64,000 nt of DNA from Leucobacter zeae. Lineage in GTDB: Bacteria; Actinomycetota; Actinomycetes; Actinomycetales; Microbacteriaceae. This document shows, piece after piece, positions 1 to 64,000 of the stretch. The notes beneath the pieces are model-generated. The model made no database searches and was not told the origin of the DNA. It worked only from the letters and a program-made list of their open reading frames with translations. Location of the stretch: positions 186,001 to 250,000 of the forward strand of contig NZ_QYAB01000002.1 in assembly GCF_016758175.1 (NCBI RefSeq), written 5' to 3'. The translations under genes were made by a program, and so were the position numbers. Positions within the stretch are counted from its first letter, which is position 1, and each line of letters begins with the position of its first letter.

Positions 1-993
1 TCGATCCTGACGTCGGCCATGATCTACGTGATCCTCGCGATGGGGCTCAACGTGGTCGTCGGCTACGCCGGTCTGCTCGACCTCGGGTTCATCGCATTCA
101 TGGCGGTGGGCGCGTACACGAGCGGAATCCTCACGACGCAGTTCGGCATGTCGATGTTCGAGACGATCCCCGTGGTGATCGTCGCGTGCATCGCGGCCGG
201 CCTCATCATCGGCGGACCGACGCTGCGTCTGCGCAGCGACTACCTGGCCATCGTCACGCTCGGCTTCGGCGAGATCATCCGCATCACGGCGAACAACCTG
301 CAGGTCACGGGCGGTCCGAGCGGCATCCACGGCATCCCGACCTGGTCGTTCTTCGGCTGGTCCTTCGCGGACGGGCTCGACATCGGGGGCATCCACTTCA
401 ACGCCAAGATCCTGTTCTACTACTTCGTGCTGTTCATCGGCATCGGCCTCGCCGTGGTCGCGGTCTCGAGACTCGGCAAGGGCAAGCTCGGCCGCGCCTG
501 GAAGTCCGTGCGCGACGACGAGGACGTGAGCGAGGCGATGGGCATCAACGGCTACAAGACCAAGCTGATGGCCTACATCATCGGCGCCGTCTGGGGCGGC
601 TTCGCCGGCACGCTCATGGCGGGGCATCTCAGCGCGATCTCTCCGAACAGCTTCGAGTTCCTCTACTCGGCGCTCGTGCTCATGGCCGTCGTGCTCGGCG
701 GCATGGGTTCGACGCCAGGCGTCATCCTCGGCGCGCTCTTCGTCTCGCTCGCACCCGAGGCGCTGCGCGACTTCTCGGAGTGGCGGTACCTGATCTTCGG
801 CGTACTGCTGGTCGTCGCGATGATCTTCCGCCCGAAGGGGATCTGGCCGGCCACCGCGGTGCTGCCGTTCCTCAAGAAGCGGGAGATCCCGCAGGTGCCG
901 CCGACGGCGGCCGTCGGCGTGGTCGGCGAACTGGACGACGACGCGCCCGATGACGCAGACGCCCCGGACGGGCGGAAGGGGGACCGACGATGA
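1..993 (+). CDS. livM: Branched-chain amino acid ABC transporter permease LivM (5' partial)
   Basis: Inner-membrane permease of a hydrophobic-amino-acid (HAAT) ABC importer. The frame is open from base 1. The first ATG, at 19, sits inside a conserved LivM helix (GLNVVVGYAGLLDLGF), so the true start lies upstream of the window. The family signature RLRSDYLAIVTLGFGEI and the cytoplasmic EAA-type loop (GRAWKSVRDDEDVSEAMGIN) are visible, with about seven more hydrophobic segments, ending in a charged tail rich in D and R. The stop overlaps the next gene by 4 bp (ATGA), so livM-livG-livF are translationally coupled. Substrate cannot be told from the permease; the family carries Leu/Ile/Val, amides, urea and other compounds. 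Confidence 0.93.
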   Translation, partial: SILTSAMIYVILAMGLNVVVGYAGLLDLGFIAFMAVGAYTSGILTTQFGMSMFETIPVVIVACIAAGLIIGGPTLRLRSDYLAIVTLGFGEIIRITANNLQVTGGPSGIHGIPTWSFFGWSFADGLDIGGIHFNAKILFYYFVLFIGIGLAVVAVSRLGKGKLGRAWKSVRDDEDVSEAMGINGYKTKLMAYIIGAVWGGFAGTLMAGHLSAISPNSFEFLYSALVLMAVVLGGMGSTPGVILGALFVSLAPEALRDFSEWRYLIFGVLLVVAMIFRPKGIWPATAVLPFLKKREIPQVPPTAAVGVVGELDDDAPDDADAPDGRKGDRR

Positions 994-1832
994 GCGGAAC
1001 CGAGCAGAACGCGAGCGGCATCGACCGGAGCGCGGCGGTCGCCGATGCGCCCCCGGCGCGCAGCGGCAGGGTCGTGCTCGAGGTGGAGGGCCTGGCCGTC
1101 GCGTTCGGCGGCATCAAGGCCGTGGACGGGCTCACCTTCCAGGTGCACGAGGGCGAGATCGTCTCGGTGATCGGGCCGAACGGCGCGGGCAAGACGAGCG
1201 CGTTCAACTGCATCTCCGGGTTCTACCGGCCGAACTCCGGCACGGTCGTGTTCGACGGCGAGGAGATCACGCGCAGGAAGCCGTCGCACATCACCGCGAG
1301 GGGGATGGCGCGCACTTTCCAGAACGTGCGGCTGTTCTCGGAGATGACCGTGCTCGAGAACGTGAAGACGGGGATGCACTCGCACCTCGGCCAGAACGTC
1401 TTCGACGCGATGCTGCACACGCCGCGATACCGTCGCAGCGAGGCCCAGTGCGCCGAGGACGCGCGGGGGTGGCTCGACTTCGTGGGGTTCCGCGCCGACG
1501 ACGAGCTGCTCGTGACGCAGCTGCCGTACGGCGAGCAGCGCCGCGTCGAGATCGCCCGAGCGCTCGCGACGCAGCCGAAGCTCATCCTGCTCGACGAGCC
1601 GGGGGCCGGGCTGAACCACAGCGAGAAGAACGAGCTCATGGGCCTCATCCGCAGGATCCGGGACCTCGGGGTCAGCATCGTGCTCATCGAGCACGACATG
1701 GGCCTCGTGATGGAGGTCTCGGAGCGGATCGTCGTGCTGAACTACGGCAAGGAGATCGCGGACGGAACGCCGGCCGAGATCAAGCAGAACCCGGTCGTCA
1801 TCGCGGCCTACCTCGGCGAGGAGGAAGAATGA
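990..1832 (+). CDS. livG: Branched-chain amino acid ABC transporter ATP-binding protein LivG
   Basis: First of two ATPases that power the HAAT importer at the cytoplasmic face. After a 30-residue hydrophilic lead, the nucleotide-binding domain shows Walker A GPNGAGKTS, the LivG hallmark ARTFQNVRLFSEMTVLENV, the ABC signature region LPYGEQRRVEIARALA, Walker B LILLDEPGAGL and the switch His in LIEHDMGLVMEV. The C-terminal segment EIKQNPVVIAAYLGEEEE is typical of LivG. The signature reads PYGEQRR instead of LSGGQ, which is usual in this subfamily. The start overlaps the livM stop by 4 bp and the stop overlaps livF by 4 bp. Confidence 0.95.
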   Translation: MSGTEQNASGIDRSAAVADAPPARSGRVVLEVEGLAVAFGGIKAVDGLTFQVHEGEIVSVIGPNGAGKTSAFNCISGFYRPNSGTVVFDGEEITRRKPSHITARGMARTFQNVRLFSEMTVLENVKTGMHSHLGQNVFDAMLHTPRYRRSEAQCAEDARGWLDFVGFRADDELLVTQLPYGEQRRVEIARALATQPKLILLDEPGAGLNHSEKNELMGLIRRIRDLGVSIVLIEHDMGLVMEVSERIVVLNYGKEIADGTPAEIKQNPVVIAAYLGEEEE

Positions 1833-2539
1833 CCACACTGACGCTCGAGCACGTCGAGCTCTACTACAACCGGGTGCACGCGCTGCGCGACCTCAGCCTC
1901 GAGGTGCGCGAGGGCGAGATCGTGTCGCTGCTCGGCAACAACGGCGCAGGGAAGACCTCGACCCTGTCGATGATCTCGGGCCTCGTCCGGGCGAAGAGCG
2001 GTGCGGTGCGCTGGGGCTCGCACGACCTCACGAAGCTGCAGCCATGGGACATCGTCGGCGCGGGCCTGCTCCACATCCCCGAGGGCCGCCGGATCTTCTC
2101 GACCATGACGGTGCACGAGAACCTGCTGCTCGGCGGGTACCTCGTCAAGGACCAGAAGCTCATCAACGAGCGGGCGGACCATGCCTACGAGCTGATGCCC
2201 CGGCTCGCCGAACGCCGCGACCAGCAGGGCGGCACCTTCTCGGGCGGTGAGCAGCAGATGCTCGCACTCGGCCGGGCGCTCGTCGGCGGGCCGAAGCTGC
2301 TGCTGCTGGACGAGCCCTCGATGGGGCTCGCCCCGCTCGTCGTGAAGCAAGTGATGGAGATCATCAGCGCCATCAACGCGCAGGGGACGACCATTCTGCT
2401 CGTCGAGCAGAACGCGAAGGCCGCGCTGAAGATCGCGCACCGCGCCTACGTGCTCGATTCGGGGCGGGTCACGCTCGAGGGCCCCGCCGCCGAGCTCGCC
2501 GAGGATCCTCGCGTCATCGAGGCCTACCTGGGCGCCTGA
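1829..2539 (+). CDS. livF: Branched-chain amino acid ABC transporter ATP-binding protein LivF
   Basis: Second ATPase of the importer, 236 residues, normal for LivF. Walker A is GNNGAGKTS (the Asn replacing Pro is typical of LivF), followed by the HIPEGRRIFSTMTVHENL segment, signature FSGGEQQMLALGRAL, Walker B LLLLDEPSMGLAP and switch region LLVEQNAKAAL. The start at 1829 was chosen because its ATGA overlaps the livG stop and gives the standard N-terminus MTTLTLEHVELYYNRVHAL; the open frame runs upstream but there only shadows livG. It is the last gene of the operon; a very GC-rich stem follows 28 bp after the stop. The binding protein and LivH would lie before the window. Confidence 0.95.
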   Translation: MTTLTLEHVELYYNRVHALRDLSLEVREGEIVSLLGNNGAGKTSTLSMISGLVRAKSGAVRWGSHDLTKLQPWDIVGAGLLHIPEGRRIFSTMTVHENLLLGGYLVKDQKLINERADHAYELMPRLAERRDQQGGTFSGGEQQMLALGRALVGGPKLLLLDEPSMGLAPLVVKQVMEIISAINAQGTTILLVEQNAKAALKIAHRAYVLDSGRVTLEGPAAELAEDPRVIEAYLGA

Positions 2540-2567
2540 GCCCGCACGCCGCAGGGACGGGAGCGGG

Positions 2568-2605
2568 GGCGGGGGCGGGGGCGCGGATGCGCTCCCGCCC
2601 CCGCC
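2568..2605 (+). terminator. GC-rich hairpin after the liv operon
   Basis: A G-rich run (2568-2584) folds back on a C-rich run (2589-2605) around a GGAT loop, with one bulge. It starts 28 bp after the livF stop. There is no T-run, as is common for actinobacterial terminators, so this is a structural call only. Confidence 0.5.
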
Positions 2606-2693
2606 GCGTCGTCTTCGGGGGAGCCGAGGTCCGGTGCCGTGCGGTGACGTGCGCTCCGGTGCGGTCTGGCCCGGCGCGGTGCCGTGCGCTCGA

Positions 2694-2755
2694 CCCACTC
2701 CTGTTCCGTCGAGATGGCATCGGGACTGATGCCATCTCGGCGGAACAGGAGTGGG
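2694..2755. repeat. Long intergenic hairpin, family with GGCATCGGG core (copy 1)
   Basis: Left arm 2694-2721 and right arm 2728-2755 pair over 28 positions with one G-U-type mismatch and a 6-nt loop. The inner arm ends in GGCATC and is followed by GGG, as in the hairpin at 10229-10298. It is preceded by low-complexity GTGCGGTGC-like sequence (about 2633-2692). It lies between the convergent livF and the flavoprotein gene ending at 3100, so it could stop transcription in both directions. Confidence 0.75.
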
Positions 2756-2820
2756 CAGACGGGTGCGAGCGGGTTCCGGGCGGGCGTCGGACTCGTGAGG
2801 AAGCGCGGATGCCGGCGAGC

Positions 2821-2910
2821 GATCAGCCGGAGATATGCGATCGGCCGAACATATGGCGTTTCGGCCCCTGGCGAGGGTATGTTCGGCCGATCGCATATCT
2901 CCGGCCGATC
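2821..2910. repeat. Long intergenic inverted repeat, 33-bp arms
   Basis: Arms 2821-2853 and 2878-2910 match over 33 positions with one mismatch, separated by 24 nt. The right arm runs into a direct repeat of CCGGCCGATCCACTCT, present twice between about 2901 and 2932. No open reading frame with coding character lies in 2540-3099; that interval holds this repeat, its two neighbours and low-complexity sequence. Confidence 0.75.
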
Positions 2911-2982
2911 CACTCTCCGGCCGATCCACTCTCCGACAGGCGCGACATCGTCCGGCAGCGGCCCGCCGAAGTCTCCGACCTC

Positions 2983-3027
2983 CCTCCCTCGGATATGGCA
3001 TCGGGGTCGATCCCATGTCGGGGGAGG
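2983..3027. repeat. Imperfect hairpin with GGCATCGGG core (degenerate copy)
   Basis: Arms beginning CCTCCCTCGGATATGG and ending CCATGTCGGGGGAGG pair imperfectly around the centre CATCGGGGTCGATC. The core ATGGCATCGGG is shared with the hairpins at 2694-2755 and, as ACGGCATCGGG, at 10229-10298. It lies about 70 bp downstream of the stop of the minus-strand gene ending at 3100. Confidence 0.5.
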
Positions 3028-3099
3028 CGGATCGGGTCGGCGCACCGCGGCCCGTGGGAGCCGGGCGGCGGCTTCGAGGCTTCCGATGCGGTCGCGGCC

Positions 3100-4674
3100 T
3101 CATCCCTCCAGGTCGAGCAGGGCGCCGAGCGGGATCGGCTGGGCGATCGGACGCTTGGCGGCCTGGGCGAGCGAGTCCGCCGCGGGTACCGTCGCCGATG
3201 GCCGGCGCCCGCCGCCGGCCGTGCCTGCGGGCGCTTCGGCGTCCGGGCGCTCGGTCCCTGGCGCTTCGGCACTCGTCGAGAGGCACGACACCGCGAACCC
3301 GCACACGCGGCCCTGGCACCAGCCCATTCCGGCGCGGGTGATCCCCTTCTGCGTGCGCGTGTCGGCCCCCGCGAGCGAGCGCGACGTCTCTCGGACCGCG
3401 CCGACGCGCACATCCTCGCAGCGGCACACGATCGTGTCGTCCCGCGTGCGCTCCGCCCACCCCTCGGGGACCGGGTGCGCGAGGTGCATCGCCTCGGCGA
3501 AGGCGCGCTGGCGCCCGATCGCCCGCAGCTCGCCCGGAGTCGCCGCGGCCGCGTGCGCGCGGGGTCCTGCGCCCATGCCGGCCGCGTGCGCGCGGGCCTC
3601 CGAACCCGCGACGCGGCCCGCGACCCGGCCCTCGAGCACCGCGAGCACGGCGCCGCCGACGCCCGTGAGCTCTCCCGCGAGCAGCAGGCCGGGGACGGAG
3701 GAGCGCTGTCCGGCATCCACGACGGCGACGAGCGAGCCGTCGACGTCCTGACGCGTCGCCGCGCCGAGCTGCACCGCCAACTCGAGCTGCGGCGTGAAGC
3801 CCCAGCCGAGGCCCACGCCGTCGACGTCCTTGATGATCCGGGCGCTCCCGGGTGCCTCTGAGCCGTCTCCGCGCACCCGCGCGATCCGCACGGCCTCGAC
3901 TCGACCGTCGCCCAGGATCTCCGTGATCACGGTTCGGACGCGGTAGGGAACGCGGTGCCGGAGGAACGTCCAGGCATAGCCGGCGCCCTCGACGGCCTTC
4001 GCCGGGACCCCGGCGGCGCGGTGGGCGCGGGGGAGCCAGCCCGCGAGCGACGCAGACTCGCAGACGGCGGCGACGTCGCCGCCCGACTGCAGGATGTTGG
4101 CGGTGACCGGCAGCAGGAACGGGCCAGTGCCTGCGATCACGAACCGCCGGCCGGGCAGCATCCCGTTCTGCTTGACGAAGCCCTGGATCCCGCCCGCGGC
4201 CATGACGCCAGGGAGATCCCAGCCGGGCACGGGGAGCTGCCGGTCGTAGCCTCCGGTCGCGAGGACGAGTCGCACCGCCCGCACCGAGGGGGTCTGCGAC
4301 GCGCCGGCGCCGTGCGCGGGGGCGAGGAACACGGTGAAGCGCCCATCGGCCTCGGCCCGGGTCATCCAGGCCGTCGTCGCGGAGTGATGGACCAGACGAC
4401 CTGCGGCGATCCCGCGATCGAAGCCGGCTCGCAGGTCGAGGTACTCGCCCCACCCGTGGTGCAGCGCGCCGTCGTCCGCGACGCCCGCCGCCTCCGAGCG
4501 GTGCCGCCAGAACTGCCCTCCCGGCTGCTCCGCCGAGTCGATCACGACGACGCTCGCGCTCTCTGCCAGCGCCGCGCACGCCGCTGCGAGCCCAGCGGGC
4601 CCCGCGCCGACGATCGCGACGTCGTACTCGGGGACGCGCCCGGTCGGCCTCGTCCCCTCCGGTGCCCCGCTCAT
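3100..4674 (-). CDS. FAD/NAD-binding subunit of a D-hydroxyproline (or opine/amino acid) dehydrogenase, with BFD-type Fe-S domain
   Basis: 524-residue flavoprotein of the HcnB/OoxA/LhpE group. The N-terminal Rossmann motif VAIVGAGPAGLAAACAAL binds FAD and is followed by EQPGGQFW; a central NAD(P)-type fold follows, then GLLLAGELTGVGG. The last ~90 residues carry a BFD-like [2Fe-2S] region with Cys pairs in TIVCRCEDV and GMGWCQGRVCGF. In hydroxyproline clusters of pseudomonads the equivalent subunit works with a DadA-like flavoprotein and a small 2Fe-2S protein, exactly the two genes before it here; all three overlap by 4 bp. It is the last gene of the operon. Opine oxidase or a proline dehydrogenase complex are alternatives; the epimerase and deaminase genes upstream favour hydroxyproline. 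Confidence 0.85.
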   Translation of the reverse strand: MSGAPEGTRPTGRVPEYDVAIVGAGPAGLAAACAALAESASVVVIDSAEQPGGQFWRHRSEAAGVADDGALHHGWGEYLDLRAGFDRGIAAGRLVHHSATTAWMTRAEADGRFTVFLAPAHGAGASQTPSVRAVRLVLATGGYDRQLPVPGWDLPGVMAAGGIQGFVKQNGMLPGRRFVIAGTGPFLLPVTANILQSGGDVAAVCESASLAGWLPRAHRAAGVPAKAVEGAGYAWTFLRHRVPYRVRTVITEILGDGRVEAVRIARVRGDGSEAPGSARIIKDVDGVGLGWGFTPQLELAVQLGAATRQDVDGSLVAVVDAGQRSSVPGLLLAGELTGVGGAVLAVLEGRVAGRVAGSEARAHAAGMGAGPRAHAAAATPGELRAIGRQRAFAEAMHLAHPVPEGWAERTRDDTIVCRCEDVRVGAVRETSRSLAGADTRTQKGITRAGMGWCQGRVCGFAVSCLSTSAEAPGTERPDAEAPAGTAGGGRRPSATVPAADSLAQAAKRPIAQPIPLGALLDLEG

Positions 4675-5090
4675 TCCCCGCTCCGTCCGTCTTCCGCGGC
4701 GTCGCCCGCTGCGCCCGCTCCGTCGCCCGCGGCTTTCGCTCCGTCCGGGGCCGCCCCGGGGTCGCGGTCGTCGCCGGGCCCATCCGAGCCCCGGGCGCCC
4801 CGGTCGCGGCGCACGTCCATGCCGTCGCGCAGCGGCACCATGCAGGCGCGCTGCCCGGACTCGCCGTCGATCTCGACGATGCAGTCGAAGCAGACGCCGA
4901 TCCCGCAGAAGAGCCCGCGCGGAGCGCCTTCCCTGCTGTCGCGCCAGGAGGTGCGCCCCGTCGAGATGAGGGCTGCTGCGACGCTCGCGCCCGCCGGAGC
5001 CTCGAGCGGCGCGCCCTCGAACGCGGCGCTGACGGTCTCGTCGGCGCGCGGGCGGCCGCGGGTGCCCGGAGCTGGCGATGCGTCGGTCAT
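4671..5090 (-). CDS. Small (2Fe-2S)-binding subunit of the dehydrogenase
   Basis: 139 residues; HcnA/LhpF-like electron-transfer subunit. The plant-type cluster ligands are in FCGIGVCFDC plus a fourth Cys in QRACMVPL, with the upstream ALISTGRTSWRDS segment seen in related sarcosine oxidase alpha N-termini. The start at 5090 gives MTDASPAPGT and overlaps the preceding gene by 4 bp; its stop overlaps the next start by 4 bp. The C-terminal ~50 residues are a low-complexity G/A/D/R tail (GDGAGAAGDAAEDGRSGE) that the family does not need and that may be disordered. It probably passes electrons between the two flavoprotein subunits. Confidence 0.85.
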   Translation of the reverse strand: MTDASPAPGTRGRPRADETVSAAFEGAPLEAPAGASVAAALISTGRTSWRDSREGAPRGLFCGIGVCFDCIVEIDGESGQRACMVPLRDGMDVRRDRGARGSDGPGDDRDPGAAPDGAKAAGDGAGAAGDAAEDGRSGE

Positions 5091-6310
5091 GCGGTCTTCC
5101 TCTCTGCGGGGGACGATCCCGACCCGGGGGCCCGGGCGGCCGGTCCGTCGGTTCCGCCTACGGTCGCGTCGTCGCCGAAACGCTCGGGGCGGAACGGATC
5201 GAGGGGAATCGCGGTGGCCTCGCCGGTGAGCGCCTGGGCGAGCAGCTTGCCGGTGCCCGCGGCGAGGCCGATCCCCGCGCCCTCGTGCCCCGCGGCGTGC
5301 CAGAGCCCGGGCGCGCGCGGGTCGGGGCCGATGACGGGCAGGTGGTCCGGGCAGTAGGGCCGGAACCCGTGGTAGTGCCGCAGGATCCGCGTGCGCTCGA
5401 GGAAGGGGAACAGGGAGACCGCGTTCCGTGCGATGGTGCGGAGCGCCTCCGTGCTCACCGCGGAGTCGAACCCGACCCGTTCCCGGCTCGAGCCGATGAG
5501 GATCGTGCCGGCGGGGGTGCCCTCGACGACGGGCGACGCCTGGAGACCCGCATCGGAGCTGCCGACGTTGTCGACGTACTCGGCCGCGTACACCTTGTGG
5601 TGCACCATCGGCGGGAGCCGCTCGGTCACCATCACGAAGCCTCGACGGGGGAGCACCGGCACCTCGACGCCGGCGAGTTCGCCGAGTCCCCTGGCCCACG
5701 TGCCCGTCGCGTTCACCACCGCGCCGGCGCGGAGGTCGCCGCGGGGGGTGCGGACGCCGACGATGCGCTCGCCGCTGCGCAGGAAGCCCGTGACGGGTGC
5801 TCGGACGACGAGCTCGGCGCCCCCGGCGCGTGCGAGTCGCAGCAGATGCGATGCCGCGAGCACCGGCTGCACCTGGCTGTCATCGGGGTAGTAGGCCGCG
5901 CCGAGCGCGCGATCGGTGATGTGGGGCTCGTGGGCGCGCAGCTGCTCCGGATCGAGCCGCTCCGAACGGATGCCGAACGCGCGCTGCGACGCGCTGAACC
6001 GTTCGAGGGAGGCGAGGCTCGACTCCCGCGATGCGACGATGATCCCGCCCTTGCTCTCGAACTCCCAGAGGTGCCCGAACTCGGCGAGCTCGCCGCGCCA
6101 GAGGCCGAGCGAGAGGTTCGTGAGCTCGAGCTCGGGGCCCAGCTCCTTGTCCGACACCAGGATGTTCCCCTCGCACCGCGAGCTCGTGCCGCTCGCGGGG
6201 AGATCCCGTTCCACCACCGTGACCGTGAGCCCCGCGCGCGTGGCGAAGTAGGCGGTGGCGGCGCCGATGATCCCGGCGCCGATGATGATGATGTCGGACG
6301 TTCGCGTCAT
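5087..6310 (-). CDS. DadA/glycine-oxidase-like FAD-dependent dehydrogenase subunit
   Basis: 407 residues, D-amino-acid-oxidase (DAO) fold, resembling LhpB/HcnC/OoxB. The N-terminal dinucleotide motif IIIIGAGIIGAATAYFATRAG is followed by the Glu of VVERD that holds the FAD ribose; near the C-terminus HEGAGIGLAAGTGKLLAQAL closes the flavin site. Predicted role: oxidation of cis-4-hydroxy-D-proline to pyrroline-4-hydroxy-2-carboxylate, with electrons passed on through the partner subunits. It overlaps the GntR gene upstream (6307-6310) and the Fe-S gene downstream (5087-5090) by 4 bp each. The exact amine substrate is inferred from context. Confidence 0.87.
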   Translation of the reverse strand: MTRTSDIIIIGAGIIGAATAYFATRAGLTVTVVERDLPASGTSSRCEGNILVSDKELGPELELTNLSLGLWRGELAEFGHLWEFESKGGIIVASRESSLASLERFSASQRAFGIRSERLDPEQLRAHEPHITDRALGAAYYPDDSQVQPVLAASHLLRLARAGGAELVVRAPVTGFLRSGERIVGVRTPRGDLRAGAVVNATGTWARGLGELAGVEVPVLPRRGFVMVTERLPPMVHHKVYAAEYVDNVGSSDAGLQASPVVEGTPAGTILIGSSRERVGFDSAVSTEALRTIARNAVSLFPFLERTRILRHYHGFRPYCPDHLPVIGPDPRAPGLWHAAGHEGAGIGLAAGTGKLLAQALTGEATAIPLDPFRPERFGDDATVGGTDGPAARAPGSGSSPAERKTA

Positions 6311-7032
6311 GTTTCCGTATCGGGGTCCCGGTCGGTCCCACCGGCACCGTCGCCGGTCGCCCAGATGGATCGGGCGTGGGAAATGTGGTCGTGCAGCAGG
6401 CGTTCGGCGCCCGCTCCGTCGCCCGCGGCGAGCAGCGCGATCAGCGCGTGGTGCTCGCGCGCGCTGTCGGCGAGCCGGCCCTCTCGGGCGAGCAGGCCGA
6501 TGCCGTAGAGGCGGGTGCGCGTGCGCAGCGAAGTCGCGAGGTCGACGAGTTGCGAGTTGCCGGTCAGCGAGAGCGCCAGCGCGTGGAAATCGCGGTCGTC
6601 GCGGAGGTACTCCTCGAGGTCCTCGCGCTCCGCCGCCCGCAGGCAGGCGTCGGCGAGCCGGGTCAGGTCCGCGATCGCGGCGTCGGAGACGCTGCCCGCG
6701 ACGAAGCGCATGGCCGGCGGCTCGAGCATGAGGCGGATCTGGGCGAGGTCGTCGAGATCCTTGTCGCTCATGCTCGTGATGCGGAAGCCCTTGTTCTTGA
6801 TCGTCTCCACGAGGCCCTCGCGCGCGAGGTCCATCATGGCCTCGCGCACGGGCGTCGCGGAGACCCCGAGCGACTGGCCGAGCATGGGGGCGGAGACGAC
6901 CTCGCCCTCGGGCAGGCGGCCCGTGACGATGGCGGTCCGCAGCTGCTCGAGCACGGTCTCGCGGAGGTTCAGGGGTCGCGTCAGCGGCGTGAGCCGCGTC
7001 TCCGGTGCGTGCTCAGGCGTGGTCGATGGCAT
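6307..7032 (-). CDS. GntR-family regulator (FadR/FCD subfamily) of the hydroxyproline operon
   Basis: 241 residues. The winged HTH spans about residues 20-85 (VLEQLRTAIVTGRLPEGEVV, then LGVSATPVREAMMDLAREGL). The C-terminal FCD domain keeps likely metal-binding residues in DRDFHALAL and REHHALIALL, with HDHISHARS near the end, so it probably binds a carboxylate ligand through a metal ion. It lies inside the operon, between the reductase gene and the dehydrogenase subunits, 23 bp after the former and overlapping the latter by 4 bp. It probably acts on the palindrome GTGTG-N6-CACAC at 10133-10148, an inference from position. Confidence 0.9.
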   Translation of the reverse strand: MPSTTPEHAPETRLTPLTRPLNLRETVLEQLRTAIVTGRLPEGEVVSAPMLGQSLGVSATPVREAMMDLAREGLVETIKNKGFRITSMSDKDLDDLAQIRLMLEPPAMRFVAGSVSDAAIADLTRLADACLRAAEREDLEEYLRDDRDFHALALSLTGNSQLVDLATSLRTRTRLYGIGLLAREGRLADSAREHHALIALLAAGDGAGAERLLHDHISHARSIWATGDGAGGTDRDPDTET

Positions 7033-7055
7033 GGCGGCTCCTCATCTGCTGGGTC

Positions 7056-8024
7056 TCAGCGGCCGAGGTCATGCCGGCCCTCGGCGAACACAACGGCCGC
7101 GCAGATCAAATCCTCCCACGACATTCCGACGCCGGTGTAGAAGGCGGGGGCTCCGCGTCGGCGTGTCATGTCACCGGTCACGAGCTCACTGAGGTTCGCG
7201 GGTGCGGTCGATGCCGCCCAGTCGGCGTCGGTGAGCGCCGTGGCGAGGTTGCCGTTCTCGCGCCGGGCCGATCCGCGGCCCTCGACCGCGATGTCGGAGC
7301 GGCGCACGAGCGCGTCGTCGACCTCGCGCAGCTCGCGGCCGTGCGTGCCCGTCGCCGCGACGATCGCCCCGTCGCGCACCAGCGACCCGTCGAAGAGCGG
7401 GGTGCTCGAGCTCGTCGTGCAGATGATCACGTCGGCCTCGGCGACCGCCGCCTCCGGGTCGCCTCCGCGATCGCGGATGCCGAGCTCCGCGAACCGCGCG
7501 CTGAGCGCCGCGACCCTCTCGGGGCTGCGCCCGACGACGTCGAAGCGTGCGTCGGGGAAGTCGACGAGCGCCGCCGAGATGTGGCCGGCCGCCTGAACCC
7601 CCGCGCCGTAGACGAGTATCCGGGGCCGCTCCGGAAGACGGTCGGCCTCGTCGGCCGCGCGCGCGAGGTGCCTGACGGCCGCGAGCGTCACGGCGGGCGT
7701 GCGGATCGCGGTGAGCGAGGCGCCCTCCATGACGGCGACGGGAGCGAGGTCGTCCGAGCTGTAGAGCACGTAGAGTCCCTGGATCTTGGCGAGACCGCGC
7801 GCGGGGTTCTGCGGTGCGACCGTGAGCGCCTTGAGCCCGCTGAACTCGGCGCCCTGGGCCGGCATGAGCAGGAACTCGCCGTTCGGCGCCGGGCTGAACA
7901 GGCGCGGCCCGTCTGATTCGGGGTCGACGCCGCCGCGGAGGCCCTCCTCGATCGCGCGGATGGCGCGCGCGAACGGCAGCGCTGCGCGCACGGCGTCCGC
8001 GTCGAAGTACGGGATCGCGGTCAC
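7056..8024 (-). CDS. Ornithine cyclodeaminase/mu-crystallin family reductase (probable pyrroline-2-carboxylate reductase)
   Basis: 322 residues. Family features: the substrate-side Lys region FSGLKALTVAPQNP, the segment MEGASLTAIRTPAVTLAAVRHLA, the Rossmann motif LVYGAGVQAAGHISAL-like (about residue 135), and SDIAVEGRG. In hydroxyproline and proline-epimer catabolism this family supplies an NAD(P)H-dependent delta1-pyrroline-2-carboxylate reductase (LhpI). Start is GTG at 8024, overlapping the epimerase stop by 4 bp (GTGA); the frame continues upstream only as a shadow of the epimerase gene. Alanine dehydrogenase or true ornithine cyclodeaminase are less likely alternatives. Confidence 0.85.
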   Translation of the reverse strand: MTAIPYFDADAVRAALPFARAIRAIEEGLRGGVDPESDGPRLFSPAPNGEFLLMPAQGAEFSGLKALTVAPQNPARGLAKIQGLYVLYSSDDLAPVAVMEGASLTAIRTPAVTLAAVRHLARAADEADRLPERPRILVYGAGVQAAGHISAALVDFPDARFDVVGRSPERVAALSARFAELGIRDRGGDPEAAVAEADVIICTTSSSTPLFDGSLVRDGAIVAATGTHGRELREVDDALVRRSDIAVEGRGSARRENGNLATALTDADWAASTAPANLSELVTGDMTRRRGAPAFYTGVGMSWEDLICAAVVFAEGRHDLGR

Positions 8025-9043
8025 AGCAGGAACCCCCTCGGGAAGGGATCGCTCGGATCCAGCATGTACTGGGCCGTTCCGGTGATCCAGGCGCGGCCCG
8101 TGATGGTCGGGATCACGGCCGGCCGGCCGGCGACCTCGGTCTCGGCGACGAGACGGCCCACGAAGCGGGACCCGATGTAGGACTCGTTGATGAAGTCGGT
8201 GTCGAGGGCCAGCTCGCCGCGGGCGTGGAGCTGGGCCATGCGCGCGCTCGTTCCGGTGCCGCAGGGGGAGCGGTCGAACCAGCCGGGATGGATGGCCATC
8301 GCGTGCCGGGAGCGCTCGGCGGTCGATCCGGGGGCGCGCAGGTAGACGTGATGGCAGCCGCGGATGTCGTCGCGCTCGGGGTGCACCGGTTCGTCGGAGG
8401 CATTGATCGCGTCCATGATCGCGAGTCCCGCAGCGAGCAGATCGGCCTGGTTCGACCGGTCCTCGCGCCACTCGACGCGTCGTCCGTCGAGACTCAGCGA
8501 CTCGAGGTCGACGATCGCGTAGAAGTTGCCGCCGAATGCGAGGTCGTACGCGACCGTTCCGAGCCCGGGGACCTCGACAGTCGCGTCGAGCCGCTCCGAG
8601 AACGCGGGCACGTTGGTGATGGTGACGCTGTCGGCGTGGCCGTCGGTCACCGCGACCTCGGCGACGACGAGGCCCGCGGGCGTGTCGAGGCGGATGGTGG
8701 TGACGGGCTCGGTCACGGGGACCATGCCGGTCTCCACGAGCACGGTCGCGACGCCGATCGTGCCGTGCCCGCACATGGGCAGCAGGCCGGACACCTCGAT
8801 GTAGAGCACTCCCCAGTCGCAGTCCTCGCGCGTCGGCGGCTGCAGGATCGCTCCGCTCATCGACGCGTGCCCTCGCGGCTCGAACATGAGCAGCTCGCGG
8901 AGCGCGTCGTTGTGCTCGATGAACCAGGTGCGGCGCTCCGCCATCGTCCTGCCGGGGATCACGCCGACGCCGCCGGTGATCACCCGGGTCGGCATGCCCT
9001 CGGTGTGCGAGTCGACGGCGTGGTAGACGCGACTGCTGCGCAT
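8021..9043 (-). CDS. Proline racemase family, probable 4-hydroxyproline 2-epimerase
   Basis: 340 residues. Both catalytic cysteines are present: Cys ~91 in LLPMCGHGTIG and Cys ~261 in DRSPCGTGTSARM. A Cys/Cys pair marks racemases and epimerases, in contrast to the dehydratases, where one Cys is changed to Thr or Ser. Other family blocks are DSHTEGMPTRVITGG, EPRGHASMSGA and GGNFYAIVD. Expected reaction: trans-4-hydroxy-L-proline to cis-4-hydroxy-D-proline, feeding the dehydrogenase encoded at 3100-6310. It is the second gene of the operon, 123 bp after the DapA-like gene. Proline racemase itself cannot be excluded from sequence alone. Confidence 0.88.
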   Translation of the reverse strand: MRSSRVYHAVDSHTEGMPTRVITGGVGVIPGRTMAERRTWFIEHNDALRELLMFEPRGHASMSGAILQPPTREDCDWGVLYIEVSGLLPMCGHGTIGVATVLVETGMVPVTEPVTTIRLDTPAGLVVAEVAVTDGHADSVTITNVPAFSERLDATVEVPGLGTVAYDLAFGGNFYAIVDLESLSLDGRRVEWREDRSNQADLLAAGLAIMDAINASDEPVHPERDDIRGCHHVYLRAPGSTAERSRHAMAIHPGWFDRSPCGTGTSARMAQLHARGELALDTDFINESYIGSRFVGRLVAETEVAGRPAVIPTITGRAWITGTAQYMLDPSDPFPRGFLL

Positions 9044-9166
9044 GGATGCTTCCTTCCGTTGAATGCCCGCCGGGCGGGAGCCGTGCTCCGCGCTCGAGCG
9101 GGGAGCGGGCGAGTCATGGGATCCGCTTCACGGCCCGATCCTATGACCCGCCCCACCGACCGCGGA

Positions 9167-10072
9167 CTACTTGTCGTAGCCCTTCGCCGCAGCCGCCTTC
9201 GTGTCGGCGATGATGCGCTCGGTCAGCTCGGCGGACAGGCCGTTTCGCGGCGGGCGGCAGGCGCCGCCCTTCAGACCGAGCACGTCCATGGACAGCTTGA
9301 TCGCCTCGACGAACTCGGTCTTGGAATCCCAGCGCAGCAGCGAGTGCAGATCGCGGTAGATCTCCTGGCCGCGGACCAGATCCTCGACGTTGCCCGAGGT
9401 GCAGAGGCGGTAGAGCTCGATGCAGGACTGCGGAATCGCGTTGGGGTAGCCCGAGACCCAGCCGACGGCGCCGGCGAGGCCGACCTCGAGCACCGTGTCG
9501 TCGGTGCCGATGAGGATGTCGATGTCGGGCACGAGCTCCTTGATCTCGTAGATGCGACGCGGGTCGCCCGAGAACTCCTTGACGCCGACCATGTTGCCTG
9601 CGTTGAAGATGTCGGCGATGAGCGACGGCACCAGGTCCACCTTGGTGTCGATCGGGTTGTTGTAGCCCACGACGGGGAGCCCGACGGAGGCGACCGTCGC
9701 GTAGTGGTGCTTGACCTGGTCGTGGTTCGAGCGGTGGATGTTCGGGGGCAGCAGCATGACGCTCGTGGCGCCGGCCTCTGCGGCCTGCTCGGCCCAGTGC
9801 GCGGACTGACGGGCCCCGTACGCGCCGACACCCGCCATGACGTTGAATCCTTCCGGAGCCGCGTCGCAGGCGACCCGGATGACCTCGGCGCGCTCGACGT
9901 CGCTGAGGTTCTGGTACTCGCCGAGCGAGCCGTTGGGCGCGACGCCGTCGCAGCCGTTCTCTGCAAGCCAGGCGACGTGCTTCGCGAAGCCGTCGTAGTC
10001 GACCGAGAGGTCCTCGTTGAAGGGGAGGGCGGTGGCGACGATGACACCGTGCCAGGGCTTCTGAGCGGTCAT
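9167..10072 (-). CDS. Dihydrodipicolinate synthase family, probable pyrroline-4-hydroxy-2-carboxylate deaminase
   Basis: 301 residues, DapA/NAL TIM-barrel family. The Schiff-base Lys is at ~164 in MVGVKEFSGD and the partner Tyr at ~136 in PVVGYNNP; the GSLGEYQNLS segment replaces the GTTGE motif of DapA, so this is not the lysine enzyme. In 4-hydroxyproline catabolism a DapA-family enzyme removes ammonia from pyrroline-4-hydroxy-2-carboxylate to give 2-oxoglutarate semialdehyde; the gene order with epimerase and dehydrogenase fits that role. It is the first gene of the operon, with an AAAGGAT ribosome site and a promoter/palindrome 50-75 bp upstream. The semialdehyde dehydrogenase is not in this window. 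Confidence 0.85.
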   Translation of the reverse strand: MTAQKPWHGVIVATALPFNEDLSVDYDGFAKHVAWLAENGCDGVAPNGSLGEYQNLSDVERAEVIRVACDAAPEGFNVMAGVGAYGARQSAHWAEQAAEAGATSVMLLPPNIHRSNHDQVKHHYATVASVGLPVVGYNNPIDTKVDLVPSLIADIFNAGNMVGVKEFSGDPRRIYEIKELVPDIDILIGTDDTVLEVGLAGAVGWVSGYPNAIPQSCIELYRLCTSGNVEDLVRGQEIYRDLHSLLRWDSKTEFVEAIKLSMDVLGLKGGACRPPRNGLSAELTERIIADTKAAAAKGYDK

Positions 10073-10124
10073 TCGGGGATCCTTTCAAGTGGTCGAGGTG
10101 TGTGTCCGGCGCCGCGGCGACTTC

Positions 10125-10148
10125 GCTATAGCGTGTGACATTGCACAC
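10125..10148 (-). promoter_or_regulatory. Promoter and candidate GntR operator of the hydroxyproline operon
   Basis: On the minus strand a -10-like TATAGC (10125-10130) lies immediately downstream of the interrupted palindrome GTGTGACATTGCACAC (10133-10148, arms GTGTG/CACAC, 6-nt centre). The palindrome would fill the -35/-10 spacer, a usual repressor site. The 9-mer GTGTGACAT recurs at 11377-11385 before the second racemase-family gene. Confidence 0.55.
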
Positions 10149-10228
10149 AGTAGCACGGTGGGCGGGTGCGTGCAATCGTGCTCGCCGCCGGTGCGATGCG
10201 GTGCGGTGCGATGCGATGCCCGTCGTCG

Positions 10229-10298
10229 CCGGCCCACTACTGGCCCGTCGAGACGGCATCGGGGCGGATGCCGTCTCGACGGGCCAGTAGTGGGCCGG
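10229..10298. repeat. Perfect 32-bp hairpin, GGCATCGGG family (copy 2)
   Basis: Arms 10229-10260 and 10267-10298 are perfect complements over 32 bp with a 6-nt loop GGGGCG. Compared with the hairpin at 2694-2755 the arm sequence differs at several positions and every change is compensated on the other arm, while the GGCATC-GGG centre is kept. GGTGCGATGC-type low-complexity sequence precedes it (about 10189-10220), as at the first copy. It lies downstream of the gene ending at 10342 and upstream of the promoter at 10125, so it may also end transcription. Confidence 0.8.
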
Positions 10299-10341
10299 TG
10301 CCCTGCGGGGTGTCGGCCGGAGCCCGGTGCGGCCTTCCGGT

Positions 10342-11358
10342 CTAGCGCAGCACGAATCCGGCTCCGACCGGGTCGCGCGGGTCGAGGGTGAAGCGGTGCT
10401 CGCCGGTGCGGTACGCCGCCCCCGAGACCGACGGGATCACCGTCCCGTCCGCCGGGCCGGGGGCCCAGGATGCCGAGAACTCGGTGTCGACGATGGACCG
10501 GTGCTCGAGCACCTGGTCGGGTCCGAGCTCGCCCGAGTCCGCGAGCAGCGCGACGCGCGCTCCCGTGCCTGACCCGCAGGGGCTGCGGTCGACCTCGCCG
10601 TCCGCGAAGACCGTCGCATTGCGCTGGCGCGGGCCGCAGGCGCCGGCGCCGAGATCGTCCCAGAGGATCGTCCCGTAGACGCCCGAGAGGCGCGGATCCG
10701 CCGCGTGCTGCGCCTGCGGGGCGTCGTTCAGCGCCCACTTGATCTCTCGGCCGAGCGCGATCAGGTCGGCGTAGTGCGAGGGGTCGACCGACAGGCCCAG
10801 ATCCGCGGCGCGCACCGAGGCGTAGATCGCGCCGGAGAAGCTGAGGTCGGCGTGCACCGTGCCGCGGGAGGTCGCGACCGGGATCCCGCGGGCGATCGCG
10901 TGCGACGGGATGTTCCGGAACGTCGCGCGCACGAGATCGCCGCCGCTGCGCTCGATGAGCGCCGAGACCCGGCCCGAGGGGACATCGATGCGCACCTCGG
11001 TCACGCCGTCCGGGTCGCTCTCGACGAGTCCCGTGTCCGTTGCCCAGACGCCGAGCGCGATGGTGCCGTGCCCGCAGGCCGTCGAGAAGCCGTCCTTGTG
11101 CCAGAACAGCACGCCGAAGTGGGCGCCCGGGTCGTCGGCGGGCACGACGAAGCCCCCGTACATGTCGGCGTGGCCGCGCGGTTCCTGGCAGAGCAGGCGG
11201 CGCACCGAATCGGCCCCGTCGTCGTTCCCGATCGCGGCGATGCGCCGTTCGGCGACGGTCCCGCCCCGGGGGATCGGGGCCCCCTCGTGCACGATGCGGA
11301 ACGGCTCGCCCGCCGTGTGGTAGTCGGTCGTCGCGATCTCCGGGGGTGCGTGACGCAT
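10342..11358 (-). CDS. Second proline racemase/hydroxyproline epimerase family protein
   Basis: 338 residues. It has both catalytic cysteines (Cys ~95 in FSTACGHGTIAL; Cys ~261 in DRSPCGSGTGARV) and the family blocks TTDYHTAGEPFRIV and EPRGHADMYGG. It is clearly diverged from the paralogue at 8021-9043. The start at 11358 is set by an AGGAGG 7-8 nt upstream; the frame runs further up but past this ribosome site. Two Cys residues argue for an epimerase or racemase over trans-3-hydroxyproline dehydratase. Possible roles are another hydroxyproline isomer or proline. It is a single gene, divergent from the DMT transporter, with its own operator-like sequence. Confidence 0.83.
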   Translation of the reverse strand: MRHAPPEIATTDYHTAGEPFRIVHEGAPIPRGGTVAERRIAAIGNDDGADSVRRLLCQEPRGHADMYGGFVVPADDPGAHFGVLFWHKDGFSTACGHGTIALGVWATDTGLVESDPDGVTEVRIDVPSGRVSALIERSGGDLVRATFRNIPSHAIARGIPVATSRGTVHADLSFSGAIYASVRAADLGLSVDPSHYADLIALGREIKWALNDAPQAQHAADPRLSGVYGTILWDDLGAGACGPRQRNATVFADGEVDRSPCGSGTGARVALLADSGELGPDQVLEHRSIVDTEFSASWAPGPADGTVIPSVSGAAYRTGEHRFTLDPRDPVGAGFVLR

Positions 11359-11376
11359 CTGCTCGCCTCCTGTGGG

Positions 11377-11396
11377 GTGTGACATGGTATGGTCCA
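11377..11396. promoter_or_regulatory. Operator-like sequence in the divergent racemase/exporter promoter region
   Basis: The 58-bp gap between the divergent starts holds GTGTGACAT (11377-11385), identical to half of the palindrome at 10133-10148, followed by TGGTATGGTCCA (11385-11396, TGG-N6-CCA). This suggests control by the same GntR protein. For the plus-strand gene a -10-like TAGCAT (11405-11410) lies 6 nt before the ATG at 11417, the spacing expected of a leaderless transcript. Confidence 0.4.
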
Positions 11397-11416
11397 ATGC
11401 CGAGTAGCATAGCGGC

Positions 11417-12301
11417 ATGCAGGGTGGCAGCGGAACGCGCGGGGGAGCGTGGTTCGTGCTCGCCGCCGCAGTGCTCTGGGGGACGACCGGCACCGCGGCG
11501 ACCTTCGCACCGCACGCGGGGCCGATCGCGATCGGATCGGCGGCGATGGGGATCGGGGGCCTGCTGCAGGCGCTCGTCGCGATCCGCCCCCTGCTTCGGG
11601 ACGCCGCGCTGCTGCGCGCGCGTCCGGGCGTTCTCGCGCTCGGCGCGGTGTCGGTCGCGGTGTACCCGCTGGCGTTCTACGCGGGCATGCACCTCGCCGG
11701 CGTTGCGGTGGGAACGGTGGTCGCCCTCGCCTCCGGCCCGATCTTCGCGGCCGTGCTCGAACGCGCGATCGACGGAGTCCCGCTCGATCGGCGCTGGGTG
11801 ACCAGCGCGGCGTTCGGTATCGCGGGTACGGTGCTGCTCAGCGCCGACGGCGCCGCTGGCGGCGGCGGCCAGGGGCCGCTCGGGATCGCACTGGCGCTCG
11901 TCGCCGGCGCCTCCTACGCGCTCTACACCTGGGCCGCGCGCCGACTCATGAACGCCGGAGCCGGCTCGCGCTCGGCGATGGGTGCGGTGTTCGGCATCGG
12001 AGGGCTCCTGCTCGTGCCGGTGCTCGTCGTGACCGGGGGCCCGTTCCTCTCCGATGCGCGCGATCTGGCGGTCGGCGGCTACATGGCGATCGTGCCCATG
12101 TTCCTCGGCTATCTGTGGTTCGGCGCCGGCCTGCGCACCGTGGCGGCGCGCACGGCCACCGTGCTGACCCTCGCCGAGCCCGCGGTCGCAGCACTGCTCG
12201 CCTGGGCCGTCGTCGGGGAGCGGCTCGGGGTGCTCGGACTGTGCGGGATCGGTCTGATCGGCGCCTCGCTCGCCGTGCTCTCGCTGCCGCGTCGCGCCTG
12301 A
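11417..12301 (+). CDS. EamA/DMT-family transporter
   Basis: 294-residue membrane protein with about ten hydrophobic segments in two EamA repeats (repeat 1 about residues 8-140, repeat 2 about 150-290). Typical features are LAAAVLWGTTGTAATFAP at the start and the second-repeat segment ALVAGASYALYTWAARRL, plus AEPAVAALLAWAVVGERL near the end. Drug/metabolite exporters of this family often export amino acids; the divergent position beside the racemase suggests an amino acid or a derivative, an inference only. TAGCAT 6 nt before the ATG suggests leaderless translation. Confidence 0.85.
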   Translation: MQGGSGTRGGAWFVLAAAVLWGTTGTAATFAPHAGPIAIGSAAMGIGGLLQALVAIRPLLRDAALLRARPGVLALGAVSVAVYPLAFYAGMHLAGVAVGTVVALASGPIFAAVLERAIDGVPLDRRWVTSAAFGIAGTVLLSADGAAGGGGQGPLGIALALVAGASYALYTWAARRLMNAGAGSRSAMGAVFGIGGLLLVPVLVVTGGPFLSDARDLAVGGYMAIVPMFLGYLWFGAGLRTVAARTATVLTLAEPAVAALLAWAVVGERLGVLGLCGIGLIGASLAVLSLPRRA

Positions 12302-12316
12302 ACCGCGCGTGCGACT

Positions 12317-12345
12317 CGGGTGCCGGCGGCACTCGCCGGTGCCCG
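12317..12345. terminator. Hairpin after the DMT transporter gene
   Basis: Arms CGGGTGCCGGCG (12317-12328) and CGCCGGTGCCCG (12334-12345) pair with two wobble positions around GCACT, 16 bp after the stop. There is no T-run. Confidence 0.5.
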
Positions 12346-12492
12346 ACGGTCCCGCGCGGGCCGGCTCACGGCTTCGGGCCGGTCGCTGCGACGACCTTCC
12401 GCCTCGAGGGCATCCGGGTCCCGTTATTCATGCACGAGTGAATCTAATGCAGACTCAATAGCGCCTGCGCGCCGTCGGATAGTAATGATTGC

Positions 12493-12521
12493 TTGCCATG
12501 TAAAACATTCATATGTAAGTT
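12493..12521 (+). promoter_or_regulatory. Promoter with shared AAAACATTCAT spacer (copy A)
   Basis: -35-like TTGCCA (12493-12498) and -10-like TAAGTT (12516-12521) are 17 bp apart. The spacer contains TAAAACATTCAT and is strikingly AT-rich for this genome. The P450 promoter at 16980-17008 has the same arrangement and the same 12-mer in the same place, so both probably bind one regulator. It drives the permease gene 76 bp downstream. Confidence 0.55.
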
Positions 12522-12596
12522 GTAATCAGTCTTCCCGGTGCTGAAGTCTTCCGGGAGGCGATCAACGGCTGATGTACGAGGGAGTACTGAGCGACT

Positions 12597-14099
12597 ATGA
12601 CAGAGCACAACGACGTCGTGGAGCACGACGAGGACGCGGCGCATCTCGCCTCCCTCGGCTACTCCTACGACACGACCTTCAAGCGAGAGATGAGCTTCTG
12701 GGGCAACGTCTCTCTCGGATTCACCTATCTCTCACCGATCGCAGGGGTCTACTCGATGTTCGCGATCTCCCTCGGGCAGGCGGGACCGCCCATGGCCTGG
12801 GCGCTCGTCATCGCGCTCGTCGGACAGTTCTTCGTGGCGCTGGTCTTCGGAGAGGTCGTCTCGAACTATCCGGTCGCAGGCGGGGTCTACCCGTGGTCCC
12901 GGCGACTCTGGGGCCGCAAGTGGGCCTGGATGAACGGGTGGATCTACGTGGTCGCGCTCGTCGGAACGATCGCGGCGGTCGCCTACGGGGCCTCGCCGTT
13001 CGTGGCCTCGATCTTCGGCGGGGTGCTCGACTCCGGCGGTATCGTGCTCATCGCGTTGGGCACGCTGGTCGTGGCAACGATCCTGAACTTCTCGGGAACC
13101 CGGGTCCTGAGCCTGGCCGCGACCGTCGGGCTGATCGCGGAGATGATCGGTGCCGTCGTCATCGGGGGATACCTCCTGCTGTTCGGGCGCCAGCACGACC
13201 TGTCGGTGCTGTTCGACAACCAGGGCATCGGCAACGATGCGCCGGGAGGGTATCTCGGGGCGTTCGCGGCCGCCGCGCTCATCGGCATGTTCGCCTACTA
13301 CGGCTTCGAAGCGAACGGCGATGTCGCGGAGGAGATCAAGAATCCCAGCGTGCGCGTGCCGAAGGCGATGCGCATGACGCTCTACATCGGCGGTTTCGCG
13401 GCGAACCTGCTCGTGTTCTCGCTCGTGCTGGCCGTGCCCGACTTCCAGGCCGTCGCGAGCGGCGAGGTCTCCGATCCGATCGGGGAGCTGCTCCACGAGG
13501 CCTTCGGACCCATCTTCCCGATCGTGATGTTCGTCATCGTCGTCGCATTCATCTCGTGCATCACGAGCCTCCAGGCCGCGGCGAGCCGCCTCATCTACTC
13601 GATGGGACGAGACGGGTTCCTGCCCGCGTCGCAGTTCCTTTCCGCGTTCAACGAGAAGCGCCACGTCCCGCACAACGCGCTCCTGGCGGCGGCCTGCTTC
13701 CCCGCTGCGGTCATCGTGCTCTCGCTGCTACTGGAGGACGCGCTGACGGCAATGGTCGGGTTCGGCACCGTCGGCATCTACATCGGGTTCCAGATGGTCG
13801 TCCTGGCCGCTCTGCGCGCCCGGTTCCTCGGCTGGCGGCCCGCAGGCAAGTTCCGCCTCGGCTCCTGGGCGTACCTCGTCAACATCATCGCCCTCGTCTG
13901 GGGCGTCGCCGCGGTCGTCAACATCATCTGGCCGCGACCGACCGGGGGCGGGTGGGCCGAGGACTACCTCCTCGTCATGACGACTGTCGGCGTGATCGCC
14001 TTCGGCTGGATCTACATGCTCGTCTCGAAGGCGTACCGCCGCGGAGACGCGCCGGCCGCCGACGCGAGCGGTCCGATCCGGATCGGGTCCGTGCAGTGA
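12597..14099 (+). CDS. APC-superfamily amino acid/amine permease
   Basis: 500 residues, about 12 hydrophobic segments, APC superfamily. The first helix carries the substrate motif region SLGFTYLSPIAGVYSMFAISL; later blocks include VAGGVYPWSRRLWG and a glycyl/aromatic loop FAYYGFEANGDVAEEIKNP typical of amine and GABA-type permeases. Uptake of an amine or amino acid is expected. It heads the 12.5-23.4 kb region and shares its promoter design with the P450 operon, so its substrate is probably the compound that region degrades. The gene ends in a 17-bp tandem repeat that contains its own stop codon. Confidence 0.87.
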   Translation: MTEHNDVVEHDEDAAHLASLGYSYDTTFKREMSFWGNVSLGFTYLSPIAGVYSMFAISLGQAGPPMAWALVIALVGQFFVALVFGEVVSNYPVAGGVYPWSRRLWGRKWAWMNGWIYVVALVGTIAAVAYGASPFVASIFGGVLDSGGIVLIALGTLVVATILNFSGTRVLSLAATVGLIAEMIGAVVIGGYLLLFGRQHDLSVLFDNQGIGNDAPGGYLGAFAAAALIGMFAYYGFEANGDVAEEIKNPSVRVPKAMRMTLYIGGFAANLLVFSLVLAVPDFQAVASGEVSDPIGELLHEAFGPIFPIVMFVIVVAFISCITSLQAAASRLIYSMGRDGFLPASQFLSAFNEKRHVPHNALLAAACFPAAVIVLSLLLEDALTAMVGFGTVGIYIGFQMVVLAALRARFLGWRPAGKFRLGSWAYLVNIIALVWGVAAVVNIIWPRPTGGGWAEDYLLVMTTVGVIAFGWIYMLVSKAYRRGDAPAADASGPIRIGSVQ

Positions 14100-14134
14100 T
14101 CCGCCCCGTGCAGTGATCCGCTCCGTGCAGTAGC
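14091..14134 (+). repeat. 17-bp tandem repeat spanning the permease stop codon
   Basis: The unit CCGTGCAGTGATCCGCY occurs twice in full and a third time in part (ending CCGTGCAGTAG). The first unit contains the last codons and the stop of the permease gene; each further unit repeats GTG-CAG-stop. It looks like a slippage or duplication event at the gene end. Confidence 0.7.
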
Positions 14135-14155
14135 GGGGCGGGCGCCCCTCCCACC

Positions 14156-14193
14156 CGGTGCCGGGCTGCCGATCGATCGGCAGCCCGGCACCG
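14156..14193. terminator. 38-nt perfect palindrome between permease and hydrolase genes
   Basis: A perfect 19-bp dyad centred on GATCGATC (arms starting CGGTGCCGGGCTGCC). It lies 57 bp after the permease stop and ends 20 bp before the next ATG, close to its ribosome site, so it could be a terminator or a structure affecting translation of the hydrolase gene. Confidence 0.55.
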
Positions 14194-14213
14194 ATCCGTC
14201 GAAAGGACACCGA

Positions 14214-14999
14214 ATGACCGACTTCCGCGTCGACCCAACCCCATTCCTCGATCATGCGGGGGAGGAACCGGATGGCCCGATCATCCCGATGGTGGTCTCG
14301 CTGACGTTCCCGGGGATGGACCGCGCCGCGCACGCGCTGCAGGACGAGTTCACGCGGATCGCCTTCTCGGCGGTCCGAGCCGCCGGCGGTCGCCCGAGGC
14401 TCGTCGATTCCGCGGCCGGCCCGGAACCGCTCGGAGGCGTCGCGGCGGCGCTCGACGGCGCCCGCGGTGTGATCATGCTCGGCGGAGGGGACGTGGACGG
14501 CGCCTGCTACGACCGGCAGGGGCCGCCGCCCGAGAACGAGTACGGCGTGGACCGGCGGGCCGATGAGTTCTGCATCGGAGTGATCCGCGAGGCCGTGGCG
14601 AGGGACCTGCCGACCCTCGCGATCTGCCGGGGGTCGCAACTGCTCAACGTGGCGTTCGGCGGCACGCTGATCCCCGACATCGCCGCCTGGGAGACCCATC
14701 GCGGCGACGGCGATCCGCTGTTCATCGATGAGGAAGTGGTCCTCGAGCCGGGATCGAGGATCGCGGCGGTCCTCGGCCGCGAGCACGTCGTCGTGCGCAA
14801 CGGCCACCATCAGGCGGTGGGCGAAGTCGCGCCGGCGCTGCGGGCGACCGCGCGGGCGCGCGACGGGATCGTCGAGGGCACCGAGCACCGGGAAGCCGGC
14901 TGGGTCGTCGGCGTCCAGTGGCATCCCGAGGAGCCGCAGGCCGACGCGCGCGACCGCGCTCGGATCTTCGCGGCGCTCGTCTCCCGCGCCGCCGGATAG
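14214..14999 (+). CDS. Gamma-glutamyl-amine hydrolase (PuuD-like, class I glutamine amidotransferase fold)
   Basis: 261 residues, peptidase C26 family. The nucleophile is Cys138 in LAICRGSQLLNVAFGGTL, and the His/Glu pair is in VGVQWHPEEPQ. The N-terminal block IIPMVVSLTF and the oxyanion segment IMLGGGDVDGACY also fit PuuD, which cleaves gamma-glutamyl-GABA to glutamate and GABA. It is one of three amidotransferase-fold hydrolases in the region (also 20498 and 21229). Together with the ligase at 18331 it suggests a cycle of gamma-glutamylation and release around amine oxidation. GAAAGGAC provides the ribosome site. It is convergent with the flavodoxin gene. Confidence 0.86.
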   Translation: MTDFRVDPTPFLDHAGEEPDGPIIPMVVSLTFPGMDRAAHALQDEFTRIAFSAVRAAGGRPRLVDSAAGPEPLGGVAAALDGARGVIMLGGGDVDGACYDRQGPPPENEYGVDRRADEFCIGVIREAVARDLPTLAICRGSQLLNVAFGGTLIPDIAAWETHRGDGDPLFIDEEVVLEPGSRIAAVLGREHVVVRNGHHQAVGEVAPALRATARARDGIVEGTEHREAGWVVGVQWHPEEPQADARDRARIFAALVSRAAG

Positions 15000-15003
15000 G
15001 GGC

Positions 15004-15041
15004 GGACGCCCGCGCCGCCAGGCAAGGCGGCGCGGGCGTCC
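15004..15041. terminator. Bidirectional terminator hairpin
   Basis: A perfect 16-bp stem (15004-15019 with 15026-15041) around AGGCAA. It sits between two convergent stop codons (14999 and 15057). Confidence 0.75.
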
Positions 15042-15056
15042 AATCCCGTGCCCGGC

Positions 15057-15515
15057 TCAGACCGGCGCGGCAGCCGCCTCCAGGACGCGGGGGAGCCACT
15101 CGAGCGCCGCGTCGCTGCCGATCGTCCACGACGAGGCGTCGTGGCGGCCGTACTCCCCGATGCGCTCGGCGCCCTGCGCGGCCAGGCGGCGGTCGATGTG
15201 CTCGCTGCCCTGGCTGTACGTCTCCTCGTAGAAGGTGTCGCCGAGACCGAACATCGCATATCGCACCCCCGAGAGGTCGGGCTGCACGGCATCGAACGCC
15301 TCTGCGAACGGGGCCGCGGAGAGCGGAAGGTCGCCCTCGCCGTGCGTCGAGCACACGATCAGGTAGAACCGATCGGGGTCGAAGGACATCGGGTCGGTGT
15401 CCTGCAGATCGGCGACCTCGACGTCGTCGTGCTGCTCGCGGAGCGCCTCGGCGAGGTCTTCGGAGATGAGCTCCGCATTGCCCGATTCGGTGCCGTAGAG
15501 GACGGTGAATTTCAT
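15057..15515 (-). CDS. Flavodoxin (MioC-like), probable P450 electron donor
   Basis: 152 residues. The FMN phosphate loop is visible at the N-terminus (FTVLYGTESGNAELISEDLA), the 50s loop in CSTHGEGDLP, and the 90s region in YAMFGLGDTFYEETYSQG. The start at 15515 (MKFTVLYG) follows AGAAAGGA at good spacing. It is 22 bp downstream of, and co-transcribed with, the ferredoxin/flavodoxin reductase at 15538. A stand-alone flavodoxin with a dedicated reductase, divergent from a P450, matches the cindoxin/P450cin arrangement and the split equivalent of XplA, in which a flavodoxin domain is fused to the P450. Partner assignment is inferred from context. Confidence 0.88.
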   Translation of the reverse strand: MKFTVLYGTESGNAELISEDLAEALREQHDDVEVADLQDTDPMSFDPDRFYLIVCSTHGEGDLPLSAAPFAEAFDAVQPDLSGVRYAMFGLGDTFYEETYSQGSEHIDRRLAAQGAERIGEYGRHDASSWTIGSDAALEWLPRVLEAAAAPV

Positions 15516-15537
15516 GGGGTTCCTTTCTGCTGATCGA

Positions 15538-16839
15538 TCATCGATCGGTGTGCGCTGCGCCACGGGCGATGATCGCCATGCGCGAGTGGTCGGGGTGCTT
15601 CCTGCGCGCTCGGGCCGGGGTCGCGATCTTCCGCTCGTGCGCCTCGAGCACCAGCCACTGCTCGAAATCGATCGCGCGGGCGAGGACTTCGGGCGGAAGC
15701 CCGGTGAAACCCGACCGATCGGCGACGACCGGGAGCGAACCGTCGGCGAGGTCGGAGGCGATCTCGTCCGAGACGAGCCGGGCGTACCCGCGGTTCTCGG
15801 GAATGGCCCCGCGGGGGCCGCGCTGCGCCCATCCCGTGCGGTAGAGGCCCGTCTCGATGCGTCCGCTCGCGGAATCCGGGCCGAGCGCCGCGATCAGCGA
15901 GGAGAGCGCGTCGGCGGCGGGGTCGAAGCCGATCGCCGAGACGACAGCGGTCGCCGGGACGACGGCGACCGCGTCGCCGCGCGCCAGTTCCACGCCCTCG
16001 ACCGCCCCGGATCCGAGGATCCGGACCGGGGTCCAGCCGAAGCGGAGCGAGACATCGGGCCCCGGGGCGCTCGGTCGGTCGGCCGCGGTGAGGGCCGCGA
16101 CGGCGTCGACTCGGGCCGCGGCGGTGCGATCGAGCTCGCAGTCGACCCCCGGCTCGGGCTCCGCGGAGTCGACGCACCGGTACGTCGCCCGGGGGAGCTG
16201 CGCGAGCTCGCGCAGCATCTGCGGATCGCCCTTCGAGGCAGGGAGAGCGGAGCGGCTGACGAGGGTCACCCGGTGCGCGGGGGCGGCGAGGTAGGAGTCG
16301 AGGGCGGTGTCGGACACGTCGCTGCCGTCGTAATCGTCCGGGCCCTTCACGAGGAAGCGGAGCACGTCGAGCGCCACGTTGCCCGCCCCAACGACGACCA
16401 CGTCGGAACCGAGTTCGGGAAGCCGCTCGGGGGAGTCGGGGTGCGCGTTGAGCGCTCGGATGATCGCACCGGCGCCGTGGACGCCGTCGAGGTCGGAGCC
16501 GGGGATGCCGAGCCCGCGGTCGCGTGTCAGTCCGGTCGCGAGTACGACCGCGTCGAAGCAGGCGCGCAGCTCGTCGAGCGAGACGTCGCGGCCGACCTCG
16601 ACGTTGCCGACGAAGCGGACGCCCGGGTGCGCGAAGAGCCGGTCGAACTGGCGCGAGATCGCCTTGGTGTGCTGGTGATCGGCGGCGATCCCGTACCGGA
16701 CGAGGCCGTAGGGGGAGACCAGCCGGTCGAGCATGGCGATCTCGCACTCGGGGATCGACCTGAGCAGGGCCTGCGCGAGATAGCAGCCCGACGGGCCGCT
16801 CCCCACGATGGCGATCTTCGGCGTCCGAGTATCGGTCAT
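15538..16839 (-). CDS. Adrenodoxin-reductase-type NADPH:ferredoxin/flavodoxin reductase
   Basis: 433 residues, FprA/adrenodoxin reductase family. The FAD motif IAIVGSGPSGCYLAQALL starts at residue ~9, followed by LVSPYGLVRYGIAADHQHTK, the FAD-binding LATGLTRDRGLGIPG, and the NADPH Rossmann motif VVVGAGNVALDVLRFL (about residue 150). The C-terminal motif TGWAQRGPRGAIPENR is diagnostic. It transfers electrons from NADPH to the flavodoxin encoded next. XplB, the reductase of the RDX-degrading P450 XplA, belongs to the same family. It is divergent from the P450, and the AT-rich gap 16840-17060 contains both promoters. Confidence 0.92.
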   Translation of the reverse strand: MTDTRTPKIAIVGSGPSGCYLAQALLRSIPECEIAMLDRLVSPYGLVRYGIAADHQHTKAISRQFDRLFAHPGVRFVGNVEVGRDVSLDELRACFDAVVLATGLTRDRGLGIPGSDLDGVHGAGAIIRALNAHPDSPERLPELGSDVVVVGAGNVALDVLRFLVKGPDDYDGSDVSDTALDSYLAAPAHRVTLVSRSALPASKGDPQMLRELAQLPRATYRCVDSAEPEPGVDCELDRTAAARVDAVAALTAADRPSAPGPDVSLRFGWTPVRILGSGAVEGVELARGDAVAVVPATAVVSAIGFDPAADALSSLIAALGPDSASGRIETGLYRTGWAQRGPRGAIPENRGYARLVSDEIASDLADGSLPVVADRSGFTGLPPEVLARAIDFEQWLVLEAHERKIATPARARRKHPDHSRMAIIARGAAHTDR

Positions 16840-16979
16840 CGCTGCTCCTTCGCGAGTTCGGGCGATTCCGGCGCAGCTGCGGTGCGCGCCGGTCGGGCAC
16901 CAGTGTATCGTTAAAAGTCGTTCTGTGAATGATTAATTCTTCAGTTTGACGATACTCCGGGTCAAATCCTTTTTAGCTA

Positions 16980-17008
16980 TTGAGTATTAAAACATTCATG
17001 AGTAACTT
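16980..17008 (+). promoter_or_regulatory. P450 operon promoter with shared AAAACATTCAT spacer (copy B)
   Basis: -35-like TTGAGT (16980-16985), 17-bp spacer, -10-like TAACTT (17003-17008). The spacer contains TAAAACATTCAT, identical over 12 bp and in the same register as the permease promoter at 12493-12521. A further inverted repeat, GTATCG...CGATAC, brackets the upstream AT-rich segment (about 16906-16953) and may belong to the divergent reductase promoter. Confidence 0.6.
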
Positions 17009-17060
17009 ATTTACTGTCGGAACCGATTGCGGACCGACCCCGTTCGACGAAGGAGTACGA

Positions 17061-18284
17061 ATGACGGAACAGGCGGGATCGGCGACGATTCCATACCTCG
17101 ACATCTCATCGCCGGAGTTCGCGATGAATTCCGAGGCCGTGCGCGATGCGCGCAGCCGCAGCTGGTACGCCGAGACGAACTACGGCATCGGCGTGCTCCG
17201 CTACGCGGAGGTCACGGCGCTGCTCAAGCACGCGAGCCTCAACCAGGGCAGCGCGAAGTGGCCGGACCACCACGGGGTGCACTCGGGGGTCTTCTACGAC
17301 TGGTGGACCCGGAACCTCCTCGTGCTCGAGGGCGACGAGCACGACCGCATCCGGCGCCTGCTGAACCCCGCGTTCTCGCCGCTCATGGCGCGTCGCCTCG
17401 AACCCGAGTTCCGCGCACTCGCGGAAGAGCTGATCGCCGGCATGCTCGACAAGCGGGAACGCGGCGAGTCGATCGAGTTCGTCGCCGACTTCTCCGAACC
17501 GTTCGCGACCCGCGCGCTCTGCGCCATGATGGGCCTGCCGCACGAGCACTGGCCGTTCATCGCCTCCCGTGCGAATACGGTCGGGCATGCGCTGAGCGTC
17601 ACGATCAAGGAGGACATCGAGCGCGTCGACCACGCCGTCCACGAGCTCTACGAGTTCGTGGAGAAGCTCATCGAGGAGCGTCGCGAGCGCCCCGGGGACG
17701 ACATGGTCTCGACGCTCCTGCAGGCATCACTCCAGGACGGGGACGCGCTGAGCGGCGAAGAGCTCAGGAACGCGCTCGTGCTCATGCTGTTCGGCGGCAT
17801 GGACACGACTCGCAACCAGCTCGGTCTGCTGCTCCAGACGTTCATGCGACATCCCGATCAGTGGGACGCGCTCGCCGCCGACCCGGAGCGCCTCACGCGG
17901 CCGGCGCTCGAGGAGGGCCTGCGCGTGAACCCGACGACGCGGTGGGTGACTCGCGAGGCGAACGAGGACTTCGAGTTCAACGGTCTGCGGATCGCGAAGG
18001 GCACGACGGTGCACCTCTTCACGATGTCGAGCGGCACGGACCCCGAGGCCTACCCGGATCCCGAGATCGACATCCACGTGCCGAGCCGGAAGCAGCACCA
18101 CACCTTCGGCGGAGGCGTGCACAAGTGCATCGGGCACTACATCGCCCGCGCCGACATGAGCGTTGCGCTGCCGTTGCTCGCGCAGGCCATCACCGACGTG
18201 AGGTGCCCCGGAGGGGACGAGTGGCTCCCCGATTCAGGGAACCACGGCCCGATCCGACTTCCGATCGAGTTCTCCGTCCGCTGA
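17061..18284 (+). CDS. Cytochrome P450
   Basis: 407-residue soluble bacterial P450. The oxygen-activation motif is GGMDTTRN (about residues 244-251), the ExxR motif EGLR is at about 285, and the heme loop FGGGVHKCIG has its ligand at Cys356. The start at 17061 follows AGGAG at ideal spacing; the frame is open upstream to 16980, but that ATG overlaps the predicted -35 box. It heads an operon with the glutamine-synthetase-like gene (46 bp gap). P450 genes beside glutamine-synthetase-like genes are known from morpholine/piperidine degraders and RDX degraders, so hydroxylation of a (cyclic) amine or its gamma-glutamyl derivative is proposed. The substrate is unknown. Confidence 0.93.
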   Translation: MTEQAGSATIPYLDISSPEFAMNSEAVRDARSRSWYAETNYGIGVLRYAEVTALLKHASLNQGSAKWPDHHGVHSGVFYDWWTRNLLVLEGDEHDRIRRLLNPAFSPLMARRLEPEFRALAEELIAGMLDKRERGESIEFVADFSEPFATRALCAMMGLPHEHWPFIASRANTVGHALSVTIKEDIERVDHAVHELYEFVEKLIEERRERPGDDMVSTLLQASLQDGDALSGEELRNALVLMLFGGMDTTRNQLGLLLQTFMRHPDQWDALAADPERLTRPALEEGLRVNPTTRWVTREANEDFEFNGLRIAKGTTVHLFTMSSGTDPEAYPDPEIDIHVPSRKQHHTFGGGVHKCIGHYIARADMSVALPLLAQAITDVRCPGGDEWLPDSGNHGPIRLPIEFSVR

Positions 18285-18330
18285 CCCCGCTGCATCGCCC
18301 CGTACCTTCCAACGACGAAAGGATCCACCC

Positions 18331-19761
18331 ATGTCTGATCTCTCCACCGGCGGGAGCTTCGGCGCCGCGCTGCGCGAGATCCTCGACGACGATTCCGCGT
18401 TCTCGCGGCACCGCGAGGAGAATCTGCGCCCCGAGGCGCTCGCGGCGCTCGGCGAGCGCATCCGCGAGACCGGCGTCAGATACATCTACTACATGGTGCC
18501 CACGCTCGGCAGCCGCACGATCGCGAAGGTCGTGCCAGCCGAGCACTTCGAGCGCATGCTCGGCAAGGGCATCGCGTTCCACCGCACCGCGCTCACCGAC
18601 CTGCAGACGAGCCGAGAGGGCGAGCTCATCGGAGGCGGCGTCGATGCGCACGAGTTCTGGGGGCTTCCGGACCCCGAGACGTTCCAGGTGCTGCCCTGGG
18701 ACCCCGAAGTCGGCCGGATGTTCTGCCGCGCCTACGACCCGCCGCACCTCGCAGGCGGGGGCCGCCTGATCCCGCTCGACACCCGCGCCCTCTTCATCGC
18801 GGCGCACCGCGCGTTCACGGAGCGGACCGGGCTCGAACTGCGGAGCGGTCTCGAACCCGAGATGACCTGGGTCGGTCCCGGGATCGAAGTCGTCTCGAAG
18901 ACGGACCAGAGCCCCGCCTACCAGGTGGAGAACCTCGAGAAGATGCGACCCGTCTACAAGAAGGTCATCAGCTATTCCCAGGCGCTCGACTTCACCATGA
19001 TCCAGGGCGACTACGAGGACGACGGTCAGATCGAGCTGAACTGGGAGTACGACCGCGCAGAGCGCACTGCGGAGCGCATGACGACCTACCGGCAGGTGTG
19101 CAAGCAGGTCGCCCGCGAGCTCGGCCTGCAGGCGAGCTTCATGGCGAAGCCCTCCAACGGGAGGATGGGCAACGGCTGCCACCACAACCTCAGTCTCTGG
19201 CGGATCGGTTCCGACGGCGAGACGAACGTGGTCGAGGACGGCCGGGTCGAGCTCCACGCCACGGAGACGGCACGCAACGCGATCGCGGGCATGCTGCTGC
19301 ACACCCCGGGCTCCATGCTCGTCATGGCGTCGACCGTCAACTCCTACAAGCGATTCTGGGATGCGGGCCAGTTCGCGCCGTCCGGCGCCGACTGGGGGCT
19401 CGACACGCGCGGCGTGGCGATCAGGATCTCGGCGAACGGGCGCATGGAGTACCGGCTCCCCGATGCCAGTGTGAACCCCTACCTGTCGCATCTCTATCTG
19501 CTCGCGGCGATCGAGCACGGCCTCGAGGCCGAGCTCGACCCGGGAGACCCCGGCGCACCGACCGAGGCGATCCGCGCGGGAGTCGTCCCGAACACGCTGG
19601 GCGCGGCGATCGACGCCTTCGAAGCCGACGAGTACCTCATGGGTGCGATGCCGGAGGAGTTGACACGCATCTATCTGCAGCTGAAGCGCGACGAATGGGC
19701 GCGCTACTGCGGTCAGATCACCCAGTGGGAGTTTGATCAGTACTGGGAGGCGATCCCGTGA
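18331..19761 (+). CDS. Glutamine-synthetase-like gamma-glutamyl-amine ligase (PuuA/GlnA type)
   Basis: 476 residues with the whole GSI catalytic core: Glu cluster in GLEPEMTW (about residue 173), DDGQIELNWEYD (about 230), the ATP/Glu-binding segment KPSNGRMGNGCHHNLSLW (about 273-290), TVNSYKRFWDAGQFAP (about 330) and RMEYRLPDASVNPYLSHL (about 370). The adenylylation-type NLYDLP motif of true GlnA is not seen. The family makes gamma-glutamyl amides from glutamate, ATP and an amine; true ammonia assimilation is unlikely next to a P450 and gamma-glutamyl hydrolases. AAAGGA precedes the start; the stop overlaps the next gene by 4 bp (GTGA). Confidence 0.9.
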   Translation: MSDLSTGGSFGAALREILDDDSAFSRHREENLRPEALAALGERIRETGVRYIYYMVPTLGSRTIAKVVPAEHFERMLGKGIAFHRTALTDLQTSREGELIGGGVDAHEFWGLPDPETFQVLPWDPEVGRMFCRAYDPPHLAGGGRLIPLDTRALFIAAHRAFTERTGLELRSGLEPEMTWVGPGIEVVSKTDQSPAYQVENLEKMRPVYKKVISYSQALDFTMIQGDYEDDGQIELNWEYDRAERTAERMTTYRQVCKQVARELGLQASFMAKPSNGRMGNGCHHNLSLWRIGSDGETNVVEDGRVELHATETARNAIAGMLLHTPGSMLVMASTVNSYKRFWDAGQFAPSGADWGLDTRGVAIRISANGRMEYRLPDASVNPYLSHLYLLAAIEHGLEAELDPGDPGAPTEAIRAGVVPNTLGAAIDAFEADEYLMGAMPEELTRIYLQLKRDEWARYCGQITQWEFDQYWEAIP

Positions 19762-20495
19762 GCGAGCGCACCGACTCCCGGATCCGTACGATCCGCCTCG
19801 CCTGCATCGACTCCGAGGCGCTCCCGCTCTTCGCGAAGAGCGCTGACGGGCGGACGCGAACCGGGTACGAGCCCGAAGCGGCGGAGCTCGTGCTCTCCCG
19901 GTTCCCGGGAGGCCCCGCCACCGTCGAATGGGTGATGCTGCCGTGGGAGGACATGATTCCCGCGGTCAGACGGGGCGATGCCGATGCGGTGTGGTGCGGA
20001 CAGGGGATGACGCCCGAGCGCGCGGCGCTCGTCGACTTCACCTCCCCGTACGCGGTGTTCAACGAGACCCTCGTCGTGCGGGCCGACGACCCCGCGCGCG
20101 CAGCGGATCAGCTCACGGGCTACCGCATCGGCGCCATCGCGAACTCGACGAACATGCGGCTCGCGGAGACGTTCCCCGGCGTCGATCTCGTGAGCTTCGG
20201 AGCGAGCGACGACGTCTTCGGCGACATGATCGAGGCGACCCGTTCGGGTGAGATCGACGGCTTCGTGGACGACGATGTCGTGATGATCCCGCTCGGACAG
20301 GAGGACCCCGACTTCGTCGAAGCGTTCACGGTGCAGACCGGGAACCGCTGGGGGGTCGGCGTGGCCCCCGGCGCGGACGCGTTGCGCGCCGAGTTCGACG
20401 CTGCGCTGGCCGAGACCGTAGCGGACGGATCGCTCGCAGCAGTCTGGCGGAGATGGATGCCGCTGCTGCCGTTCCCCCTGCAGACGGGAGCTTGA
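19758..20495 (+). CDS. Family 3 solute-binding-protein fold without signal peptide
   Basis: 245 residues with the two-lobe SBP_bac_3 pattern: RLACIDSEALPLFAK, GYEPEAAELVL, DAVWCGQGMTPERAALVDFT, then the hinge segment YRIGAIANSTNMRLAE and WGVGVAPGADALRAEFDAAL. The N-terminus MSERTDSRIRTIRLACI is charged, with no hydrophobic stretch or lipobox, so the protein should stay in the cytoplasm. No permease or ATPase gene accompanies it. It is translationally coupled to the ligase (GTGA overlap), so it more likely binds or processes a pathway compound, or acts as a small-molecule sensor, than serves transport. The start is GTG at 19758. Confidence 0.8.
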   Translation: MSERTDSRIRTIRLACIDSEALPLFAKSADGRTRTGYEPEAAELVLSRFPGGPATVEWVMLPWEDMIPAVRRGDADAVWCGQGMTPERAALVDFTSPYAVFNETLVVRADDPARAADQLTGYRIGAIANSTNMRLAETFPGVDLVSFGASDDVFGDMIEATRSGEIDGFVDDDVVMIPLGQEDPDFVEAFTVQTGNRWGVGVAPGADALRAEFDAALAETVADGSLAAVWRRWMPLLPFPLQTGA

Positions 20496-20497
20496 CC

Positions 20498-21232
20498 GTG
20501 GAGCCTGCGGAATTCGCTGGAGGGACGCCGCGCATCGGCGTCACCGGAATGCATACGAATCAGGTGCACGGGCTCCGGTTCGACGGAAGCGCCGTGGCGG
20601 CCGCGGTGCTCCGCTCCGTGGTCAGGGCTGGCGGCGAACCGCTCGCGCTCTTCGCCGAGAGCGCGCTCTCCGCGGAGGAGCGGCTGGCGGGCCTGGACGG
20701 ACTGCTCGTGCCGGGAGGCGCCGATGTCGACCCCGCTCGCTACGGGCACACGCGGCACGAACGCACGGAGACCGCCGACTTCGACGAGCAGGACGCGTTC
20801 GAGGCCGACATGATCTCCGCGGCGCTGGCGGTCGGGGTACCGGTGCTCGCGATCTGCCGCGGGTTCCAGCTGCTGAACGTCGAGCACGGCGGGACGCTCG
20901 TGCAGGACCTGCCGCAGGACAGTCCGCACCGCGACGGCGTTCACGATGTCGAACTCGTGCCAGGGTCCGCGATCGCCCGAGCGCTGGGAGCGGCCCGCAT
21001 ACCGGTGTCGTCCTACCACCACCAGGCGGTCGACCGCCTCGGCACGGGTCTCATCGCCGTCGGGCGTGCACCAGACGGGACGGTGGAGGCGATCGAGCTT
21101 CCGACGGCTCCGCTCATCGCGGTGCAGTGGCATCCTGAGGACAACGCCGCGGAGGACCCGCGTCAGCAGATGCTCTTCGACTGGCTCGTCGAACGGGCGC
21201 GGGCGACCCGCGGGATGAGGTCGGCCGCATGA
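20498..21232 (+). CDS. Second gamma-glutamyl-amine hydrolase (PuuD-like)
   Basis: 244 residues. Nucleophile Cys120 in LAICRGFQLLNVEHGGTLVQ, His/Glu in IAVQWHPED, and the loop LVPGGADVDPARYG all fit the gamma-glutamyl-GABA hydrolase family. GTG at 20498 was preferred over an in-frame TTG at 20492 because the GGGAG sequence lies at a workable 7 nt only from the GTG. It sits 2 bp after the binding-protein-like gene and overlaps the next gene by 4 bp. It differs clearly from the copy at 14214, suggesting a different gamma-glutamyl intermediate. Confidence 0.85.
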   Translation: MEPAEFAGGTPRIGVTGMHTNQVHGLRFDGSAVAAAVLRSVVRAGGEPLALFAESALSAEERLAGLDGLLVPGGADVDPARYGHTRHERTETADFDEQDAFEADMISAALAVGVPVLAICRGFQLLNVEHGGTLVQDLPQDSPHRDGVHDVELVPGSAIARALGAARIPVSSYHHQAVDRLGTGLIAVGRAPDGTVEAIELPTAPLIAVQWHPEDNAAEDPRQQMLFDWLVERARATRGMRSAA

Positions 21233-22047
21233 GCGGCCGCGTGCTCGTGGTCGAGCATCAGGCCGATGCCGGACTCGGCCTGATGCGCGAGCGGCTCGAG
21301 GCTGCCGGCGCGACCGTCCTCGTGACGGGACCGGAGGCCGCGGTCGCCGTTCCCGCATCCCTCGAGGGCTACGACGGCCTCATCGTGCTCGGCGGGTCCA
21401 TGGGGCCGACCGATGATGCCGACGCTCCATGGCTGCCGCGCGTCCGAGATCTGCTGAGCGCTGCAGTCGGGCGCGGGCTTCCGACGCTCGGCGTCTGCCT
21501 CGGTGCTCAACTCCTCGCCGTCGCCGCAGGCGGGGAGGTTGCCGAGATGCCCGAGGGGCCCGAGATCGGGGCGTGCCGGGTGACGTTCTCCGCCGCGGCA
21601 GCGGGGGACCCGCTCTTCGATGGGCTCGCCTCCACGACGGTTCCCGTGCTGCAGTGGCACTGGCTCGAGATCCGCGAGCTGCCCGCCGGTGCGCGGACGC
21701 TCGCTGCCAGCGGCGCCTGCGCGAACCAGGCCTACCGGCTCGGCACTGCCGCCTGGGGGGTGCAGTTCCATCCCGAAGCGCTCTCCGCGACCGCGCGAGC
21801 ATGGGCGGAGGAGGATCGCCAGGGGCTCTCGGAGCTCGGACTCGATGGAGCTGAGGTCGTCGACGGAGCGATCGACGTCGAACCCGAACTCCGGCGCACC
21901 TGGGGCGATGTCGCGCAACGCTTCGCGGAGCTGGTGCTCGCCGCCGCCGCGCTCGATCAGCCGGAGACGGCGTGGAGCAGTTCCACTCCCGCCGACTCCG
22001 GCCCGAGCCGCAGCCTCGAGAAGCCGTCGAGCGGATCGGGTGCGTAG
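21229..22047 (+). CDS. Class I glutamine amidotransferase-like protein (GMP synthase subgroup)
   Basis: 272 residues. The amidotransferase triad is visible as Cys90 in LGVCLGAQLLAVAAGGEV and WGVQFHPEAL; LIVLGGSMGPTDD is the conserved oxyanion strand. This is the stand-alone GuaA-N-like group, often annotated as glutamine amidotransferase of unknown substrate. It is the last gene of the P450 operon and the third amidotransferase-fold protein there. Its last 91 bp overlap, on the opposite strand, the end of the Cache-domain gene; the C-terminal ~30 residues (SSSTPADSGPSRSLEKPSSG) look like non-conserved tail. Confidence 0.83.
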   Translation: MSGRVLVVEHQADAGLGLMRERLEAAGATVLVTGPEAAVAVPASLEGYDGLIVLGGSMGPTDDADAPWLPRVRDLLSAAVGRGLPTLGVCLGAQLLAVAAGGEVAEMPEGPEIGACRVTFSAAAAGDPLFDGLASTTVPVLQWHWLEIRELPAGARTLAASGACANQAYRLGTAAWGVQFHPEALSATARAWAEEDRQGLSELGLDGAEVVDGAIDVEPELRRTWGDVAQRFAELVLAAAALDQPETAWSSSTPADSGPSRSLEKPSSGSGA

Positions 22048-22667
22048 GCGCCGGTGACGAACCTCGAGGAGTTGGAGACGAGCACGTTGCCGCGCCGTCC
22101 GATGATCGCGAGTTCCGCGGCGCTCGTGAGCATCAGCGGGAGCAGCGCCGATTCGAGATCTTCGAGCTGGATGTCGTTGCCGACCGCCCCGATGCGCCGG
22201 CCGTCGAGATCGGCGGGAACGGTGAGCGTGAGCACGTATGCCTCGACCCCGAGGTAGTCGATGTACGGCCCGACGAGGGACGGGGTCCCCTCGTTGAACG
22301 CCCGGACGAACCACTCGTGCTGCTCGTAGTCGTAGTAGCGGTCGCCGCCGGGAACGACCCCGAACGAATATCGGGCGAACCGGGTATCGTCTTCGCGCAC
22401 CCACCACTCGAGGTGGCCGTTCTCAGTGCCGAGCGCGGTGTGCGCGAAGATGAGACCGCAGCCGTCGATGGCGTCGTTGCCCGCGAGGTACCGGCCGGCG
22501 GTGGACTTCATCCGCCGTCGAGCCGCCTCGGAGAGCACGATCCGTCCGTCCTCGGCGTGCAGGTTGCCGACGAGTTCGGCACCGAGCGCCTCGAGGCGCG
22601 CGAAACGCTCCGAGAACCAGGTCGAGAGCATCTCGCCGATCTCCTCAGCCGACCGTTGCCGGGTCAT
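21957..22667 (-). CDS. Soluble Cache (PDC)-domain protein
   Basis: 236 residues, a single extracellular-sensor-type Cache fold with no transmembrane helix, signal peptide or output domain. The ligand-pocket blocks are recognisable: YYDYEQHEWFVRAFNEG, then GPYIDYLGVEAYVLTLTVP and GAVGNDIQLEDLESALL. In chemoreceptors and kinases this fold binds amino acids or amines; here it would act inside the cell. Start at 22667 overlaps the GntR stop by 4 bp, so regulator and sensor are made together. A co-sensor for the GntR protein or an amine-binding protein are possible roles, both inferred. Confidence 0.78.
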   Translation of the reverse strand: MTRQRSAEEIGEMLSTWFSERFARLEALGAELVGNLHAEDGRIVLSEAARRRMKSTAGRYLAGNDAIDGCGLIFAHTALGTENGHLEWWVREDDTRFARYSFGVVPGGDRYYDYEQHEWFVRAFNEGTPSLVGPYIDYLGVEAYVLTLTVPADLDGRRIGAVGNDIQLEDLESALLPLMLTSAAELAIIGRRGNVLVSNSSRFVTGAYAPDPLDGFSRLRLGPESAGVELLHAVSG

Positions 22668-23446
22668 TTCGCGGCTCCGTTCTCGCGGGACGCGGATTCC
22701 GTCGCGAGGGCCTCCCGGTGCAGGCGGAGCTTCCCGTCGATGATGAGGCGCATGTTCCCTTCCACGTGGGCGACGGCGAGTCGCTGCGCCGTCGTACCGT
22801 CTCGCTGCTCGATCGCCATGACCATCGCGAGGTGCTCGGAGAAGGCCAGGGACCCCGAGGCGCGACTGATCTCCTCGCACCAGAGGAATGGCGAGAGCTC
22901 GGATTGCAGGCGCTGCTCCGAAGCGAGCAGACGCGGCGACTGACTCAACACGGCGATCTCGAAGTGGAAACGGCTGTCGCCGAGGGAGCGGTCGTGCACG
23001 GTCCGGGCGTCCCGCGCGAGGAAGGCGAACTCGGCCAGTCGGGTCCGCATGCCCGGGGGAGTGCGTTCCGCGGCGAGGCGCGCCGCCGTGCCGGAGACCG
23101 CAGCCTGCTCGTCGAAGAAGTCTCGAAGAGCGACGGCGCTCGTACGCCGCAGCGCGGAGACGAGCATCTCAGATGTCGGGAACGGCGATTGCACGACGAA
23201 GGTGCCGCCATTGCGGCCGCGCCGGGTCTCGACGATTCCCTGCGCGCGCAGGGATGCGAGGGCCTTCCGAAGCGTGGCGACCGCGACTCCGAACTGGCCG
23301 GCGAGTTCTGCTTCCGTCGGCAGGCGCTCGCCGACGCTCAGCATGCCGAGAGAGATCGCCGTGGCGATCCGCTGGGCGATTCCTCCGACCTGCGTTCCCG
23401 AGAGCTCGGAATCGCGCGCGGAGGAATCGCCCGGGGTCGGATGCAC
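22664..23446 (-). CDS. GntR-family (FCD) regulator of the P450/amine region
   Basis: 260 residues. The HTH (about residues 20-90) reads GGIAQRIATAISLGMLSVG, then LPTEAELAGQFGVAVATLRKALASLRAQGIVETRRG; the C-terminal all-helical FCD-type ligand domain has H in DSRFHFEIAVLS and in VAHVEGNMRLI. The gene begins only 7 bp after the stop of kgd on the same strand, with no clear ribosome site, so read-through from kgd or its own cryptic promoter are both possible. It is coupled to the Cache-domain gene. Regulation of the 12.5-22 kb genes, perhaps through the AAAACATTCAT promoters, is inferred from location. Confidence 0.85.
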   Translation of the reverse strand: MHPTPGDSSARDSELSGTQVGGIAQRIATAISLGMLSVGERLPTEAELAGQFGVAVATLRKALASLRAQGIVETRRGRNGGTFVVQSPFPTSEMLVSALRRTSAVALRDFFDEQAAVSGTAARLAAERTPPGMRTRLAEFAFLARDARTVHDRSLGDSRFHFEIAVLSQSPRLLASEQRLQSELSPFLWCEEISRASGSLAFSEHLAMVMAIEQRDGTTAQRLAVAHVEGNMRLIIDGKLRLHREALATESASRENGAAK

Positions 23447-23453
23447 GGCGCGA

Positions 23454-26400
23454 CTACGCTGCGTCGAAGCCGATGGCCCGTGAGATCAGGGCCTCCTGCT
23501 CGACGGCGTGGATCTTCGCCGAGCCGGTCGACGGCGCCGCCGATGCCGGGCGCGAGACGACGCGGATGCGATCGTTCGCGAGGTGCTTCGACAGCTCGAG
23601 CGAGATGAACGGCCAGGCGCCCTGGTTCTCCGGCTCGTCCTGCACCCAGACGAGTTCCGCGCCGGGGTACTGCGCGAGCACGCGCCCCATCTGCGGGGCG
23701 GGGATCGGGTAGAACTGCTCGACGCGCACGATGGCGACGCGCGGATCGGGGTGCTTCTCGAGCGCCGCGCGCAGGTCGTAGTAGATCTTGCCCGAGACGA
23801 GGAGCACCCGCTCGACGCCCGACCGGTCCTCGATCGTCGGGTCGTCGATCACCGGCTGGAAACTGCCCTGCGTGAACTCGGAGACATCGGAGGTCGCGCC
23901 TCGCAGACGGAGCATCTGCTTCGGGGTGAAGACGATGAGCGGCTTGCGCGGGCGGGCGTACGCCTGGCGGCGCAGCAGGTGGAAGTAGTTCGCGGGCGTC
24001 GACGGGCGGGCGACGATCATGTTGTCCTCGGCGCACAGCTGCAGGTAGCGCTCGATGCGGGCGGAGGAGTGGTCAGGACCCTGGCCCTCGTAGCCGTGCG
24101 GCAGCAGCATGACCACGGAGGACTGCTGGCCCCACTTCTGCTCGGCGGCGGCGATGTACTCGTCGATGACGGCCTGCGCGGTGTTCGCGAAATCGCCGAA
24201 CTGCGCCTCCCATAGCACGAGGGCGTCCTCGCGCTGCAGCGAGTAGCCGTACTCGTACGCGAGGGCCGCGTACTCCGAGAGCAGCGAGTCGTAGATCCAG
24301 AAGCGCGCCTGATCCTCGGAGAGGTTCAGCAGCGGGATCCATTCCTGCCCGTTCTTCCGATCGTGGAAGACGGCGTGACGCTGGGCGAACGTGCCTCGCC
24401 TGGCGTCCTGCCCGGCGAAACGGACGGCCGTGCCCTCCATGAGCAGCGACCCGAGCGCGAGCAGCTCGCCGAAGCCCCAGTCGATCCCGCCCTCGCGACT
24501 CATCTCGACGCGCTTGTTCAACAGCTGCTGGAGCTTCTGGTGCACCGTGAAGCCCTCGGGCTTGTTGCCGAACGCGTCGCCGATGCGCTCGATGGCGCTG
24601 CGGTCGACCGCGGTCTCGATCGGGGCGGACTCGGGGCCGCCCGCCTCGGCGACCTCGCCGATCCCGCTCGTGTCGATGATCGGGATCGATCCCGTCTGCG
24701 CCGCGTGCGTCTCCATGAAGGCGCGCTCGAGGCGGGACTGGAAGTCCTGCTTCGCGCGCTCGTACTCCTCCTCGGTGATGTCGCCGCGGCCGACGAGCGC
24801 GCTCGTGTAGAGGCGGCGGGCCGACCGCTTGGCCTCGATGAGGTCGAACATGAGCGGCTGCGTCATCGACGCGTCATCGCCCTCGTTGTGGCCGCGGCGC
24901 CGGTAGCACACGAGATCGATGATGACGTCGATGTGGAACCGCTGACGGAACTCGTACGCGAGCTTCGCGACGCGCACGATCGATTCGGGGTCGTCGCCGT
25001 TCACGTGGAAGATCGGCGCCTGCACGACCTTGCCCACGTCGGACGGGTAGACCGCCGAGCGCGAGTCGAGCGGCAGGGTGGTGAAGCCGACCTGGTTGTT
25101 GATGATGATGTGGATCGTGCCGCCGGTGCGGTAGCCGCGCAGCTGCGACATCTGCAGGGTCTCGTAGACGACGCCCTGGCCCGCCATCGCGGCGTCGCCG
25201 TGGATGATGATCGGCAGCGTCGTGAACGAGCCGATGGGCTTCAGATCCTGCTTCGCGCGGACGATGCCCTCGAGCACGCCGTTCACGGTCTCGAGGTGCG
25301 ACGGGTTCGCCGCGAGGTGGATCGGGACCTGCGTGCCGTTCGGCGCGGTGAAGACGCCCGACGTCCCGAGATGGTACTTGACGTCGCCCGAGCCGGTCTT
25401 CGAGGTCTGCGCCCCCTCGAACTCGCGGAAGATCTGCCCGTAAGTCTTGCCCGCGATGTTCGAGAGCACGTTCAGGCGGCCGCGGTGCGCCATGCCGATG
25501 TCGACGCTGTCGACCCCGTCCTCCGCCGCATCGATGAGCATCGCGTCGAGCAGCGGGATCACGCCCTCGCCGCCCTCGAGGCTGAATCGCTTCTGGCCGA
25601 CGTACTTCGTCTGCAGGAAGGTCTCGAAGGCCTCGGCCTCGTTGAGACCCTCGAGGATGCGCATCTGCTCGTCATGGCTGGGCTTCGCGTAGCGCACCTC
25701 GAGCTGGTCTCGCAGCCAGAGGCGCTGCGCCGGGTCCTGGATGTGCATGTACTCGACGCCGATCTTGCGGCAGTACGAATCGCGGAGCACGCCGAGGATG
25801 TCGCGCAGCTTCATGGAGCGCTCGCCGCCGATGCCGTCGGTCACGAACTCCCGGTCGAGGTCCCAGAAGGTGAGGCCGTGCGATTCGATCTCGAGGTCGG
25901 GGTGCGTGCGCTGCACGTACTCGAGCGGGTCGACGTCGGCCATGAGATGACCGCGCACGCGGAAGGAGTTGATGAGCTCCTGCACGCGCGCGGTCTTGTC
26001 GACAGCTCCCGAGATGTCCACGTGGATGTCGGAGGCCCACTGGATCGGCTTGTACGGGATGCGCAGGGCCGCGAAGACCTGCTCGTAGAAGTCGTGACCG
26101 CCGGTCAGGCGCTCGTGCACCATCTTCAGGAACTCGCCCGAGCCGGCTCCCTGGATGACGCGGTGGTCGTAGGTGCTCGTGAGCGTGATGGTCTTCGAGA
26201 TGCCGAGCTTGGTCAGCACGTCCTGGGACGCGCCCTGGAACTCCGCGGGGTACTCGAGGGCGCCGGCGCCGATGATGCAGCCCTGGCCCTGCATGAGGCG
26301 CGGGACCGAATGCACCGTGCCGATGCCGCCGGGGTTCGTGAGCGACATCGTGGTGCCCTGGAAGTCCCCGGCCTCGAGCTTGCCCGCGCGGGCGCGCTTG

Positions 26401-27257
26401 ACGAGGTCCTCGTAGGCCGACAGATACTCGTTGAAGTCGAGGGTGTCGGCGCGCTTGATCGACGGGACGAGCAGGGAGCGGGTGCCGTCGGGCTTCGGCA
26501 TGTCGATGGCGATCCCGAGTCCGATGTGCGCGGGGGCGACGATGGACGGCTTGCCGTCGACCTCCGCGTACGCGACGTTCTGGCTCGGGAACTCCTTCAG
26601 CGTCTGGATCAGCGCCCAGCCGATGAGGTGCGTGAACGACACCTTGCCGCCGCGCGTGCGGCGCAGATGGCTGTTGATGACGATGCGGTTGTCGATCAGC
26701 AGCTTCGCCGGGATCGTGCGCACGCTCGTGGCGGTCGGCACGGTAAGGCTCTGATCCATGTTCTTGGAGAGCGTGCGCGCCATGCCGCGCAGCGGCGTGA
26801 CGGTGTCCTCGTGCTCCTCGTGCTGCTCAGACGGAGCCGCGGGGGTCGCTCGCTTGACGTCGGCGGGGATCGGGGCCTGGCGGGGTGCGGCGTTCGTGGT
26901 CCGGGCGGGAGCCTGCGCCGCGGGGATCGGCGTGGTCGCCGGAGCCGGTGCCGCGCTCGCCGCCTCCGGCCGAGCCGCGGTCTCGGCGGTGGCCGCGGGC
27001 GCCTGCGGGGACTGCGCGGGAGGCGGGGCCTGTCCCTGGTCGGCGCCTGCCGCGCCGCCGTACTGCTCGAGAACCGGCCACCACGACCGATCCACCGAGT
27101 TCTTGTCGACTTGGAACTGCTTCCACAGCTCCTCGACGAGCCAAGCATTTGCACCGAAATCTTCTGCGGAACCAGCCTGACCGCTGGTCTCCGTACGCTC
27201 CGCCAAAGCGAGTTCCTCTCGTTCGTCCCGTAGAGCGGCAGGTCTCGCAGAAGACAT
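23454..27257 (-). CDS. kgd: Multifunctional 2-oxoglutarate dehydrogenase E1/E2 (Kgd)
   Basis: 1267 residues, the actinobacterial fusion of a dihydrolipoamide succinyltransferase-like domain with 2-oxoglutarate dehydrogenase E1. N-terminal helix: LVEELWKQFQVDKNSVD; Ala/Pro-rich linker about residues 65-135; E2-like catalytic core about 150-390 ending in YDHRVIQGAGSGEFL; E1 from about 400 with the thiamine-diphosphate region IIHGDAAMAGQGVVYETLQM and INNQVGFTT, and VDIGMAHRGRLNVLSN. No lipoyl domain is present, as usual for this group; it works with the pyruvate dehydrogenase complex components and can be inhibited by the FHA protein OdhI/GarA. It links glutamate/2-oxoglutarate released by the nearby catabolic modules to the TCA cycle. 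Confidence 0.96.
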   Translation of the reverse strand: MSSARPAALRDEREELALAERTETSGQAGSAEDFGANAWLVEELWKQFQVDKNSVDRSWWPVLEQYGGAAGADQGQAPPPAQSPQAPAATAETAARPEAASAAPAPATTPIPAAQAPARTTNAAPRQAPIPADVKRATPAAPSEQHEEHEDTVTPLRGMARTLSKNMDQSLTVPTATSVRTIPAKLLIDNRIVINSHLRRTRGGKVSFTHLIGWALIQTLKEFPSQNVAYAEVDGKPSIVAPAHIGLGIAIDMPKPDGTRSLLVPSIKRADTLDFNEYLSAYEDLVKRARAGKLEAGDFQGTTMSLTNPGGIGTVHSVPRLMQGQGCIIGAGALEYPAEFQGASQDVLTKLGISKTITLTSTYDHRVIQGAGSGEFLKMVHERLTGGHDFYEQVFAALRIPYKPIQWASDIHVDISGAVDKTARVQELINSFRVRGHLMADVDPLEYVQRTHPDLEIESHGLTFWDLDREFVTDGIGGERSMKLRDILGVLRDSYCRKIGVEYMHIQDPAQRLWLRDQLEVRYAKPSHDEQMRILEGLNEAEAFETFLQTKYVGQKRFSLEGGEGVIPLLDAMLIDAAEDGVDSVDIGMAHRGRLNVLSNIAGKTYGQIFREFEGAQTSKTGSGDVKYHLGTSGVFTAPNGTQVPIHLAANPSHLETVNGVLEGIVRAKQDLKPIGSFTTLPIIIHGDAAMAGQGVVYETLQMSQLRGYRTGGTIHIIINNQVGFTTLPLDSRSAVYPSDVGKVVQAPIFHVNGDDPESIVRVAKLAYEFRQRFHIDVIIDLVCYRRRGHNEGDDASMTQPLMFDLIEAKRSARRLYTSALVGRGDITEEEYERAKQDFQSRLERAFMETHAAQTGSIPIIDTSGIGEVAEAGGPESAPIETAVDRSAIERIGDAFGNKPEGFTVHQKLQQLLNKRVEMSREGGIDWGFGELLALGSLLMEGTAVRFAGQDARRGTFAQRHAVFHDRKNGQEWIPLLNLSEDQARFWIYDSLLSEYAALAYEYGYSLQREDALVLWEAQFGDFANTAQAVIDEYIAAAEQKWGQQSSVVMLLPHGYEGQGPDHSSARIERYLQLCAEDNMIVARPSTPANYFHLLRRQAYARPRKPLIVFTPKQMLRLRGATSDVSEFTQGSFQPVIDDPTIEDRSGVERVLLVSGKIYYDLRAALEKHPDPRVAIVRVEQFYPIPAPQMGRVLAQYPGAELVWVQDEPENQGAWPFISLELSKHLANDRIRVVSRPASAAPSTGSAKIHAVEQEALISRAIGFDAA

Positions 27258-27447
27258 GGTCTCCGTAGACTCGCCGCTGACAAGCCTACGCCTTTCGCGC
27301 CGGTCGTGCGCCAGGACTCCCAGGCGACGGGCGGGAACCGGCTGATAGGGTGTCGTACGCTATGGATGCAGACTCTCGAAGACCGTCAGACCCTCCGAGT
27401 ATCTGCCGCGCTCACGCGCGGCACCCTGCACCGCCGGAGCGCCGCGC

Positions 27448-28803
27448 ATGAGCGACTGGCTGCTCCTGCTCTTCGGGCTCCTCCTCACCGCGGGGACGGG
27501 CATCTTCGTCGCGGCCGAGTTCTCGCTCGTCGCCCTCGACCGTCAGGACCTCGAGCGACGCCGCGCCGACGGTGAACGCGGCCTCGACCGCGTCATCGGA
27601 GGCCTCTCGCGCACGTCGACCCACCTGTCGAGCGCGCAGCTCGGCATCACGCTCACGACGCTGCTGGCCGGGTACACGCTCGAACCGGCGCTCAGCAGCT
27701 TCCTCGACGCGCCGCTCGGGGCGATCGGCGTGCCCGAAGGGCTGCGCCGCGCGATCAGCGCCCCCATCGCGGTCGCCATCGCGACCGTGTTCTCGATGAT
27801 CGTCGGCGAGCTCGTGCCGAAGAACTTCGCGCTGTCGAAGCCGCTCGAGACCGCGAAGCTCGTCATGCCCGCGCAGGCGGCGTTCACGGCGGCGTTCAAG
27901 CCCGCCGTCGTCGTCCTCAACGGGAGCGCGAACGGCCTGCTGCGCGGCATCGGCATCGAGCCGCAGGAGGAGCTCTCCGGCGCCAGGTCGGCCGAGGAGC
28001 TCTCTTCGCTCGTGCGCCACTCGGCGAGCGCGGGACTGCTCGAGGCGGACACGGCCACGCTGCTCGACCGCACGCTGCGGTTCTCGGAGCGCACTGCCGG
28101 GGACGTGATGACCCCCCGCCTCAAGATCGAGAGCCTGCAGCGCCTCGAGCCCGCGCTCGCGGTGCTCGAGCTCTCGGGCCGCACCGGGTTCTCGCGGTTC
28201 CCGGTGATCGACGAGGATCGCGACGACGTCGTGGGCGTCGTCCACGTGAAGCGCGCCGTGTCGGTGCCGCGCGCCAAGCGCGCCGAGGTGCCCGTCGCCG
28301 CGCTGGCCGAGGACGTCGTCCGCGTGCCCGATTCGATGCGCCTCGATCAGCTGCTCGAGGAGCTCAGGACCACGGGGTTCCAGTTCGCCCTCGTCGTCGA
28401 CGAGTACGGCGGGACCGCCGGCATCGTCACGCTCGAGGATCTCGTCGAGGAGATCGTGGGCGAGGTCGCCGACGAGCACGACCGGGCGGCGGCCGGAGTC
28501 GTCGGCAACGCCTCGGAGATGACGTTCCCCGCCGACCTGCGGCCGGACGAGGTGCTCGAGCAGACCGGCATCGAGATCCCCGAGGACGACGCCTACGACA
28601 CGATCGCGGGATTCATGCTCCGCGAGCTCGGTCGGATCCCCGATCCCGGTGACGCGGTCGAGCTGGCCGACGGCGGCATCCTGCGCGTGATGCGCATGGA
28701 AGGCCGCAGGATCGCCCGAGTCCGGTACACGAGCCCGCCGCTCCCGAGCGGGTCCGTTGGGGAAGACGGGACCGGGGACGGCGCAGAGGAGGGTCGACGA
28801 TGA
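27448..28803 (+). CDS. CNNM/CorC-family membrane protein with CBS domains (1)
   Basis: 451 residues. N-terminal DUF21/CNNM membrane domain with about four hydrophobic segments ([35 protein letters not shown]), a CBS pair at about 200-330 ([32 protein letters not shown]), and a C-terminal CorC_HlyC domain with [19 protein letters not shown]. Such proteins bind or export Mg2+/Co2+; a true haemolysin role is not implied. It overlaps the downstream paralogue by 4 bp. A 29-codon open frame (27362-27451) overlaps its start codon but shows no supporting signals. Confidence 0.9.
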
Positions 28804-29846
28804 GCGACTGGATGGGAATCGTCTGGCTCGTCGTGCTGCTCGCGGCGAACGCCTTCTTCGTGGGAGCAGAGTTCGCGGTCATCTCGGCGCGGCGTTCGCA
28901 GATCGAGCCGCGGGCCGAAGCCGGGTCGAAGGCCGCGCGGACCGCGCTCTACGCGATGGAGCACGCGACCCTCATGCTCGCCACGTGCCAGCTCGGCATC
29001 ACGGTGTGCTCGCTGCTCATCCTGAACGTCTCGGAGCCCTCGATCCACCACCTGCTCGAGGGGCCGCTCGCCTGGACCGGGATGTCACCGGAGGTGGTGA
29101 GCATCGTCGCGTTCGTGATCACGCTCGTGATCGTCTCGTACCTGCACGTCGTCTTCGGCGAGATGGTGCCGAAGAACGCGGCGTTTTCGCTCCCGGATCG
29201 CGCGGTGCTGCTGCTCGCGCCCCCGCTCGTGGGCATTTCGCGCCTGCTGAAGCACATCATCGCGGCGCTCAACGCGATCGCCAACGGCACGCTCAGGCTG
29301 TTCCGCGTCGAGCCGAAGTCCGAGACGACGAGCACCTACACCCTCGAGGAGGTCGCGAGCATCGTGAGCCACTCGACGCGCGAGGGCGTGCTCGAGGATC
29401 GCAGCGGCGCGCTGGTCGCGGCGTTCGAGTTCACGACGAAGCGGGCGCGCGACCTGCTGATCCCGATCGACCGCCTCGTCGTGCTCCCGAGGAGCGCGAC
29501 GCCCGAGGACGTGGAGAACGCCGTCTCGCGGCACGGCTTCTCGCGCTACCTCATCGCGGCGGACGAGGGGAACCTGGTCGGCTACGTGCACATCAAGGAC
29601 CTCGTTCGGCTGCGGGACGAGCGCATCACCCAGCCGATCGCGCCCAAGCGCATCCGCCAGCTCATGCCGATCCACGCCGACATGGAGCTCGAGGACGTGC
29701 TGGCGCAGATGCAGGCGCGGGGGATCCATCTCGCGAGCGTCGCCGATTCGGAGGGCACGGCGCTCGGCGTCGTGTTCCTCGAGGACATCATCGAGGAGCT
29801 CGTCGGCGAGGTGCACGACGCGACGCGTCGACGTCGATTCGACTAG
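28800..29846 (+). CDS. CNNM/CorC-family membrane protein with CBS domains (2)
   Basis: 348 residues, shorter paralogue of the preceding gene: DUF21 domain (ANAFFVGAEFAVISARRSQI; HVVFGEMVPKNAAF) and a CBS pair (about 215-340, ending VVFLEDIIEELVGEV), but no CorC_HlyC domain. Two adjacent, unequal CNNM genes with a 4-bp overlap are typical of actinobacteria and suggest a heteromer. Probable role in divalent-cation homeostasis. Confidence 0.9.
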   Translation: MSDWMGIVWLVVLLAANAFFVGAEFAVISARRSQIEPRAEAGSKAARTALYAMEHATLMLATCQLGITVCSLLILNVSEPSIHHLLEGPLAWTGMSPEVVSIVAFVITLVIVSYLHVVFGEMVPKNAAFSLPDRAVLLLAPPLVGISRLLKHIIAALNAIANGTLRLFRVEPKSETTSTYTLEEVASIVSHSTREGVLEDRSGALVAAFEFTTKRARDLLIPIDRLVVLPRSATPEDVENAVSRHGFSRYLIAADEGNLVGYVHIKDLVRLRDERITQPIAPKRIRQLMPIHADMELEDVLAQMQARGIHLASVADSEGTALGVVFLEDIIEELVGEVHDATRRRRFD

Positions 29847-29896
29847 GACCCCGGCGCCCGTCCGAGCTCCCCGTCGTCCCGCGCGAGGCCTCCTCG

Positions 29897-29927
29897 TCAT
29901 CCTGCGCGAGGAACGAGTCGCAGGATC
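29897..29927. repeat. 31-nt dispersed inverted repeat, copy 1
   Basis: The sequence begins TCATCCTGCGCGAGGAACG and ends GTCGCAGGATC; ATCCTGCG and CGCAGGAT form the stem. An exact copy, reverse-oriented, is at 57354-57384, a 33-nt variant at 51414-51446 and an arm-changed version at 57316-57346. It lies between a plus-strand stop (29846) and a minus-strand stop (29951). Confidence 0.8.
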
Positions 29928-29950
29928 CACGTCCGCGCGGGGGCTCCCGG

Positions 29951-30535
29951 TTACTCGGCCGTGAGCGTCAGCCGCACTGCGACCTGGTCGAAGGGGGCGT
30001 CGACGCCCGCGATGATCGGGTTGTCCGGCATCGCGAAACTCACGTCGATCTGCGCCTGGTCCTCGGTGAAGGCGACCGGCACCACGCGGACCTTCGCGTG
30101 CTGCTGGGCGACGCCGTCGACCGTCAGCACACCAGTCGCGGTGACGGCGCCGGCTTCCCCCAGTTCGCTCCGCAGCATCGTGGGCTCGGTGAGCACGAAC
30201 GTCGCGTTCGCGAGGTCGGACACCGCGACGTCGAGTTCGGCGTCGGTGATCATGCCGTCGCCCACCACGAAGCGGCCGGTGGCGTCGATGGCGCCGCCGA
30301 GCGCCGAATGCAGCGCGGCGATGCCGTCGGGCTCGAGGAACTCGACCTCGGAGACCGCGTAGGTCTGCTCCGTCGGCATGGCGAGCATGTCTGAGTCCGC
30401 CGAGGCGTGCAGCTGCACCGCCTGGGCCCCGAGGTGGGCGCTCGCGCACGCCGTCAGCGAGAGCGGCACGGCGACTGCCGCGGTCATCGCGGCGCCGAAC
30501 GCGAGCTTCGTGCGGTGCATGCGCGCCACGGCCAC
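29951..30535 (-). CDS. Secreted lipoprotein of unknown function
   Basis: 194 residues. A signal peptide with basic N-terminus (VAVARMHRTKLAF), hydrophobic core and lipobox SLTAC predicts lipid attachment at the Cys near residue 30. The mature part alternates short beta-like segments (FVVGDGMITDAELDVAVSDL; RVVPVAFTEDQAQIDVSF) and ends VAVRLTLTAE. This faintly resembles YceI-like lipocalins, but I do not recognise the family. GTG at 30535 was chosen because GGAGGAGG lies at correct spacing; ATG at 30520 is an alternative. The 146 bp between this gene and the permease gene at 30682 hold nothing recognisable. Confidence 0.72.
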   Translation of the reverse strand: MAVARMHRTKLAFGAAMTAAVAVPLSLTACASAHLGAQAVQLHASADSDMLAMPTEQTYAVSEVEFLEPDGIAALHSALGGAIDATGRFVVGDGMITDAELDVAVSDLANATFVLTEPTMLRSELGEAGAVTATGVLTVDGVAQQHAKVRVVPVAFTEDQAQIDVSFAMPDNPIIAGVDAPFDQVAVRLTLTAE

Positions 30536-30681
30536 GGCCTTCCTCCTCCGGATCGATGGGGCGACGATCCCGCGGCGCTCCGCACCGGGTCGGCGATCGC
30601 GCCGTGCGGGGCGTCCGCGGCGCTCGACGCCCGGAACAGCAGCGAGCCTACGCCGCGAAGGTGAGAGCGCGCCGAATGCGA

Positions 30682-31938
30682 TCATGCGTCGCGGAGCGCG
30701 TCGACGGGCTCGATTCTGGCGGCCTTCATCGCCGGGTAGCTGCCGGCAGCGAGCCCCACCAACGCGCCGACGGCGACGCCGACCGGTGCGGCCCACGCCG
30801 CCATCACGGGGGTCCACTGCTGCACGAGGCAGACCGCGATGAGCGCCGCGATGCCGACGACGACGCCGATGAGGCCGCCGAGCAGCCCCACGGTCACCGA
30901 CTCGAACATGAACTGGCGGGCGATATCGCGCGTCCGCGCCCCCAGTGCCCGCCGGAGGCCGATCTCGCCCCGGCGTTCGGAGACGGAGAGGAGCGTGACG
31001 TTCGCGATGCCGATGCCGCCGCCGATGAGCGCGACGATGCCGATCGCGAGGAAGAGCACGTTGATGTCGCCCTCGACCTGCTTCTGGAGGTCGTTCGAGC
31101 TCGCGGGCGCTTTGACGGTGTAGGCGTCGGGGGAGTTCGGGTTGAGCGCGAGGGGCGCCTGGTCGGCGACGACCGAGCCGGCGCCGACGGCGATGCGGAT
31201 GTCGAGGCTCTCCGCGGCAGCGAGGCCCAGATCCGTGCGAGCGGTCCCGATCGGCACGATGACCGAGTCGAGCAGTGCGTCGCGGGTGCCTACCTTCCCG
31301 AGGATCCCGATGACCGTGTAGGCGCGGTCGTCGATGAAGACCGCGGGCTGGCCCGAGATGCGGTTCACGCCGAGCCGTTTCGCGGCCTCGGCGCCGAGGA
31401 CGACGACGCGGTCCCGGCGTTCGTCGTGCCCCGAGTCGAAGAATCGGCCCGTGCGGACCGAACCCTGCACCGTATCGAGCAGCTCGGGCGACGCCGCGAC
31501 GATGGGCGGGGGAGACTGCGCGGCGGCCGAGGGGTCCTGCACCCGCACCGTCGTGACCGGGAGCGCGGTCGGGATCTTCGCGTAGAGCGCCGAGTGCTCG
31601 ACGCCGACGAGCTGGCTCACGCGTTCGACCGCGTCCCAGGGCAGCCGCGCGGTCGCGCGCTCCTGATCGCCTCCCGTCTTGGCCTTGCCCGGCTCGACCG
31701 TCACACGAGTCGCCGCGAGCGCGTCGAACTGCTGCGCGATCTGCCCGCCCGCCGTCTGGGCGAAACCGATCGTCGCCACGAGCGAAGCGATGCCGAGCAC
31801 CGTGCCGACGAGCGTGATGATGAGTCGCGAGGGGCGTGCGCCGACGCCCTCGAGCGACTCCCTGAGGAGATCCCTGAGCGAGAGGCTCGCGACCGCTGAG
31901 GTGCGCCGCCCCGCCCGAGCGATGCGTCGGAGCTTCAT
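30682..31938 (-). CDS. MacB-type ABC transporter permease (FtsX/MacB domains)
   Basis: 418 residues. One helix near the N-terminus (IITLVGTVLGIASLVATIGFA), a large extracytoplasmic MacB periplasmic-type domain (about 60-280), then the FtsX-like domain with three helices near 290-400. The FtsX motif SVSERRGEIGLRRALGARTRDI is clear. Last of three overlapping genes (adaptor 32822, ATPase 31935, permease) that form a MacAB-like mechanotransmission pump for peptides, lipids or drugs at the cell surface. Confidence 0.9.
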   Translation of the reverse strand: MKLRRIARAGRRTSAVASLSLRDLLRESLEGVGARPSRLIITLVGTVLGIASLVATIGFAQTAGGQIAQQFDALAATRVTVEPGKAKTGGDQERATARLPWDAVERVSQLVGVEHSALYAKIPTALPVTTVRVQDPSAAAQSPPPIVAASPELLDTVQGSVRTGRFFDSGHDERRDRVVVLGAEAAKRLGVNRISGQPAVFIDDRAYTVIGILGKVGTRDALLDSVIVPIGTARTDLGLAAAESLDIRIAVGAGSVVADQAPLALNPNSPDAYTVKAPASSNDLQKQVEGDINVLFLAIGIVALIGGGIGIANVTLLSVSERRGEIGLRRALGARTRDIARQFMFESVTVGLLGGLIGVVVGIAALIAVCLVQQWTPVMAAWAAPVGVAVGALVGLAAGSYPAMKAARIEPVDALRDA

Positions 31939-32825
31939 GCGAGCTCCGACAGTTCGCCGTCGTGGATGCGAGCCCGGCGACCGGCCGCCTCGGCCACCGC
32001 GTCGTCGTGCGTGATCATCACGATGGTCAGGCCCTCCTGGCCCAGCTCCTCGAAGAGGCGCATGACCGACTCCGAGTTCTTCCGGTCGAGGTTGCCCGTC
32101 GGCTCGTCCGCGAGCAGCAGCCGAGGGGTCGTGCTGACGGCGCGCGCGATCGCGACGCGCTGGCGCTCGCCGCCCGACAGCGTCGCGGGGGAGAAGTCCA
32201 CGCGGTGCGCGAGCCCGACGCGGTCGAGCGCGGCCCGCGCGAGCGGCTCGCGCTCCTCGCGGGTGAGCCCGGCGTACGCGCCGGCGAGCATCACGTTCTC
32301 GAGCACGCTCCGGGTGGGGAGCAGATGGAACGACTGGAAGACGAAGCCGATCGCGTTGCCGCGGAGCGCGGCGCGGTCGTCGTCGCTCAGCGCTGCGACG
32401 TCGATCCCCTCGAAGAGGAATGTTCCGGTGCTCGGGCGGTCGAGCAGACCGAGCGTGTTGAGCATCGTCGATTTGCCCGATCCCGACGGCCCGACGATCG
32501 CGAGGTAGTCGCCGCGTTCGACCGTGAGATCGATGCCGCGGAGCGCGTTCACCGGTGGCGGCCCGGGAAAGAAGCGGGTCACGTCGTCGAGCGAGATGAT
32601 CGGCCCGGCGTAGGCGGGATCACCCGCGCGCGATGCGACGGCGGAGTCCGGTCCGGCGATGCGCGAGCGCTCCCGAGCCCGTCGCCGCGCCGCGCGTACG
32701 GTCTCACGGTCGTGCCGTCGTGCGGACGCAGCCGTCCACGCGACGGGCTCCTGTCGAACCGGCTCCGGTCCCGGCTGCGCTTCCCCGCCGTCGAGGCTGC
32801 GCAGCAGCGCGTCGAAGTCGCTCAT
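31935..32825 (-). CDS. MacB/LolD-type ABC transporter ATP-binding protein
   Basis: 296 residues. An unusual ~70-residue hydrophilic N-terminal extension rich in Arg precedes the ATPase domain, which has Walker A GPSGSGKSTMLN, the Q-loop FVFQSFHLLPTRSVLENV, signature LSGGERQRVAIARA, Walker B LLLADEPTGNLDRKNS and switch VMITHDDAVAE. This is the LolD/MacB subgroup that pairs with FtsX-like permeases. It overlaps both neighbours by 4 bp. Confidence 0.93.
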   Translation of the reverse strand: MSDFDALLRSLDGGEAQPGPEPVRQEPVAWTAASARRHDRETVRAARRRARERSRIAGPDSAVASRAGDPAYAGPIISLDDVTRFFPGPPPVNALRGIDLTVERGDYLAIVGPSGSGKSTMLNTLGLLDRPSTGTFLFEGIDVAALSDDDRAALRGNAIGFVFQSFHLLPTRSVLENVMLAGAYAGLTREEREPLARAALDRVGLAHRVDFSPATLSGGERQRVAIARAVSTTPRLLLADEPTGNLDRKNSESVMRLFEELGQEGLTIVMITHDDAVAEAAGRRARIHDGELSELA

Positions 32826-34372
32826 CGACCGACCACGACCTTCGCGCCAGGCTTGATGCGCTTGTCGGAGGACGTGATCTCGACGAACCCCTCGGCCGCG
32901 AGTCCCGCGGTGACCGGGATGATCTCGGTCTTCGCGTCCTTGCCGTCGCCGGGGTCGACGAGCAGCTCGACGCGGTCCTCGCCGCCGGAACCGGCGGAGA
33001 GCGCCGCGATCGGCACCGCGAGCACCTCGCCCTCGGTCGACGCCACCGCGATGCGCATGCGGACGTTCGTGTCGCGCAGCGCCTCGATCTGCTCGGACGT
33101 GAGTTCTCCGGGATCGAGCTCGATCGTGTAGCGGTCGCCGGACCCGCGGGCCTCGCTCTCGCCGCCGCCCGACCCCTCCTCGTCGCCGCCTTCCGACGGC
33201 TCAGATCCGCCCGACTTCGGGCTGGTGATCTTGCTCACCTTCGCCTGCAGGTTCTCTCCGCCCGGCGTCTTAAACGTCGCGACGACGCCCTCGGTGAGCA
33301 GCTCGGCATCCTGCTTGGAGACGGTTCCGAGGATCGTCAGGGTCGCCCCCGAGACGCTCATCGGCGATCCCGAGAGCACGTCGCCGCGCTCCACCGTGAT
33401 GTCGTCGACGCGTCGCGGCAGGTCGCTCAGGAAGAGCACCTCGCTCGACGGGAGCGTGGGCAGCACGCCCTCCTGCGCATCGGCGAGCGCCTCCTGCGCG
33501 TCGACCGCGGCGTCGTTCGCGGCGGTCACGGCCGCCTGCTCGCCCGCAGTGCTCGAGGCCTTGGCGTTCTGGGCATCGGTCAGCGCGGCCTGAGCCTCCG
33601 CGAGCGCGACGTTGGCATCTCGCAGGGCGCGCTCGGCGCCGCGGAGGGCCTCCTGGGCCTCTTCGCCGCCCGCGGCGGCGTCGTAGCCGATCTGCTCGTA
33701 GAGCGCGCCGAGCGCGCTGGCCGTATCCCAGTCGAACGTATCGGCGGCGGGGTCGCCCGCGGCGTAGCCCATCGCGTTGAGCGCCTGCTTGAGCTGGACG
33801 ACGTCGGGTCCGCGCATCCCCACGCTCAGAGTGCGGTAGGCGGGGAGGCCGCCCGGCATCACGATCACCGGTCGTCCCGCCACTTCGAGCGCGATGTTGC
33901 CGGCCTTGAGCACGGCGCCGAGCTTCGGCACGTGCCCCGTGATGACCGCGCGGTCCTCGGATCCGGCGGCATCGAGCGTCACCTCGACCGCGTCGGCGTA
34001 GGTGACCTCGCCGCGCGTGACGACGGTGTTCTCGATCACGCGCTCCTCGACGGGCGCCGTGACCGGTCCGGGGTCCGGAGCCGCCGTGCGCGCGGCGATA
34101 TCGGCGGGCGAGACGATGAACTGCATCACGGCGACGCCGATGAGCAGCGATACGACCGCGACGCCCGCGATGAGCGCGACGAGCCGGGTGCCCGACCAAC
34201 CGCGCTTCGCGCGAGTCGGGCCCGGCGTTCCCTCGACGGACGCCTCGACGGACGCCTCCGCGGTCGGATCCGCGGTCAGATCCGCGGTCGCTCCGGCGGC
34301 GTCGGTCGGTGCCGGCCCGACGGGGGCGTTCGGGTTCCCCTCAGCGCGTCGCCTGCGTCGCATCGCTGCCAA
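32822..34372 (-). CDS. Membrane-anchored adaptor (HlyD/MacA-like) with peptidoglycan-binding-type domain
   Basis: 516 residues. Cytoplasmic N-terminus of about 60 residues with short TEASVEASVE repeats, one transmembrane helix (LVALIAGVAVVSLLIGVAVM), then an extracellular part: barrel-like segments, a PG_binding_1-like block (VGMRGPDVVQLKQALNAMGY), a coiled-coil rich in Ala/Glu/Asp (about 250-310, ALRGAERALRDANVALAEAQ), and a C-terminal beta region. It is the MacA-type partner of the ABC genes that follow, and the peptidoglycan-binding-like segment may tie the pump to the wall. It starts 4 bp after the upstream lipoprotein stop. Confidence 0.87.
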   Translation of the reverse strand: MAAMRRRRRAEGNPNAPVGPAPTDAAGATADLTADPTAEASVEASVEGTPGPTRAKRGWSGTRLVALIAGVAVVSLLIGVAVMQFIVSPADIAARTAAPDPGPVTAPVEERVIENTVVTRGEVTYADAVEVTLDAAGSEDRAVITGHVPKLGAVLKAGNIALEVAGRPVIVMPGGLPAYRTLSVGMRGPDVVQLKQALNAMGYAAGDPAADTFDWDTASALGALYEQIGYDAAAGGEEAQEALRGAERALRDANVALAEAQAALTDAQNAKASSTAGEQAAVTAANDAAVDAQEALADAQEGVLPTLPSSEVLFLSDLPRRVDDITVERGDVLSGSPMSVSGATLTILGTVSKQDAELLTEGVVATFKTPGGENLQAKVSKITSPKSGGSEPSEGGDEEGSGGGESEARGSGDRYTIELDPGELTSEQIEALRDTNVRMRIAVASTEGEVLAVPIAALSAGSGGEDRVELLVDPGDGKDAKTEIIPVTAGLAAEGFVEITSSDKRIKPGAKVVVGR

Positions 34373-34376
34373 CGGG

Positions 34377-35426
34377 TCAGCCCTTCTTCTTGTCGGTGGC
34401 GTACTTGGCGAGGAGCGCGTCGAGCTCCGACTTGTGCTCGTCGACGAACTTCTGCTCGAGCGCGAACGTGATCTTCATGACGGCGTCTTCGTACTTCAGC
34501 TGCTTCTTGCACGTCGCATCCGCGACGGCGACCTCGATCTCGCGCTTCTGGAACTTCTTCTGATCCTCCTTGCTCAGCTCGACCCACTCGCCGTCCTCGC
34601 CGTCGGGCATCTGCAGCGCGTTGTACTCCTCGGAGATCACGTTCGAGGCGCTGTTGGGCGAGGTGAAGCCGTCGAATCCGGCGTCGGCCATGCAGTCCGC
34701 CCACTGGCGATCGAGCTTCGCGATATCGTCGTTCGGGCTGACGGCGTTCATGTCGCTTCCGTCGCCGTAGATGTCCGTGTAGAACTCCTGCTGAGCGGCG
34801 AAGAGGTCGGCGAACTCGGGATCCTCGTAGGCCTGCATCGACTTGCCCTGCACGGCCTTCTGCGCGTCCGCATAGCAGCCGGACTGCTCGTAGTCGTAGT
34901 TGCCGGACTCCTCCATCTCGGCCCACTCCTCCTCAGTGGGCTGGGGGCCGTACAGGGTTTCGTTGTAGGCCTCGGCCTCCGACTCGCTCAGCGACTCGAT
35001 GTACTCCTGATTCGGGTCGACCATCTCCTCCATGTCGCCCTCGTCGGGCATCTCCTCCATGCCGGGCGAGTCGATGAAGCCGTAGCCGTACTTCTCCGCG
35101 AACTCGACGGACCCCCACTCGGGCCCGTCTTCCTCCTCCTCCGAGGAGAACACGGTGCCGCCGTTCTGCAGGTTCGGCGTGTACTCGAAGCCCTCCTTCG
35201 TCATGCACTTGGCGACGAGATCCTCGATCTTCTTGTTGTCCGCGTCCATCTTCTCCTGCGTGTACTCCTCGCCGTCGTAGAGCGGCGCCATGTACTTGGC
35301 CAGCGGACCCTCTTCGGGCTCGGACTGCTTCGCGTCACCCCCGCCGGAGCAGCCGGCGAGCAGGAGCGCGGAGGCGATCGCGAGCGCGGGGAGCGCGGCG
35401 CGCTTCATCGTCGTGCGACGGGACAT
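34377..35426 (-). CDS. Acidic lipoprotein of unknown function linked to the MacB-type system
   Basis: 349 residues. Signal peptide MSRRTTMKRAALPALAIAS and lipobox LLAGC. The mature protein is strongly acidic (SSEEEEDGPEWGS; MEEMPDEGDMEEMVDPNQ), with Cys residues in KCMTKEGFEY, SGCYADAQKA, ADCMADAGFDGF and TCKKQLKYED spread along its length. Repeated CMxxxGF-type segments suggest two related halves with disulphides. The family is not recognised. The start at 35426 has GAGG six nt upstream, favouring it over an in-frame ATG at 35441. It heads the operon with the adaptor and ABC genes, so it probably serves that pump. Confidence 0.8.
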   Translation of the reverse strand: MSRRTTMKRAALPALAIASALLLAGCSGGGDAKQSEPEEGPLAKYMAPLYDGEEYTQEKMDADNKKIEDLVAKCMTKEGFEYTPNLQNGGTVFSSEEEEDGPEWGSVEFAEKYGYGFIDSPGMEEMPDEGDMEEMVDPNQEYIESLSESEAEAYNETLYGPQPTEEEWAEMEESGNYDYEQSGCYADAQKAVQGKSMQAYEDPEFADLFAAQQEFYTDIYGDGSDMNAVSPNDDIAKLDRQWADCMADAGFDGFTSPNSASNVISEEYNALQMPDGEDGEWVELSKEDQKKFQKREIEVAVADATCKKQLKYEDAVMKITFALEQKFVDEHKSELDALLAKYATDKKKG

Positions 35427-35702
35427 GGGTACCTCATTCATCGGGCGTACGGCGAACACGGGGTGGTGCGATTGACGGCCAAGGTATCGCACACGGGCGA
35501 CACGGGCCTGGGGGCTGACCGTCGATCCAGGGGGTGTTCTGGGAACCGAAACCGAATCGTGATCATCCTTCCGGAACGCTATCGGCGGCGGCCCGCAAGC
35601 GCATCGCTCGTTCGAGCGATATTTGATGCGCGCCGTGCGGCGACTCACCGAGCGCGCGGGGCGATTCGAGACCTCAGCGCACGACCGGCATATGATCCGA
35701 TC

Positions 35703-36092
35703 ATGACGAATCCCGATGCCGTCGCGACCACGACGCAGTCCCGGCCCGCGCCGACCCGGATGCACCCCCAGACGGCGCTCGCGCTCGTGCGGATCGCCGC
35801 GTGGGCGATCGCGCTCGGCGCGCTGATCACCGGAATCGCACTCACCGTCAATCGTGTTGCCTTCGCGGATATCGGCGACGGCCTGCTCGAGCCGATCGAC
35901 GTCTGGCCCGCCGGGCTCGTGCTGCTGGGCGTCGGCGTGCTGTCGATCGTCGCGCTGCTGATCTTCGAGTGCCAGCAGCTGGCGGCACGGGCGGCGTCGG
36001 TCGAGCGCGACGACCCTGCGGAGCCGCCAGCGCCGTATCGCGAGGCCGGCTCGGTCGAGTCGTTCCGCCGAACGGCTTCGTCCGGGGAGTGA
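35703..36092 (+). CDS. Small membrane protein of unknown function (DUF1634-like layout)
   Basis: 129 residues with two hydrophobic segments (about 28-50, LVRIAAWAIALGALITGIAL, and about 68-90, GLVLLGVGVLSIVALLIF), separated by an extracytoplasmic loop, and a hydrophilic C-terminus. I do not recognise the family with confidence. It has normal codon use for this genome and a free-standing position, tail-to-tail with metX (10 bp between stops). The 276-bp stretch before it (35427-35702) is AT-richer and must hold promoters for it and the divergent lipoprotein gene; no clear motif seen. Confidence 0.65.
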   Translation: MTNPDAVATTTQSRPAPTRMHPQTALALVRIAAWAIALGALITGIALTVNRVAFADIGDGLLEPIDVWPAGLVLLGVGVLSIVALLIFECQQLAARAASVERDDPAEPPAPYREAGSVESFRRTASSGE

Positions 36093-36102
36093 CCGCCCCG
36101 CC

Positions 36103-37308
36103 TCAGGCAGCGAGCAGTCTGCCGAGCTGCGCGCCCACGCGGTCGAACTCGATGAGGAAGGCGTCGTGCCCGTAGGGCGAGTCGATGCGGGTCGCGCGGT
36201 CGCCGTCGAGGCTCCCCGGGGTGTGCCTCGCGATCTCGTCCTGCCCCTCGAGCGTGAACAGCCGGTCGCTCGGGATCCCGAGCACGAGCGTGGGCAGGTC
36301 CAGCGTGGAGAGCGCCGCGCGCACGCCGCCCCGTCCCCGACCGACATCGTGCGAGTTCATCGCCTGCACGAGCGTCAGGTAGCTGTTCGCGTCGAAGCGC
36401 CGCGTGAACTTGTTGCCGTGGAAGTCGAGGTAGGACTCGACGGCGAAGCGCCCGCCGCCGCCCAGCGGGCTGACCGCCGACTGCCAGGCCCGGCCGAAGC
36501 GCTCGTCGAGCTCGGTGTTGGACCGGTAGTTGAGGAGCGCGAGCCGCCTGGCGGTTGCGAGTCCGTGGTGCGGGCCCTTGCCGTCCGGCGCGTCGTAGTA
36601 GTCGCCGCCGTGGTAGTACGGGTCGGAGCGGATCGCCTCGAGCTGCACGAGGTTCAATCCGATCTGGTCGGCGGTGGTCACGGGCGGTGCCGCGATGACG
36701 GCGAGCCGGGCCGTGCGCTCGCGCCTCGTGAGGCCCCACTCGAGGGCGTGCATGCCGCCCATCGAGCCGCCGATCACCGCCTGGAAGCGCTCGATCCCGA
36801 GCTCGTCCGCGAAGCGCGCCGCAGCCTCGACCTGGTCGCGGATCGTGAGGTAGGGGAACCTGCCGCCCCACTCGCGCCCCGAGGGATCGAGCGATCCGGG
36901 ACCGGTCGATCCCTGGCACCCGCCGAGCACGTTCGGTGCGATGACGCAAAAGCGGGACGTGTCGAGCGGCTTGCCCGGTCCTACGATCTCGCTCCACCAG
37001 CCGTCGGTCGAGTGGCCGGGCCCCGCCGAGCCGACGAGGTGGCTGTCCCCGGTGAGCGCGTGGAAGACGAGGATCGCGTTGTCGCGAGCGTCCGAGAGAT
37101 CGCCGAAGGTCTCGTAGGCGATGCGGACGTTCGGGATCTCCTCGCCGGCCTCGGTGGTCAGCGCGCCGATCGCGGCGAAGCGGCGCTCCCCGACCGGGTC
37201 GCCGTCGCGCCAGCCGCCCGAGATCGGCGGCCTGCCCATCAGCGCGCGCAGCTGCGCGTCGGTGATGAAGTCGGTCGGGAACGAGTCCTCGGGCGTCTGC
37301 CAGTCCAT
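36103..37308 (-). CDS. metX: Homoserine O-acetyltransferase
   Basis: 401 residues, alpha/beta hydrolase family. Nucleophile Ser ~179 in VIGGSMGGMHALEWG, acid in LGIPSDRLFTLEGQ and His in DSPYGHDAFLIE. The blocks RFAAIGALTTEAGEEIPNVR and GGCQGSTGPGSLDPSG are typical of MetX. It makes O-acetylhomoserine, which the sulfhydrylase encoded upstream (37538) converts to homocysteine. In transcription order metY comes first; a hairpin lies between them, so metX may have its own promoter. Whether the acyl donor is acetyl- or succinyl-CoA was not verified; actinobacterial enzymes are usually acetyltransferases. Confidence 0.95.
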   Translation of the reverse strand: MDWQTPEDSFPTDFITDAQLRALMGRPPISGGWRDGDPVGERRFAAIGALTTEAGEEIPNVRIAYETFGDLSDARDNAILVFHALTGDSHLVGSAGPGHSTDGWWSEIVGPGKPLDTSRFCVIAPNVLGGCQGSTGPGSLDPSGREWGGRFPYLTIRDQVEAAARFADELGIERFQAVIGGSMGGMHALEWGLTRRERTARLAVIAAPPVTTADQIGLNLVQLEAIRSDPYYHGGDYYDAPDGKGPHHGLATARRLALLNYRSNTELDERFGRAWQSAVSPLGGGGRFAVESYLDFHGNKFTRRFDANSYLTLVQAMNSHDVGRGRGGVRAALSTLDLPTLVLGIPSDRLFTLEGQDEIARHTPGSLDGDRATRIDSPYGHDAFLIEFDRVGAQLGRLLAA

Positions 37309-37389
37309 AGCTCCCCATTCTGCCGGGGCCGGGGGCGGCCGGGGCGAATGTTACGAGATGCGCTTCCGGGGAGACGCGCGCCCGGAGAC

Positions 37390-37451
37390 ATGAGATCTGC
37401 CGGTCGTATGCCGACTCGGTGGCCGAGCGGCATATGACCGGCAGATCTCAT
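37390..37451. repeat. Long intergenic hairpin between metY and metX
   Basis: Arms 37390-37419 and 37423-37451 pair over about 29 bp with one wobble and one bulged A, around a 3-nt loop. It lies 87 bp downstream of the metY stop. It has the same build as the hairpins at 2694, 10229, 40616 and 53553, but its own sequence. Confidence 0.75.
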
Positions 37452-37460
37452 ATGAAATGC

Positions 37461-37515
37461 GAGGCCAGGGCCAGGGCCGGGGCCGGGGCATGGAGCCCGG
37501 GGCCCCGGCCCTGGC
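37461..37515. repeat. GGGGCC/GGGCCA-rich hairpin
   Basis: Runs of GGGCCA and GGGGCC on the left fold on GCCCCGGCCCTGGCC on the right (at least 15 bp perfect) around an ATGGAG-containing loop. It begins within 25 bp of the metY stop on the minus strand, so this, rather than the hairpin at 37390, may be the metY terminator. Confidence 0.55.
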
Positions 37516-37537
37516 CCGATCTGGACCCGAGTCCGGA

Positions 37538-38863
37538 TCAGACCTCGGCGTTCTGCGCGACGACGGCGCGCGCGGCGGCGAAGCCCTGCTCGAGGTCCGC
37601 CTTGATGTCGTCGATGTGCTCGAGGCCCACCGAGAGACGCACGAGGCCGGGGGTGACGCCAGCGGTGAGCTGCTGCTCGGGGGTCAGCTGCGAGTGCGTG
37701 GTCGAGGCGGGGTGGATGACGAGCGAGCGCACGTCGCCGATGTTCGCGACGTGGCTGAACAGGTCGAGGCTGTTGACGAAGGCCTTGCCCGCCTCGACGC
37801 CGCCCTTGAGCTCGAAGGAGAGCACGGCTCCGACGCCCTTCGGCGCGTAGGCGTTCGCCGCGGCGTACCACGGCGACGACGGCAGACCCGAGTAGTAGAC
37901 CGTCGCGACGTCGTCGTGGCCGTCGAGCCACTCGGCGACCTCCTGCGCGTTCTGCACGTGGCGCTCGATGCGCAGCGAGAGGGTCTCGATGCCCTGCAGC
38001 AGCAGCCAGGCGCTGTTCGGCGCGATCGCCGAACCCAGGTCGCGCAGCAGCTGCACGCGGGCCTTGATGATGTACGCGATCGGGTCGCCGACGGCCCCCG
38101 TGTAGCTCACTCCGTTGTACGACGGGTCGGGCTCGGTGAGGCCGGGGAACTTGTCGACGTGCTTCGACCACTCGAACTTGCCGCCGTCGACGATCACGCC
38201 GCCGAGGGTCGTGCCGTGGCCGCCGAGGAACTTCGTCGCCGAGTGGAGCACGATGTCGGCTCCGTGCTCGATCGGGCGGACCAGGTAGGGGCTCGCGACG
38301 GTGTTGTCGACGATGAGCGGGAGTCCGTTCTCATGGGCGACATCGGCGACGGAACGGATGTCGAGCACGTTCGAACGGGGGTTCGCGATCGACTCGGCGA
38401 AGAACAGCTTCGTGTTCGGACGGACGGCCCGCTGCCACGCCGCGGGATCGTCCTGATCCTCGACGAAGGTGACCTCGATGCCGAGCTTGGCGAGCGAGTA
38501 CTTGAAGAGGTTGTACGTGCCGCCGTAGATCGAGCTCGACGAGACGATGTGGTCGCCCGCGTTCGCGATGTTGAGCACGGCGAACGTCGATGCCGCCTGG
38601 CCGCTCGCGAGCAGCAGGGCCGCGGTGCCGCCCTCCAGCGCGGCGATGCGCTGCTCGGCGACGTCCTGCGTCGGGTTCGTGATGCGCGTGTAGATCGGGC
38701 CCAGCTCGGCGAGTGCGAAGCGGTTGGCGGCCTGCTCGGTGCTGTCGAAGACGAACGCGGTGGTCTGGTGGATCGGCAGCGCGCGCGCCCCGGTCGCGGG
38801 GTCGGGCTCCTGTCCGGAGTGGATCTGCTTGGTTTCGAATCCCCAGGCGGTCTTGTCGGTCAT
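37538..38863 (-). CDS. metY: O-acetylhomoserine sulfhydrylase
   Basis: 441 residues, Cys/Met metabolism PLP enzyme. PLP-binding Lys ~209 in [13 protein letters not shown]; other blocks: [52 protein letters not shown], and SLGSCESLV-region equivalent [18 protein letters not shown]. Length and these motifs fit direct sulfhydrylation of O-acetylhomoserine. The start at 38863 has AGGAG upstream. Its leader (38864-39030) carries GAACGTGCGG twice (38882, 38916) and a related inverted copy near 38970; a regulator site is possible. No SAM riboswitch was recognised. Confidence 0.95.
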
Positions 38864-39068
38864 TGCGGCTCCTCGGTGAGTGAACGTGCGGTGGGTGTCG
38901 GAAAGCGCGGTGGGCGAACGTGCGGCGGTTCCGCGACGCGCGCATCGCCGGATCGGCGGTGCCTCCGAGCGTACGTTCGGCCCAACGACCCGGCAACGGC
39001 CCGCGACACGATGCGTAACCTGGCGGTTCACTATGCTCGAGACGGCGGACACGAGGATCGGAGGGGCC

Positions 39069-39839
39069 GTGCAGCAGCGCGTGGTGGTGACCGGGGCGAG
39101 CTCGGGGATCGGGGCCGCGACCGTGCGGCGATTCGCGGAGCTCGGGTGGCAGACGGTCGCGGTGGCGCGCCGGGAGGATCGCCTGCGCGCGCTCGCCGAG
39201 GAGACCGGGGCGCATCCCGTCGTCTGCGACGTCACCGACGAGGAGCAGGTGTCGCGTCTCGCGGCGGAGGTCGCCGCGACCGGCGGCGCGACGGGGCTCG
39301 TGAACAACGCCGGGGGAGCGATCGGTACCGAGCGCGTCGAGGCGGCCTCGAACGACGACTGGCGGCGCATGTTCGAGGTCAACGTGCTGGGCCTGCGGGC
39401 GGTGACCGCGGCCCTGCTCCCGGTGCTGCGCGAGGGCGCCCGCCGCACCGGCTGGGCCTCGATCCTCAATCTCACCTCGACCGCCGGCCTCAGCGCGTAC
39501 CCCGGGGGCGGCGGCTACAACGCGGCAAAGTATGCGGCGCACGCGGTCACCGAGGTGCTGCGGCTCGAGCTCGCGGGCGAGCCGATCCGAGTGATGGAGC
39601 TGGCGCCCGGCCTGGTGCGCACCGAGGAGTTCACGCTGAACCGCTTGCGCGGCGACGCCGAGCGGGCGGCGCTGCCGTACGCCGACGTGATCCCGCTGCA
39701 GGCCGAGGAGGTCGCCCGGGTGCTCGTCGGCGCGTTCGAGCAGCCGCCCCACGTGAATCAGGACCTCATCGTGCTCCGCCCGGTCGCGCAGTCGAGCGTG
39801 TTCCACACGCACCGCGGACCGCTGGCGCCGAGGGGCTGA
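39069..39839 (+). CDS. Short-chain dehydrogenase/reductase
   Basis: 256 residues, classical SDR. NAD(P) motif [18 protein letters not shown] at the N-terminus, LVNNAGGA, the catalytic Ser region [17 protein letters not shown] followed by [10 protein letters not shown] (YxxxK), and the post-active-site [10 protein letters not shown]. It resembles YdfG-type serine/3-hydroxy acid dehydrogenases, but the substrate is not predictable. GTG at 39069 with GGAGGGG just upstream gives the canonical short N-terminus; ATG at 39033 is an alternative. A TATGCT at 39032-39037 could be its -10. It is followed after 11 bp by ung. Confidence 0.85.
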
Positions 39840-39850
39840 GGGGCGGCGAC

Positions 39851-40549
39851 ATGGCCATGAATCTCGCGGAGCTCGCCGACGGCGGTCACATCGCGCACGA
39901 CTGGGCGGAGGCGCTCGCGCCGATGGACGACCGGCTCGCCGAGCTCGGACGCTTCCTGAACGCCGAGCGCGCCGACGGACAGCGCGTGCTGCCAGCGGGC
40001 GACCGGATCCTCGCGGCCTTCCGTCGCCCGCTCGCCGACGTGCGCGTGCTGATCGTGGGGCAGGATCCCTACCCGACGCCGGGCCACCCGATCGGCCTCT
40101 CCTTCGCGACCGCTCCCGACGTGCGCCCGGTGCCCCGCAGCCTGCAGAACATCTACAAGGAGCTGCGGGAGGACCTGGGGATCGAGCCGGCACCCCACGG
40201 CGATCTCACCTCGTGGGCGGACCACGGGGTGATGCTGCTCAACCGGGCGCTCACCGTACGCGCCGGAGTGCCGGCCTCGCATCGGGGCAAGGGATGGGAG
40301 GCGTTCACGGAGCACGCGATCCGTGCGCTCGTCGCGCGCGGCGGACCGCTCGTCGCGATCCTCTGGGGCAACGACGCCAGGTCGCTGGCCCCGATGCTCG
40401 GCGATGTGTCGCGCATCGAGAGCGCGCACCCGTCGCCGCTCTCGGCCTCTCGCGGCTTCTTCGGATCGAAGCCGTTCAGCCGCGCGAATGCTGCGCTCGA
40501 GGCGCGGGGCGCCGCACCCGTGGACTGGCGGGTGGAGCGCTCCGCCTAG
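39851..40549 (+). CDS. ung: Uracil-DNA glycosylase
   Basis: 232 residues, family 1 UDG. The water-activating motif [17 protein letters not shown] (about residues 69-85), the uracil-stacking and Asn region [12 protein letters not shown], and the DNA-intercalation loop [15 protein letters not shown] are all intact. It excises uracil from DNA in base-excision repair. It starts 11 bp after the SDR stop with AGGGG at good spacing; an in-frame ATG at 39857 is less well placed. Confidence 0.96.
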
Positions 40550-40615
40550 GCGGGTTGCCGAGTCCGCGGCCGCGCCGGCCCGCGTTGGCTTGCGCCGAAA
40601 GGCGGCCGGCAGGAG

Positions 40616-40672
40616 ATCCGGGTCACTTTGGGGGCGTGTTCTCTCGAAACACACCCCCAAAGTGACCCGGAT
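40616..40672. terminator. Long bidirectional hairpin between ung and the hut permease
   Basis: Arms 40616-40640 and 40648-40672 pair over 25 bp with one G-U, loop CTCTCGA. It lies between convergent stops (40549 and 40737). Length and regularity exceed what termination needs. Confidence 0.8.
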
Positions 40673-40736
40673 TCGTTTGCCGTGTGCGCGGCTCGCGGCG
40701 CGTAGCGGCGGAGCGGACGCGCGCGCAGCCGTCGCG

Positions 40737-42206
40737 CTACGGTCGCCCGACGACCGAGATGGGCTCGGTCTGGTCGACGAGCTGGTAGGCCCGGCGGCCC
40801 TGGCCGCGTACGAAGGCGAAGTAGCACGCGACCAGCAGCGCCACCCAGACGAGGCCCACCCAGAGCGCGGGGCGCGAATCGGGGACGATGCCGACCATGA
40901 CGATCACGAACACGATGAATCCGACCGTCAGGTACGAGGCGACGGGCCACAGCGGCACGGGGAACTCGCTCGGCAGCCGGTGCTCGCGGGCGATCTCGCG
41001 CTTCATGCGGATGTGGGCGATGAGGATCACGAGCCACACGAGCACCGTCGCGAAGGTCGCCAGTGCGCCGAGCAGGAAGAGCACCTGGTCGGGGTAGAAG
41101 TAGTTGAGCACTACCCCGACGAGCAGGCCGACGATCATCGTGATCACGGTCATGATCGGCACGCCGTTGCGCGTCGTGCGGGTGAACGACTTCGGCGCCT
41201 GACCCTGCTCGGCGAGGCCGTGCAGCATGCGACCTGCGCCGAAGATGTCGGCGTTCATCGCCGAGAGCGCGGCGGTGACGAGGATCACGTTGAACACGGC
41301 GGCAGCCGCCTGGAACCCGATCGACTCGAAGATGGAGACGAACGGGCTCGTCTCGCCCGTGATGTCGACCCATGGCTGGATCATCATGATGACGCCGAGC
41401 GTGAGCACGTAGAAGAGCAGGATGCGGATCGGCACCGAGTTGATGGCCTTCGGCAGCACCTGCTTCGGATTCTGGGCCTCGCCCGCGGTGACGCCGATGA
41501 TCTCGATCCCGCCGAACGCGAACATCACGATCGTGAAGGACGCGAGCACGCCCCAGAGGCCGTTCGGCATGAACCCGCCGTGGTCGACGAGGTTGTGCGG
41601 GCCCATCTGGTCGTGCCCGGCCGCGCCGAATCCGAACAGGATGACGCCGATGCCCGCCACGATGAGCGCGATGATGGCGACGATCTTGATGAGCGCGAAC
41701 CAGAACTCCAGCTCGCCGAACACCTTCACGCCGATGAGGTTGATGGCCGCGATGAAGAAGATGACGGCGAGCACCCACACCCACTGGGCGACGTCGGGGA
41801 ACCAGAAGCGCATGTACACCCCGATGGCCGTCGCGTCGAAGACGGCGACGAGGAACATCTCGAACGCGAAGCTCCAGCCGACCAGGAAGCCCGCGAACGG
41901 GTGGATGTAGCGCGAGGCGTACTGCCCGAACGACCCGGAGACCGGGTGCCGCACGACCATCTCGCCGAGGGCGCGCATGACCATGAAGACGGCTGCGCCG
42001 CCGATCACGTATGCGATGAGCACGGCGGGGCCTGCGGTCTGGATCGCGCCGGAGGATCCCATGAAGAGGCCGGTGCCGATGGCGGATCCCAGCGCCATGA
42101 ACCGGATGTGCCTGGCGGTGAGACCGCGTTGCAGGCCCGAGGTTGCGGGCTCGGGGGTCGAGCTCCCCGCGACCGCGGCGTTGCGGTCGGTACTCGTGGA
42201 TTCCAA
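40737..42206 (-). CDS. Amino acid permease, AAT/APC type (probable histidine permease)
   Basis: 489 residues, about 12 helices, amino acid transporter (AAT) group of the APC family. Hallmarks: LTARHIRFMALGSAIGTGLF at the start, VMRALGEMVVRHPVSGSFGQ, and FAFGGIEIIGVTAGEAQNP. Members include ProY, HisP-like and HutT permeases. It lies directly downstream of hutG on the same strand (107 bp gap), which supports histidine or urocanate as cargo, an inference from context. The C-terminal region ends in a short hydrophilic tail. Confidence 0.87.
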   Translation of the reverse strand: MESTSTDRNAAVAGSSTPEPATSGLQRGLTARHIRFMALGSAIGTGLFMGSSGAIQTAGPAVLIAYVIGGAAVFMVMRALGEMVVRHPVSGSFGQYASRYIHPFAGFLVGWSFAFEMFLVAVFDATAIGVYMRFWFPDVAQWVWVLAVIFFIAAINLIGVKVFGELEFWFALIKIVAIIALIVAGIGVILFGFGAAGHDQMGPHNLVDHGGFMPNGLWGVLASFTIVMFAFGGIEIIGVTAGEAQNPKQVLPKAINSVPIRILLFYVLTLGVIMMIQPWVDITGETSPFVSIFESIGFQAAAAVFNVILVTAALSAMNADIFGAGRMLHGLAEQGQAPKSFTRTTRNGVPIMTVITMIVGLLVGVVLNYFYPDQVLFLLGALATFATVLVWLVILIAHIRMKREIAREHRLPSEFPVPLWPVASYLTVGFIVFVIVMVGIVPDSRPALWVGLVWVALLVACYFAFVRGQGRRAYQLVDQTEPISVVGRP

Positions 42207-42313
42207 GGTGTTCCCTTCGTCGGAAATTGGGCGTGGTGCAGCTGCGGCCGCCGGGTCGGGCGGTCGCAGATGGAGCAGCGGGTGGGGCGGCGTGATGCCC
42301 CGCGGTCGGTCCG

Positions 42314-43270
42314 CTAGCGGCCGAGTCGCTGCGCGAGGCCCGCTGCGGCCTCGAGCACGAGCATGGCCGAGAGGCGCACCGTCCGCGCGTCCGCCGTGTC
42401 GGCCGTGGAGTCGACCTCGGCGATGTCGACGCCGCGGACGCGCGGGTCCGCGGCGAGGAGACGCGCGATCGTGCGCAGCTCGTGCGCCTGCAGACCGCCC
42501 GGGATCGACGCGGGGCAGCCCGGCGCCACCGAGCGGTCGCAGACGTCGACGTCGAGATCCACGTGGATCGGGCCTCCGGCCGCTCCGGCCACCTCGAGCG
42601 CCTCGGCCGCGATCTCGCGCAGGGGGCGCTCGTGCAGCTCGTCGCGGTGGATCACCGTGATCCCGAGATCCTTCGCACGCTGCCGGTATGCGCGCGAGTT
42701 GGCGAAGTCGGCGATGCCGATCTGCACGATGCGGCGCGGATCGAGCCCGGCCTCGACGAGCCGGCGCACGGGCGATCCGTTCGAGCGTCCGTCGCGCAGG
42801 TCGTGGTGGGCGTCGAGCGTGATGAGGCCAGCGGTCGCGAGGCGCTCGCCCGCGACTCCGAGCGCTGCGGGGACCGTGAGGGCGTTGTCCCCGCCGAGCG
42901 CCACGACGAGCTCCGAGCGGGCCGCGAGCTCGGCGATCCGCGCCGTCGCGGCGACCTCGCCGTCCTCGGTATCGGGGTCGTCGACGTCGCCAGCGTCGAC
43001 GATGCGCAGGGCGTCGTCGAGCACGAGCTCGTGCTCCGAGCCGCGTTCGCCCGGTGCGCCGGGGGCGACCACGTGGCTCGAGTAGCGGCGGAGCGCTGCG
43101 CGCACGGCGGCGGGCGTCTCGTGCGCGTTCGTGGGGGAGAGCGAGGTGCGCGAGGTGGGCACCCCGATGATGGAGAGGTCCGCCCGCGCGTCGGGCTCGG
43201 GGGTCGCCCAGCCGCCGGTGCGGGGCCAGGAGGGATCGTGGGACAGTGCGGGGGCGGCTTCGGTGCTCAT
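42314..43270 (-). CDS. hutG: Formimidoglutamase (arginase/agmatinase family)
   Basis: 318 residues. The ureohydrolase metal motifs are LDAHHDLRDG (DAHxD) and HVDLDVDVCDRSVAPG (DxDxxD); the first motif is LGGDNALT, so the usual His ligand of GGDH is replaced by Asn. SIPGGLQAHELRTI and AEVDSTADTADARTVRLSA are typical C-terminal blocks. In a hut context it hydrolyses formimidoglutamate to glutamate and formamide. It is divergent from hutH, and two palindromic sites lie between them. Agmatinase is the main alternative but is less likely beside HutH, HutI and HutU. Confidence 0.88.
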   Translation of the reverse strand: MSTEAAPALSHDPSWPRTGGWATPEPDARADLSIIGVPTSRTSLSPTNAHETPAAVRAALRRYSSHVVAPGAPGERGSEHELVLDDALRIVDAGDVDDPDTEDGEVAATARIAELAARSELVVALGGDNALTVPAALGVAGERLATAGLITLDAHHDLRDGRSNGSPVRRLVEAGLDPRRIVQIGIADFANSRAYRQRAKDLGITVIHRDELHERPLREIAAEALEVAGAAGGPIHVDLDVDVCDRSVAPGCPASIPGGLQAHELRTIARLLAADPRVRGVDIAEVDSTADTADARTVRLSAMLVLEAAAGLAQRLGR

Positions 43271-43326
43271 GTCACTCGACGCTAGCAAGCGGCATCGGCG
43301 ATCGGCAGAGGATCGCCGCGCGCTGC

Positions 43327-43342
43327 GTCCGGAATCCCGGAC
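43327..43342. promoter_or_regulatory. Candidate HutR operator 1
   Basis: GTCCGGAATCCCGGAC: 6-bp arms GTCCGG/CCGGAC around AATC, in the hutG-hutH divergent region. Nearly identical sites are at 43385-43400 and 53481-53496. Its plan resembles the IclR-type HutR motif I recall from Corynebacterium (TCTGwwATwCCAGA). Confidence 0.65.
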
Positions 43343-43384
43343 CGTGCGGGCCGATGATCGGAAGCCGGGTCCGCGGACCGAGAT

Positions 43385-43400
43385 GTCCGGTATCCCGGAC
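43385..43400. promoter_or_regulatory. Candidate HutR operator 2
   Basis: GTCCGGTATCCCGGAC, 58 bp from operator 1 (about five and a half helical turns) and 55 bp before the hutH ATG. A further palindrome GGTCCGCGGACC lies between the two. Confidence 0.65.
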
Positions 43401-43454
43401 GACATGCGCTGGCGAGGGGTGCCGCGGGCCGTGCGGATGCGATGTGATCGATGC

Positions 43455-45032
43455 ATGGCTACTCAGACTCCCGCTCCCGTCGTGCTCGGCGCGGCCCCCC
43501 TCACCATCTCCGACGTCGTCTCCGTCGCCCGCGAAAGCGCCCCCGTCGAGGTCTCGGCAGAGGCGCTCGAGCGCGTCGCCGCGAGCCAGCAGGTCATCAG
43601 CGACCTCGCGAACGACACCCGGCCCCACTACGGCGTCTCGACCGGCTTCGGCGCACTCGCCAAGGTCCAGATCCCGGTCGAGAAGCGGCAGCAGCTCCAG
43701 CGCAGCCTCATCCGCTCGCACGCAGCCGGCACGGGCGCGGAGGTCGAGCGCGAGGTCGTGCGCGGCCTCATGCTGCTCCGGCTCAACACCCTCGCCTCGG
43801 GCCGCACCGGCGTGCGCCCCGTCGTGGTCGAGACGTACGCCGCGATCCTCAACGCGGGGATCACGCCGGTCGTGCACGAGTACGGCTCGCTCGGATGCTC
43901 GGGCGACCTCAGCCCGCTCGCCCACTGCGCGATGACGCTCATGGGCGAGGGCGATGTGCGCGTCAGCCGCGACCCGTACGCGGCGCCGGTGCCCGCGGCC
44001 GAAGCCCTCGCCGCAGCCGGCATCGAGCCGATCGTGCTCGCCGAGAAGGAGGGCCTCGCTCTCATCAACGGCACCGACGGCATGCTCGCGATGCTCTGCC
44101 TCGCGCTCAACGACCTCGCCGGTCTGCTGCGCACCGCCGACATCGCCGCCGCAGCGAGCGTCGAAGCGCTCACCGGCACCGACGCCGTCTTCGCCCCCGA
44201 GCTCCACGCGCTCCGCCCGCACCCCGGCCAGGCCGCGTCGGCCGCGAACATGCTGCGGGTGCTCGACGGTTCCGAGCTCGTGCAGCGGCCCCGCGAGGGC
44301 GAGTTCAGCCGGGTGCAGGACGCGTACTCGCTGCGCTGCGCCCCGCAGGTGCACGGCGCCGCTCGCGACACCGTGGATCACGCTGCCCGCGTCGCCGGGG
44401 TCGAGCTCGTCTCGGCGATCGACAATCCGGTCGTGCTGCCCGACGGGCGCGTCGAATCGAACGGCAACTTCCACGGCGCCCCGGTCGCCTATGTGCTCGA
44501 CTTCCTCGCGATCGCCGTGGCCGACCTGGCCTCCATCAGCGAGCGCCGCACCGACCGCTTCCTCGACGTCTCGCGCAGCCACGGCCTCCCGCCGTTCCTC
44601 GCGGCGGACGCGGGCCTCGATTCCGGCCTCATGATCGCCCAGTACACCGCGGCCGGCATCGTCGCCGAGCTGAAGCGCCTCGCCGCTCCCGCGTCCGTCG
44701 ATTCGATCCCGTCTTCCGCGATGCAGGAGGACCACGTCTCCCTCGGCTGGCACGCCGGGCGCAAGCTGCGCCGTGCGATCGACGGGCTCGCGCGCGTGCT
44801 CGGCATCGAGCTGCTCGCCTCGACGCGCGCGCTCGACTTCCGCGCCGAGGCCGGCCTCGGCGCGCCCGCCCCCGCGACCGCAGCGGTGCACGCGCTGTTC
44901 CGCACCCGGATCGACGCCCCCGAGACCGACACGTTCATGTCCCCGACCATCACCTCGGCGCACGAGTTCGTGGCGAGCGGCGCGGTGGTCGACGCGGTCG
45001 AGGAGGCCGTCGGGGGCGCGGCACTGGCCTGA
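43455..45032 (+). CDS. hutH: Histidine ammonia-lyase
   Basis: 525 residues. Converts histidine to urocanate through the autocatalytic MIO cofactor. The MIO tripeptide reads Cys148-Ser149-Gly150 in GSLGCSGDLSPLAH, where the textbook triad is Ala-Ser-Gly; I recall Cys at this place in other actinobacterial HutH. Further blocks: YGVSTGFGALA, LINGTDGMLAML, QDAYSLRCAPQVHGAARDT, NSNGNFH-equivalent ESNGNFHGAPVAY, and SSAMQEDHVSLGWHAGRKL. ATG at 43455 gives the expected length. The 157-bp gap after it holds GGCCGGCGG/CCGCCGGCC-type repeats that could form a terminator. Confidence 0.96.
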   Translation: MATQTPAPVVLGAAPLTISDVVSVARESAPVEVSAEALERVAASQQVISDLANDTRPHYGVSTGFGALAKVQIPVEKRQQLQRSLIRSHAAGTGAEVEREVVRGLMLLRLNTLASGRTGVRPVVVETYAAILNAGITPVVHEYGSLGCSGDLSPLAHCAMTLMGEGDVRVSRDPYAAPVPAAEALAAAGIEPIVLAEKEGLALINGTDGMLAMLCLALNDLAGLLRTADIAAAASVEALTGTDAVFAPELHALRPHPGQAASAANMLRVLDGSELVQRPREGEFSRVQDAYSLRCAPQVHGAARDTVDHAARVAGVELVSAIDNPVVLPDGRVESNGNFHGAPVAYVLDFLAIAVADLASISERRTDRFLDVSRSHGLPPFLAADAGLDSGLMIAQYTAAGIVAELKRLAAPASVDSIPSSAMQEDHVSLGWHAGRKLRRAIDGLARVLGIELLASTRALDFRAEAGLGAPAPATAAVHALFRTRIDAPETDTFMSPTITSAHEFVASGAVVDAVEEAVGGAALA

Positions 45033-45189
45033 TCCGGCCGGCCGGCGGCGGGCCGATGAAGCGCCCGACCGCCGGCGGACCCGGTGGCGGTCGGCCCGAC
45101 GGACCCGGCCCGCCGGCCGCCGCCCCGCCCCGCCCTGCGGGAGTTCAGACGAAGCGGGTGCACGCCCGCCCGGCAGATAGGCTTCGAAC

Positions 45190-45972
45190 ATGGCGAACCC
45201 GAAGGTGCCTGCCGCCGACCAGACCCTGCAGATCCTGAGTCTGCTGGCGTCGTCGCGCGGTCCCATGGCCGCGAGCATGATCGCCGCGCAGCTCGATCTG
45301 CCGCGATCCACCGCATATCACCTCCTCGCGACGCTGCAGGAGCACGGCTTCGTCATGCACCTGCCGGAGGAGCGGCGTTACGGGCTCGGGATCGCGGCGG
45401 TCGAGCTGAGCTCGGCGTATGCGCGCCAGGAGCCCCTCGCGCGGATCGGCCGGCCGCTCATCGCGACGCTCGTCGACCGGCTCGGGGTGAGCGGGCACCT
45501 CGCTGTGCCGCACGGCCGGGACGTGCTGTACGTGATCGAGGAGCGCGCCACCGGCTCGCCTCCGCTCATCACGGATGTCGACGTGCGGCTGCCGATGCAG
45601 CTCACCGCGAGCGGCAGAGCGGTGCTCGCCGCGCTGCCGAAGGCGCAGGTCCGCGCACTGTTCCCCGACCGCGAATCGTTCGTGCACCGGCACGTCGACC
45701 CCGACGGGATCGACCGCTACTCGCGTCTGCGATCGGTGCTCGACGACACGATCACGCGCGGCTACGCGCTCGAGCGGGGCTCGGTGACGGCGGGGCTGTC
45801 GTCGATCGGCGTCCCGGTGCTCGATCACCGGGGGTGGCCGGTCGCCGCGATCGCCGTGACGTTCCCCGAGGAGGCGGTGCCCGCCGAGCGCATGAGCGAC
45901 CTCGCCGACGACGTGCGGCGCACGGCGCAGACCCTCACGAAGCGGATCCACGGCCGCGCCGCGGGTGCGTAG
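45190..45972 (+). CDS. IclR-family regulator (probable HutR)
   Basis: 260 residues. HTH about residues 8-70 (LQILSLLASSRGPMAASMIA, then LDLPRSTAYHLLATLQEHGF), followed by the IclR effector domain: GRDVLYVIEERATGSPPL, LTASGRAVLAALPKAQV, and GLSSIGVPVLDHRGWPVAAI. Hut regulators of the IclR family (HutR) are known in Corynebacterium. The position right after hutH and the three shared palindromes make it the best candidate to control hutG, hutH and hutU. A strong hairpin terminates it at 46012. Confidence 0.9.
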   Translation: MANPKVPAADQTLQILSLLASSRGPMAASMIAAQLDLPRSTAYHLLATLQEHGFVMHLPEERRYGLGIAAVELSSAYARQEPLARIGRPLIATLVDRLGVSGHLAVPHGRDVLYVIEERATGSPPLITDVDVRLPMQLTASGRAVLAALPKAQVRALFPDRESFVHRHVDPDGIDRYSRLRSVLDDTITRGYALERGSVTAGLSSIGVPVLDHRGWPVAAIAVTFPEEAVPAERMSDLADDVRRTAQTLTKRIHGRAAGA

Positions 45973-46011
45973 CCGCGGCGCGATACCCGCCCGAAGTTCC
46001 GCACGACCCCG

Positions 46012-46043
46012 AGAACGCCCCGGCTGCAGAGCCGGGGCGTTCT
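46012..46043 (+). terminator. Terminator hairpin after the IclR gene
   Basis: AGAACGCCCCGGCT (46012-46025) pairs perfectly with AGCCGGGGCGTTCT (46030-46043) around GCAG. It lies 40 bp after the stop; no T-run. Confidence 0.7.
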
Positions 46044-46106
46044 GCCGTCCCGGTGCCGTTCGCCGCGCGATGCTGGTCTCATTTCGTCCATATATGTAGA
46101 CAGAAG

Positions 46107-46126
46107 TCTCGTATCCGAGATAGGCT
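46107..46126 (+). promoter_or_regulatory. NCS1 operon promoter with candidate IclR operator
   Basis: TCTCGTATCCGAGA (46107-46120; arms TCTCG/CGAGA around TATC) runs into a -10-like TAGGCT (46121-46126). A related sequence GTCTTCAATACCAGAC stands before the second IclR gene (49725-49740), so both may bind that regulator. AGACAGAAGTCT just upstream is a further short dyad. Confidence 0.5.
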
Positions 46127-46189
46127 GCCGATGCGTTCGCGGACGGCGTCGTCCCTGAACGCACCGAGCGATACGAACGGAGACGGACG

Positions 46190-47647
46190 ATGACGACCGA
46201 CACCTCAGCTGCAGAGAGTCTGATGACGCGTGAGATCAGAACGATCGAGCGCGTCCCGGAACGCGAGCGGCACGGCAGGCCGAGCAACCAGTTCACGCTG
46301 TGGTTCGGCGTCAACATGCAGATCACGGCGATCGTCGACGGCGCCGTGGCCGTGACCTTCGGAGCCGAAGCGCTGGCGGCGATCATCGGCCTGCTGATCG
46401 GCAACATCATCGGAGGCATCACGATGGCGCTGCATTCGGCCCAGGGTCCGCGCCTCGGACTGCCGCAGATGATCTCGAGCCGCGTGCAGTTCGGCGTGCA
46501 GGGCGCCGCGCTCCCGCTGATCCTCACGATCCTGATGTACCTCGGATTCCAGATGACCGGGGTCGTGCTCTGCGGGCAGGCGATCAACCTCGTGTTCGGA
46601 TGGGACGTCCCGGTCATCGGAATGGTCGTGTTCGGCCTGCTCACGACATTCGTCGCCGTGGTCGGCTATCGGCTCATCCATCTGATCGGACGCATCGCCT
46701 CCGTGATCGGCGCGGTCGGTTTCGGGTACGTCGCCATCCGGCTGTTCCTGGGGCACGACGTGCAGGCGGCCTTCGGGCAGGTCGATTTCAGCGCCGCATC
46801 GTTCATGCTGGCGGTCGCGCTCGCGGCCGGCTGGCAGATGACCTTCGCGCCCTACGTCGCCGACTACTCCCGTTACCTCCCGAGTCGCACCACGGTCCGG
46901 TCCACCTTCTGGACGACCTTCCTCGGATCCGTGATCGGCGCGCAGCTCGCGATGACGCTCGGCGTGCTGATCGCCGGCACACTCGGCGCGGACGCCTTCC
47001 TCGGCAACCAGGTCGGCGCGCTCGGCGAGATCGCGGGCGGCGGCATCGTCGCCACGGTCATCTACATCGTGATCGTGGTCAACAAGCTCTCGGTCAACTC
47101 GTTGAACGCGTACGGCGGGTTCATGTGCATTCTGACGATCATCACCGGTTGGACGAGGCAGCGCCGCGTCTCGCAGACGGTGCGGCCCGGCATCATCGTG
47201 GGCTTCACGCTCGTCGCTCTCACGCTCGCGATCATCGCGAACGAGGTCGGCTTCCTCGGCGTCTTCAAGAACTTCGTGCTCGCACTGCTCTCCGTGTTCG
47301 TGCCCTGGAGCGTCATCAACCTGATCGACTACTACCTGATCTCGAGGGAGCGGGTCGACATTCCGGCCCTCTACGACGCGAGCGGTCCCTACCGGGCCTT
47401 CAACTGGATCGCCATCGGCTGCTACTTCCTCGGGGTCGTCGTGCAATTCCCGTTCATGAACCAGGCGATCTACACCGGGCCGCTGGCGACGGCGATGGGC
47501 GGCGCCGACCTGTCCTGGATCGTCGCCATCGTGGTGACCGCAGCGGTGTACGCCCCGCTCGCCAAGCGCACCCAGTACGTGCCGGATCGGCTCATCACCG
47601 GCGCCGAGAACGATGAGGGCGGACCCGTCGCGGTCGCAGCCCGCTGA
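46190..47647 (+). CDS. NCS1-family permease (cytosine/purine/allantoin type)
   Basis: 485 residues, about 12 helices. NCS1 hallmarks: NQFTLWFGVNMQITAIVDGA near the N-terminus, LIGNIIGGITMALHSAQGPRL, PQMISSRVQFG, then ADYSRYLPSRT in the middle. Family substrates are nucleobases, allantoin, hydantoins and thiamine; this one is CodB/PucI-like without a diagnostic residue I can name. It is followed after 79 bp by the aminotransferase gene. The spacer (47648-47726) carries three copies of a CCGGCCGAACCCC-like repeat. Beside the hut genes, an imidazole- or hydantoin-type compound is a reasonable guess. Confidence 0.87.
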   Translation: MTTDTSAAESLMTREIRTIERVPERERHGRPSNQFTLWFGVNMQITAIVDGAVAVTFGAEALAAIIGLLIGNIIGGITMALHSAQGPRLGLPQMISSRVQFGVQGAALPLILTILMYLGFQMTGVVLCGQAINLVFGWDVPVIGMVVFGLLTTFVAVVGYRLIHLIGRIASVIGAVGFGYVAIRLFLGHDVQAAFGQVDFSAASFMLAVALAAGWQMTFAPYVADYSRYLPSRTTVRSTFWTTFLGSVIGAQLAMTLGVLIAGTLGADAFLGNQVGALGEIAGGGIVATVIYIVIVVNKLSVNSLNAYGGFMCILTIITGWTRQRRVSQTVRPGIIVGFTLVALTLAIIANEVGFLGVFKNFVLALLSVFVPWSVINLIDYYLISRERVDIPALYDASGPYRAFNWIAIGCYFLGVVVQFPFMNQAIYTGPLATAMGGADLSWIVAIVVTAAVYAPLAKRTQYVPDRLITGAENDEGGPVAVAAR

Positions 47648-47726
47648 ACGCGGCCGGCCCCATCCCTGCCAGACGAACCCCTGCCGGCCGAACCCCACCG
47701 GCCGAACCCCTGCAAGGAGCAGACAG

Positions 47727-48839
47727 ATGCACCACGATCACCCCTCGGACGCGCCCGCCGTCCTCGCACCGCGGCCGCGGCCGGAACTCATGGAGCTGCC
47801 CGAGTACCGGGCGGGCAGACCCGCCCCGGTCGTGCGCGGGCTCGCCCCGCTCAAGCTCTCCTCGAACGAGAGCACGCACGATCTCGACGAGGCGACGCGT
47901 TCCGAACTGCTCGCGGGATTCGAATTCAACCGATATCCGGACCCGCTCACGACCGAGCTGCGGGCGAGCATCTCGGAGCGGACCGGAGTCCCGGTCGATC
48001 GGATCGTGACGGAGAGCGGCAGCCTCGGCGCGCTGCGCCTGCTGCTCGATGTGATCGTGCCGCGCGTCGGGGAGCGAGCCGACGTCGTCTACCCGTGGCG
48101 ATCCTTCGAAGCGTATCCGATCCTCACCGAGGTCGCGGGTGCGCGCGGCGTCGCCGTTCCGCTCGGTCCCGCCGGGGCGAACGACCTCGAGGCGATGGCG
48201 GCGGCGATCACCGATCGCACAGCGGCGGTGCTGATCTGCACACCGAACAATCCGACGGGCCCGGTCGTCACATCGGCCGCCTTCGACCGCTTCATGCGGA
48301 GCGTGCCGAGCGATGTGCTCGTCGTCGTGGACGAGGCCTACAGCGAGTTCGTCGACGATCCCGGGGCGCTCGACGGCCTGAGCGCATTCCGCGCCTACCC
48401 GAACGTCGCCGTCATGCGGACGTTCTCGAAGGCGTACGGGCTCGCGGGACTGCGCGTCGGGTACGCCGTCGTCGCGCCGGTGATCGCGGCGGCGATGTGG
48501 CGGGTGCGTCCGACGTTCGCGGTCACGGCGCTCGCCGAGCATGCTGCGGTGCGCGCGCTCGACGACCGCGCCGGGCTCGCCGCGCGCGTCGCGGAAGTGC
48601 GCGCAGGACGGCGGGCGGTGCTCGAAGCGCTGCGAGCGGCCGGGGAGTCCCCGGCGGACTCGCAGTCCAACTTCGTGTGGTTCGAACCGGAGGACCCCGG
48701 CGGGTTCGAGGAGCGCGCGTCCGCAGCCGCGATCTCCGTGCGTCGCCTCGGGTCGGGGATCCGGATCACCATCGGGGACGCCGCGGCGACCGAGCGCGTG
48801 CTCGACGTCATCTCCCGCGAACGGGCCGCGATGCGGTGA
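47727..48839 (+). CDS. Class I/II (HisC-like) PLP aminotransferase
   Basis: 370 residues. PLP Lys ~235 in RTFSKAYGLAGLRVGY; also LSSNESTHDL near the start, ICTPNNPTGPVV, VVVDEAYSEFVDD and the C-terminal Arg in GSGIRITIGDAA. The overall plan is that of histidinol-phosphate or aromatic aminotransferases. No other histidine-biosynthesis gene is near, and the gene is paired with a permease and an IclR regulator, so a catabolic transamination, perhaps of histidine or a related imported amine, is more likely. AAGGAG precedes the start. It is convergent with the IclR gene. Confidence 0.87.
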   Translation: MHHDHPSDAPAVLAPRPRPELMELPEYRAGRPAPVVRGLAPLKLSSNESTHDLDEATRSELLAGFEFNRYPDPLTTELRASISERTGVPVDRIVTESGSLGALRLLLDVIVPRVGERADVVYPWRSFEAYPILTEVAGARGVAVPLGPAGANDLEAMAAAITDRTAAVLICTPNNPTGPVVTSAAFDRFMRSVPSDVLVVVDEAYSEFVDDPGALDGLSAFRAYPNVAVMRTFSKAYGLAGLRVGYAVVAPVIAAAMWRVRPTFAVTALAEHAAVRALDDRAGLAARVAEVRAGRRAVLEALRAAGESPADSQSNFVWFEPEDPGGFEERASAAAISVRRLGSGIRITIGDAAATERVLDVISRERAAMR

Positions 48840-48911
48840 GGGCTCCGGCGACGCCCCGGGATCGGGCGGACCCGCAGCGCGGGAGCTCCGTGATCCCGGT
48901 GCGGTCGTCAC

Positions 48912-49685
48912 TCACGCGGCGGGAGCCCCGAGCGCGGCGGAGAATTCGGCCCCGACCTGGCGGATGCTCTGGCGGAGCTCCTCCTGCTCGGAATCGGAGA
49001 TCGCAGCCGTCATGAACGAGACGCCGATGGCGCCGATCGTGCGGCCCCCGGAGCTGCGGACCGGGCAGGCGATGCAGCTGATTCCCGCGGTCGTTCCTCC
49101 GACTTCCACGGCGAGTCCCGAGGAGCGCACGGCACCGAGCGCGTCGAGGAGCTCAGTCAGATCGCTCGGTCCGGTGCCGGTGCGCGACGGCCAGTCGTAT
49201 CCCGCATAGATCTCAGCGATCCGGGTGTCATCGAGGCCGCCCAGCATCGCCAGACCGACCGCGGTGGTGTGCGCCGGGAGGCGGGAGCCGATCTCGGTCA
49301 CGAGACGAACTCCGTTGGACTGCGGCTCCCGCTTGTCGACGTAGACCGCATCCGTGCCCTGGAGGAGCGCGGTGTGGCTCGTCGCGCCCGTGCGGTCGGT
49401 GAGTCGACGCAGGAACCGGTGCCCCTCCTGCGCGAGCGGGCTGTGGCGCAGGTAGGCCGAGGCGATCTCGAGCACGGCCGTGCCGAGCGACCAGACGCGC
49501 TGCTCCCGGGAATAGTGGACGAAGAACCGGTCCTGCATCACGTTGAGCAGGTGGTGCGTGGTGCTCTTCGGCATCGCGAGCGCATTCGATATCTCCGATG
49601 TCGTCATCGGCGCGCTGCGCTGGGCGAGCACGGTGAGTACGTCGAGCGTGCGCTCGGCCGATTTCACGCGGCTAGAACCGGCCAT
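48912..49685 (-). CDS. Second IclR-family regulator
   Basis: 257 residues. HTH at about 8-70 (SAERTLDVLTVLAQRSAPMT, then LAMPKSTTHHLLNVMQDRFF), effector domain with GTDAVYVDKREPQSNGVRLV and GGTTAGISCIACPVRSSGGR. The start at 49685 gives MAGSSRVKSAERT; the frame is open further up without a ribosome site. It faces the NCS1/aminotransferase operon tail-to-tail and probably regulates it and itself through the paired sites at 46107 and 49725. Confidence 0.88.
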   Translation of the reverse strand: MAGSSRVKSAERTLDVLTVLAQRSAPMTTSEISNALAMPKSTTHHLLNVMQDRFFVHYSREQRVWSLGTAVLEIASAYLRHSPLAQEGHRFLRRLTDRTGATSHTALLQGTDAVYVDKREPQSNGVRLVTEIGSRLPAHTTAVGLAMLGGLDDTRIAEIYAGYDWPSRTGTGPSDLTELLDALGAVRSSGLAVEVGGTTAGISCIACPVRSSGGRTIGAIGVSFMTAAISDSEQEELRQSIRQVGAEFSAALGAPAA

Positions 49686-49724
49686 GGTGTGCGGCCCCCT
49701 TCGAACGGGACTTCCCGGTGCGAA

Positions 49725-49740
49725 GTCTTCAATACCAGAC
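49725..49740 (-). promoter_or_regulatory. Candidate IclR operator before the second IclR gene
   Basis: GTCTTCAATACCAGAC, with arms GTCT/AGAC. It matches 12 of 14 positions of the IclR-type motif TCTGwwATwCCAGA that I recall for Corynebacterium HutR, and partly matches the site at 46107-46120. Confidence 0.45.
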
Positions 49741-49759
49741 CTTAGCGGCTGTCGCCCTC

Positions 49760-50161
49760 TCACGGGTGCCCGACCGCGAGCTGCGCCCCGGGGCCGCGCT
49801 CAGCTCCGCGGCCGCCGGAGCCGCTCGCGAGACCCTCTCCGCGAGCATGCGCACCTGGGCGGTGGCGACGAGCGGAACCCGCGTGGTCGATCAGGTGATC
49901 CCCGCGACCGTAGATCATGCCCGCCTTCGGAATCGTGCAGTCGAGACCGGAGCCCCGCACGAGCTCATCGGCCGCCCACTTCGATTCGCGGTACGCCGAG
50001 CCGCAGTCGGGGCGGGCGCGGAGAAAGCTCAGCATGACGATCCTGCGCACCCCGGCCCGCTGCGCTGCGGCCACCACCGCGGCGGTTCCGGCGACGTGGA
50101 CCCTGGCGGAGGTCTGATCGCCGAGCTCCCGGTTGATGCCGGCGCAGTCGCCGTCGAAGGG
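49760..50161 (-). pseudogene. Remnant of an NAD(P)-binding SDR/NmrA-type epimerase
   Basis: Read directly after the hutI stop codon and in frame with it, this strand encodes DCAGINRELGDQTSARVHVA, then AAQRAGVRRIVMLSFLRARP, YRESKWAADELVRGSGLD and KAGMIYGRGDHLIDHAG, the middle of an atypical (NmrA/SDR_a5-like) epimerase with its YRESK active-site block. The Rossmann N-terminus is missing. After about residue 85 the homology-like sequence continues only in another frame (VPLVATAQVRMLAERVSRA), so there is also a frameshift or deletion. A GTG at 50077 opens 105 codons, but the product would lack the cofactor site. Treated as a decayed fragment. Confidence 0.75.
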
Positions 50162-51385
50162 TCAGACCACGCGCTTTCCGCCTCGCCAGACCGCCGCCGT
50201 GAGCGGCATGCCCGGTCGGTACGCGAGGTGGGTCACCGAGGGTGCGTCGAGCAGCTGGAGGTCGGCGCAGGCGCCCGGACGGATCACGCCGACGGCCCCG
50301 TGCACCTTGCCGCTCGGGCTCGTCCAGCCGTCCTCGTGCATGCCGAGCGCGATCGCGCCGCCGAGCGTTGCCGCGCGCACGGCCTCCTGCACGGTGAGGC
50401 GCATCTGGAGCACGGCGGTGGCCACGCAGAAGTTCATCGAGTTCGTGTACGAGGTGCCGGGGTTGCAGTTCGATGCGATCGCCACGACCGCGCCTGAGTC
50501 GACGAGGCGGCGCGCGGGCGCGAGCGGCATGCGGGTCGAGAGATCGCACGCGGGCAGCACGGTCGCCACCGTCCCGCGGCGACCGCCGGACCAGGATCCG
50601 GCGAGTGCCTCGACGTCGGCGTCGTCGAGGAACGCGAGGTGGTCCACGCTCAGCGCGCCGTGCTCGACGGCGAGCCGCGCCCCTGGGCCGTGCTCGAGCT
50701 GGTTGCCGTGCACGCGCGTCGCGAGGCCCTTCGCCGCGGCCGCCTCGAGCACGCGGGCCGATGCCGCGCCGTCGAACGCACCGGTCTCGCAGAAGACGTC
50801 GACGGCGCTCACGAGGGGTGCGACGGCGTCGAGCATGGGTCCGCAGACGAGGTCCAGGTACTCGGCGGGGTCGGCCCCAGCCGGTACGAGATGGGCGCCC
50901 AGAAAGGTCACCGCGTCGGCGTGCTCGGCGGCGATCCGGGCGGAGCGGACCTCGTTCTCGACGTCGAGGCCGTACCCGGTCTTGGTCTCGAGCGTCGTGG
51001 TTCCGCCGCGCCGTGCCTCCGACACGAGACGCTCGAGGTTCGCCCCGAGCTGAGCGTCGCTCGCGGCGCGCGTGGCCTGAACGGTCACGTTGATGCCGCC
51101 GGCGGCGTAGCTCTGGCCGGCCATGCGCGCCTCGAACTCGGCCGTACGATCGCCGCCGAACACCATGTGCGTGTGGGAGTCGACCCACCCGGGGAGCAGC
51201 GCGCGGCCCGCGGCGTCGAAGCGCTCGTCCGCCGCAGGGGCGTCCGCTGCGGGACCGACCCAGGCGATCCGATCGCCCTCGACGATCACGGCGGCGTCGC
51301 GCAGGCGCCCGCCGGTCTCGGGGGCGAGCGACTCGTCGTGGGTGGTCAGCTCGCCGATGTCGTCGATCAGCAGGGTCGTGCTCAT
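50162..51385 (-). CDS. hutI: Imidazolonepropionase
   Basis: 407 residues, amidohydrolase family. Metal ligands: HTH in GWVDSHTHMVFGG, HGNQLEHGPGARLAVEHGA and SVDHLAFLDD; the Asp region is FVIASNCNPG-like IASNCNPGTSYT. The substrate-binding block GGINVTVQATRAAS is also present. It hydrolyses 4-imidazolone-5-propionate to formimidoglutamate, the HutG substrate. It lies downstream of hutU on the same strand, separated by 268 bp of repeats, so co-transcription with hutU is likely but not certain. The gene remnant begins right at its stop codon. Confidence 0.95.
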   Translation of the reverse strand: MSTTLLIDDIGELTTHDESLAPETGGRLRDAAVIVEGDRIAWVGPAADAPAADERFDAAGRALLPGWVDSHTHMVFGGDRTAEFEARMAGQSYAAGGINVTVQATRAASDAQLGANLERLVSEARRGGTTTLETKTGYGLDVENEVRSARIAAEHADAVTFLGAHLVPAGADPAEYLDLVCGPMLDAVAPLVSAVDVFCETGAFDGAASARVLEAAAAKGLATRVHGNQLEHGPGARLAVEHGALSVDHLAFLDDADVEALAGSWSGGRRGTVATVLPACDLSTRMPLAPARRLVDSGAVVAIASNCNPGTSYTNSMNFCVATAVLQMRLTVQEAVRAATLGGAIALGMHEDGWTSPSGKVHGAVGVIRPGACADLQLLDAPSVTHLAYRPGMPLTAAVWRGGKRVV

Positions 51386-51413
51386 GGGGCCATTCTCTCA
51401 GCGGTGCGGGGCG

Positions 51414-51446
51414 GATCCTGCGACTCGTTTCGCTCGCGCAGGATGA
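51414..51446. repeat. Dispersed inverted repeat, 33-nt variant
   Basis: Reverse-oriented version of the 31-nt repeat at 29897-29927 with a 2-nt longer loop (GACTCGTTTCGCTCG in the centre). Its right arm is the first unit of the tandem array that follows. Confidence 0.75.
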
Positions 51447-51582
51447 CGGACGGGTCGGGTGCGGGCAGGATGACGGATCGTTCGGGTGCGGGCAGGATGA
51501 CGGACAATTCGGGGTCGCGCAGGATGACGGGTCGTTCGGGGTCGGGCAGGATGATGGACAGTTCGGGGTCGCGCAGGAGGCG
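51438..51582. repeat. 27-bp tandem array (five units)
   Basis: Units beginning GCAGGATGACGGA start at 51438, 51465, 51492, 51519, 51546 and 51573 (the last is partial). The period is exactly 27 bp, with some variation in the middle of each unit. The array seems to have grown from the right arm of the dispersed repeat at 51414. All frames are open, but no gene signals support translation. It fills most of the 268-bp hutU-hutI gap; the rest, 51583-51653, is GC-rich without a recognised signal. Confidence 0.8.
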
Positions 51583-51653
51583 CGAGGGCGACCGGGAACG
51601 GCGCAGCGGCCGCCCCGCGAACTCGTCGGAGGGGCGGCCGCCGCGCGCGCGGA

Positions 51654-53381
51654 TTACCAGGCGCGCTCGGTGTTCCGGATGGTCGGCTTGACCGGGATCC
51701 GCACGCCGCGCTCATCGGCGACCTCGGCCGCGCGCTCGTAGCCGGCGTCGACGTGGCGGATGACGCCCATGCCGGGGTCGTTGGTGAGCAGGCGCGAGAG
51801 CTTCTCGGCCGCGAGCTCGGTGCCGTCGGCCACCGACACCTGGCCGGTGTGGATGGAGCGGCCGATGCCGACCCCGCCGCCGTGGTGGATCGAGACCCAG
51901 GTCGCGCCGGAGGAGGTCGCGGTGAGGGCGTTGAGCAGCGGCCAGTCGGCGATCGCGTCGGATCCGTCGGCCATGGCCTCGGTCTCGCGGTAGGGAGAAG
52001 CGACCGACCCTGAGTCGAGGTGATCGCGGCCGATCACGATCGGCGCCTTGACCTTGCCCTCGGCGACCAGCCGGTTGAAGAGCAGCCCTGCCTGGTGGCG
52101 CTCGCCGTAGCCGAGCCAGCAGATGCGCGCGGGGAGACCCTCGTACTCGACGCGCTCGGCCGCGGCGTCGAGCCAGTGGTGCAGGTGCGTGTTCTCGGGG
52201 AACAGCTCCTTCAGCGCGGCGTCGGTGACCGCGATGTCCTCGGGATCGCCCGAGAGGGCGGCCCAGCGGAACGGTCCGAGGCCCTCGCAGAACAGCGGGC
52301 GGATGTAGGCCGGGACGAAGCCGGGGAACTCGAAGGCGCGGTCGTAGCCGCCCTTGCGGGCCTCGTCGCGGATGGAGTTGCCGTAGTCGAACACCTCGGC
52401 GCCGGCGTCCTGGAACTCGACCATGGCCTGCACGTGCGCGGCCATCGCGGCCTGCGCGTCCTTCGTGAACTGCTCGGGGTCGGCCTCCGCGCGCTCGAGG
52501 CGCTCCTCGACCCGGTAGCCGATCGGGAGGTACGACAGCGGGTCGTGAGCCGAGGTCTGGTCGGTCACGAGATCGATGGTGATCTCGCCGGCCCGGTGGC
52601 GCCGCAGGATCTCCGGGAACACCTCGGCGGCGTTGCCCACGAGCCCGACGGACCAGCCGCGCCGCTCGTCCTTGGCCTGCTGCACCTTGGCGAGCGCCTC
52701 GTCGAGATCCTCGACGACCTCGTCGAGGTAGCGCTTGCCCGCGCGGCGATCGAGGCGGGTCTTGTCGACGTCGACGATGAGGCAGGCGCCGTCGTTCAGG
52801 GTCACGGCGAGAGGCTGGGCGCCGCCCATGCCGCCGCAGCCGCCGGTGAGGGTGATGGTGCCGGCGAGCGATCCCTTGCCCTCGACGGTCTCGATGCGCT
52901 TCTGCCCCTGGAGCTTGCGCCCGGCGGCGGCGAAGGTCTCGTAGGTGCCCTGCAGGATGCCCTGCGTGCCGATGTAGATCCACGACCCTGCGGTCATCTG
53001 GCCGTACATCATGAGACCCTCGGCCTCGAGCTTGCGGAACTCGGGCCAGGTCGCCCAGTCGCCGACGAGGTTCGAGTTGGCGAGGAGCACGCGGGGCGCC
53101 CACTTGCTGGTGCGGAAGACGCCGACCGGCTTGCCGGACTGCACGAGCAGGGTCTCGTCCTCTTCCAGGTCGCGCAGGGTGTCGACGATCGCGTCGAACG
53201 CCTCCCAGCTGCGCGCGGCCCGACCCGTGCCGCCGTAGACGACGAGGTCGTCGGGGCGCTCGGCGACCTCGGGATCCAGGTTGTTCATGAGCATGCGGAG
53301 CGGGGCTTCCGTCTGCCAGCTCTTCGTCGAGATCTCGGTGCCGCGCGGGGCGCGGACGGGGCGGGCGCCGGGGAGAGACAT
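51654..53381 (-). CDS. hutU: Urocanate hydratase
   Basis: 575 residues. NAD+-dependent enzyme turning urocanate into imidazolonepropionate. Diagnostic blocks: [20 protein letters not shown], the NAD-binding [32 protein letters not shown], the urocanase signature around [15 protein letters not shown], and [26 protein letters not shown] lies 10 nt before the ATG. A candidate HutR palindrome is at 53481-53496, 100 bp upstream. Confidence 0.96.
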
Positions 53382-53480
53382 GGCGTGCGATCCTTTCGAT
53401 GGGGCCCGGCAGCTGCGCCGGGCGATGACTCAATTCCAGCGTGTCTCGAGCCTCGCGACAACGCGTAACCGTGCGCCACC

Positions 53481-53496
53481 GTCCGGGATCCCGGAC
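53481..53496. promoter_or_regulatory. Candidate HutR operator 3 (hutU promoter)
   Basis: GTCCGGGATCCCGGAC, same arms as at 43327 and 43385, centre GATC. It lies 100 bp before the hutU start codon. Confidence 0.65.
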
Positions 53497-53552
53497 GTTG
53501 CGGTCGTGCGGCCGGTGCGGATCCCCGACCGCTTCGAATTGCCCGGCACACG

Positions 53553-53613
53553 GAATCCGCCCGGCTTTGTCCGAGTCGGCTGCTCTGCAACTCGGACAAC
53601 GACGGGCGGATTC
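53553..53613. terminator. Long hairpin between the downstream permease and hutU
   Basis: Arms 53553-53576 and 53590-53613 match at 22 of 24 positions, with a 13-nt loop. It lies 28 bp after the permease stop (53642, minus strand) and before the hutU promoter, where it would insulate the two genes. Confidence 0.7.
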
Positions 53614-53641
53614 GCCTCGGGTCTGCGACGGCGCCCGCCGA

Positions 53642-55177
53642 CTAGAGCTTCTGCTCCGTGACGACGTCCACGAGCTCGGTGCCGTAGGCCCCCGGCTCGG
53701 TGCCGTGGCCGATCTGCTGGTACACGGCGGGGTTGCGGCGCTTCAGCGCGCGACCCCACACGATCCCGATGATGCCTGCGACGAGCACGATGATCGGCAG
53801 CACGTAGGTCGCCGCGGTCGGCGCCTCCTGGCCCATCTGCACGTGGAAGTTCGCGATGATCATGATGAACACCCACGCCAGCAGCGCGCCGGAGACGAGG
53901 GGCGCGACGAGGGTCGTCCACATCCCCAGGCCGCGGCGATCCCTGCGGAAGAACCCGATCACCGCGGCCGCGATGACGGCCATCAGCAGCACGAGGCCCA
54001 TGGCGCCCGTGTTGGTGAGCCAGGTGAACATGGTGAGCACGGGGTACAGGAAGCCCACCTCGCCGAGGGCCGCGGCGCCCCCGGTCGCGCCGTGGATCGC
54101 GAAGCCGATCGTGACCACGAGCGCGATGGACGTCTGGGCGACCGAGCCCGCCCACGGGGCGCCGTGCTTCGAGGTGCCGGCGAACCACCCGGGCAGCACG
54201 CCCTCGCGCCCCAGCGAGAAGAAGTAGCGGGCGACCGCGTTGTGGAACGACTGCAGCGACGCGAAGAGGCTCGTGAGGAAGAGGATGTTCATGATGTCGA
54301 CGAAGATCACGCTGACGTGGTCGGACATGAAGACGAACATGAGGTCGGGGCCCGACGCCTGGGAGGCGCCGACGATGTTCGACGGGCCGAGGCCGACCGA
54401 GAACGCCCAGGCGCTGAACGCGTAGAAGAGCCCGATGATGGCGACGGCCGCGTATGTCGCACGCGGAACGGTCCGCTTCGGGTCCTTCGCCTCCTCGCCG
54501 TAGATGGCTGCGCCCTCGAAGCCCATGAACGCGGCGACGCCGAAGACGAGCACGATGCCGAGCGATGGGCCGAAGAGCTCGGCGGGGTTGAGCGTGGTCG
54601 CGGTCACGCCCTCCGGGGCGACGGCGAGCGAGACGATGTCGAAGACGATGACCACCAGGAACTCGAGCGCGACGAGCACGCCGAGCACCTTCGCCGAGAG
54701 ATCGACGCGGTTGACGCCGAGCACGCCGACGATCGCGATGCAGATGACGATCCACATCCACCACGGCGATGCGAAGCCGAACTTGGCTTCGAGGAACATC
54801 GAGAGCTGGAAGCCGAACAGGCCGTAGACGCCGATCTGCATCGCGTTGTAGGAGACGAGTGCGATGAGCGATGCGCCCACGCCGACCGGGCGGCCGAGCC
54901 CCTGCGCGATGTACGCGTAGAAGGCGCCGGCGTTCGTGACGTAGCGGCCCATGGCCGTGTATCCGACGGCGAAGACCGTGAGGATCGCCGCGATGAGCAG
55001 GAAGCCGAGCGGCACTCCGAGCGACTCGGTGACGGCGAACGACGTCGTGACGCCGCCTGCGACGACGGTCAGCGGTGCCGACGCCGCGATGATCATCAGG
55101 GTGATCGCCGGGACGCCGAGGGTGCGGCGGCTGAGCCCGTTGCCCTGCGGCGTTTCGGGTGCTGATGCGGTGTTCAT
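53642..55177 (-). CDS. APC-superfamily amino acid permease
   Basis: 511 residues, about 12 helices. Motifs: LGVPAITLMIIAASAPLTVV at helix 1, GRYVTNAGAFYAYIAQGLGR, FAAFMGFEG-like VAAFMGFEGAAIYGEEAKDP and SLFASLQSFHNAVARYFFSL. This is the group annotated as amino acid permeases of unknown specificity (YhdG/GABA-like). It is upstream of hutU on the same strand, with a hairpin between. A second histidine/urocanate carrier is possible but unproven. Its promoter region (55178-55300) shows no copy of the hut palindrome. Confidence 0.87.
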   Translation of the reverse strand: MNTASAPETPQGNGLSRRTLGVPAITLMIIAASAPLTVVAGGVTTSFAVTESLGVPLGFLLIAAILTVFAVGYTAMGRYVTNAGAFYAYIAQGLGRPVGVGASLIALVSYNAMQIGVYGLFGFQLSMFLEAKFGFASPWWMWIVICIAIVGVLGVNRVDLSAKVLGVLVALEFLVVIVFDIVSLAVAPEGVTATTLNPAELFGPSLGIVLVFGVAAFMGFEGAAIYGEEAKDPKRTVPRATYAAVAIIGLFYAFSAWAFSVGLGPSNIVGASQASGPDLMFVFMSDHVSVIFVDIMNILFLTSLFASLQSFHNAVARYFFSLGREGVLPGWFAGTSKHGAPWAGSVAQTSIALVVTIGFAIHGATGGAAALGEVGFLYPVLTMFTWLTNTGAMGLVLLMAVIAAAVIGFFRRDRRGLGMWTTLVAPLVSGALLAWVFIMIIANFHVQMGQEAPTAATYVLPIIVLVAGIIGIVWGRALKRRNPAVYQQIGHGTEPGAYGTELVDVVTEQKL

Positions 55178-55458
55178 GTCTGGTCCAGATCCTTCCGGAG
55201 TGCGACGGTGCACGATGCCGGCATCGACGCTGACGGGGGTGTGATCCGAGTGTAGGAAGGAAGGCGGCGCGGCACTACGGCGGGCGTATGCAGCGCGCGC
55301 AGAGCACATGTCGCAGAGCGAACGGCTGTCCAAGTGGATAGTCGAGTGCGGCCCCACGCCGGGACCCGGACGGTTCCGCTGCCGGCGCGATGCAGGCCAT
55401 CGGGAACGCAGATGGCGCCGGGGTCCCCGGCGTCCCCGCCGCTCGGTAGGCTGTGCCC

Positions 55459-55521
55459 ATGCACGCGATGATGCGACGAGGCGAGGGGCGCACCGGCCCG
55501 GAAGCCGCGGGTGCGTCGTGA
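55459..55521 (+). CDS. Possible leaderless 20-residue leader peptide
   Basis: A -10-like TAGGCT lies 7 nt before this ATG (the spacing of actinobacterial leaderless mRNAs), and the frame (MHAMMRRGEGRTGPEAAGAS) ends in TGA overlapping the GTG start of the next gene by 4 bp. It could couple translation to the membrane-protein gene, which has no good ribosome site of its own. The remaining 340 bp between 55178 and 55517 show no other gene. Confidence 0.4.
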   Translation: MHAMMRRGEGRTGPEAAGAS

Positions 55522-56060
55522 CGATCCTCGCAGGCACGGCGATGCTCGTATCGGGAGCGGTCTGCTTCTGCGGCGCGCTCGCGACGCGGCGCTGGCTCGG
55601 CATCCTCGCCTCGGGGGCGATGCTGCTCGCGATGCTCGACCTCGCGCTGTGGCGCCTCGTGCCGGCGATCGTCTGGGCGCTGCTGCTGCTCATCGCCGGG
55701 GGCGCGCTCGGGAGCGCGTTGCGGCCCCGCGCGGACGCGCCGATGCAGCGCTGGCGGATCGGACGCGTGGCCGCGCTCGTGGCGGCGCTCGCGTATCTCT
55801 GCATGGCATGGCTCGTCGTGATGCACGGCGGGGGCGGGGGATCCGCCGAGGCGGACGCCCCTGCGCCCGTGCACGCCGGTCACGCGATGGGCGGATCGGT
55901 GCTCGGCCTGATCCCGCTCGCGCTGTCGGCGCTGCTCGCGATGGTCCTCGGGGTGATCGCGGTCGTGGCGGTCGGCAGCCGGAGGCGCGTCCTGGCGCTC
56001 GAGGCCGGCGGCATGGGGGTGATGCTCGCGGCCATGCTCGGCGCGATGCTGGTGCCATGA
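55518..56060 (+). CDS. Integral membrane protein of unknown function (DUF5134-like)
   Basis: 180 residues with five hydrophobic segments: about 3-20, 22-40, 42-60, 80-100 (VAALVAALAYLCMAWLVVMH) and 125-150, plus a last one near 165. A His/Gly-rich stretch (MHGGGGGSAEADAPAPVHAG, then HAMGG) lies between helices 4 and 5 and could bind metal. The layout recalls the actinobacterial DUF5134 family, but I am not certain. GTG at 55518 overlaps the stop of a 20-codon leaderless frame. Confidence 0.65.
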   Translation: MTILAGTAMLVSGAVCFCGALATRRWLGILASGAMLLAMLDLALWRLVPAIVWALLLLIAGGALGSALRPRADAPMQRWRIGRVAALVAALAYLCMAWLVVMHGGGGGSAEADAPAPVHAGHAMGGSVLGLIPLALSALLAMVLGVIAVVAVGSRRRVLALEAGGMGVMLAAMLGAMLVP

Positions 56061-56093
56061 TCCCGTGCTCCGGGGTCCCCGCAGGCGCAACGA

Positions 56094-56138
56094 CCGAGGC
56101 CCCGTTCCCCGCGATCATCGCGGGGAACGGGGCCTCGG
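56094..56138. terminator. Perfect bidirectional terminator hairpin
   Basis: A 22-bp perfect stem (56094-56115 with 56117-56138) with a single-base centre. It lies between the convergent stops at 56060 and 56149. Confidence 0.75.
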
Positions 56139-56148
56139 CGGGTGCGGC

Positions 56149-57291
56149 CTAGAGCGTGTTGCCGAGCTTGAAGCCCTTCTCGCCGTCTTCGTCACGGGTG
56201 TACGAGAACCCGTCGGCGCCGATGGTCACGGCCATCTCGCTGTCGTCCGTGCGCGCGACGACGGGCTGCGGGTTGCCGTCGAGGTCGAGCACGAGCGAGC
56301 CGTCGGTGTACCACGACGGCACGACCGGGTTGCCCCACCAGTCGCGGCGCTGGTTGTCGTGCACGTCCCACGTGACGACCGGGTTGTCGGGGTCTCCCGT
56401 GTAGTAGTCCTGCGTGTAGATCTCGACGCGGTGCCCGTCGGGATCGCGCAGGTACAGGTAGAACGCGTTCGAGACGCCGTGTCGGCCGGGGCCGCGCTCG
56501 ATGCTGTCCGAGCGGCGCAGCGAGCCCAGCTTGTCGCAGATCGCGAGGATGTTGTGCTTCTCGTGCGTCGCGAAGCACACGTGGTGCATGCGCGGGCCGT
56601 CGCCGCCGGTCATGGCGGTGTCGTGCACGGTCGGCTTGCGGCGCATCCACGCGGCGTAGACGGTGCCCTCGTGGTCCTGGATGTCCTCCGTCACCCGGAA
56701 CCCGAGGTTCTGCATGAACCCGACCGCGCGCGGAACATCCGGCGTGATCTGGTTGAAGTGGTCGAGGCGCACGAGCTCGCCCGGGATGTGCAGGTCGTAG
56801 CGCCACGACATCCGCTCGGTGTGCTCGGTCTGGTAGAAGAACTCGTAGGGGAACCCGAGCGGGTCGACCACGCGCACCGAGTCGCCGATGCCGGTCACGA
56901 AACCGTTCGGGTTGCGGCGCACCTCGCAGCCGAGCTCCTCGTAGAACGCGACCGCGAGGTCGAGGTCCTCGGGCGTGCGCACCCGGTAGGAGAACGCGGC
57001 GACGGCCGCGACCGGGCCCTTGCGGAGCACCAGGTTGTGGTGGATGAACTCCTCGGTCGAGCGCAGGTAGATCGCCTCGTCGTCCTCGGTGGTCACGTAC
57101 AGCCCGAGCACGTCGACGTAGAACTCGCGCGATGCCGCGAGGTCGGTGACGATGAGCTCCATGTAGGCGCAGCGCAGGATGTCCGGCGCGGGCGAGGTGG
57201 GAGTCGGGATCGGGTTCTCGGACTGGATCGGGGCCTCCTTGGTGACCCAGAACCCGGCCGACTGCTTGTCTGCTTCGTTGAGCTTTGCCAT
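56149..57291 (-). CDS. hpaD: 3,4-dihydroxyphenylacetate (homoprotocatechuate) 2,3-dioxygenase
   Basis: 380 residues, type I extradiol dioxygenase with two vicinal-oxygen-chelate repeats in each half. It closely matches, from memory, the Brevibacterium fuscum HPCD and Arthrobacter MndD proteins: CAYMELIVTDLAASREFYVD, HHNLVLRKGPVAAVAAF and GNPVVPSWYTDGSLVLDLDG. Metal ligands: His ~178 in RLDHFNQ, His ~236 in GPRMHHVCFA and Glu ~288 in HRVEIYTQ. Whether the metal is Fe(II) or Mn(II) cannot be told. It cleaves homoprotocatechuate to 5-carboxymethyl-2-hydroxymuconate semialdehyde, the HpaE substrate. Last gene of the hpaG-gntR-hpaE-hpaD operon, with an N-terminal extension of about 20 residues. 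Confidence 0.95.
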   Translation of the reverse strand: MAKLNEADKQSAGFWVTKEAPIQSENPIPTPTSPAPDILRCAYMELIVTDLAASREFYVDVLGLYVTTEDDEAIYLRSTEEFIHHNLVLRKGPVAAVAAFSYRVRTPEDLDLAVAFYEELGCEVRRNPNGFVTGIGDSVRVVDPLGFPYEFFYQTEHTERMSWRYDLHIPGELVRLDHFNQITPDVPRAVGFMQNLGFRVTEDIQDHEGTVYAAWMRRKPTVHDTAMTGGDGPRMHHVCFATHEKHNILAICDKLGSLRRSDSIERGPGRHGVSNAFYLYLRDPDGHRVEIYTQDYYTGDPDNPVVTWDVHDNQRRDWWGNPVVPSWYTDGSLVLDLDGNPQPVVARTDDSEMAVTIGADGFSYTRDEDGEKGFKLGNTL

Positions 57292-57315
57292 GTTCGCTTC
57301 CTTGCGTGGTTCCCG

Positions 57316-57346
57316 TCATGCCGCGCGACGGAGGAGTCGCGGCATC
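57316..57346. repeat. 31-nt dispersed inverted repeat, compensated-arm version
   Basis: Begins TCATGCCGCGCGACGGAG and ends GTCGCGGCATC. It is aligned base for base with the repeat at 29897-29927: the arm triplet CCT/AGG has become GCC/GGC on both sides, and the rest of the frame is kept. Confidence 0.7.
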
Positions 57347-57353
57347 TCGGCGA

Positions 57354-57384
57354 GATCCTGCGACTCGTTCCTCGCGCAGGATGA
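57354..57384. repeat. 31-nt dispersed inverted repeat, copy 2
   Basis: Exact reverse complement of the repeat at 29897-29927, 7 nt after the compensated version. It lies between hpaE (stop at 57399) and the hpaD start, within the operon. Confidence 0.8.
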
Positions 57385-57398
57385 CGGGGGAATGGGGA

Positions 57399-58895
57399 TT
57401 ACTTGCTCGCGCCGAACCGGGGCGAGTGCGCCTCGTTGAGCGTGATGTGGACGGCCTGCTGATCGGTGTAGAAGTCGATCGAGCGGTAGCCGCCCTCGTG
57501 CCCGAGGCCCGAGGCCTTGACCCCGCCGAACGGCGTCCGCAGGTCGCGCACGTTGTTCGAGTTGAGCCACACCATGCCGGCTTCGACCGACTGCGCGAAG
57601 TTGTGCGCGCGCTTGAGGTTCGAGGTCCAGATGTAGGCCGCGAGGCCGTACTTGGTGTTGTTCGCGAGCGCGAGCGCCTCCTCGTCGGTGTCGAAGGGGG
57701 TGATGGCGACGACCGGGCCGAAGATCTCCTCCTGGAAGATGCGCGCGTCGGGGGAGACGTCGGCGAACACCGTCGGGGCGACGTAGTTGCCCGTGGGGAA
57801 GCCCTCGGGCCGTCCGCCGCCGGCGACGAGCCGGCCCTCGCCCTTGCCGATCTCGACGTAGCTCATGACCTTCGCGTAGTGCTCGGGGTGCACGAGCGCG
57901 CCGACCTCCGTCGCGGGGTCGCTCGGCAGACCGACGACCACGTTCTTCGCGCGCTCGGCGTACCGCTCCACGAACTCGTCGTAGATGTCGCGCTGCACCA
58001 GGATGCGGCTGCCCGCGGTGCACCGCTCGCCGTTCAGGCTGAACACGCCGAACACGGTGGCGTCGAGCGCGGCGTCGAGGTCGGCGTCGGCGAAGACGAC
58101 GGCGGGGCTCTTGCCTCCGAGCTCCATCGAGAGGCCCTTGAGGAACGGGGCGGCGTTGCCGAAGATGAGCGATCCCGTGCTGCTCTCGCCGGTGAACGAG
58201 ATGAGGGGGACGTCGGGGTGCTTCACGAGCGCGTCGCCCGCCTCCTCGCCGAGGCCGTTGACGAGGTTGAAGACGCCGTCGGGGACCCCGGCCTCGCGGA
58301 AGATCTCGGCCCAGAGCGACGCCGAGAGCGGAGTGAACTCGGCGGGCTTCAGCACGACCGTGTTGCCGGTCGCGAGCGCCGGGCCGAGCTTCCACGACTC
58401 GAGCATGAACGGGGTGTTCCACGGGGTGATGAGGCCGGCGACGCCGATGGGCTTGCGGTTGACGTAGTTCACCTGGCGGCCGGGCACCTTGAAGGTGTCG
58501 TCGTGCTGCGCCACGATCAGGTCGGCGAAGAAGCGGAAGTTCTCGGCCGCGCGGCGGGCCTGGCCCTTCGCCTGGGTGATCGGCAGGCCCGAGTCGAAGC
58601 TCTCGAGCTCGGCGAGCTGCGCGTCGCGCGACTCGACGATGTCGGCCACGCGGTGGAGCACCCGCGAGCGCTCGCGGGGGAGCATCCGCGGCCACGGACC
58701 CTCGTCGAAGGCGCGCTTCGCTGCGGCCACCGCGAGGTCGATGTCGGCCTGCTGGCCCGCGGATGCACGGATGTAGTTCTCGTTGGTGACGGGATCGAGG
58801 ACGTCGAACTCCTCGCCGCCGACGGAGTCGACGAACGCGCCGTCGATGAAGTGGCGGATCTTGTCGGGGAGCCCTGCTGGCTGCTCGTGGGTCAT
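57399..58895 (-). CDS. hpaE: 5-carboxymethyl-2-hydroxymuconate-semialdehyde dehydrogenase
   Basis: 498 residues, ALDH superfamily. Catalytic Cys in FSLNGERCTAGSRI, Glu in SMELGGKSPAVVF, NAD motif FTGESSTGSLI, and the oxyanion Asn in LITPWNTPFMLESWK. The N-terminus KIRHFIDGAFVDSVGGEEFD is characteristic of HpaE. It oxidises the ring-cleavage semialdehyde to the trioate. ATG at 58895 has GGAGA six nt upstream; an upstream in-frame TTG at 58907 is less likely. 57 bp after the GntR gene. Confidence 0.93.
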   Translation of the reverse strand: MTHEQPAGLPDKIRHFIDGAFVDSVGGEEFDVLDPVTNENYIRASAGQQADIDLAVAAAKRAFDEGPWPRMLPRERSRVLHRVADIVESRDAQLAELESFDSGLPITQAKGQARRAAENFRFFADLIVAQHDDTFKVPGRQVNYVNRKPIGVAGLITPWNTPFMLESWKLGPALATGNTVVLKPAEFTPLSASLWAEIFREAGVPDGVFNLVNGLGEEAGDALVKHPDVPLISFTGESSTGSLIFGNAAPFLKGLSMELGGKSPAVVFADADLDAALDATVFGVFSLNGERCTAGSRILVQRDIYDEFVERYAERAKNVVVGLPSDPATEVGALVHPEHYAKVMSYVEIGKGEGRLVAGGGRPEGFPTGNYVAPTVFADVSPDARIFQEEIFGPVVAITPFDTDEEALALANNTKYGLAAYIWTSNLKRAHNFAQSVEAGMVWLNSNNVRDLRTPFGGVKASGLGHEGGYRSIDFYTDQQAVHITLNEAHSPRFGASK

Positions 58896-58952
58896 GGTTC
58901 TCTCCAATGGGTTCTGGATGGAAACGGGGTCGGGGTGTCTGGGGCGCGGAGC

Positions 58953-59627
58953 TCAGGCTGCGGGCTCGGTGCGGTGACGATGTTCGTCGGAGTAGGCGAG
59001 CACCGCGTCGAGCGTCGCCGTGCGGTGCGCCCGCGCGACGGCCTCGATCTCGGCCGCAGGCGCACGGCGCTCGATGAGATCGAGGATCCGCTCGTGCTCG
59101 TCGACCGACTCCTGCGCCCGGCCGGGCACGAAGCTGAAGGACGAGTTGCGGAGCACCTTCATGCGGCTCCAGCCCCGGTGCACCAGGTCGAGGATGTGGG
59201 GGTTCGGGCAGCTCTCGAAGAGCACGCTGTGGAACTCGAGGTTCAGCGCCGTGAACGACTGCGGGTCGAACGCCTCGAGGGTCGCGCGCATGGTGGCGTT
59301 GACCGCGCGGGCACGCTCGATCTGCTCAGCGGTGATGGCGGGTGCCGCGAGTGCGGTCGCGGCACCCTCGACGAGCGCGAGCGTCTGCATCGTGTGGAGG
59401 TACTCGGTCTCCTTGATGAGCGAGACCTGGGCCCCGACGTTGCGTTCGAACGTCACGAGCTGCTCGGCCTCCAGGCGGCGGATCGCCTCGCGTACCGGCA
59501 CGACCGACATCCCGAGCTCGTTCGCGATGGGCGCCAGCACCAGGCGGTAGCCCGGCACGTACTGGCCGTCGTCGATCCGTCCCCTGATCAGGCGGTAGGC
59601 CCGCTCCGACTTCGATTCGGCTGCCAT
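58953..59627 (-). CDS. GntR-family (FCD) regulator of the homoprotocatechuate genes
   Basis: 224 residues. HTH about 8-75 (SERAYRLIRGRIDDGQYVPG, then LGMSVVPVREAIRRLEAEQL), FCD domain with NLEFHSVLFES, DEHERILDLIE and ARAHRTATLDAVLA supplying likely metal-binding His residues. It starts 2 bp after the hpaG stop. The palindromes with GTATAC cores at 61200 and 62996, one per operon, are its probable targets. Effector would be homoprotocatechuate or a ring-cleavage product, by analogy with other hpa regulators. Confidence 0.9.
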   Translation of the reverse strand: MAAESKSERAYRLIRGRIDDGQYVPGYRLVLAPIANELGMSVVPVREAIRRLEAEQLVTFERNVGAQVSLIKETEYLHTMQTLALVEGAATALAAPAITAEQIERARAVNATMRATLEAFDPQSFTALNLEFHSVLFESCPNPHILDLVHRGWSRMKVLRNSSFSFVPGRAQESVDEHERILDLIERRAPAAEIEAVARAHRTATLDAVLAYSDEHRHRTEPAA

Positions 59628-59629
59628 GG

Positions 59630-61171
59630 TCAGGCCTGCGATCCTGCGGTCGTCGCCGCGCGGGAGCGCTCGTACTCCGCCCGCCAAGCCGCATTCATCG
59701 GGAACAGTCCGTCGACGGGGTGGCCCTCGGCCACGCGAGCGGCGACCCAGGCGTCCGCGTCCTCCTGGGCGGCGGCTTCGGCGGCGACCTCGGCGAGCAG
59801 TGCCGGCGGGATCACGATGACGCCGTCCCGGTCGCCCATGATGATGTCGCCCGGCTGCACGGCGGCCCCGCCGCAGGCGATCGTGACGTCGGTCTCCCAC
59901 GGCACGTGCTTGCGGCCAAGCACGCTCGGGTGCGCGCCCTGCGAGAAGACGGGGATGTCGAACTCCTCGACGGCCGCGAAGTCGCGCACGCCGCCGTCGG
60001 TGACGATGCCGACGGCTCCTCTGACCTGGGCGCGCAGGGCGAGCACGTCGCCGACCGTGCCGGTGCTCGGGATCCCGCGGGCCTCGACGACGATGACCTC
60101 ACCCGGCTCGACGGTGTCGAAGGCGCGCTTCTGGGCATTGAATCCGCCGCCGAACGCCGTGAACAGGTCGGGGCGGAACGGGATCATGCGGAGCGTCTTG
60201 GCGGTGCCGAGGATCGTGTCGCCCTCGTGATTCGGGTGCACGCCGTCGATGAAGATGTCGACGTATCCGCGTTTGCGCAGCGCTGCCGACACGGTCGCGA
60301 CCGCAACGCCGTCGAGCAGAGCGCGGATCTCGTCCGTGAGCGGCCCGGCCGAGGTCGGAGCAGCGGCCGCCGCGACGTCGGAATCCAGCGGCGACGCCTT
60401 GCCAGCGGCGACGGCAGCGGCGTGCGCCGCCTCGTCGCCCCAGGCCTCGACCCGCTGCCGGTCGTCGATCGCGGGCTTGGTGCCGAAGTCGCCGAAGGGC
60501 ACGACGCCCTGGACGACGGTGGTCGCGAGGCGCCCCGTCGTCGGCGCTCCGGCCGCTCCCGGTGCGTCGACTTCGACCTCGACCACGTCGCCGGGCACCA
60601 CGACGGAGGAGCCCGCCGGGGTGCCCGTGAGGATGACGTCGCCGGTCTCGAGCGTCATGTGCTGCGACAGGTCTGCGACGAGCTGGCCGAAGGGGAACTT
60701 GAGCGTGTCGCTCGTGTCGTCCTGCACGAGCTCGCCGTTGACCCAGGTGCGCACGCGCCAGGCGTCCTGCGCGATGCCGTCGGTCGGGATCGCGGCCGGG
60801 CCGATGGGGGTGAACCCGTCGCCGCCCTTGTTGCGCACGTTGGATCCCTTGTCGGCCGCGCGGAGGTCGTAGAGACCGAAGTCGTTCGCCGCCGTGACCT
60901 GCGCGACGTGCCTCCAGCCGTCCTCGGGCGAGACCCGGCGGGCGGGCTCTCCGATCACGAGGGCGACCTCGCCCTCGAACGCGAGCAGCTCGGTTCCGGC
61001 CGGCAGCTCGATCGTGCCGCCAGAGGGGGCGAGCGACGACGCCGGCTTGAAGAAGTAGGAGGGGAACTCCGGGGTGCGCCCGCGCTGCTCGATGCGCGAC
61101 GGGTAGTTCAGGTGGACGGCGATGATCTTGCCGGGCGTCTCGATGCCCAGCTCGGCGGATCCGTACGTCAT
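59630..61171 (-). CDS. FAH-RraA fusion protein (putative isomerase/decarboxylase of the homoprotocatechuate pathway)
   Basis: 513 residues with two unrelated domains. Residues ~1-245 are a fumarylacetoacetate-hydrolase fold (metal Glu in LLAFEGEVALVIG, ADKGSNVRNKGGDGFTPIGP, VILTGTPAGSSVVVPGD), as in HpaG. Residues ~270-505 are an RraA-like aldolase/decarboxylase domain (TVSAALRKRGY, GIVTDGGVRDFAAVEEF, AVQPGDIIMGDRDGVIVIP). Classical HpaG has two FAH-type halves, decarboxylase and isomerase; here an RraA domain replaces one half. RraA-like enzymes are known oxaloacetate decarboxylases and pyruvate aldolases, so the RraA part probably decarboxylates the oxo-trioate. ATG at 61171 has GAGG upstream; GTG at 61186 is an alternative. 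Confidence 0.88.
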   Translation of the reverse strand: MTYGSAELGIETPGKIIAVHLNYPSRIEQRGRTPEFPSYFFKPASSLAPSGGTIELPAGTELLAFEGEVALVIGEPARRVSPEDGWRHVAQVTAANDFGLYDLRAADKGSNVRNKGGDGFTPIGPAAIPTDGIAQDAWRVRTWVNGELVQDDTSDTLKFPFGQLVADLSQHMTLETGDVILTGTPAGSSVVVPGDVVEVEVDAPGAAGAPTTGRLATTVVQGVVPFGDFGTKPAIDDRQRVEAWGDEAAHAAAVAAGKASPLDSDVAAAAAPTSAGPLTDEIRALLDGVAVATVSAALRKRGYVDIFIDGVHPNHEGDTILGTAKTLRMIPFRPDLFTAFGGGFNAQKRAFDTVEPGEVIVVEARGIPSTGTVGDVLALRAQVRGAVGIVTDGGVRDFAAVEEFDIPVFSQGAHPSVLGRKHVPWETDVTIACGGAAVQPGDIIMGDRDGVIVIPPALLAEVAAEAAAQEDADAWVAARVAEGHPVDGLFPMNAAWRAEYERSRAATTAGSQA

Positions 61172-61199
61172 GGCAACCTCGCTCACTTGTTGTATTTCA

Positions 61200-61213
61200 A
61201 ATCATATACGATT
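61200..61213 (-). promoter_or_regulatory. Candidate GntR operator at the hpaG promoter
   Basis: AATCATATACGATT, sharing ATCRTATACGAT with the perfect palindrome at 62996-63009. On the minus strand it contains a -10-like TATGAT, so repressor binding would block the promoter. The downstream leader to the ATG is about 30 nt. Confidence 0.6.
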
Positions 61214-61262
61214 CTGGGCGATCGGGGAAGCGGGCCCGGCTCGGGGTTCTCCGGACCCGTCG

Positions 61263-61339
61263 CCAGGAGCACCGATCCAGCGAACGAATATCCGGATTCC
61301 CGGAGAATCGATATGCGTTCGCCGAATCGGTGCCGCTGG
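61263..61339. terminator. Long imperfect hairpin between hpaI and hpaG
   Basis: Main arms 61270-61292 and 61310-61332 match at 20 of 23 positions; CCAG/CTGG extend the outside, and GATTC/GAATC pair inside the loop. It lies 34 bp after the hpaI stop, before the hpaG promoter. Confidence 0.65.
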
Positions 61340-61372
61340 AGCACTGACCGCCTCCCGAATCGGCGACGGCCC

Positions 61373-62200
61373 TCAGTAGCTCGCGCGGGGTGCGTGGTCG
61401 GCGTCGTCCGCCGGGGTGAAGCGCTCGACCAGGGCCTCGGTCTGCCTGGCGAGGATCGCGACATCGGCGCCGACGGCGACGAACGACGCCCCTGCCGCGA
61501 GATACCGATCGGCGTCCGCCGGCACGAACGCGTTGACCCCGACCGGTTTGCCCGCGGCGACGCCGGCCTCGATCGCGCGGAGCACGCCCGCGACGACGTC
61601 CGGGTGGTTCTGCTGGCCGAGCAGGCCCATCGAGGCGGCGAGGTCCGAGGGTCCGACGAAGATCGCGTCGACGCCGTCGACCGCGACGATCCGCTCGACG
61701 TCGCCGACCGCGGTCGCCGACTCGATCTGCACCGTCAGGCTGATCGTGCCGCCTGCGCGGGCGAGGTACCCGTCGACGCGGTTCCAGCGCGCGGAGCGCG
61801 CGAGCGCCGATCCGACGCCGCGCACGCCGCCGCCCACCGACCCGTCCGGGTAGCGGACGGCGCGCACGATCTCGGCGGCCTGCTCGGCGGAGTCCACCAT
61901 GGGGATGAGCAGGTTCTGGGCGCCGAGGTCGAGGTACTGCTTGATGAGCACGGTGTCGCCGAAGGGCGGACGCACGAGCGGGGCCACGGGGTATGCCGAC
62001 ATCGCGTGCAGCTGCGCGAGTACGGATTCGATGCCGTTGGGGGAGTGCTCGGCGTCGAGCAGCACCCAGTCGCAGCCGCTGCCCGCCACGATCTCGGCGG
62101 TCACCGGGCTGCCGGCGCAGGCCCAGAGGCCGATGAGCGGGCGGTCCGCATCGGCCAGGCGCTCGCGGAGCGTCGGGGGGAGCGCTACACGAACCGGCAT
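61373..62200 (-). CDS. hpaI: HpaI/HpcH-family aldolase (2,4-dihydroxyhept-2-ene-1,7-dioate aldolase)
   Basis: 275 residues, class II pyruvate aldolase. Blocks: GLWACAGSPVTAEIVAGSGC, LLDAEHSPNGIES, LVRPPFGDTVLIKQYLDLGA, NLLIPMVDSAEQAAEIVRAV, VQIESATAVGDVERI and DAIFVGPSDLAASMGLLGQ (metal-binding Glu/Asp). It splits the last hpa intermediate into pyruvate and succinate semialdehyde. The C-terminal ~15 residues (TPADDADHAPRASY) are a hydrophilic tail. Its start lies inside hpaH (16-bp overlap), indicating tight coupling. Confidence 0.92.
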   Translation of the reverse strand: MPVRVALPPTLRERLADADRPLIGLWACAGSPVTAEIVAGSGCDWVLLDAEHSPNGIESVLAQLHAMSAYPVAPLVRPPFGDTVLIKQYLDLGAQNLLIPMVDSAEQAAEIVRAVRYPDGSVGGGVRGVGSALARSARWNRVDGYLARAGGTISLTVQIESATAVGDVERIVAVDGVDAIFVGPSDLAASMGLLGQQNHPDVVAGVLRAIEAGVAAGKPVGVNAFVPADADRYLAAGASFVAVGADVAILARQTEALVERFTPADDADHAPRASY

Positions 62201-62970
62201 GTCACCGACCCCAGCTCCGCGTAATCGGCGTGCACGGTGTCGCCGCGCTCCACCCACATCGGCTTCGTGAACGAGCCGGCGAGGATGATCTCCCCGGCCT
62301 CGAGGGACTGCCCGTGCTGGGCGAGCTTGTTCGCGAGCCAGGCGACGCCGAGCGCCGGGTGCCCGAGCACGGCGCCAGCGACGCCCGAATCCTCGATCGT
62401 CTCGTTGCGGTAGAGCAGCGCCTTCGCCCAGGTGAGGTCGAGCGCGTCGACGCGCACCGGGCGTCCCCCGACGACCATCGCCCCCATGGCGGCATTGTCG
62501 CTGATGGTGTCGACGATGGTGCGGCCCTCGAGCTCGAGGTGGGAGTTGAGGATCTCGATCGCCGGCACGACGTAGGCGGTCGCGTCGAGCACGTCGAAGA
62601 GCGTGACGTTCGGTCCGGCGAGCGGCTTCGCGAGCACGAAGGCGAGCTCGACCTCGATGCGGACGTTCGAGTAGCGATCGAACTCGAGCACGGCGCCCGA
62701 CTCGTGCACCATGTCGTCGTGGATGACCCCGTAATCGGGCTCCGAGATGCCGGTCGCCACCTGCATCACCTTGGAGGTGAGCCCGATCTTGTGTCCGACG
62801 AGCCGCGCGCCCGCGGAGATGCGACGGTCCGACCAGACCTTCTGGATCGCGTACGAGTCCTCGATCGCCATCTCGGGGAACCGGGACGTGAGCTTCGGCA
62901 GGACCGCGCGGTCCCGGTCGGCGCGGACGAGTTCGTCCGCGATGGATTCGATCTGGGTCTGGTCGAGCAC
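62185..62970 (-). CDS. hpaH: 2-oxo-hept-4-ene-1,7-dioate hydratase
   Basis: 261 residues, MhpD/HpaH hydratase family (FAH-like fold). Blocks: AIQKVWSDRRISAGARLVGH, KIGLTSKVMQ, the metal region VEVELAFVL-like RIEVELAFVLAKPL, and AVLGHPALGVAWLANKLAQ. It adds water to 2-oxohept-4-ene-1,7-dioate before HpaI cleavage. GTG at 62970 with GGAGG five nt upstream. First gene of the hpaH-hpaI operon; the operator palindrome is 26 bp upstream. Confidence 0.93.
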   Translation of the reverse strand: MLDQTQIESIADELVRADRDRAVLPKLTSRFPEMAIEDSYAIQKVWSDRRISAGARLVGHKIGLTSKVMQVATGISEPDYGVIHDDMVHESGAVLEFDRYSNVRIEVELAFVLAKPLAGPNVTLFDVLDATAYVVPAIEILNSHLELEGRTIVDTISDNAAMGAMVVGGRPVRVDALDLTWAKALLYRNETIEDSGVAGAVLGHPALGVAWLANKLAQHGQSLEAGEIILAGSFTKPMWVERGDTVHADYAELGSVTCRFV

Positions 62971-62995
62971 GAGGCCTCCGTTCGTTCGGTGTTCA

Positions 62996-63009
62996 GATCG
63001 TATACGATC
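62996..63009 (-). promoter_or_regulatory. Candidate GntR operator at the hpaH promoter
   Basis: GATCGTATACGATC, a perfect 14-bp palindrome; the same core is found before hpaG. The TATACG inside it may serve as -10 on the minus strand. In the 267-bp gap to the next gene it is the only clear signal besides the promoter at 63081. Confidence 0.65.
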
Positions 63010-63080
63010 CGGCTTCGCCGTGCCAGGATGAGTGCGCGACGCTCGCGCGACGGGCTCTCCGGCCCGCCGGAATCTGCGGG

Positions 63081-63108
63081 TTGTGTTTTTTGTCAACGTA
63101 CGTAGAAT
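63081..63108 (+). promoter_or_regulatory. Promoter of the oligopeptide-type binding protein gene
   Basis: -35-like TTGTGT (63081-63086), 16-bp spacer with the dyad ACGTACGT, -10-like TAGAAT (63103-63108). A T-run inside the spacer is unusual in this GC-rich sequence. About 125 nt of leader remain before the ATG at 63238. Confidence 0.45.
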
Positions 63109-63237
63109 GAAACTCGATGGTGCGGGATCCCCGGCGCTCGCCGCCACGGATCGGAGAACGGACTCCGACCGGAGCACGCGGCCGAGCGCCTCCTCAACCC
63201 TCACTCCGTCCATGTCCCACAATCGAGGAAGATCGAC

Positions 63238-64000
63238 ATGAAACAGACACTCACCGGCATCGCCGCCCTCGTCGGGGTGGCGCTCGCGCTGACCGCCTGC
63301 TCGGGAGGCGGAGCCGAGAGCGGAGGCGACGCGGCCTCCGGCGACGTCCGCCCGCTCAGTATCGGCAACTTCCTGGACGTCACGAACTGGGACCCGGCGA
63401 GCGCCGACCTCGGCTTCGACGCGCCCTACCTCTCTGCGGTCTACGACGCGCTCGTCACGATCGACGAGCACGGCGAGCCGCAGCCGGGGATCGCCACGAA
63501 GTGGGAGGTGTCTGACGACTTCTCGAAGGTCACCTTCGACCTCCGCACCGACGCCGAGTTCTCGGACGGCACTCCGGTCGACGCCGACGCGGTGGTCGCC
63601 TCGCTCGAGCACCTCAAGGAGGGCCCGACGGCGCAGGAGGCCTACAAGAAGGTCGACGCGATCTCGAAGGTCGACGACGACACGATCGAGTTCGCCATGT
63701 CGGCCCGCGACGACACGATGCTGTACCTCATGGGCCTCGGACGCAGCTACCTCGCCGCGCCGAGCGCGATCGACGCCGGCACGCTCTCGGAGACCCCCGT
63801 CGGTTCGGGGCCGTACACTCTGGGGGACGCGAGCGTGCCCGGCACGGAGTACGTATTCGACAAGGTCGCGGACCACTGGGACGCGGCGGTCTTCCCCTTC
63901 GACCCGCTCAAGATCACGCCGCTCAGCGACGCCACCGCCATGCTCAACGCCATGGAGGCCGAGCAGCTCAACGTCATCTACACCGACAAGAACGGCAGCG
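63238..64000 (+). CDS. Family 5 (peptide/nickel/opine-type) ABC substrate-binding lipoprotein (3' partial)
   Basis: The first ~254 residues are inside the window. Signal peptide MKQTLTGIAALVGVALALTA with lipobox LTAC, then the SBP_bac_5 pattern: LSIGNFLDVTNWDPASADLG, YDALVTIDEHGEPQPGIATK, FDLRTDAEFSDGTPVDADAV and PVGSGPYTLGD. It binds an oligopeptide-like or small polar ligand outside the membrane for a Dpp/Opp-type importer whose other genes should follow. Divergent from the hpaH operon; whether it imports a related aromatic compound is open. GAGGA precedes the ATG. Truncated by the window edge. Confidence 0.92.
   Translation, partial: MKQTLTGIAALVGVALALTACSGGGAESGGDAASGDVRPLSIGNFLDVTNWDPASADLGFDAPYLSAVYDALVTIDEHGEPQPGIATKWEVSDDFSKVTFDLRTDAEFSDGTPVDADAVVASLEHLKEGPTAQEAYKKVDAISKVDDDTIEFAMSARDDTMLYLMGLGRSYLAAPSAIDAGTLSETPVGSGPYTLGDASVPGTEYVFDKVADHWDAAVFPFDPLKITPLSDATAMLNAMEAEQLNVIYTDKNGS

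Follow-up and report, generated by a model that had tools for sequence, protein, structure and literature searches.

The window, a stretch of 64 kb of Leucobacter zeae DNA, contains the genes and promoter motifs listed in Table 1. All genes that an earlier note had named at this locus are intact reading frames (12597-23446), found at the place it gave. The flavodoxin and adrenodoxin-type reductase (AdR) genes are present as described, but both are on the minus strand and are transcribed away from the P450 gene. Of the three amidotransferase-fold hydrolases proposed, two are Peptidase_C26 proteins, while GATase models give the third its best scores and mark it as PRK07053-like, although below that family's cut-off. 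Neither an aldehyde dehydrogenase nor an aminotransferase gene was found in the window's cluster, and the sole Aldedh match among the window proteins scanned (57399-58907) stands in a different context.

Table 1. Genes and promoter motifs of the amine cluster in the Leucobacter zeae window
Feature	Position	Strand	Evidence
APC-family permease, amine or amino-acid type	12597..14099	+	PF13520 2.6e-46; TIGR03428 below cut-off
C26 hydrolase 1, probable gamma-glutamyl amide hydrolase	14214..14999	+	PF07722 1.4e-42, above family cut-off
Stand-alone flavodoxin, 152 aa	15057..15515	-	PF00258 1.8e-26
Adrenodoxin-reductase/FprA-type FAD reductase (AdR)	15538..16839	-	Nearest solved: adrenodoxin reductase 2.8e-46, FprA 9.7e-44
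Cytochrome P450, PipA/MorA (CYP151) type	17061..18284	+	PF00067 1.2e-28
Putative GS-like gamma-glutamyl amine ligase, GmaS/GoaS-like	18331..19761	+	Best solved relatives 7cql, 9qur
SBP_bac_3-fold protein without signal peptide	19758..20495	+	N-terminus not hydrophobic
C26 hydrolase 2, probable gamma-glutamyl amide hydrolase	20453..21232	+	PF07722 7.8e-52, above family cut-off
Class-I glutamine-amidotransferase-fold (GATase) hydrolase	21229..22047	+	PF00117 3e-20; NF005458 126.6 bits, cut-off 250
Cache/PDC-domain protein beside regulator	21957..22667	-	MCP-like_PDC_1 1.2e-07, above cut-off; dCache_1 below
FCD-type GntR regulator, PipR-like	22664..23446	-	PF00392, PF07729
Kgd	23454..27257	-	Adjoins GntR gene
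Promoter motif TAAAACATTCA	12501..12511	+	Upstream of permease
Promoter motif, 2 mismatches	16926..16936	-	Faces AdR-flavodoxin genes; kept in same-genus intergenic alignment
Promoter motif, exact match	16988..16998	+	Faces P450 operon

The window P450 shares 52% identity with a Paracoccus TOH P450, 50% (50.1%) with the pGKT2 P450 and 48.6-62.8% with 75 ferredoxin-type relatives. P450s with over 40% identity belong to the same family, and these values place the protein in one family with the pGKT2 P450 and the 75 relatives, a comparison set that holds no PipA/MorA sequences. We take this type to be CYP151; 3p3l is presumably AurH, and the label CYP1232 is likewise our assumption. As in PipA/MorA clusters, GS-like and GntR regulator genes neighbour the P450 gene, and the clusters of Mycolicibacterium and other sister loci have the same P450 type together with GS-like, GntR, permease, C26, SBP and Cache genes. 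They mostly encode a ferredoxin and a PdR-type reductase, and ferredoxin with ferredoxin reductase is also cited for MorA, whereas the window cluster has AdR and a flavodoxin instead. The locus had been proposed as a new pathway. It is a chromosomal member of the widespread PipA/MorA-type (CYP151) amine cluster, a known type with a changed redox module, and both the P450cin chain and a similar Gulosibacter cluster are already in print.

Gulosibacter molinativorax ON4 has bioI and pipA clusters whose numbered order of electron-transfer protein, reductase, P450 and GS is that of the window cluster (PMC9477822). The mutual identities of the two ON4 cluster copies match those in genome G406, which we infer to be G. 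molinativorax; copy 1 of G406 follows the same gene order as the window, as far as a partial Kgd gene. On molinate, Gulosibacter showed log2FC values of > 6 for the bioI P450 and its reductase, 5.85 for cinC and 7.44 for fprA (PMC9477822). Molinate presumably yields azepane; the related cluster, if correctly linked, is switched on while the strain grows on molinate. In that paper the GS is read as ammonium assimilation, with function assigned by prediction and expression, and the word flavodoxin has no occurrence in its main text, whereas the window cluster encodes one.

Conservation was assessed in a named sample of the best 80 of 386 P450 relatives. These were ranked against the pGKT2 P450, best first, and the sample therefore leans to ferredoxin-type clusters; it apparently holds no locus named for the window's own family. 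Among the best 80 of 386, a GS-like gene lies near the P450 gene in 75 loci, an SBP-fold gene in 69, a GntR gene in 67, a Cache gene in 66, a permease gene in 64 and a C26 gene in 62, and all six partner types are present in 58. Because GS is near the P450 in 75 loci and the six partners in 58, the outcome that had been set beforehand as contrary to the proposal, P450 homologues occurring mainly without GS-like and hydrolase genes, is not what is seen. Of the same best 80 of 386, 45 have ORFs of the aldehyde-dehydrogenase family and 24 have class-III aminotransferase-family ORFs, counted, like the DmmA-like proteins below, as BLAST clusters with one member each checked against Pfam.

Within the genus, GS, SBP, C26b, GATase and AdR genes are each found in all 18 loci of further genomes. 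Flavodoxin is present in 17/18, the remaining contig ending inside AdR, and C26a is a separate gene in 17/18; Cache and GntR occur in 16/18 each and the permease in 15/18, some contigs being short. Since the gene set recurs across these loci, the arrangement is not due to chance. Furthermore, the P450 (E <= 1e-50) and the GS-like gene (E <= 1e-150) are found in the identical 19 of 37 same-genus genomes. In the window's P450 family, GS lies within 1.5 kb of the P450 in 24 of 30 loci. At L131 it is placed further downstream, as visible in the wider stretch L172. L142, L145 and L146 have no GS in the wider stretches L167, L168 and L171, and L143 and L144, which are short stretches, have none within 1.5 kb. 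The GS-less loci L142-L146 are the most distant matches of the family (45-50%).

The redox genes vary around this constant core. A small ferredoxin with a PdR-type reductase is found within the examined stretch in 50 of the best 80 of 386 relatives, a ferredoxin alone in 11 and a DmmA-like 2Fe-2S protein instead in nine (its N-domain is under the cut-off in the tested member, and in 3/9 loci the gene lies about 7 kb off on the opposite strand), while none of the 80 has both AdR and flavodoxin. In many sister clusters with the gap read, ferredoxin and/or PdR-type reductase genes lie 3' of the P450 gene. Neither is found in any of the 18 further same-genus loci, and a search of the window's own genome, run without a positive control, gave no match to a MorB-like ferredoxin. 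In this genus and some relatives, ferredoxin and PdR appear to be gone, with a divergent AdR gene and a stand-alone flavodoxin gene in place.

The flavodoxin gene is the single flavodoxin match in its genome at E<=0.001, and the best solved relative of its product is cindoxin (4oxx, 4.2e-24). P450cin oxidises cineole, and we know of no GS-like or hydrolase genes in its system; the window resembles it in having a stand-alone flavodoxin nearest cindoxin and an FAD reductase. Because cindoxin is the nearest solved relative, the electron chain suggested here has a precedent in P450cin, where a separate FMN flavodoxin and an FAD reductase feed the P450 (PMC9687028). The cluster-type flavodoxin is retained in 18 of 19 P450-bearing same-genus genomes, the remaining contig ending in AdR; the divergent promoter carries the common motif; ferredoxin/PdR occurs in 0/18 same-genus loci; and the P450s themselves differ in their residues. 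All this makes it quite improbable that the pair serves another enzyme and is a mere neighbour of the P450, even though comparable pairs also adjoin other P450 genes and lie close to those for Rieske oxygenases, genome G009 has the pair without this P450, and two additional P450-family matches in the window's own genome might draw on the flavodoxin as well. We regard the flavodoxin as the likely electron donor to the P450.

On a tree of 131 P450 rows, the 31 with AdR and flavodoxin require 1 change; 29 of them form a set at SH-aLRT 100 and all 31 at 54. The tree took one locus per cluster and left out matches <250 bits, L121, L169, short family loci with a wider stretch, and the short forms of L139 and L141-L146, several of which entered as wider stretches; ferredoxin type meant a ferredoxin or PdR match within 6.5 kb, and L019, whose contig stops in AdR, was counted as flavodoxin type. 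Position 108 is K/R in 75/75 ferredoxin-type P450s and mostly T/S/G in the 31 flavodoxin-type ones, and position 116 is R/K in 71/75 and mostly E, respectively. The mean charge of residues 86-120 is -0.19 in the 31 flavodoxin-type against +2.37 in the ferredoxin-type proteins. As aligned, the flavodoxin-type P450s have apparently lost basic residues kept by the ferredoxin-type ones, although drift in a divergent clade could also explain these differences. The AdR proteins of CYP151-linked clusters do not form a single clade (p-AU 0.00077), so the history of the swap is not simple.

Parts of this gene set recur on RDX-degrading plasmids. pGKT2 shares with the window an AdR-type reductase, a flavodoxin, a CYP151-like P450, GS, Cache and GntR, and the DN22 xpl cluster has a permease related to the window's. 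In XplA/XplB, by contrast, the flavodoxin is of a different lineage and fused to another P450, and GS is fused to XplB; in the window, flavodoxin and P450 are separate genes on opposite strands. Since pGKT2 joins an FCD-GntR, a Cache protein, the 50% P450, the XplB-fused GS and the flavodoxin-P450 XplA, the window's cluster might be the direct ancestor of xplA/xplB, with its flavodoxin in the pre-fusion form. However, as sampled in a 34-row tree, the XplA flavodoxin falls into one group (99/94) with those of Klebsiella, Sinorhizobium and G807, and this group is separate from the window clade. Other actinobacterial clusters, and not the window type, supply the closest relatives of the pGKT2 P450 (73.0%), the pGKT2 GS (78.3%) and the DN22 permease (71.0%). 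Descent of xpl from the window's cluster is supported neither by the trees nor by the best-relative identities and is highly unlikely; the plasmid-borne xpl cluster for RDX seems to be its cousin instead.

Compared with the GmaS/GoaS and Puu pathways, the ligase of the window is without the ammonium-site Asp and the Glu-flap Glu, and the C26 Cys, His and Glu are kept. By alignment to solved relatives, Phe348 stands at the place of the Glu-flap Glu and His84 near that of Asp50, with the catalytic core preserved, the pattern of GmaS/GoaS. Among 109 rows, Glu175, Glu177, Glu229, Glu235, His284 and Arg341 are present in every one, His84 in 101 and Phe348 in 103, with Trp in 6. The protein does not reach the NCBIfam cut-offs set for type III GS and gamma-glutamylputrescine synthetase, and its residues are consistent with the amine-ligase kind described in PMC7948447. 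In C26 hydrolase 1, Cys138, His237 and Glu239 are found in 91/91, 91/91 and 90/91 best matches, some of which may be the sister C26 gene; in C26 hydrolase 2, Cys135, His227 and Glu229 are found in 85/85, 84/85 and 85/85. Odd-length proteins were omitted from the hydrolase and SBP residue alignments. With the PuuD gamma-Glu-GABA hydrolase model NF008471 (cut-off 266), the C26 proteins reach only 64.7 and 85.2 bits.

The resemblance of the C26 proteins to this hydrolase, under its cut-off, and the GS-like enzyme being closest, among solved structures, to methylamine ligases would suit a primary or linear amine substrate (a polyamine or a methylated or alkyl amine), with the P450 as an N-dealkylase. 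This seems unlikely, as P450s or regulators of this type have been described for the ring amines piperidine, pyrrolidine and morpholine (PMC9477822, PMC2018728), and molinate induces the related Gulosibacter cluster, provided that it is correctly identified. The locus is probably a chromosomal catabolic cluster for cyclic (secondary) amines, of PipA/MorA type, whose P450 is fed by AdR and flavodoxin. The permease would import the amine, and electrons would pass from NADPH through the FAD reductase and the stand-alone flavodoxin to the P450. This would hydroxylate the carbon adjoining the nitrogen, and the hemiaminal would open to an amino aldehyde. The GS-like enzyme would add a gamma-glutamyl group to the amine, most likely to the opened product, preventing its re-closure to a cyclic imine. 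An aldehyde dehydrogenase, absent from the window's cluster but present in many sister loci, would make the acid, and the C26/GATase hydrolases would free glutamate and an omega-amino acid.

The order of the steps differs from that of the earlier note, where the ligase acts first, on the free secondary amine, and the P450 then oxidises the gamma-glutamyl amide. Gamma-glutamylation comes before oxidation in the aniline and isopropylamine routes. It also does so in the 1-naphthylamine pathway (PMC11335346), and the secondary amine dimethylamine is a substrate for a GmaS relative (PMC7948447), which keeps that order quite possible, if short of probable. Against it, free morpholine is cited as a compound that MorA oxidises with the help of its redox partners (PMC9477822), which speaks for oxidation first, and ring-opened primary amines are closer to the usual ligase substrates. 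The other elements of that proposal, namely uptake, gamma-glutamyl ligation, P450 oxidation with the flavodoxin as likely donor and deglutamylation, agree with the gene content and its conservation, as does Cache/GntR control. It had further let 2-oxoglutarate and glutamate enter at the adjacent Kgd. The adjacency recurs in 15/18 same-genus loci, but the link is weak, Kgd being a housekeeping TCA enzyme; among 13 wider GS-bearing clusters of other genera, some of whose stretches end early, Kgd lies beside the cluster only in L155 and L157. As a pathway exit Kgd was dropped as positional.

The motif TAAAACATTCA is common to the permease, AdR-flavodoxin and P450 promoters. It has 3 matches with <=2 mismatches in 64 kb, where 0.31 are expected and 1/100 shuffles reaches 3. 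In 22 of 28 related loci it is found at the P450 and/or AdR promoter; a near form precedes the permease in only 4/28, and four of the 28 are wholly without it. The FCD-GntR regulator, together with the Cache protein, may control the promoters that have this motif. The Cache protein may be a soluble sensor; 23/95 of these proteins exceed a simple transmembrane score of 1.6, the window's own being 1.58.

The SBP-fold protein has a hydrophobic N-terminus in 0/103 rows, and Arg88, Asp171 and Asp172 are present in 103/103; such Arg and Asp residues are those expected for amino-acid binding. Amino-acid and opine binders have the folds closest to its model (pLDDT 90.4). As a tentative and rather doubtful reading, taken jointly, it would be cytoplasmic and carry, sense or convert the gamma-glutamyl intermediate of a ring-opened, gamma-glutamylated route, in a cluster occurring across Actinomycetota and, in variant form, in some Pseudomonadota, with the P450 re-wired from ferredoxin to flavodoxin through a redox-gene swap and surface charge. 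Already on the probable reading of the locus given above, the ferredoxin/ferredoxin-reductase pair would have been exchanged, in the ancestor of the clade, for the reductase/flavodoxin pair, the P450 surface changing alongside.

This family is a natural experiment on how P450s receive electrons, as a single conserved cluster is served by several redox modules: ferredoxin plus reductase, reductase plus flavodoxin, and apparently also a DmmA-like 2Fe-2S protein or a diflavin reductase. A clade that departs from the others in redox genes and P450 residues alike provides testable residues for P450-partner specificity, of relevance to biocatalysis and to the assembly of RDX-degrading xpl plasmids from amine clusters. 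Finally, the signal-less SBP-fold protein is a conserved, unexplained component in a pathway for industrial ring amines.

Every gene named in the earlier note, which had proposed a new pathway joining gamma-glutamylation to a flavodoxin-driven P450, was found as an intact frame by reading the window sequence and by domain matches. Downstream of the P450 gene lie, in this order, genes for a GS-like, putative gamma-glutamyl amine ligase (GS), a signal-less protein of the SBP_bac_3 fold (SBP), a Peptidase_C26 hydrolase (C26) and a class-I glutamine-amidotransferase-fold hydrolase. Kgd is followed, after a gap of 7 bases, by the GntR gene and then the Cache gene, both read from the minus strand. 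Two further regions of the window carry gene sets that may be catabolic, listed with the other features below.

Coordinates of the features discussed (window positions unless a fetched locus is named)
Feature	Position	Strand	Remark
Flavodoxin	15057-15515	-	divergent from P450; phosphate loop read from sequence
Adrenodoxin-reductase-type FAD reductase (AdR)	15538-16839	-	divergent from P450
P450	17061-18284	+	heme-loop, ExxR and I-helix motifs read from sequence
SBP-fold gene	19758-20495		
FAD oxidoreductase, two proline-racemase-family genes, DHDPS-family gene	5087-11493		likeness to hydroxyproline breakdown
Amidohydrolase, aldehyde dehydrogenase and FAA-hydrolase genes	50162-61186		perhaps histidine and homoprotocatechuate breakdown
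P450-AdR-flavodoxin fusion	L169:8512-11535	-	also in L184-L191
Split fusion copy	L195:2116-5476		two overlapping frames
GS-XplB frame (pGKT2)	L013:15310-17745		one continuous frame; GS match stops at residue 407 of 476

In 19 of 37 Leucobacter genomes the P450 was matched at E <= 1e-50, and the GS-like gene, at E <= 1e-150, was matched in exactly those 19; the gene block is syntenic in all 18 loci fetched from the genus. A flavodoxin of at least 66% identity is found in 18 of these 19, and also in G009, a genome lacking this P450, where an AdR (61%) and a flavodoxin (67%) form a pair of the cluster type (L192). In the family Microbacteriaceae the P450 was matched at E <= 1e-90 in 30 of 398 genomes. 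A scan of named genomes with seven aligned P450s as query found 386 relatives, and the analysis continued with the best 80. The earlier note expected the P450 to travel with GS-like and hydrolase genes, and in most of these 80 loci it does: GS is present within the fetched stretch in 75, SBP in 69, GntR in 67, Cache in 66, the permease in 64 and C26 in 62, with all six in 58; GS is missing from five loci, three of them shorter than 7 kb. The same 80 loci hold frames of the aldehyde dehydrogenase family (45) and the class-III aminotransferase family (24), counts for which one member of each group was tested for family. Enzymes of these families would be required if degradation went, Puu-like, by way of an omega-amino acid to a semialdehyde. 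Neither family is represented in the window's own cluster. According to citing papers (PMC9477822, PMC2018728), PipA acts on piperidine and pyrrolidine and MorA on morpholine; the window cluster is taken to be of their type.

The redox genes vary. Many of the 16 P450-GS gaps read in sister loci hold a ferredoxin of 63-65 aa, a reductase of around 416 aa, or both; some are too short for either. Ferredoxin was matched in 61 of the best 80 loci, a PdR-type reductase (PdR) in 51 and both in 50, and none of the 80 has AdR and flavodoxin matches together. Nine Mycolicibacterium or Mycobacterium loci lack ferredoxin and PdR and have a DmmA-like 2Fe-2S protein. Two proteobacterial loci, from Paracoccus TOH and a MAG, show a flavodoxin-domain match adjoining the P450 without AdR; the former protein is annotated as a sulfite reductase flavoprotein. 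Of 30 family P450 loci, 13 have AdR at most 1.5 kb away and 10 have ferredoxin. Flavodoxin is present in all nine AdR-type family loci fetched wider, in the second copy of G406 (a genome with two related clusters) and in L165 and L166, where the reductase-flavodoxin pair lies beyond the permease gene. Such pairs also occur beside other P450s and near Rieske oxygenase genes on plasmids.

In a 131-row P450 tree, one change explains the 31 flavodoxin-type rows; SH-aLRT was 100 for a set of 29 and only 54 for all 31. In the flavodoxin tree, 19 of the 21 rows linked to this P450 group, presumably CYP151, form one clade (99/97), with L165 and L166 outside. A single clade of all 21 linked reductases was rejected (p-AU 0.00077), so the reductase was acquired or swapped on more than one occasion. 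We compared the 31 flavodoxin-type P450s with 75 ferredoxin-type ones (ferredoxin or PdR match). Position 108 is K/R in 75/75 of the ferredoxin type and T/S/G in 26/31 of the flavodoxin type; position 116 is R/K in 71/75 against E in 25/31, and position 53 R/K in 59/75 against E in 25/31. The mean charge of region 86-120, which we take to contact the redox partner, is +2.37 in the former and -0.19 in the latter. The window P450 itself has Ala53, Leu108 and Glu116. Divergence alone could be the source of some of these differences.

A natural single-chain P450-AdR-flavodoxin fusion of about 990-1055 aa was also observed, complete in nine fetched loci. It was matched in 19 of the 398 family genomes (two matches partial), the window's genome giving none. 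Its P450 part is closest to 6g71 (1.2e-164), which we take to be CYP1232A24. Judged from sequence, the fusion is a self-sufficient P450 layout; among the titles and abstract beginnings from a single literature search, none described a natural single chain of this kind.

PMC9477822 describes two P450 clusters in Gulosibacter molinativorax ON4, with P450s 72%, reductases 48% and electron-transfer proteins 69% identical. The values for G406 are close (73.5, 49.4 and 68.9%), and its two clusters and a fusion, at about 437, 3234 and 1072 kb, lie near the positions implied by gene numbers 437, 3051 and 1038 in that paper. G406 is probably ON4 itself or very close to it. Its copy 1, which keeps the window gene order as far as a partial Kgd and has a P450 80% identical to the window's, probably corresponds to the bioI cluster of that paper, and cinC and fprA (log2FC 5.85 and 7.44 on molinate; Table 2, PMC9477822) would be its flavodoxin and reductase. 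The study proposes that one of the two P450 systems hydroxylates hexamethyleneimine (azepane), and it found copy 2 (pipA) not significantly induced. Between copy 1 and L021, a locus of the window's genus, identity is 96-99% in four proteins (GS-like, P450, reductase, flavodoxin), which suggests recent transfer between genera.

The closest solved structures to the GS-like enzyme are those of GmaS (7cql, 3.3e-50) and of a glutamate-methylamine ligase (9qur). In place of the Glu-flap glutamate of GS the window type has Phe in 103/109 rows and Trp in 6/109, and near the place of Asp50 it has His in 101/109; pairwise alignment with a solved relative puts His84 at the Asp50 position. GmaS, which can use dimethylamine among other amines, has Trp and Ala at these two places (PMC7948447). 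No hydrophobic N-terminus (score >= 2.0) was found in 103 rows of the SBP-fold protein. Cys16, Trp58, Trp63, Cys80, Arg88, Asp171, Asp172 and Trp198 are among the many residues kept in all 103. The predicted model (pLDDT 90.4) most resembles an ancestral arginine/glutamine-binding protein. The next-ranking matches include opine binders. A gamma-glutamyl amide keeps free alpha-amino and alpha-carboxyl groups, as bound by amino-acid-binding sites, and is a candidate ligand.

Sites resembling TAAAACATTCA, facing the P450 and facing AdR, are common to the aligned AdR-P450 intergenic regions of the genus. With at most two mismatches the window has three, at 12501 before the permease and two in the divergent promoter, where 0.31 are expected. 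In a slightly looser form, the motif stands at the P450 and/or AdR promoter in 22 of 28 related loci and before the permease in only four, and is absent from L158, L159, L160 and L162. The GntR protein may be its binder.

Reductase-flavodoxin pairs are a general kit. The RDX-degrading xpl genes have partly similar neighbours, with FCD-GntR, Cache, a CYP151-like P450, a single frame in which GS is joined to XplB, and then XplA on plasmid pGKT2, whereas the window GS is a separate gene. Descent of xpl from the window cluster is made unlikely by nearest relatives outside the window type, namely L036 for the pGKT2 P450 (73.0%), L059 for its GS (78.3%) and L054 for the DN22 permease (71.0%), and by the XplA flavodoxin, of a different lineage from the window clade in the flavodoxin tree. 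On these sequence relationships, xpl seems to have been put together in parallel from the same set of parts. The window cluster probably belongs to an already known type, from which it differs in its redox genes.
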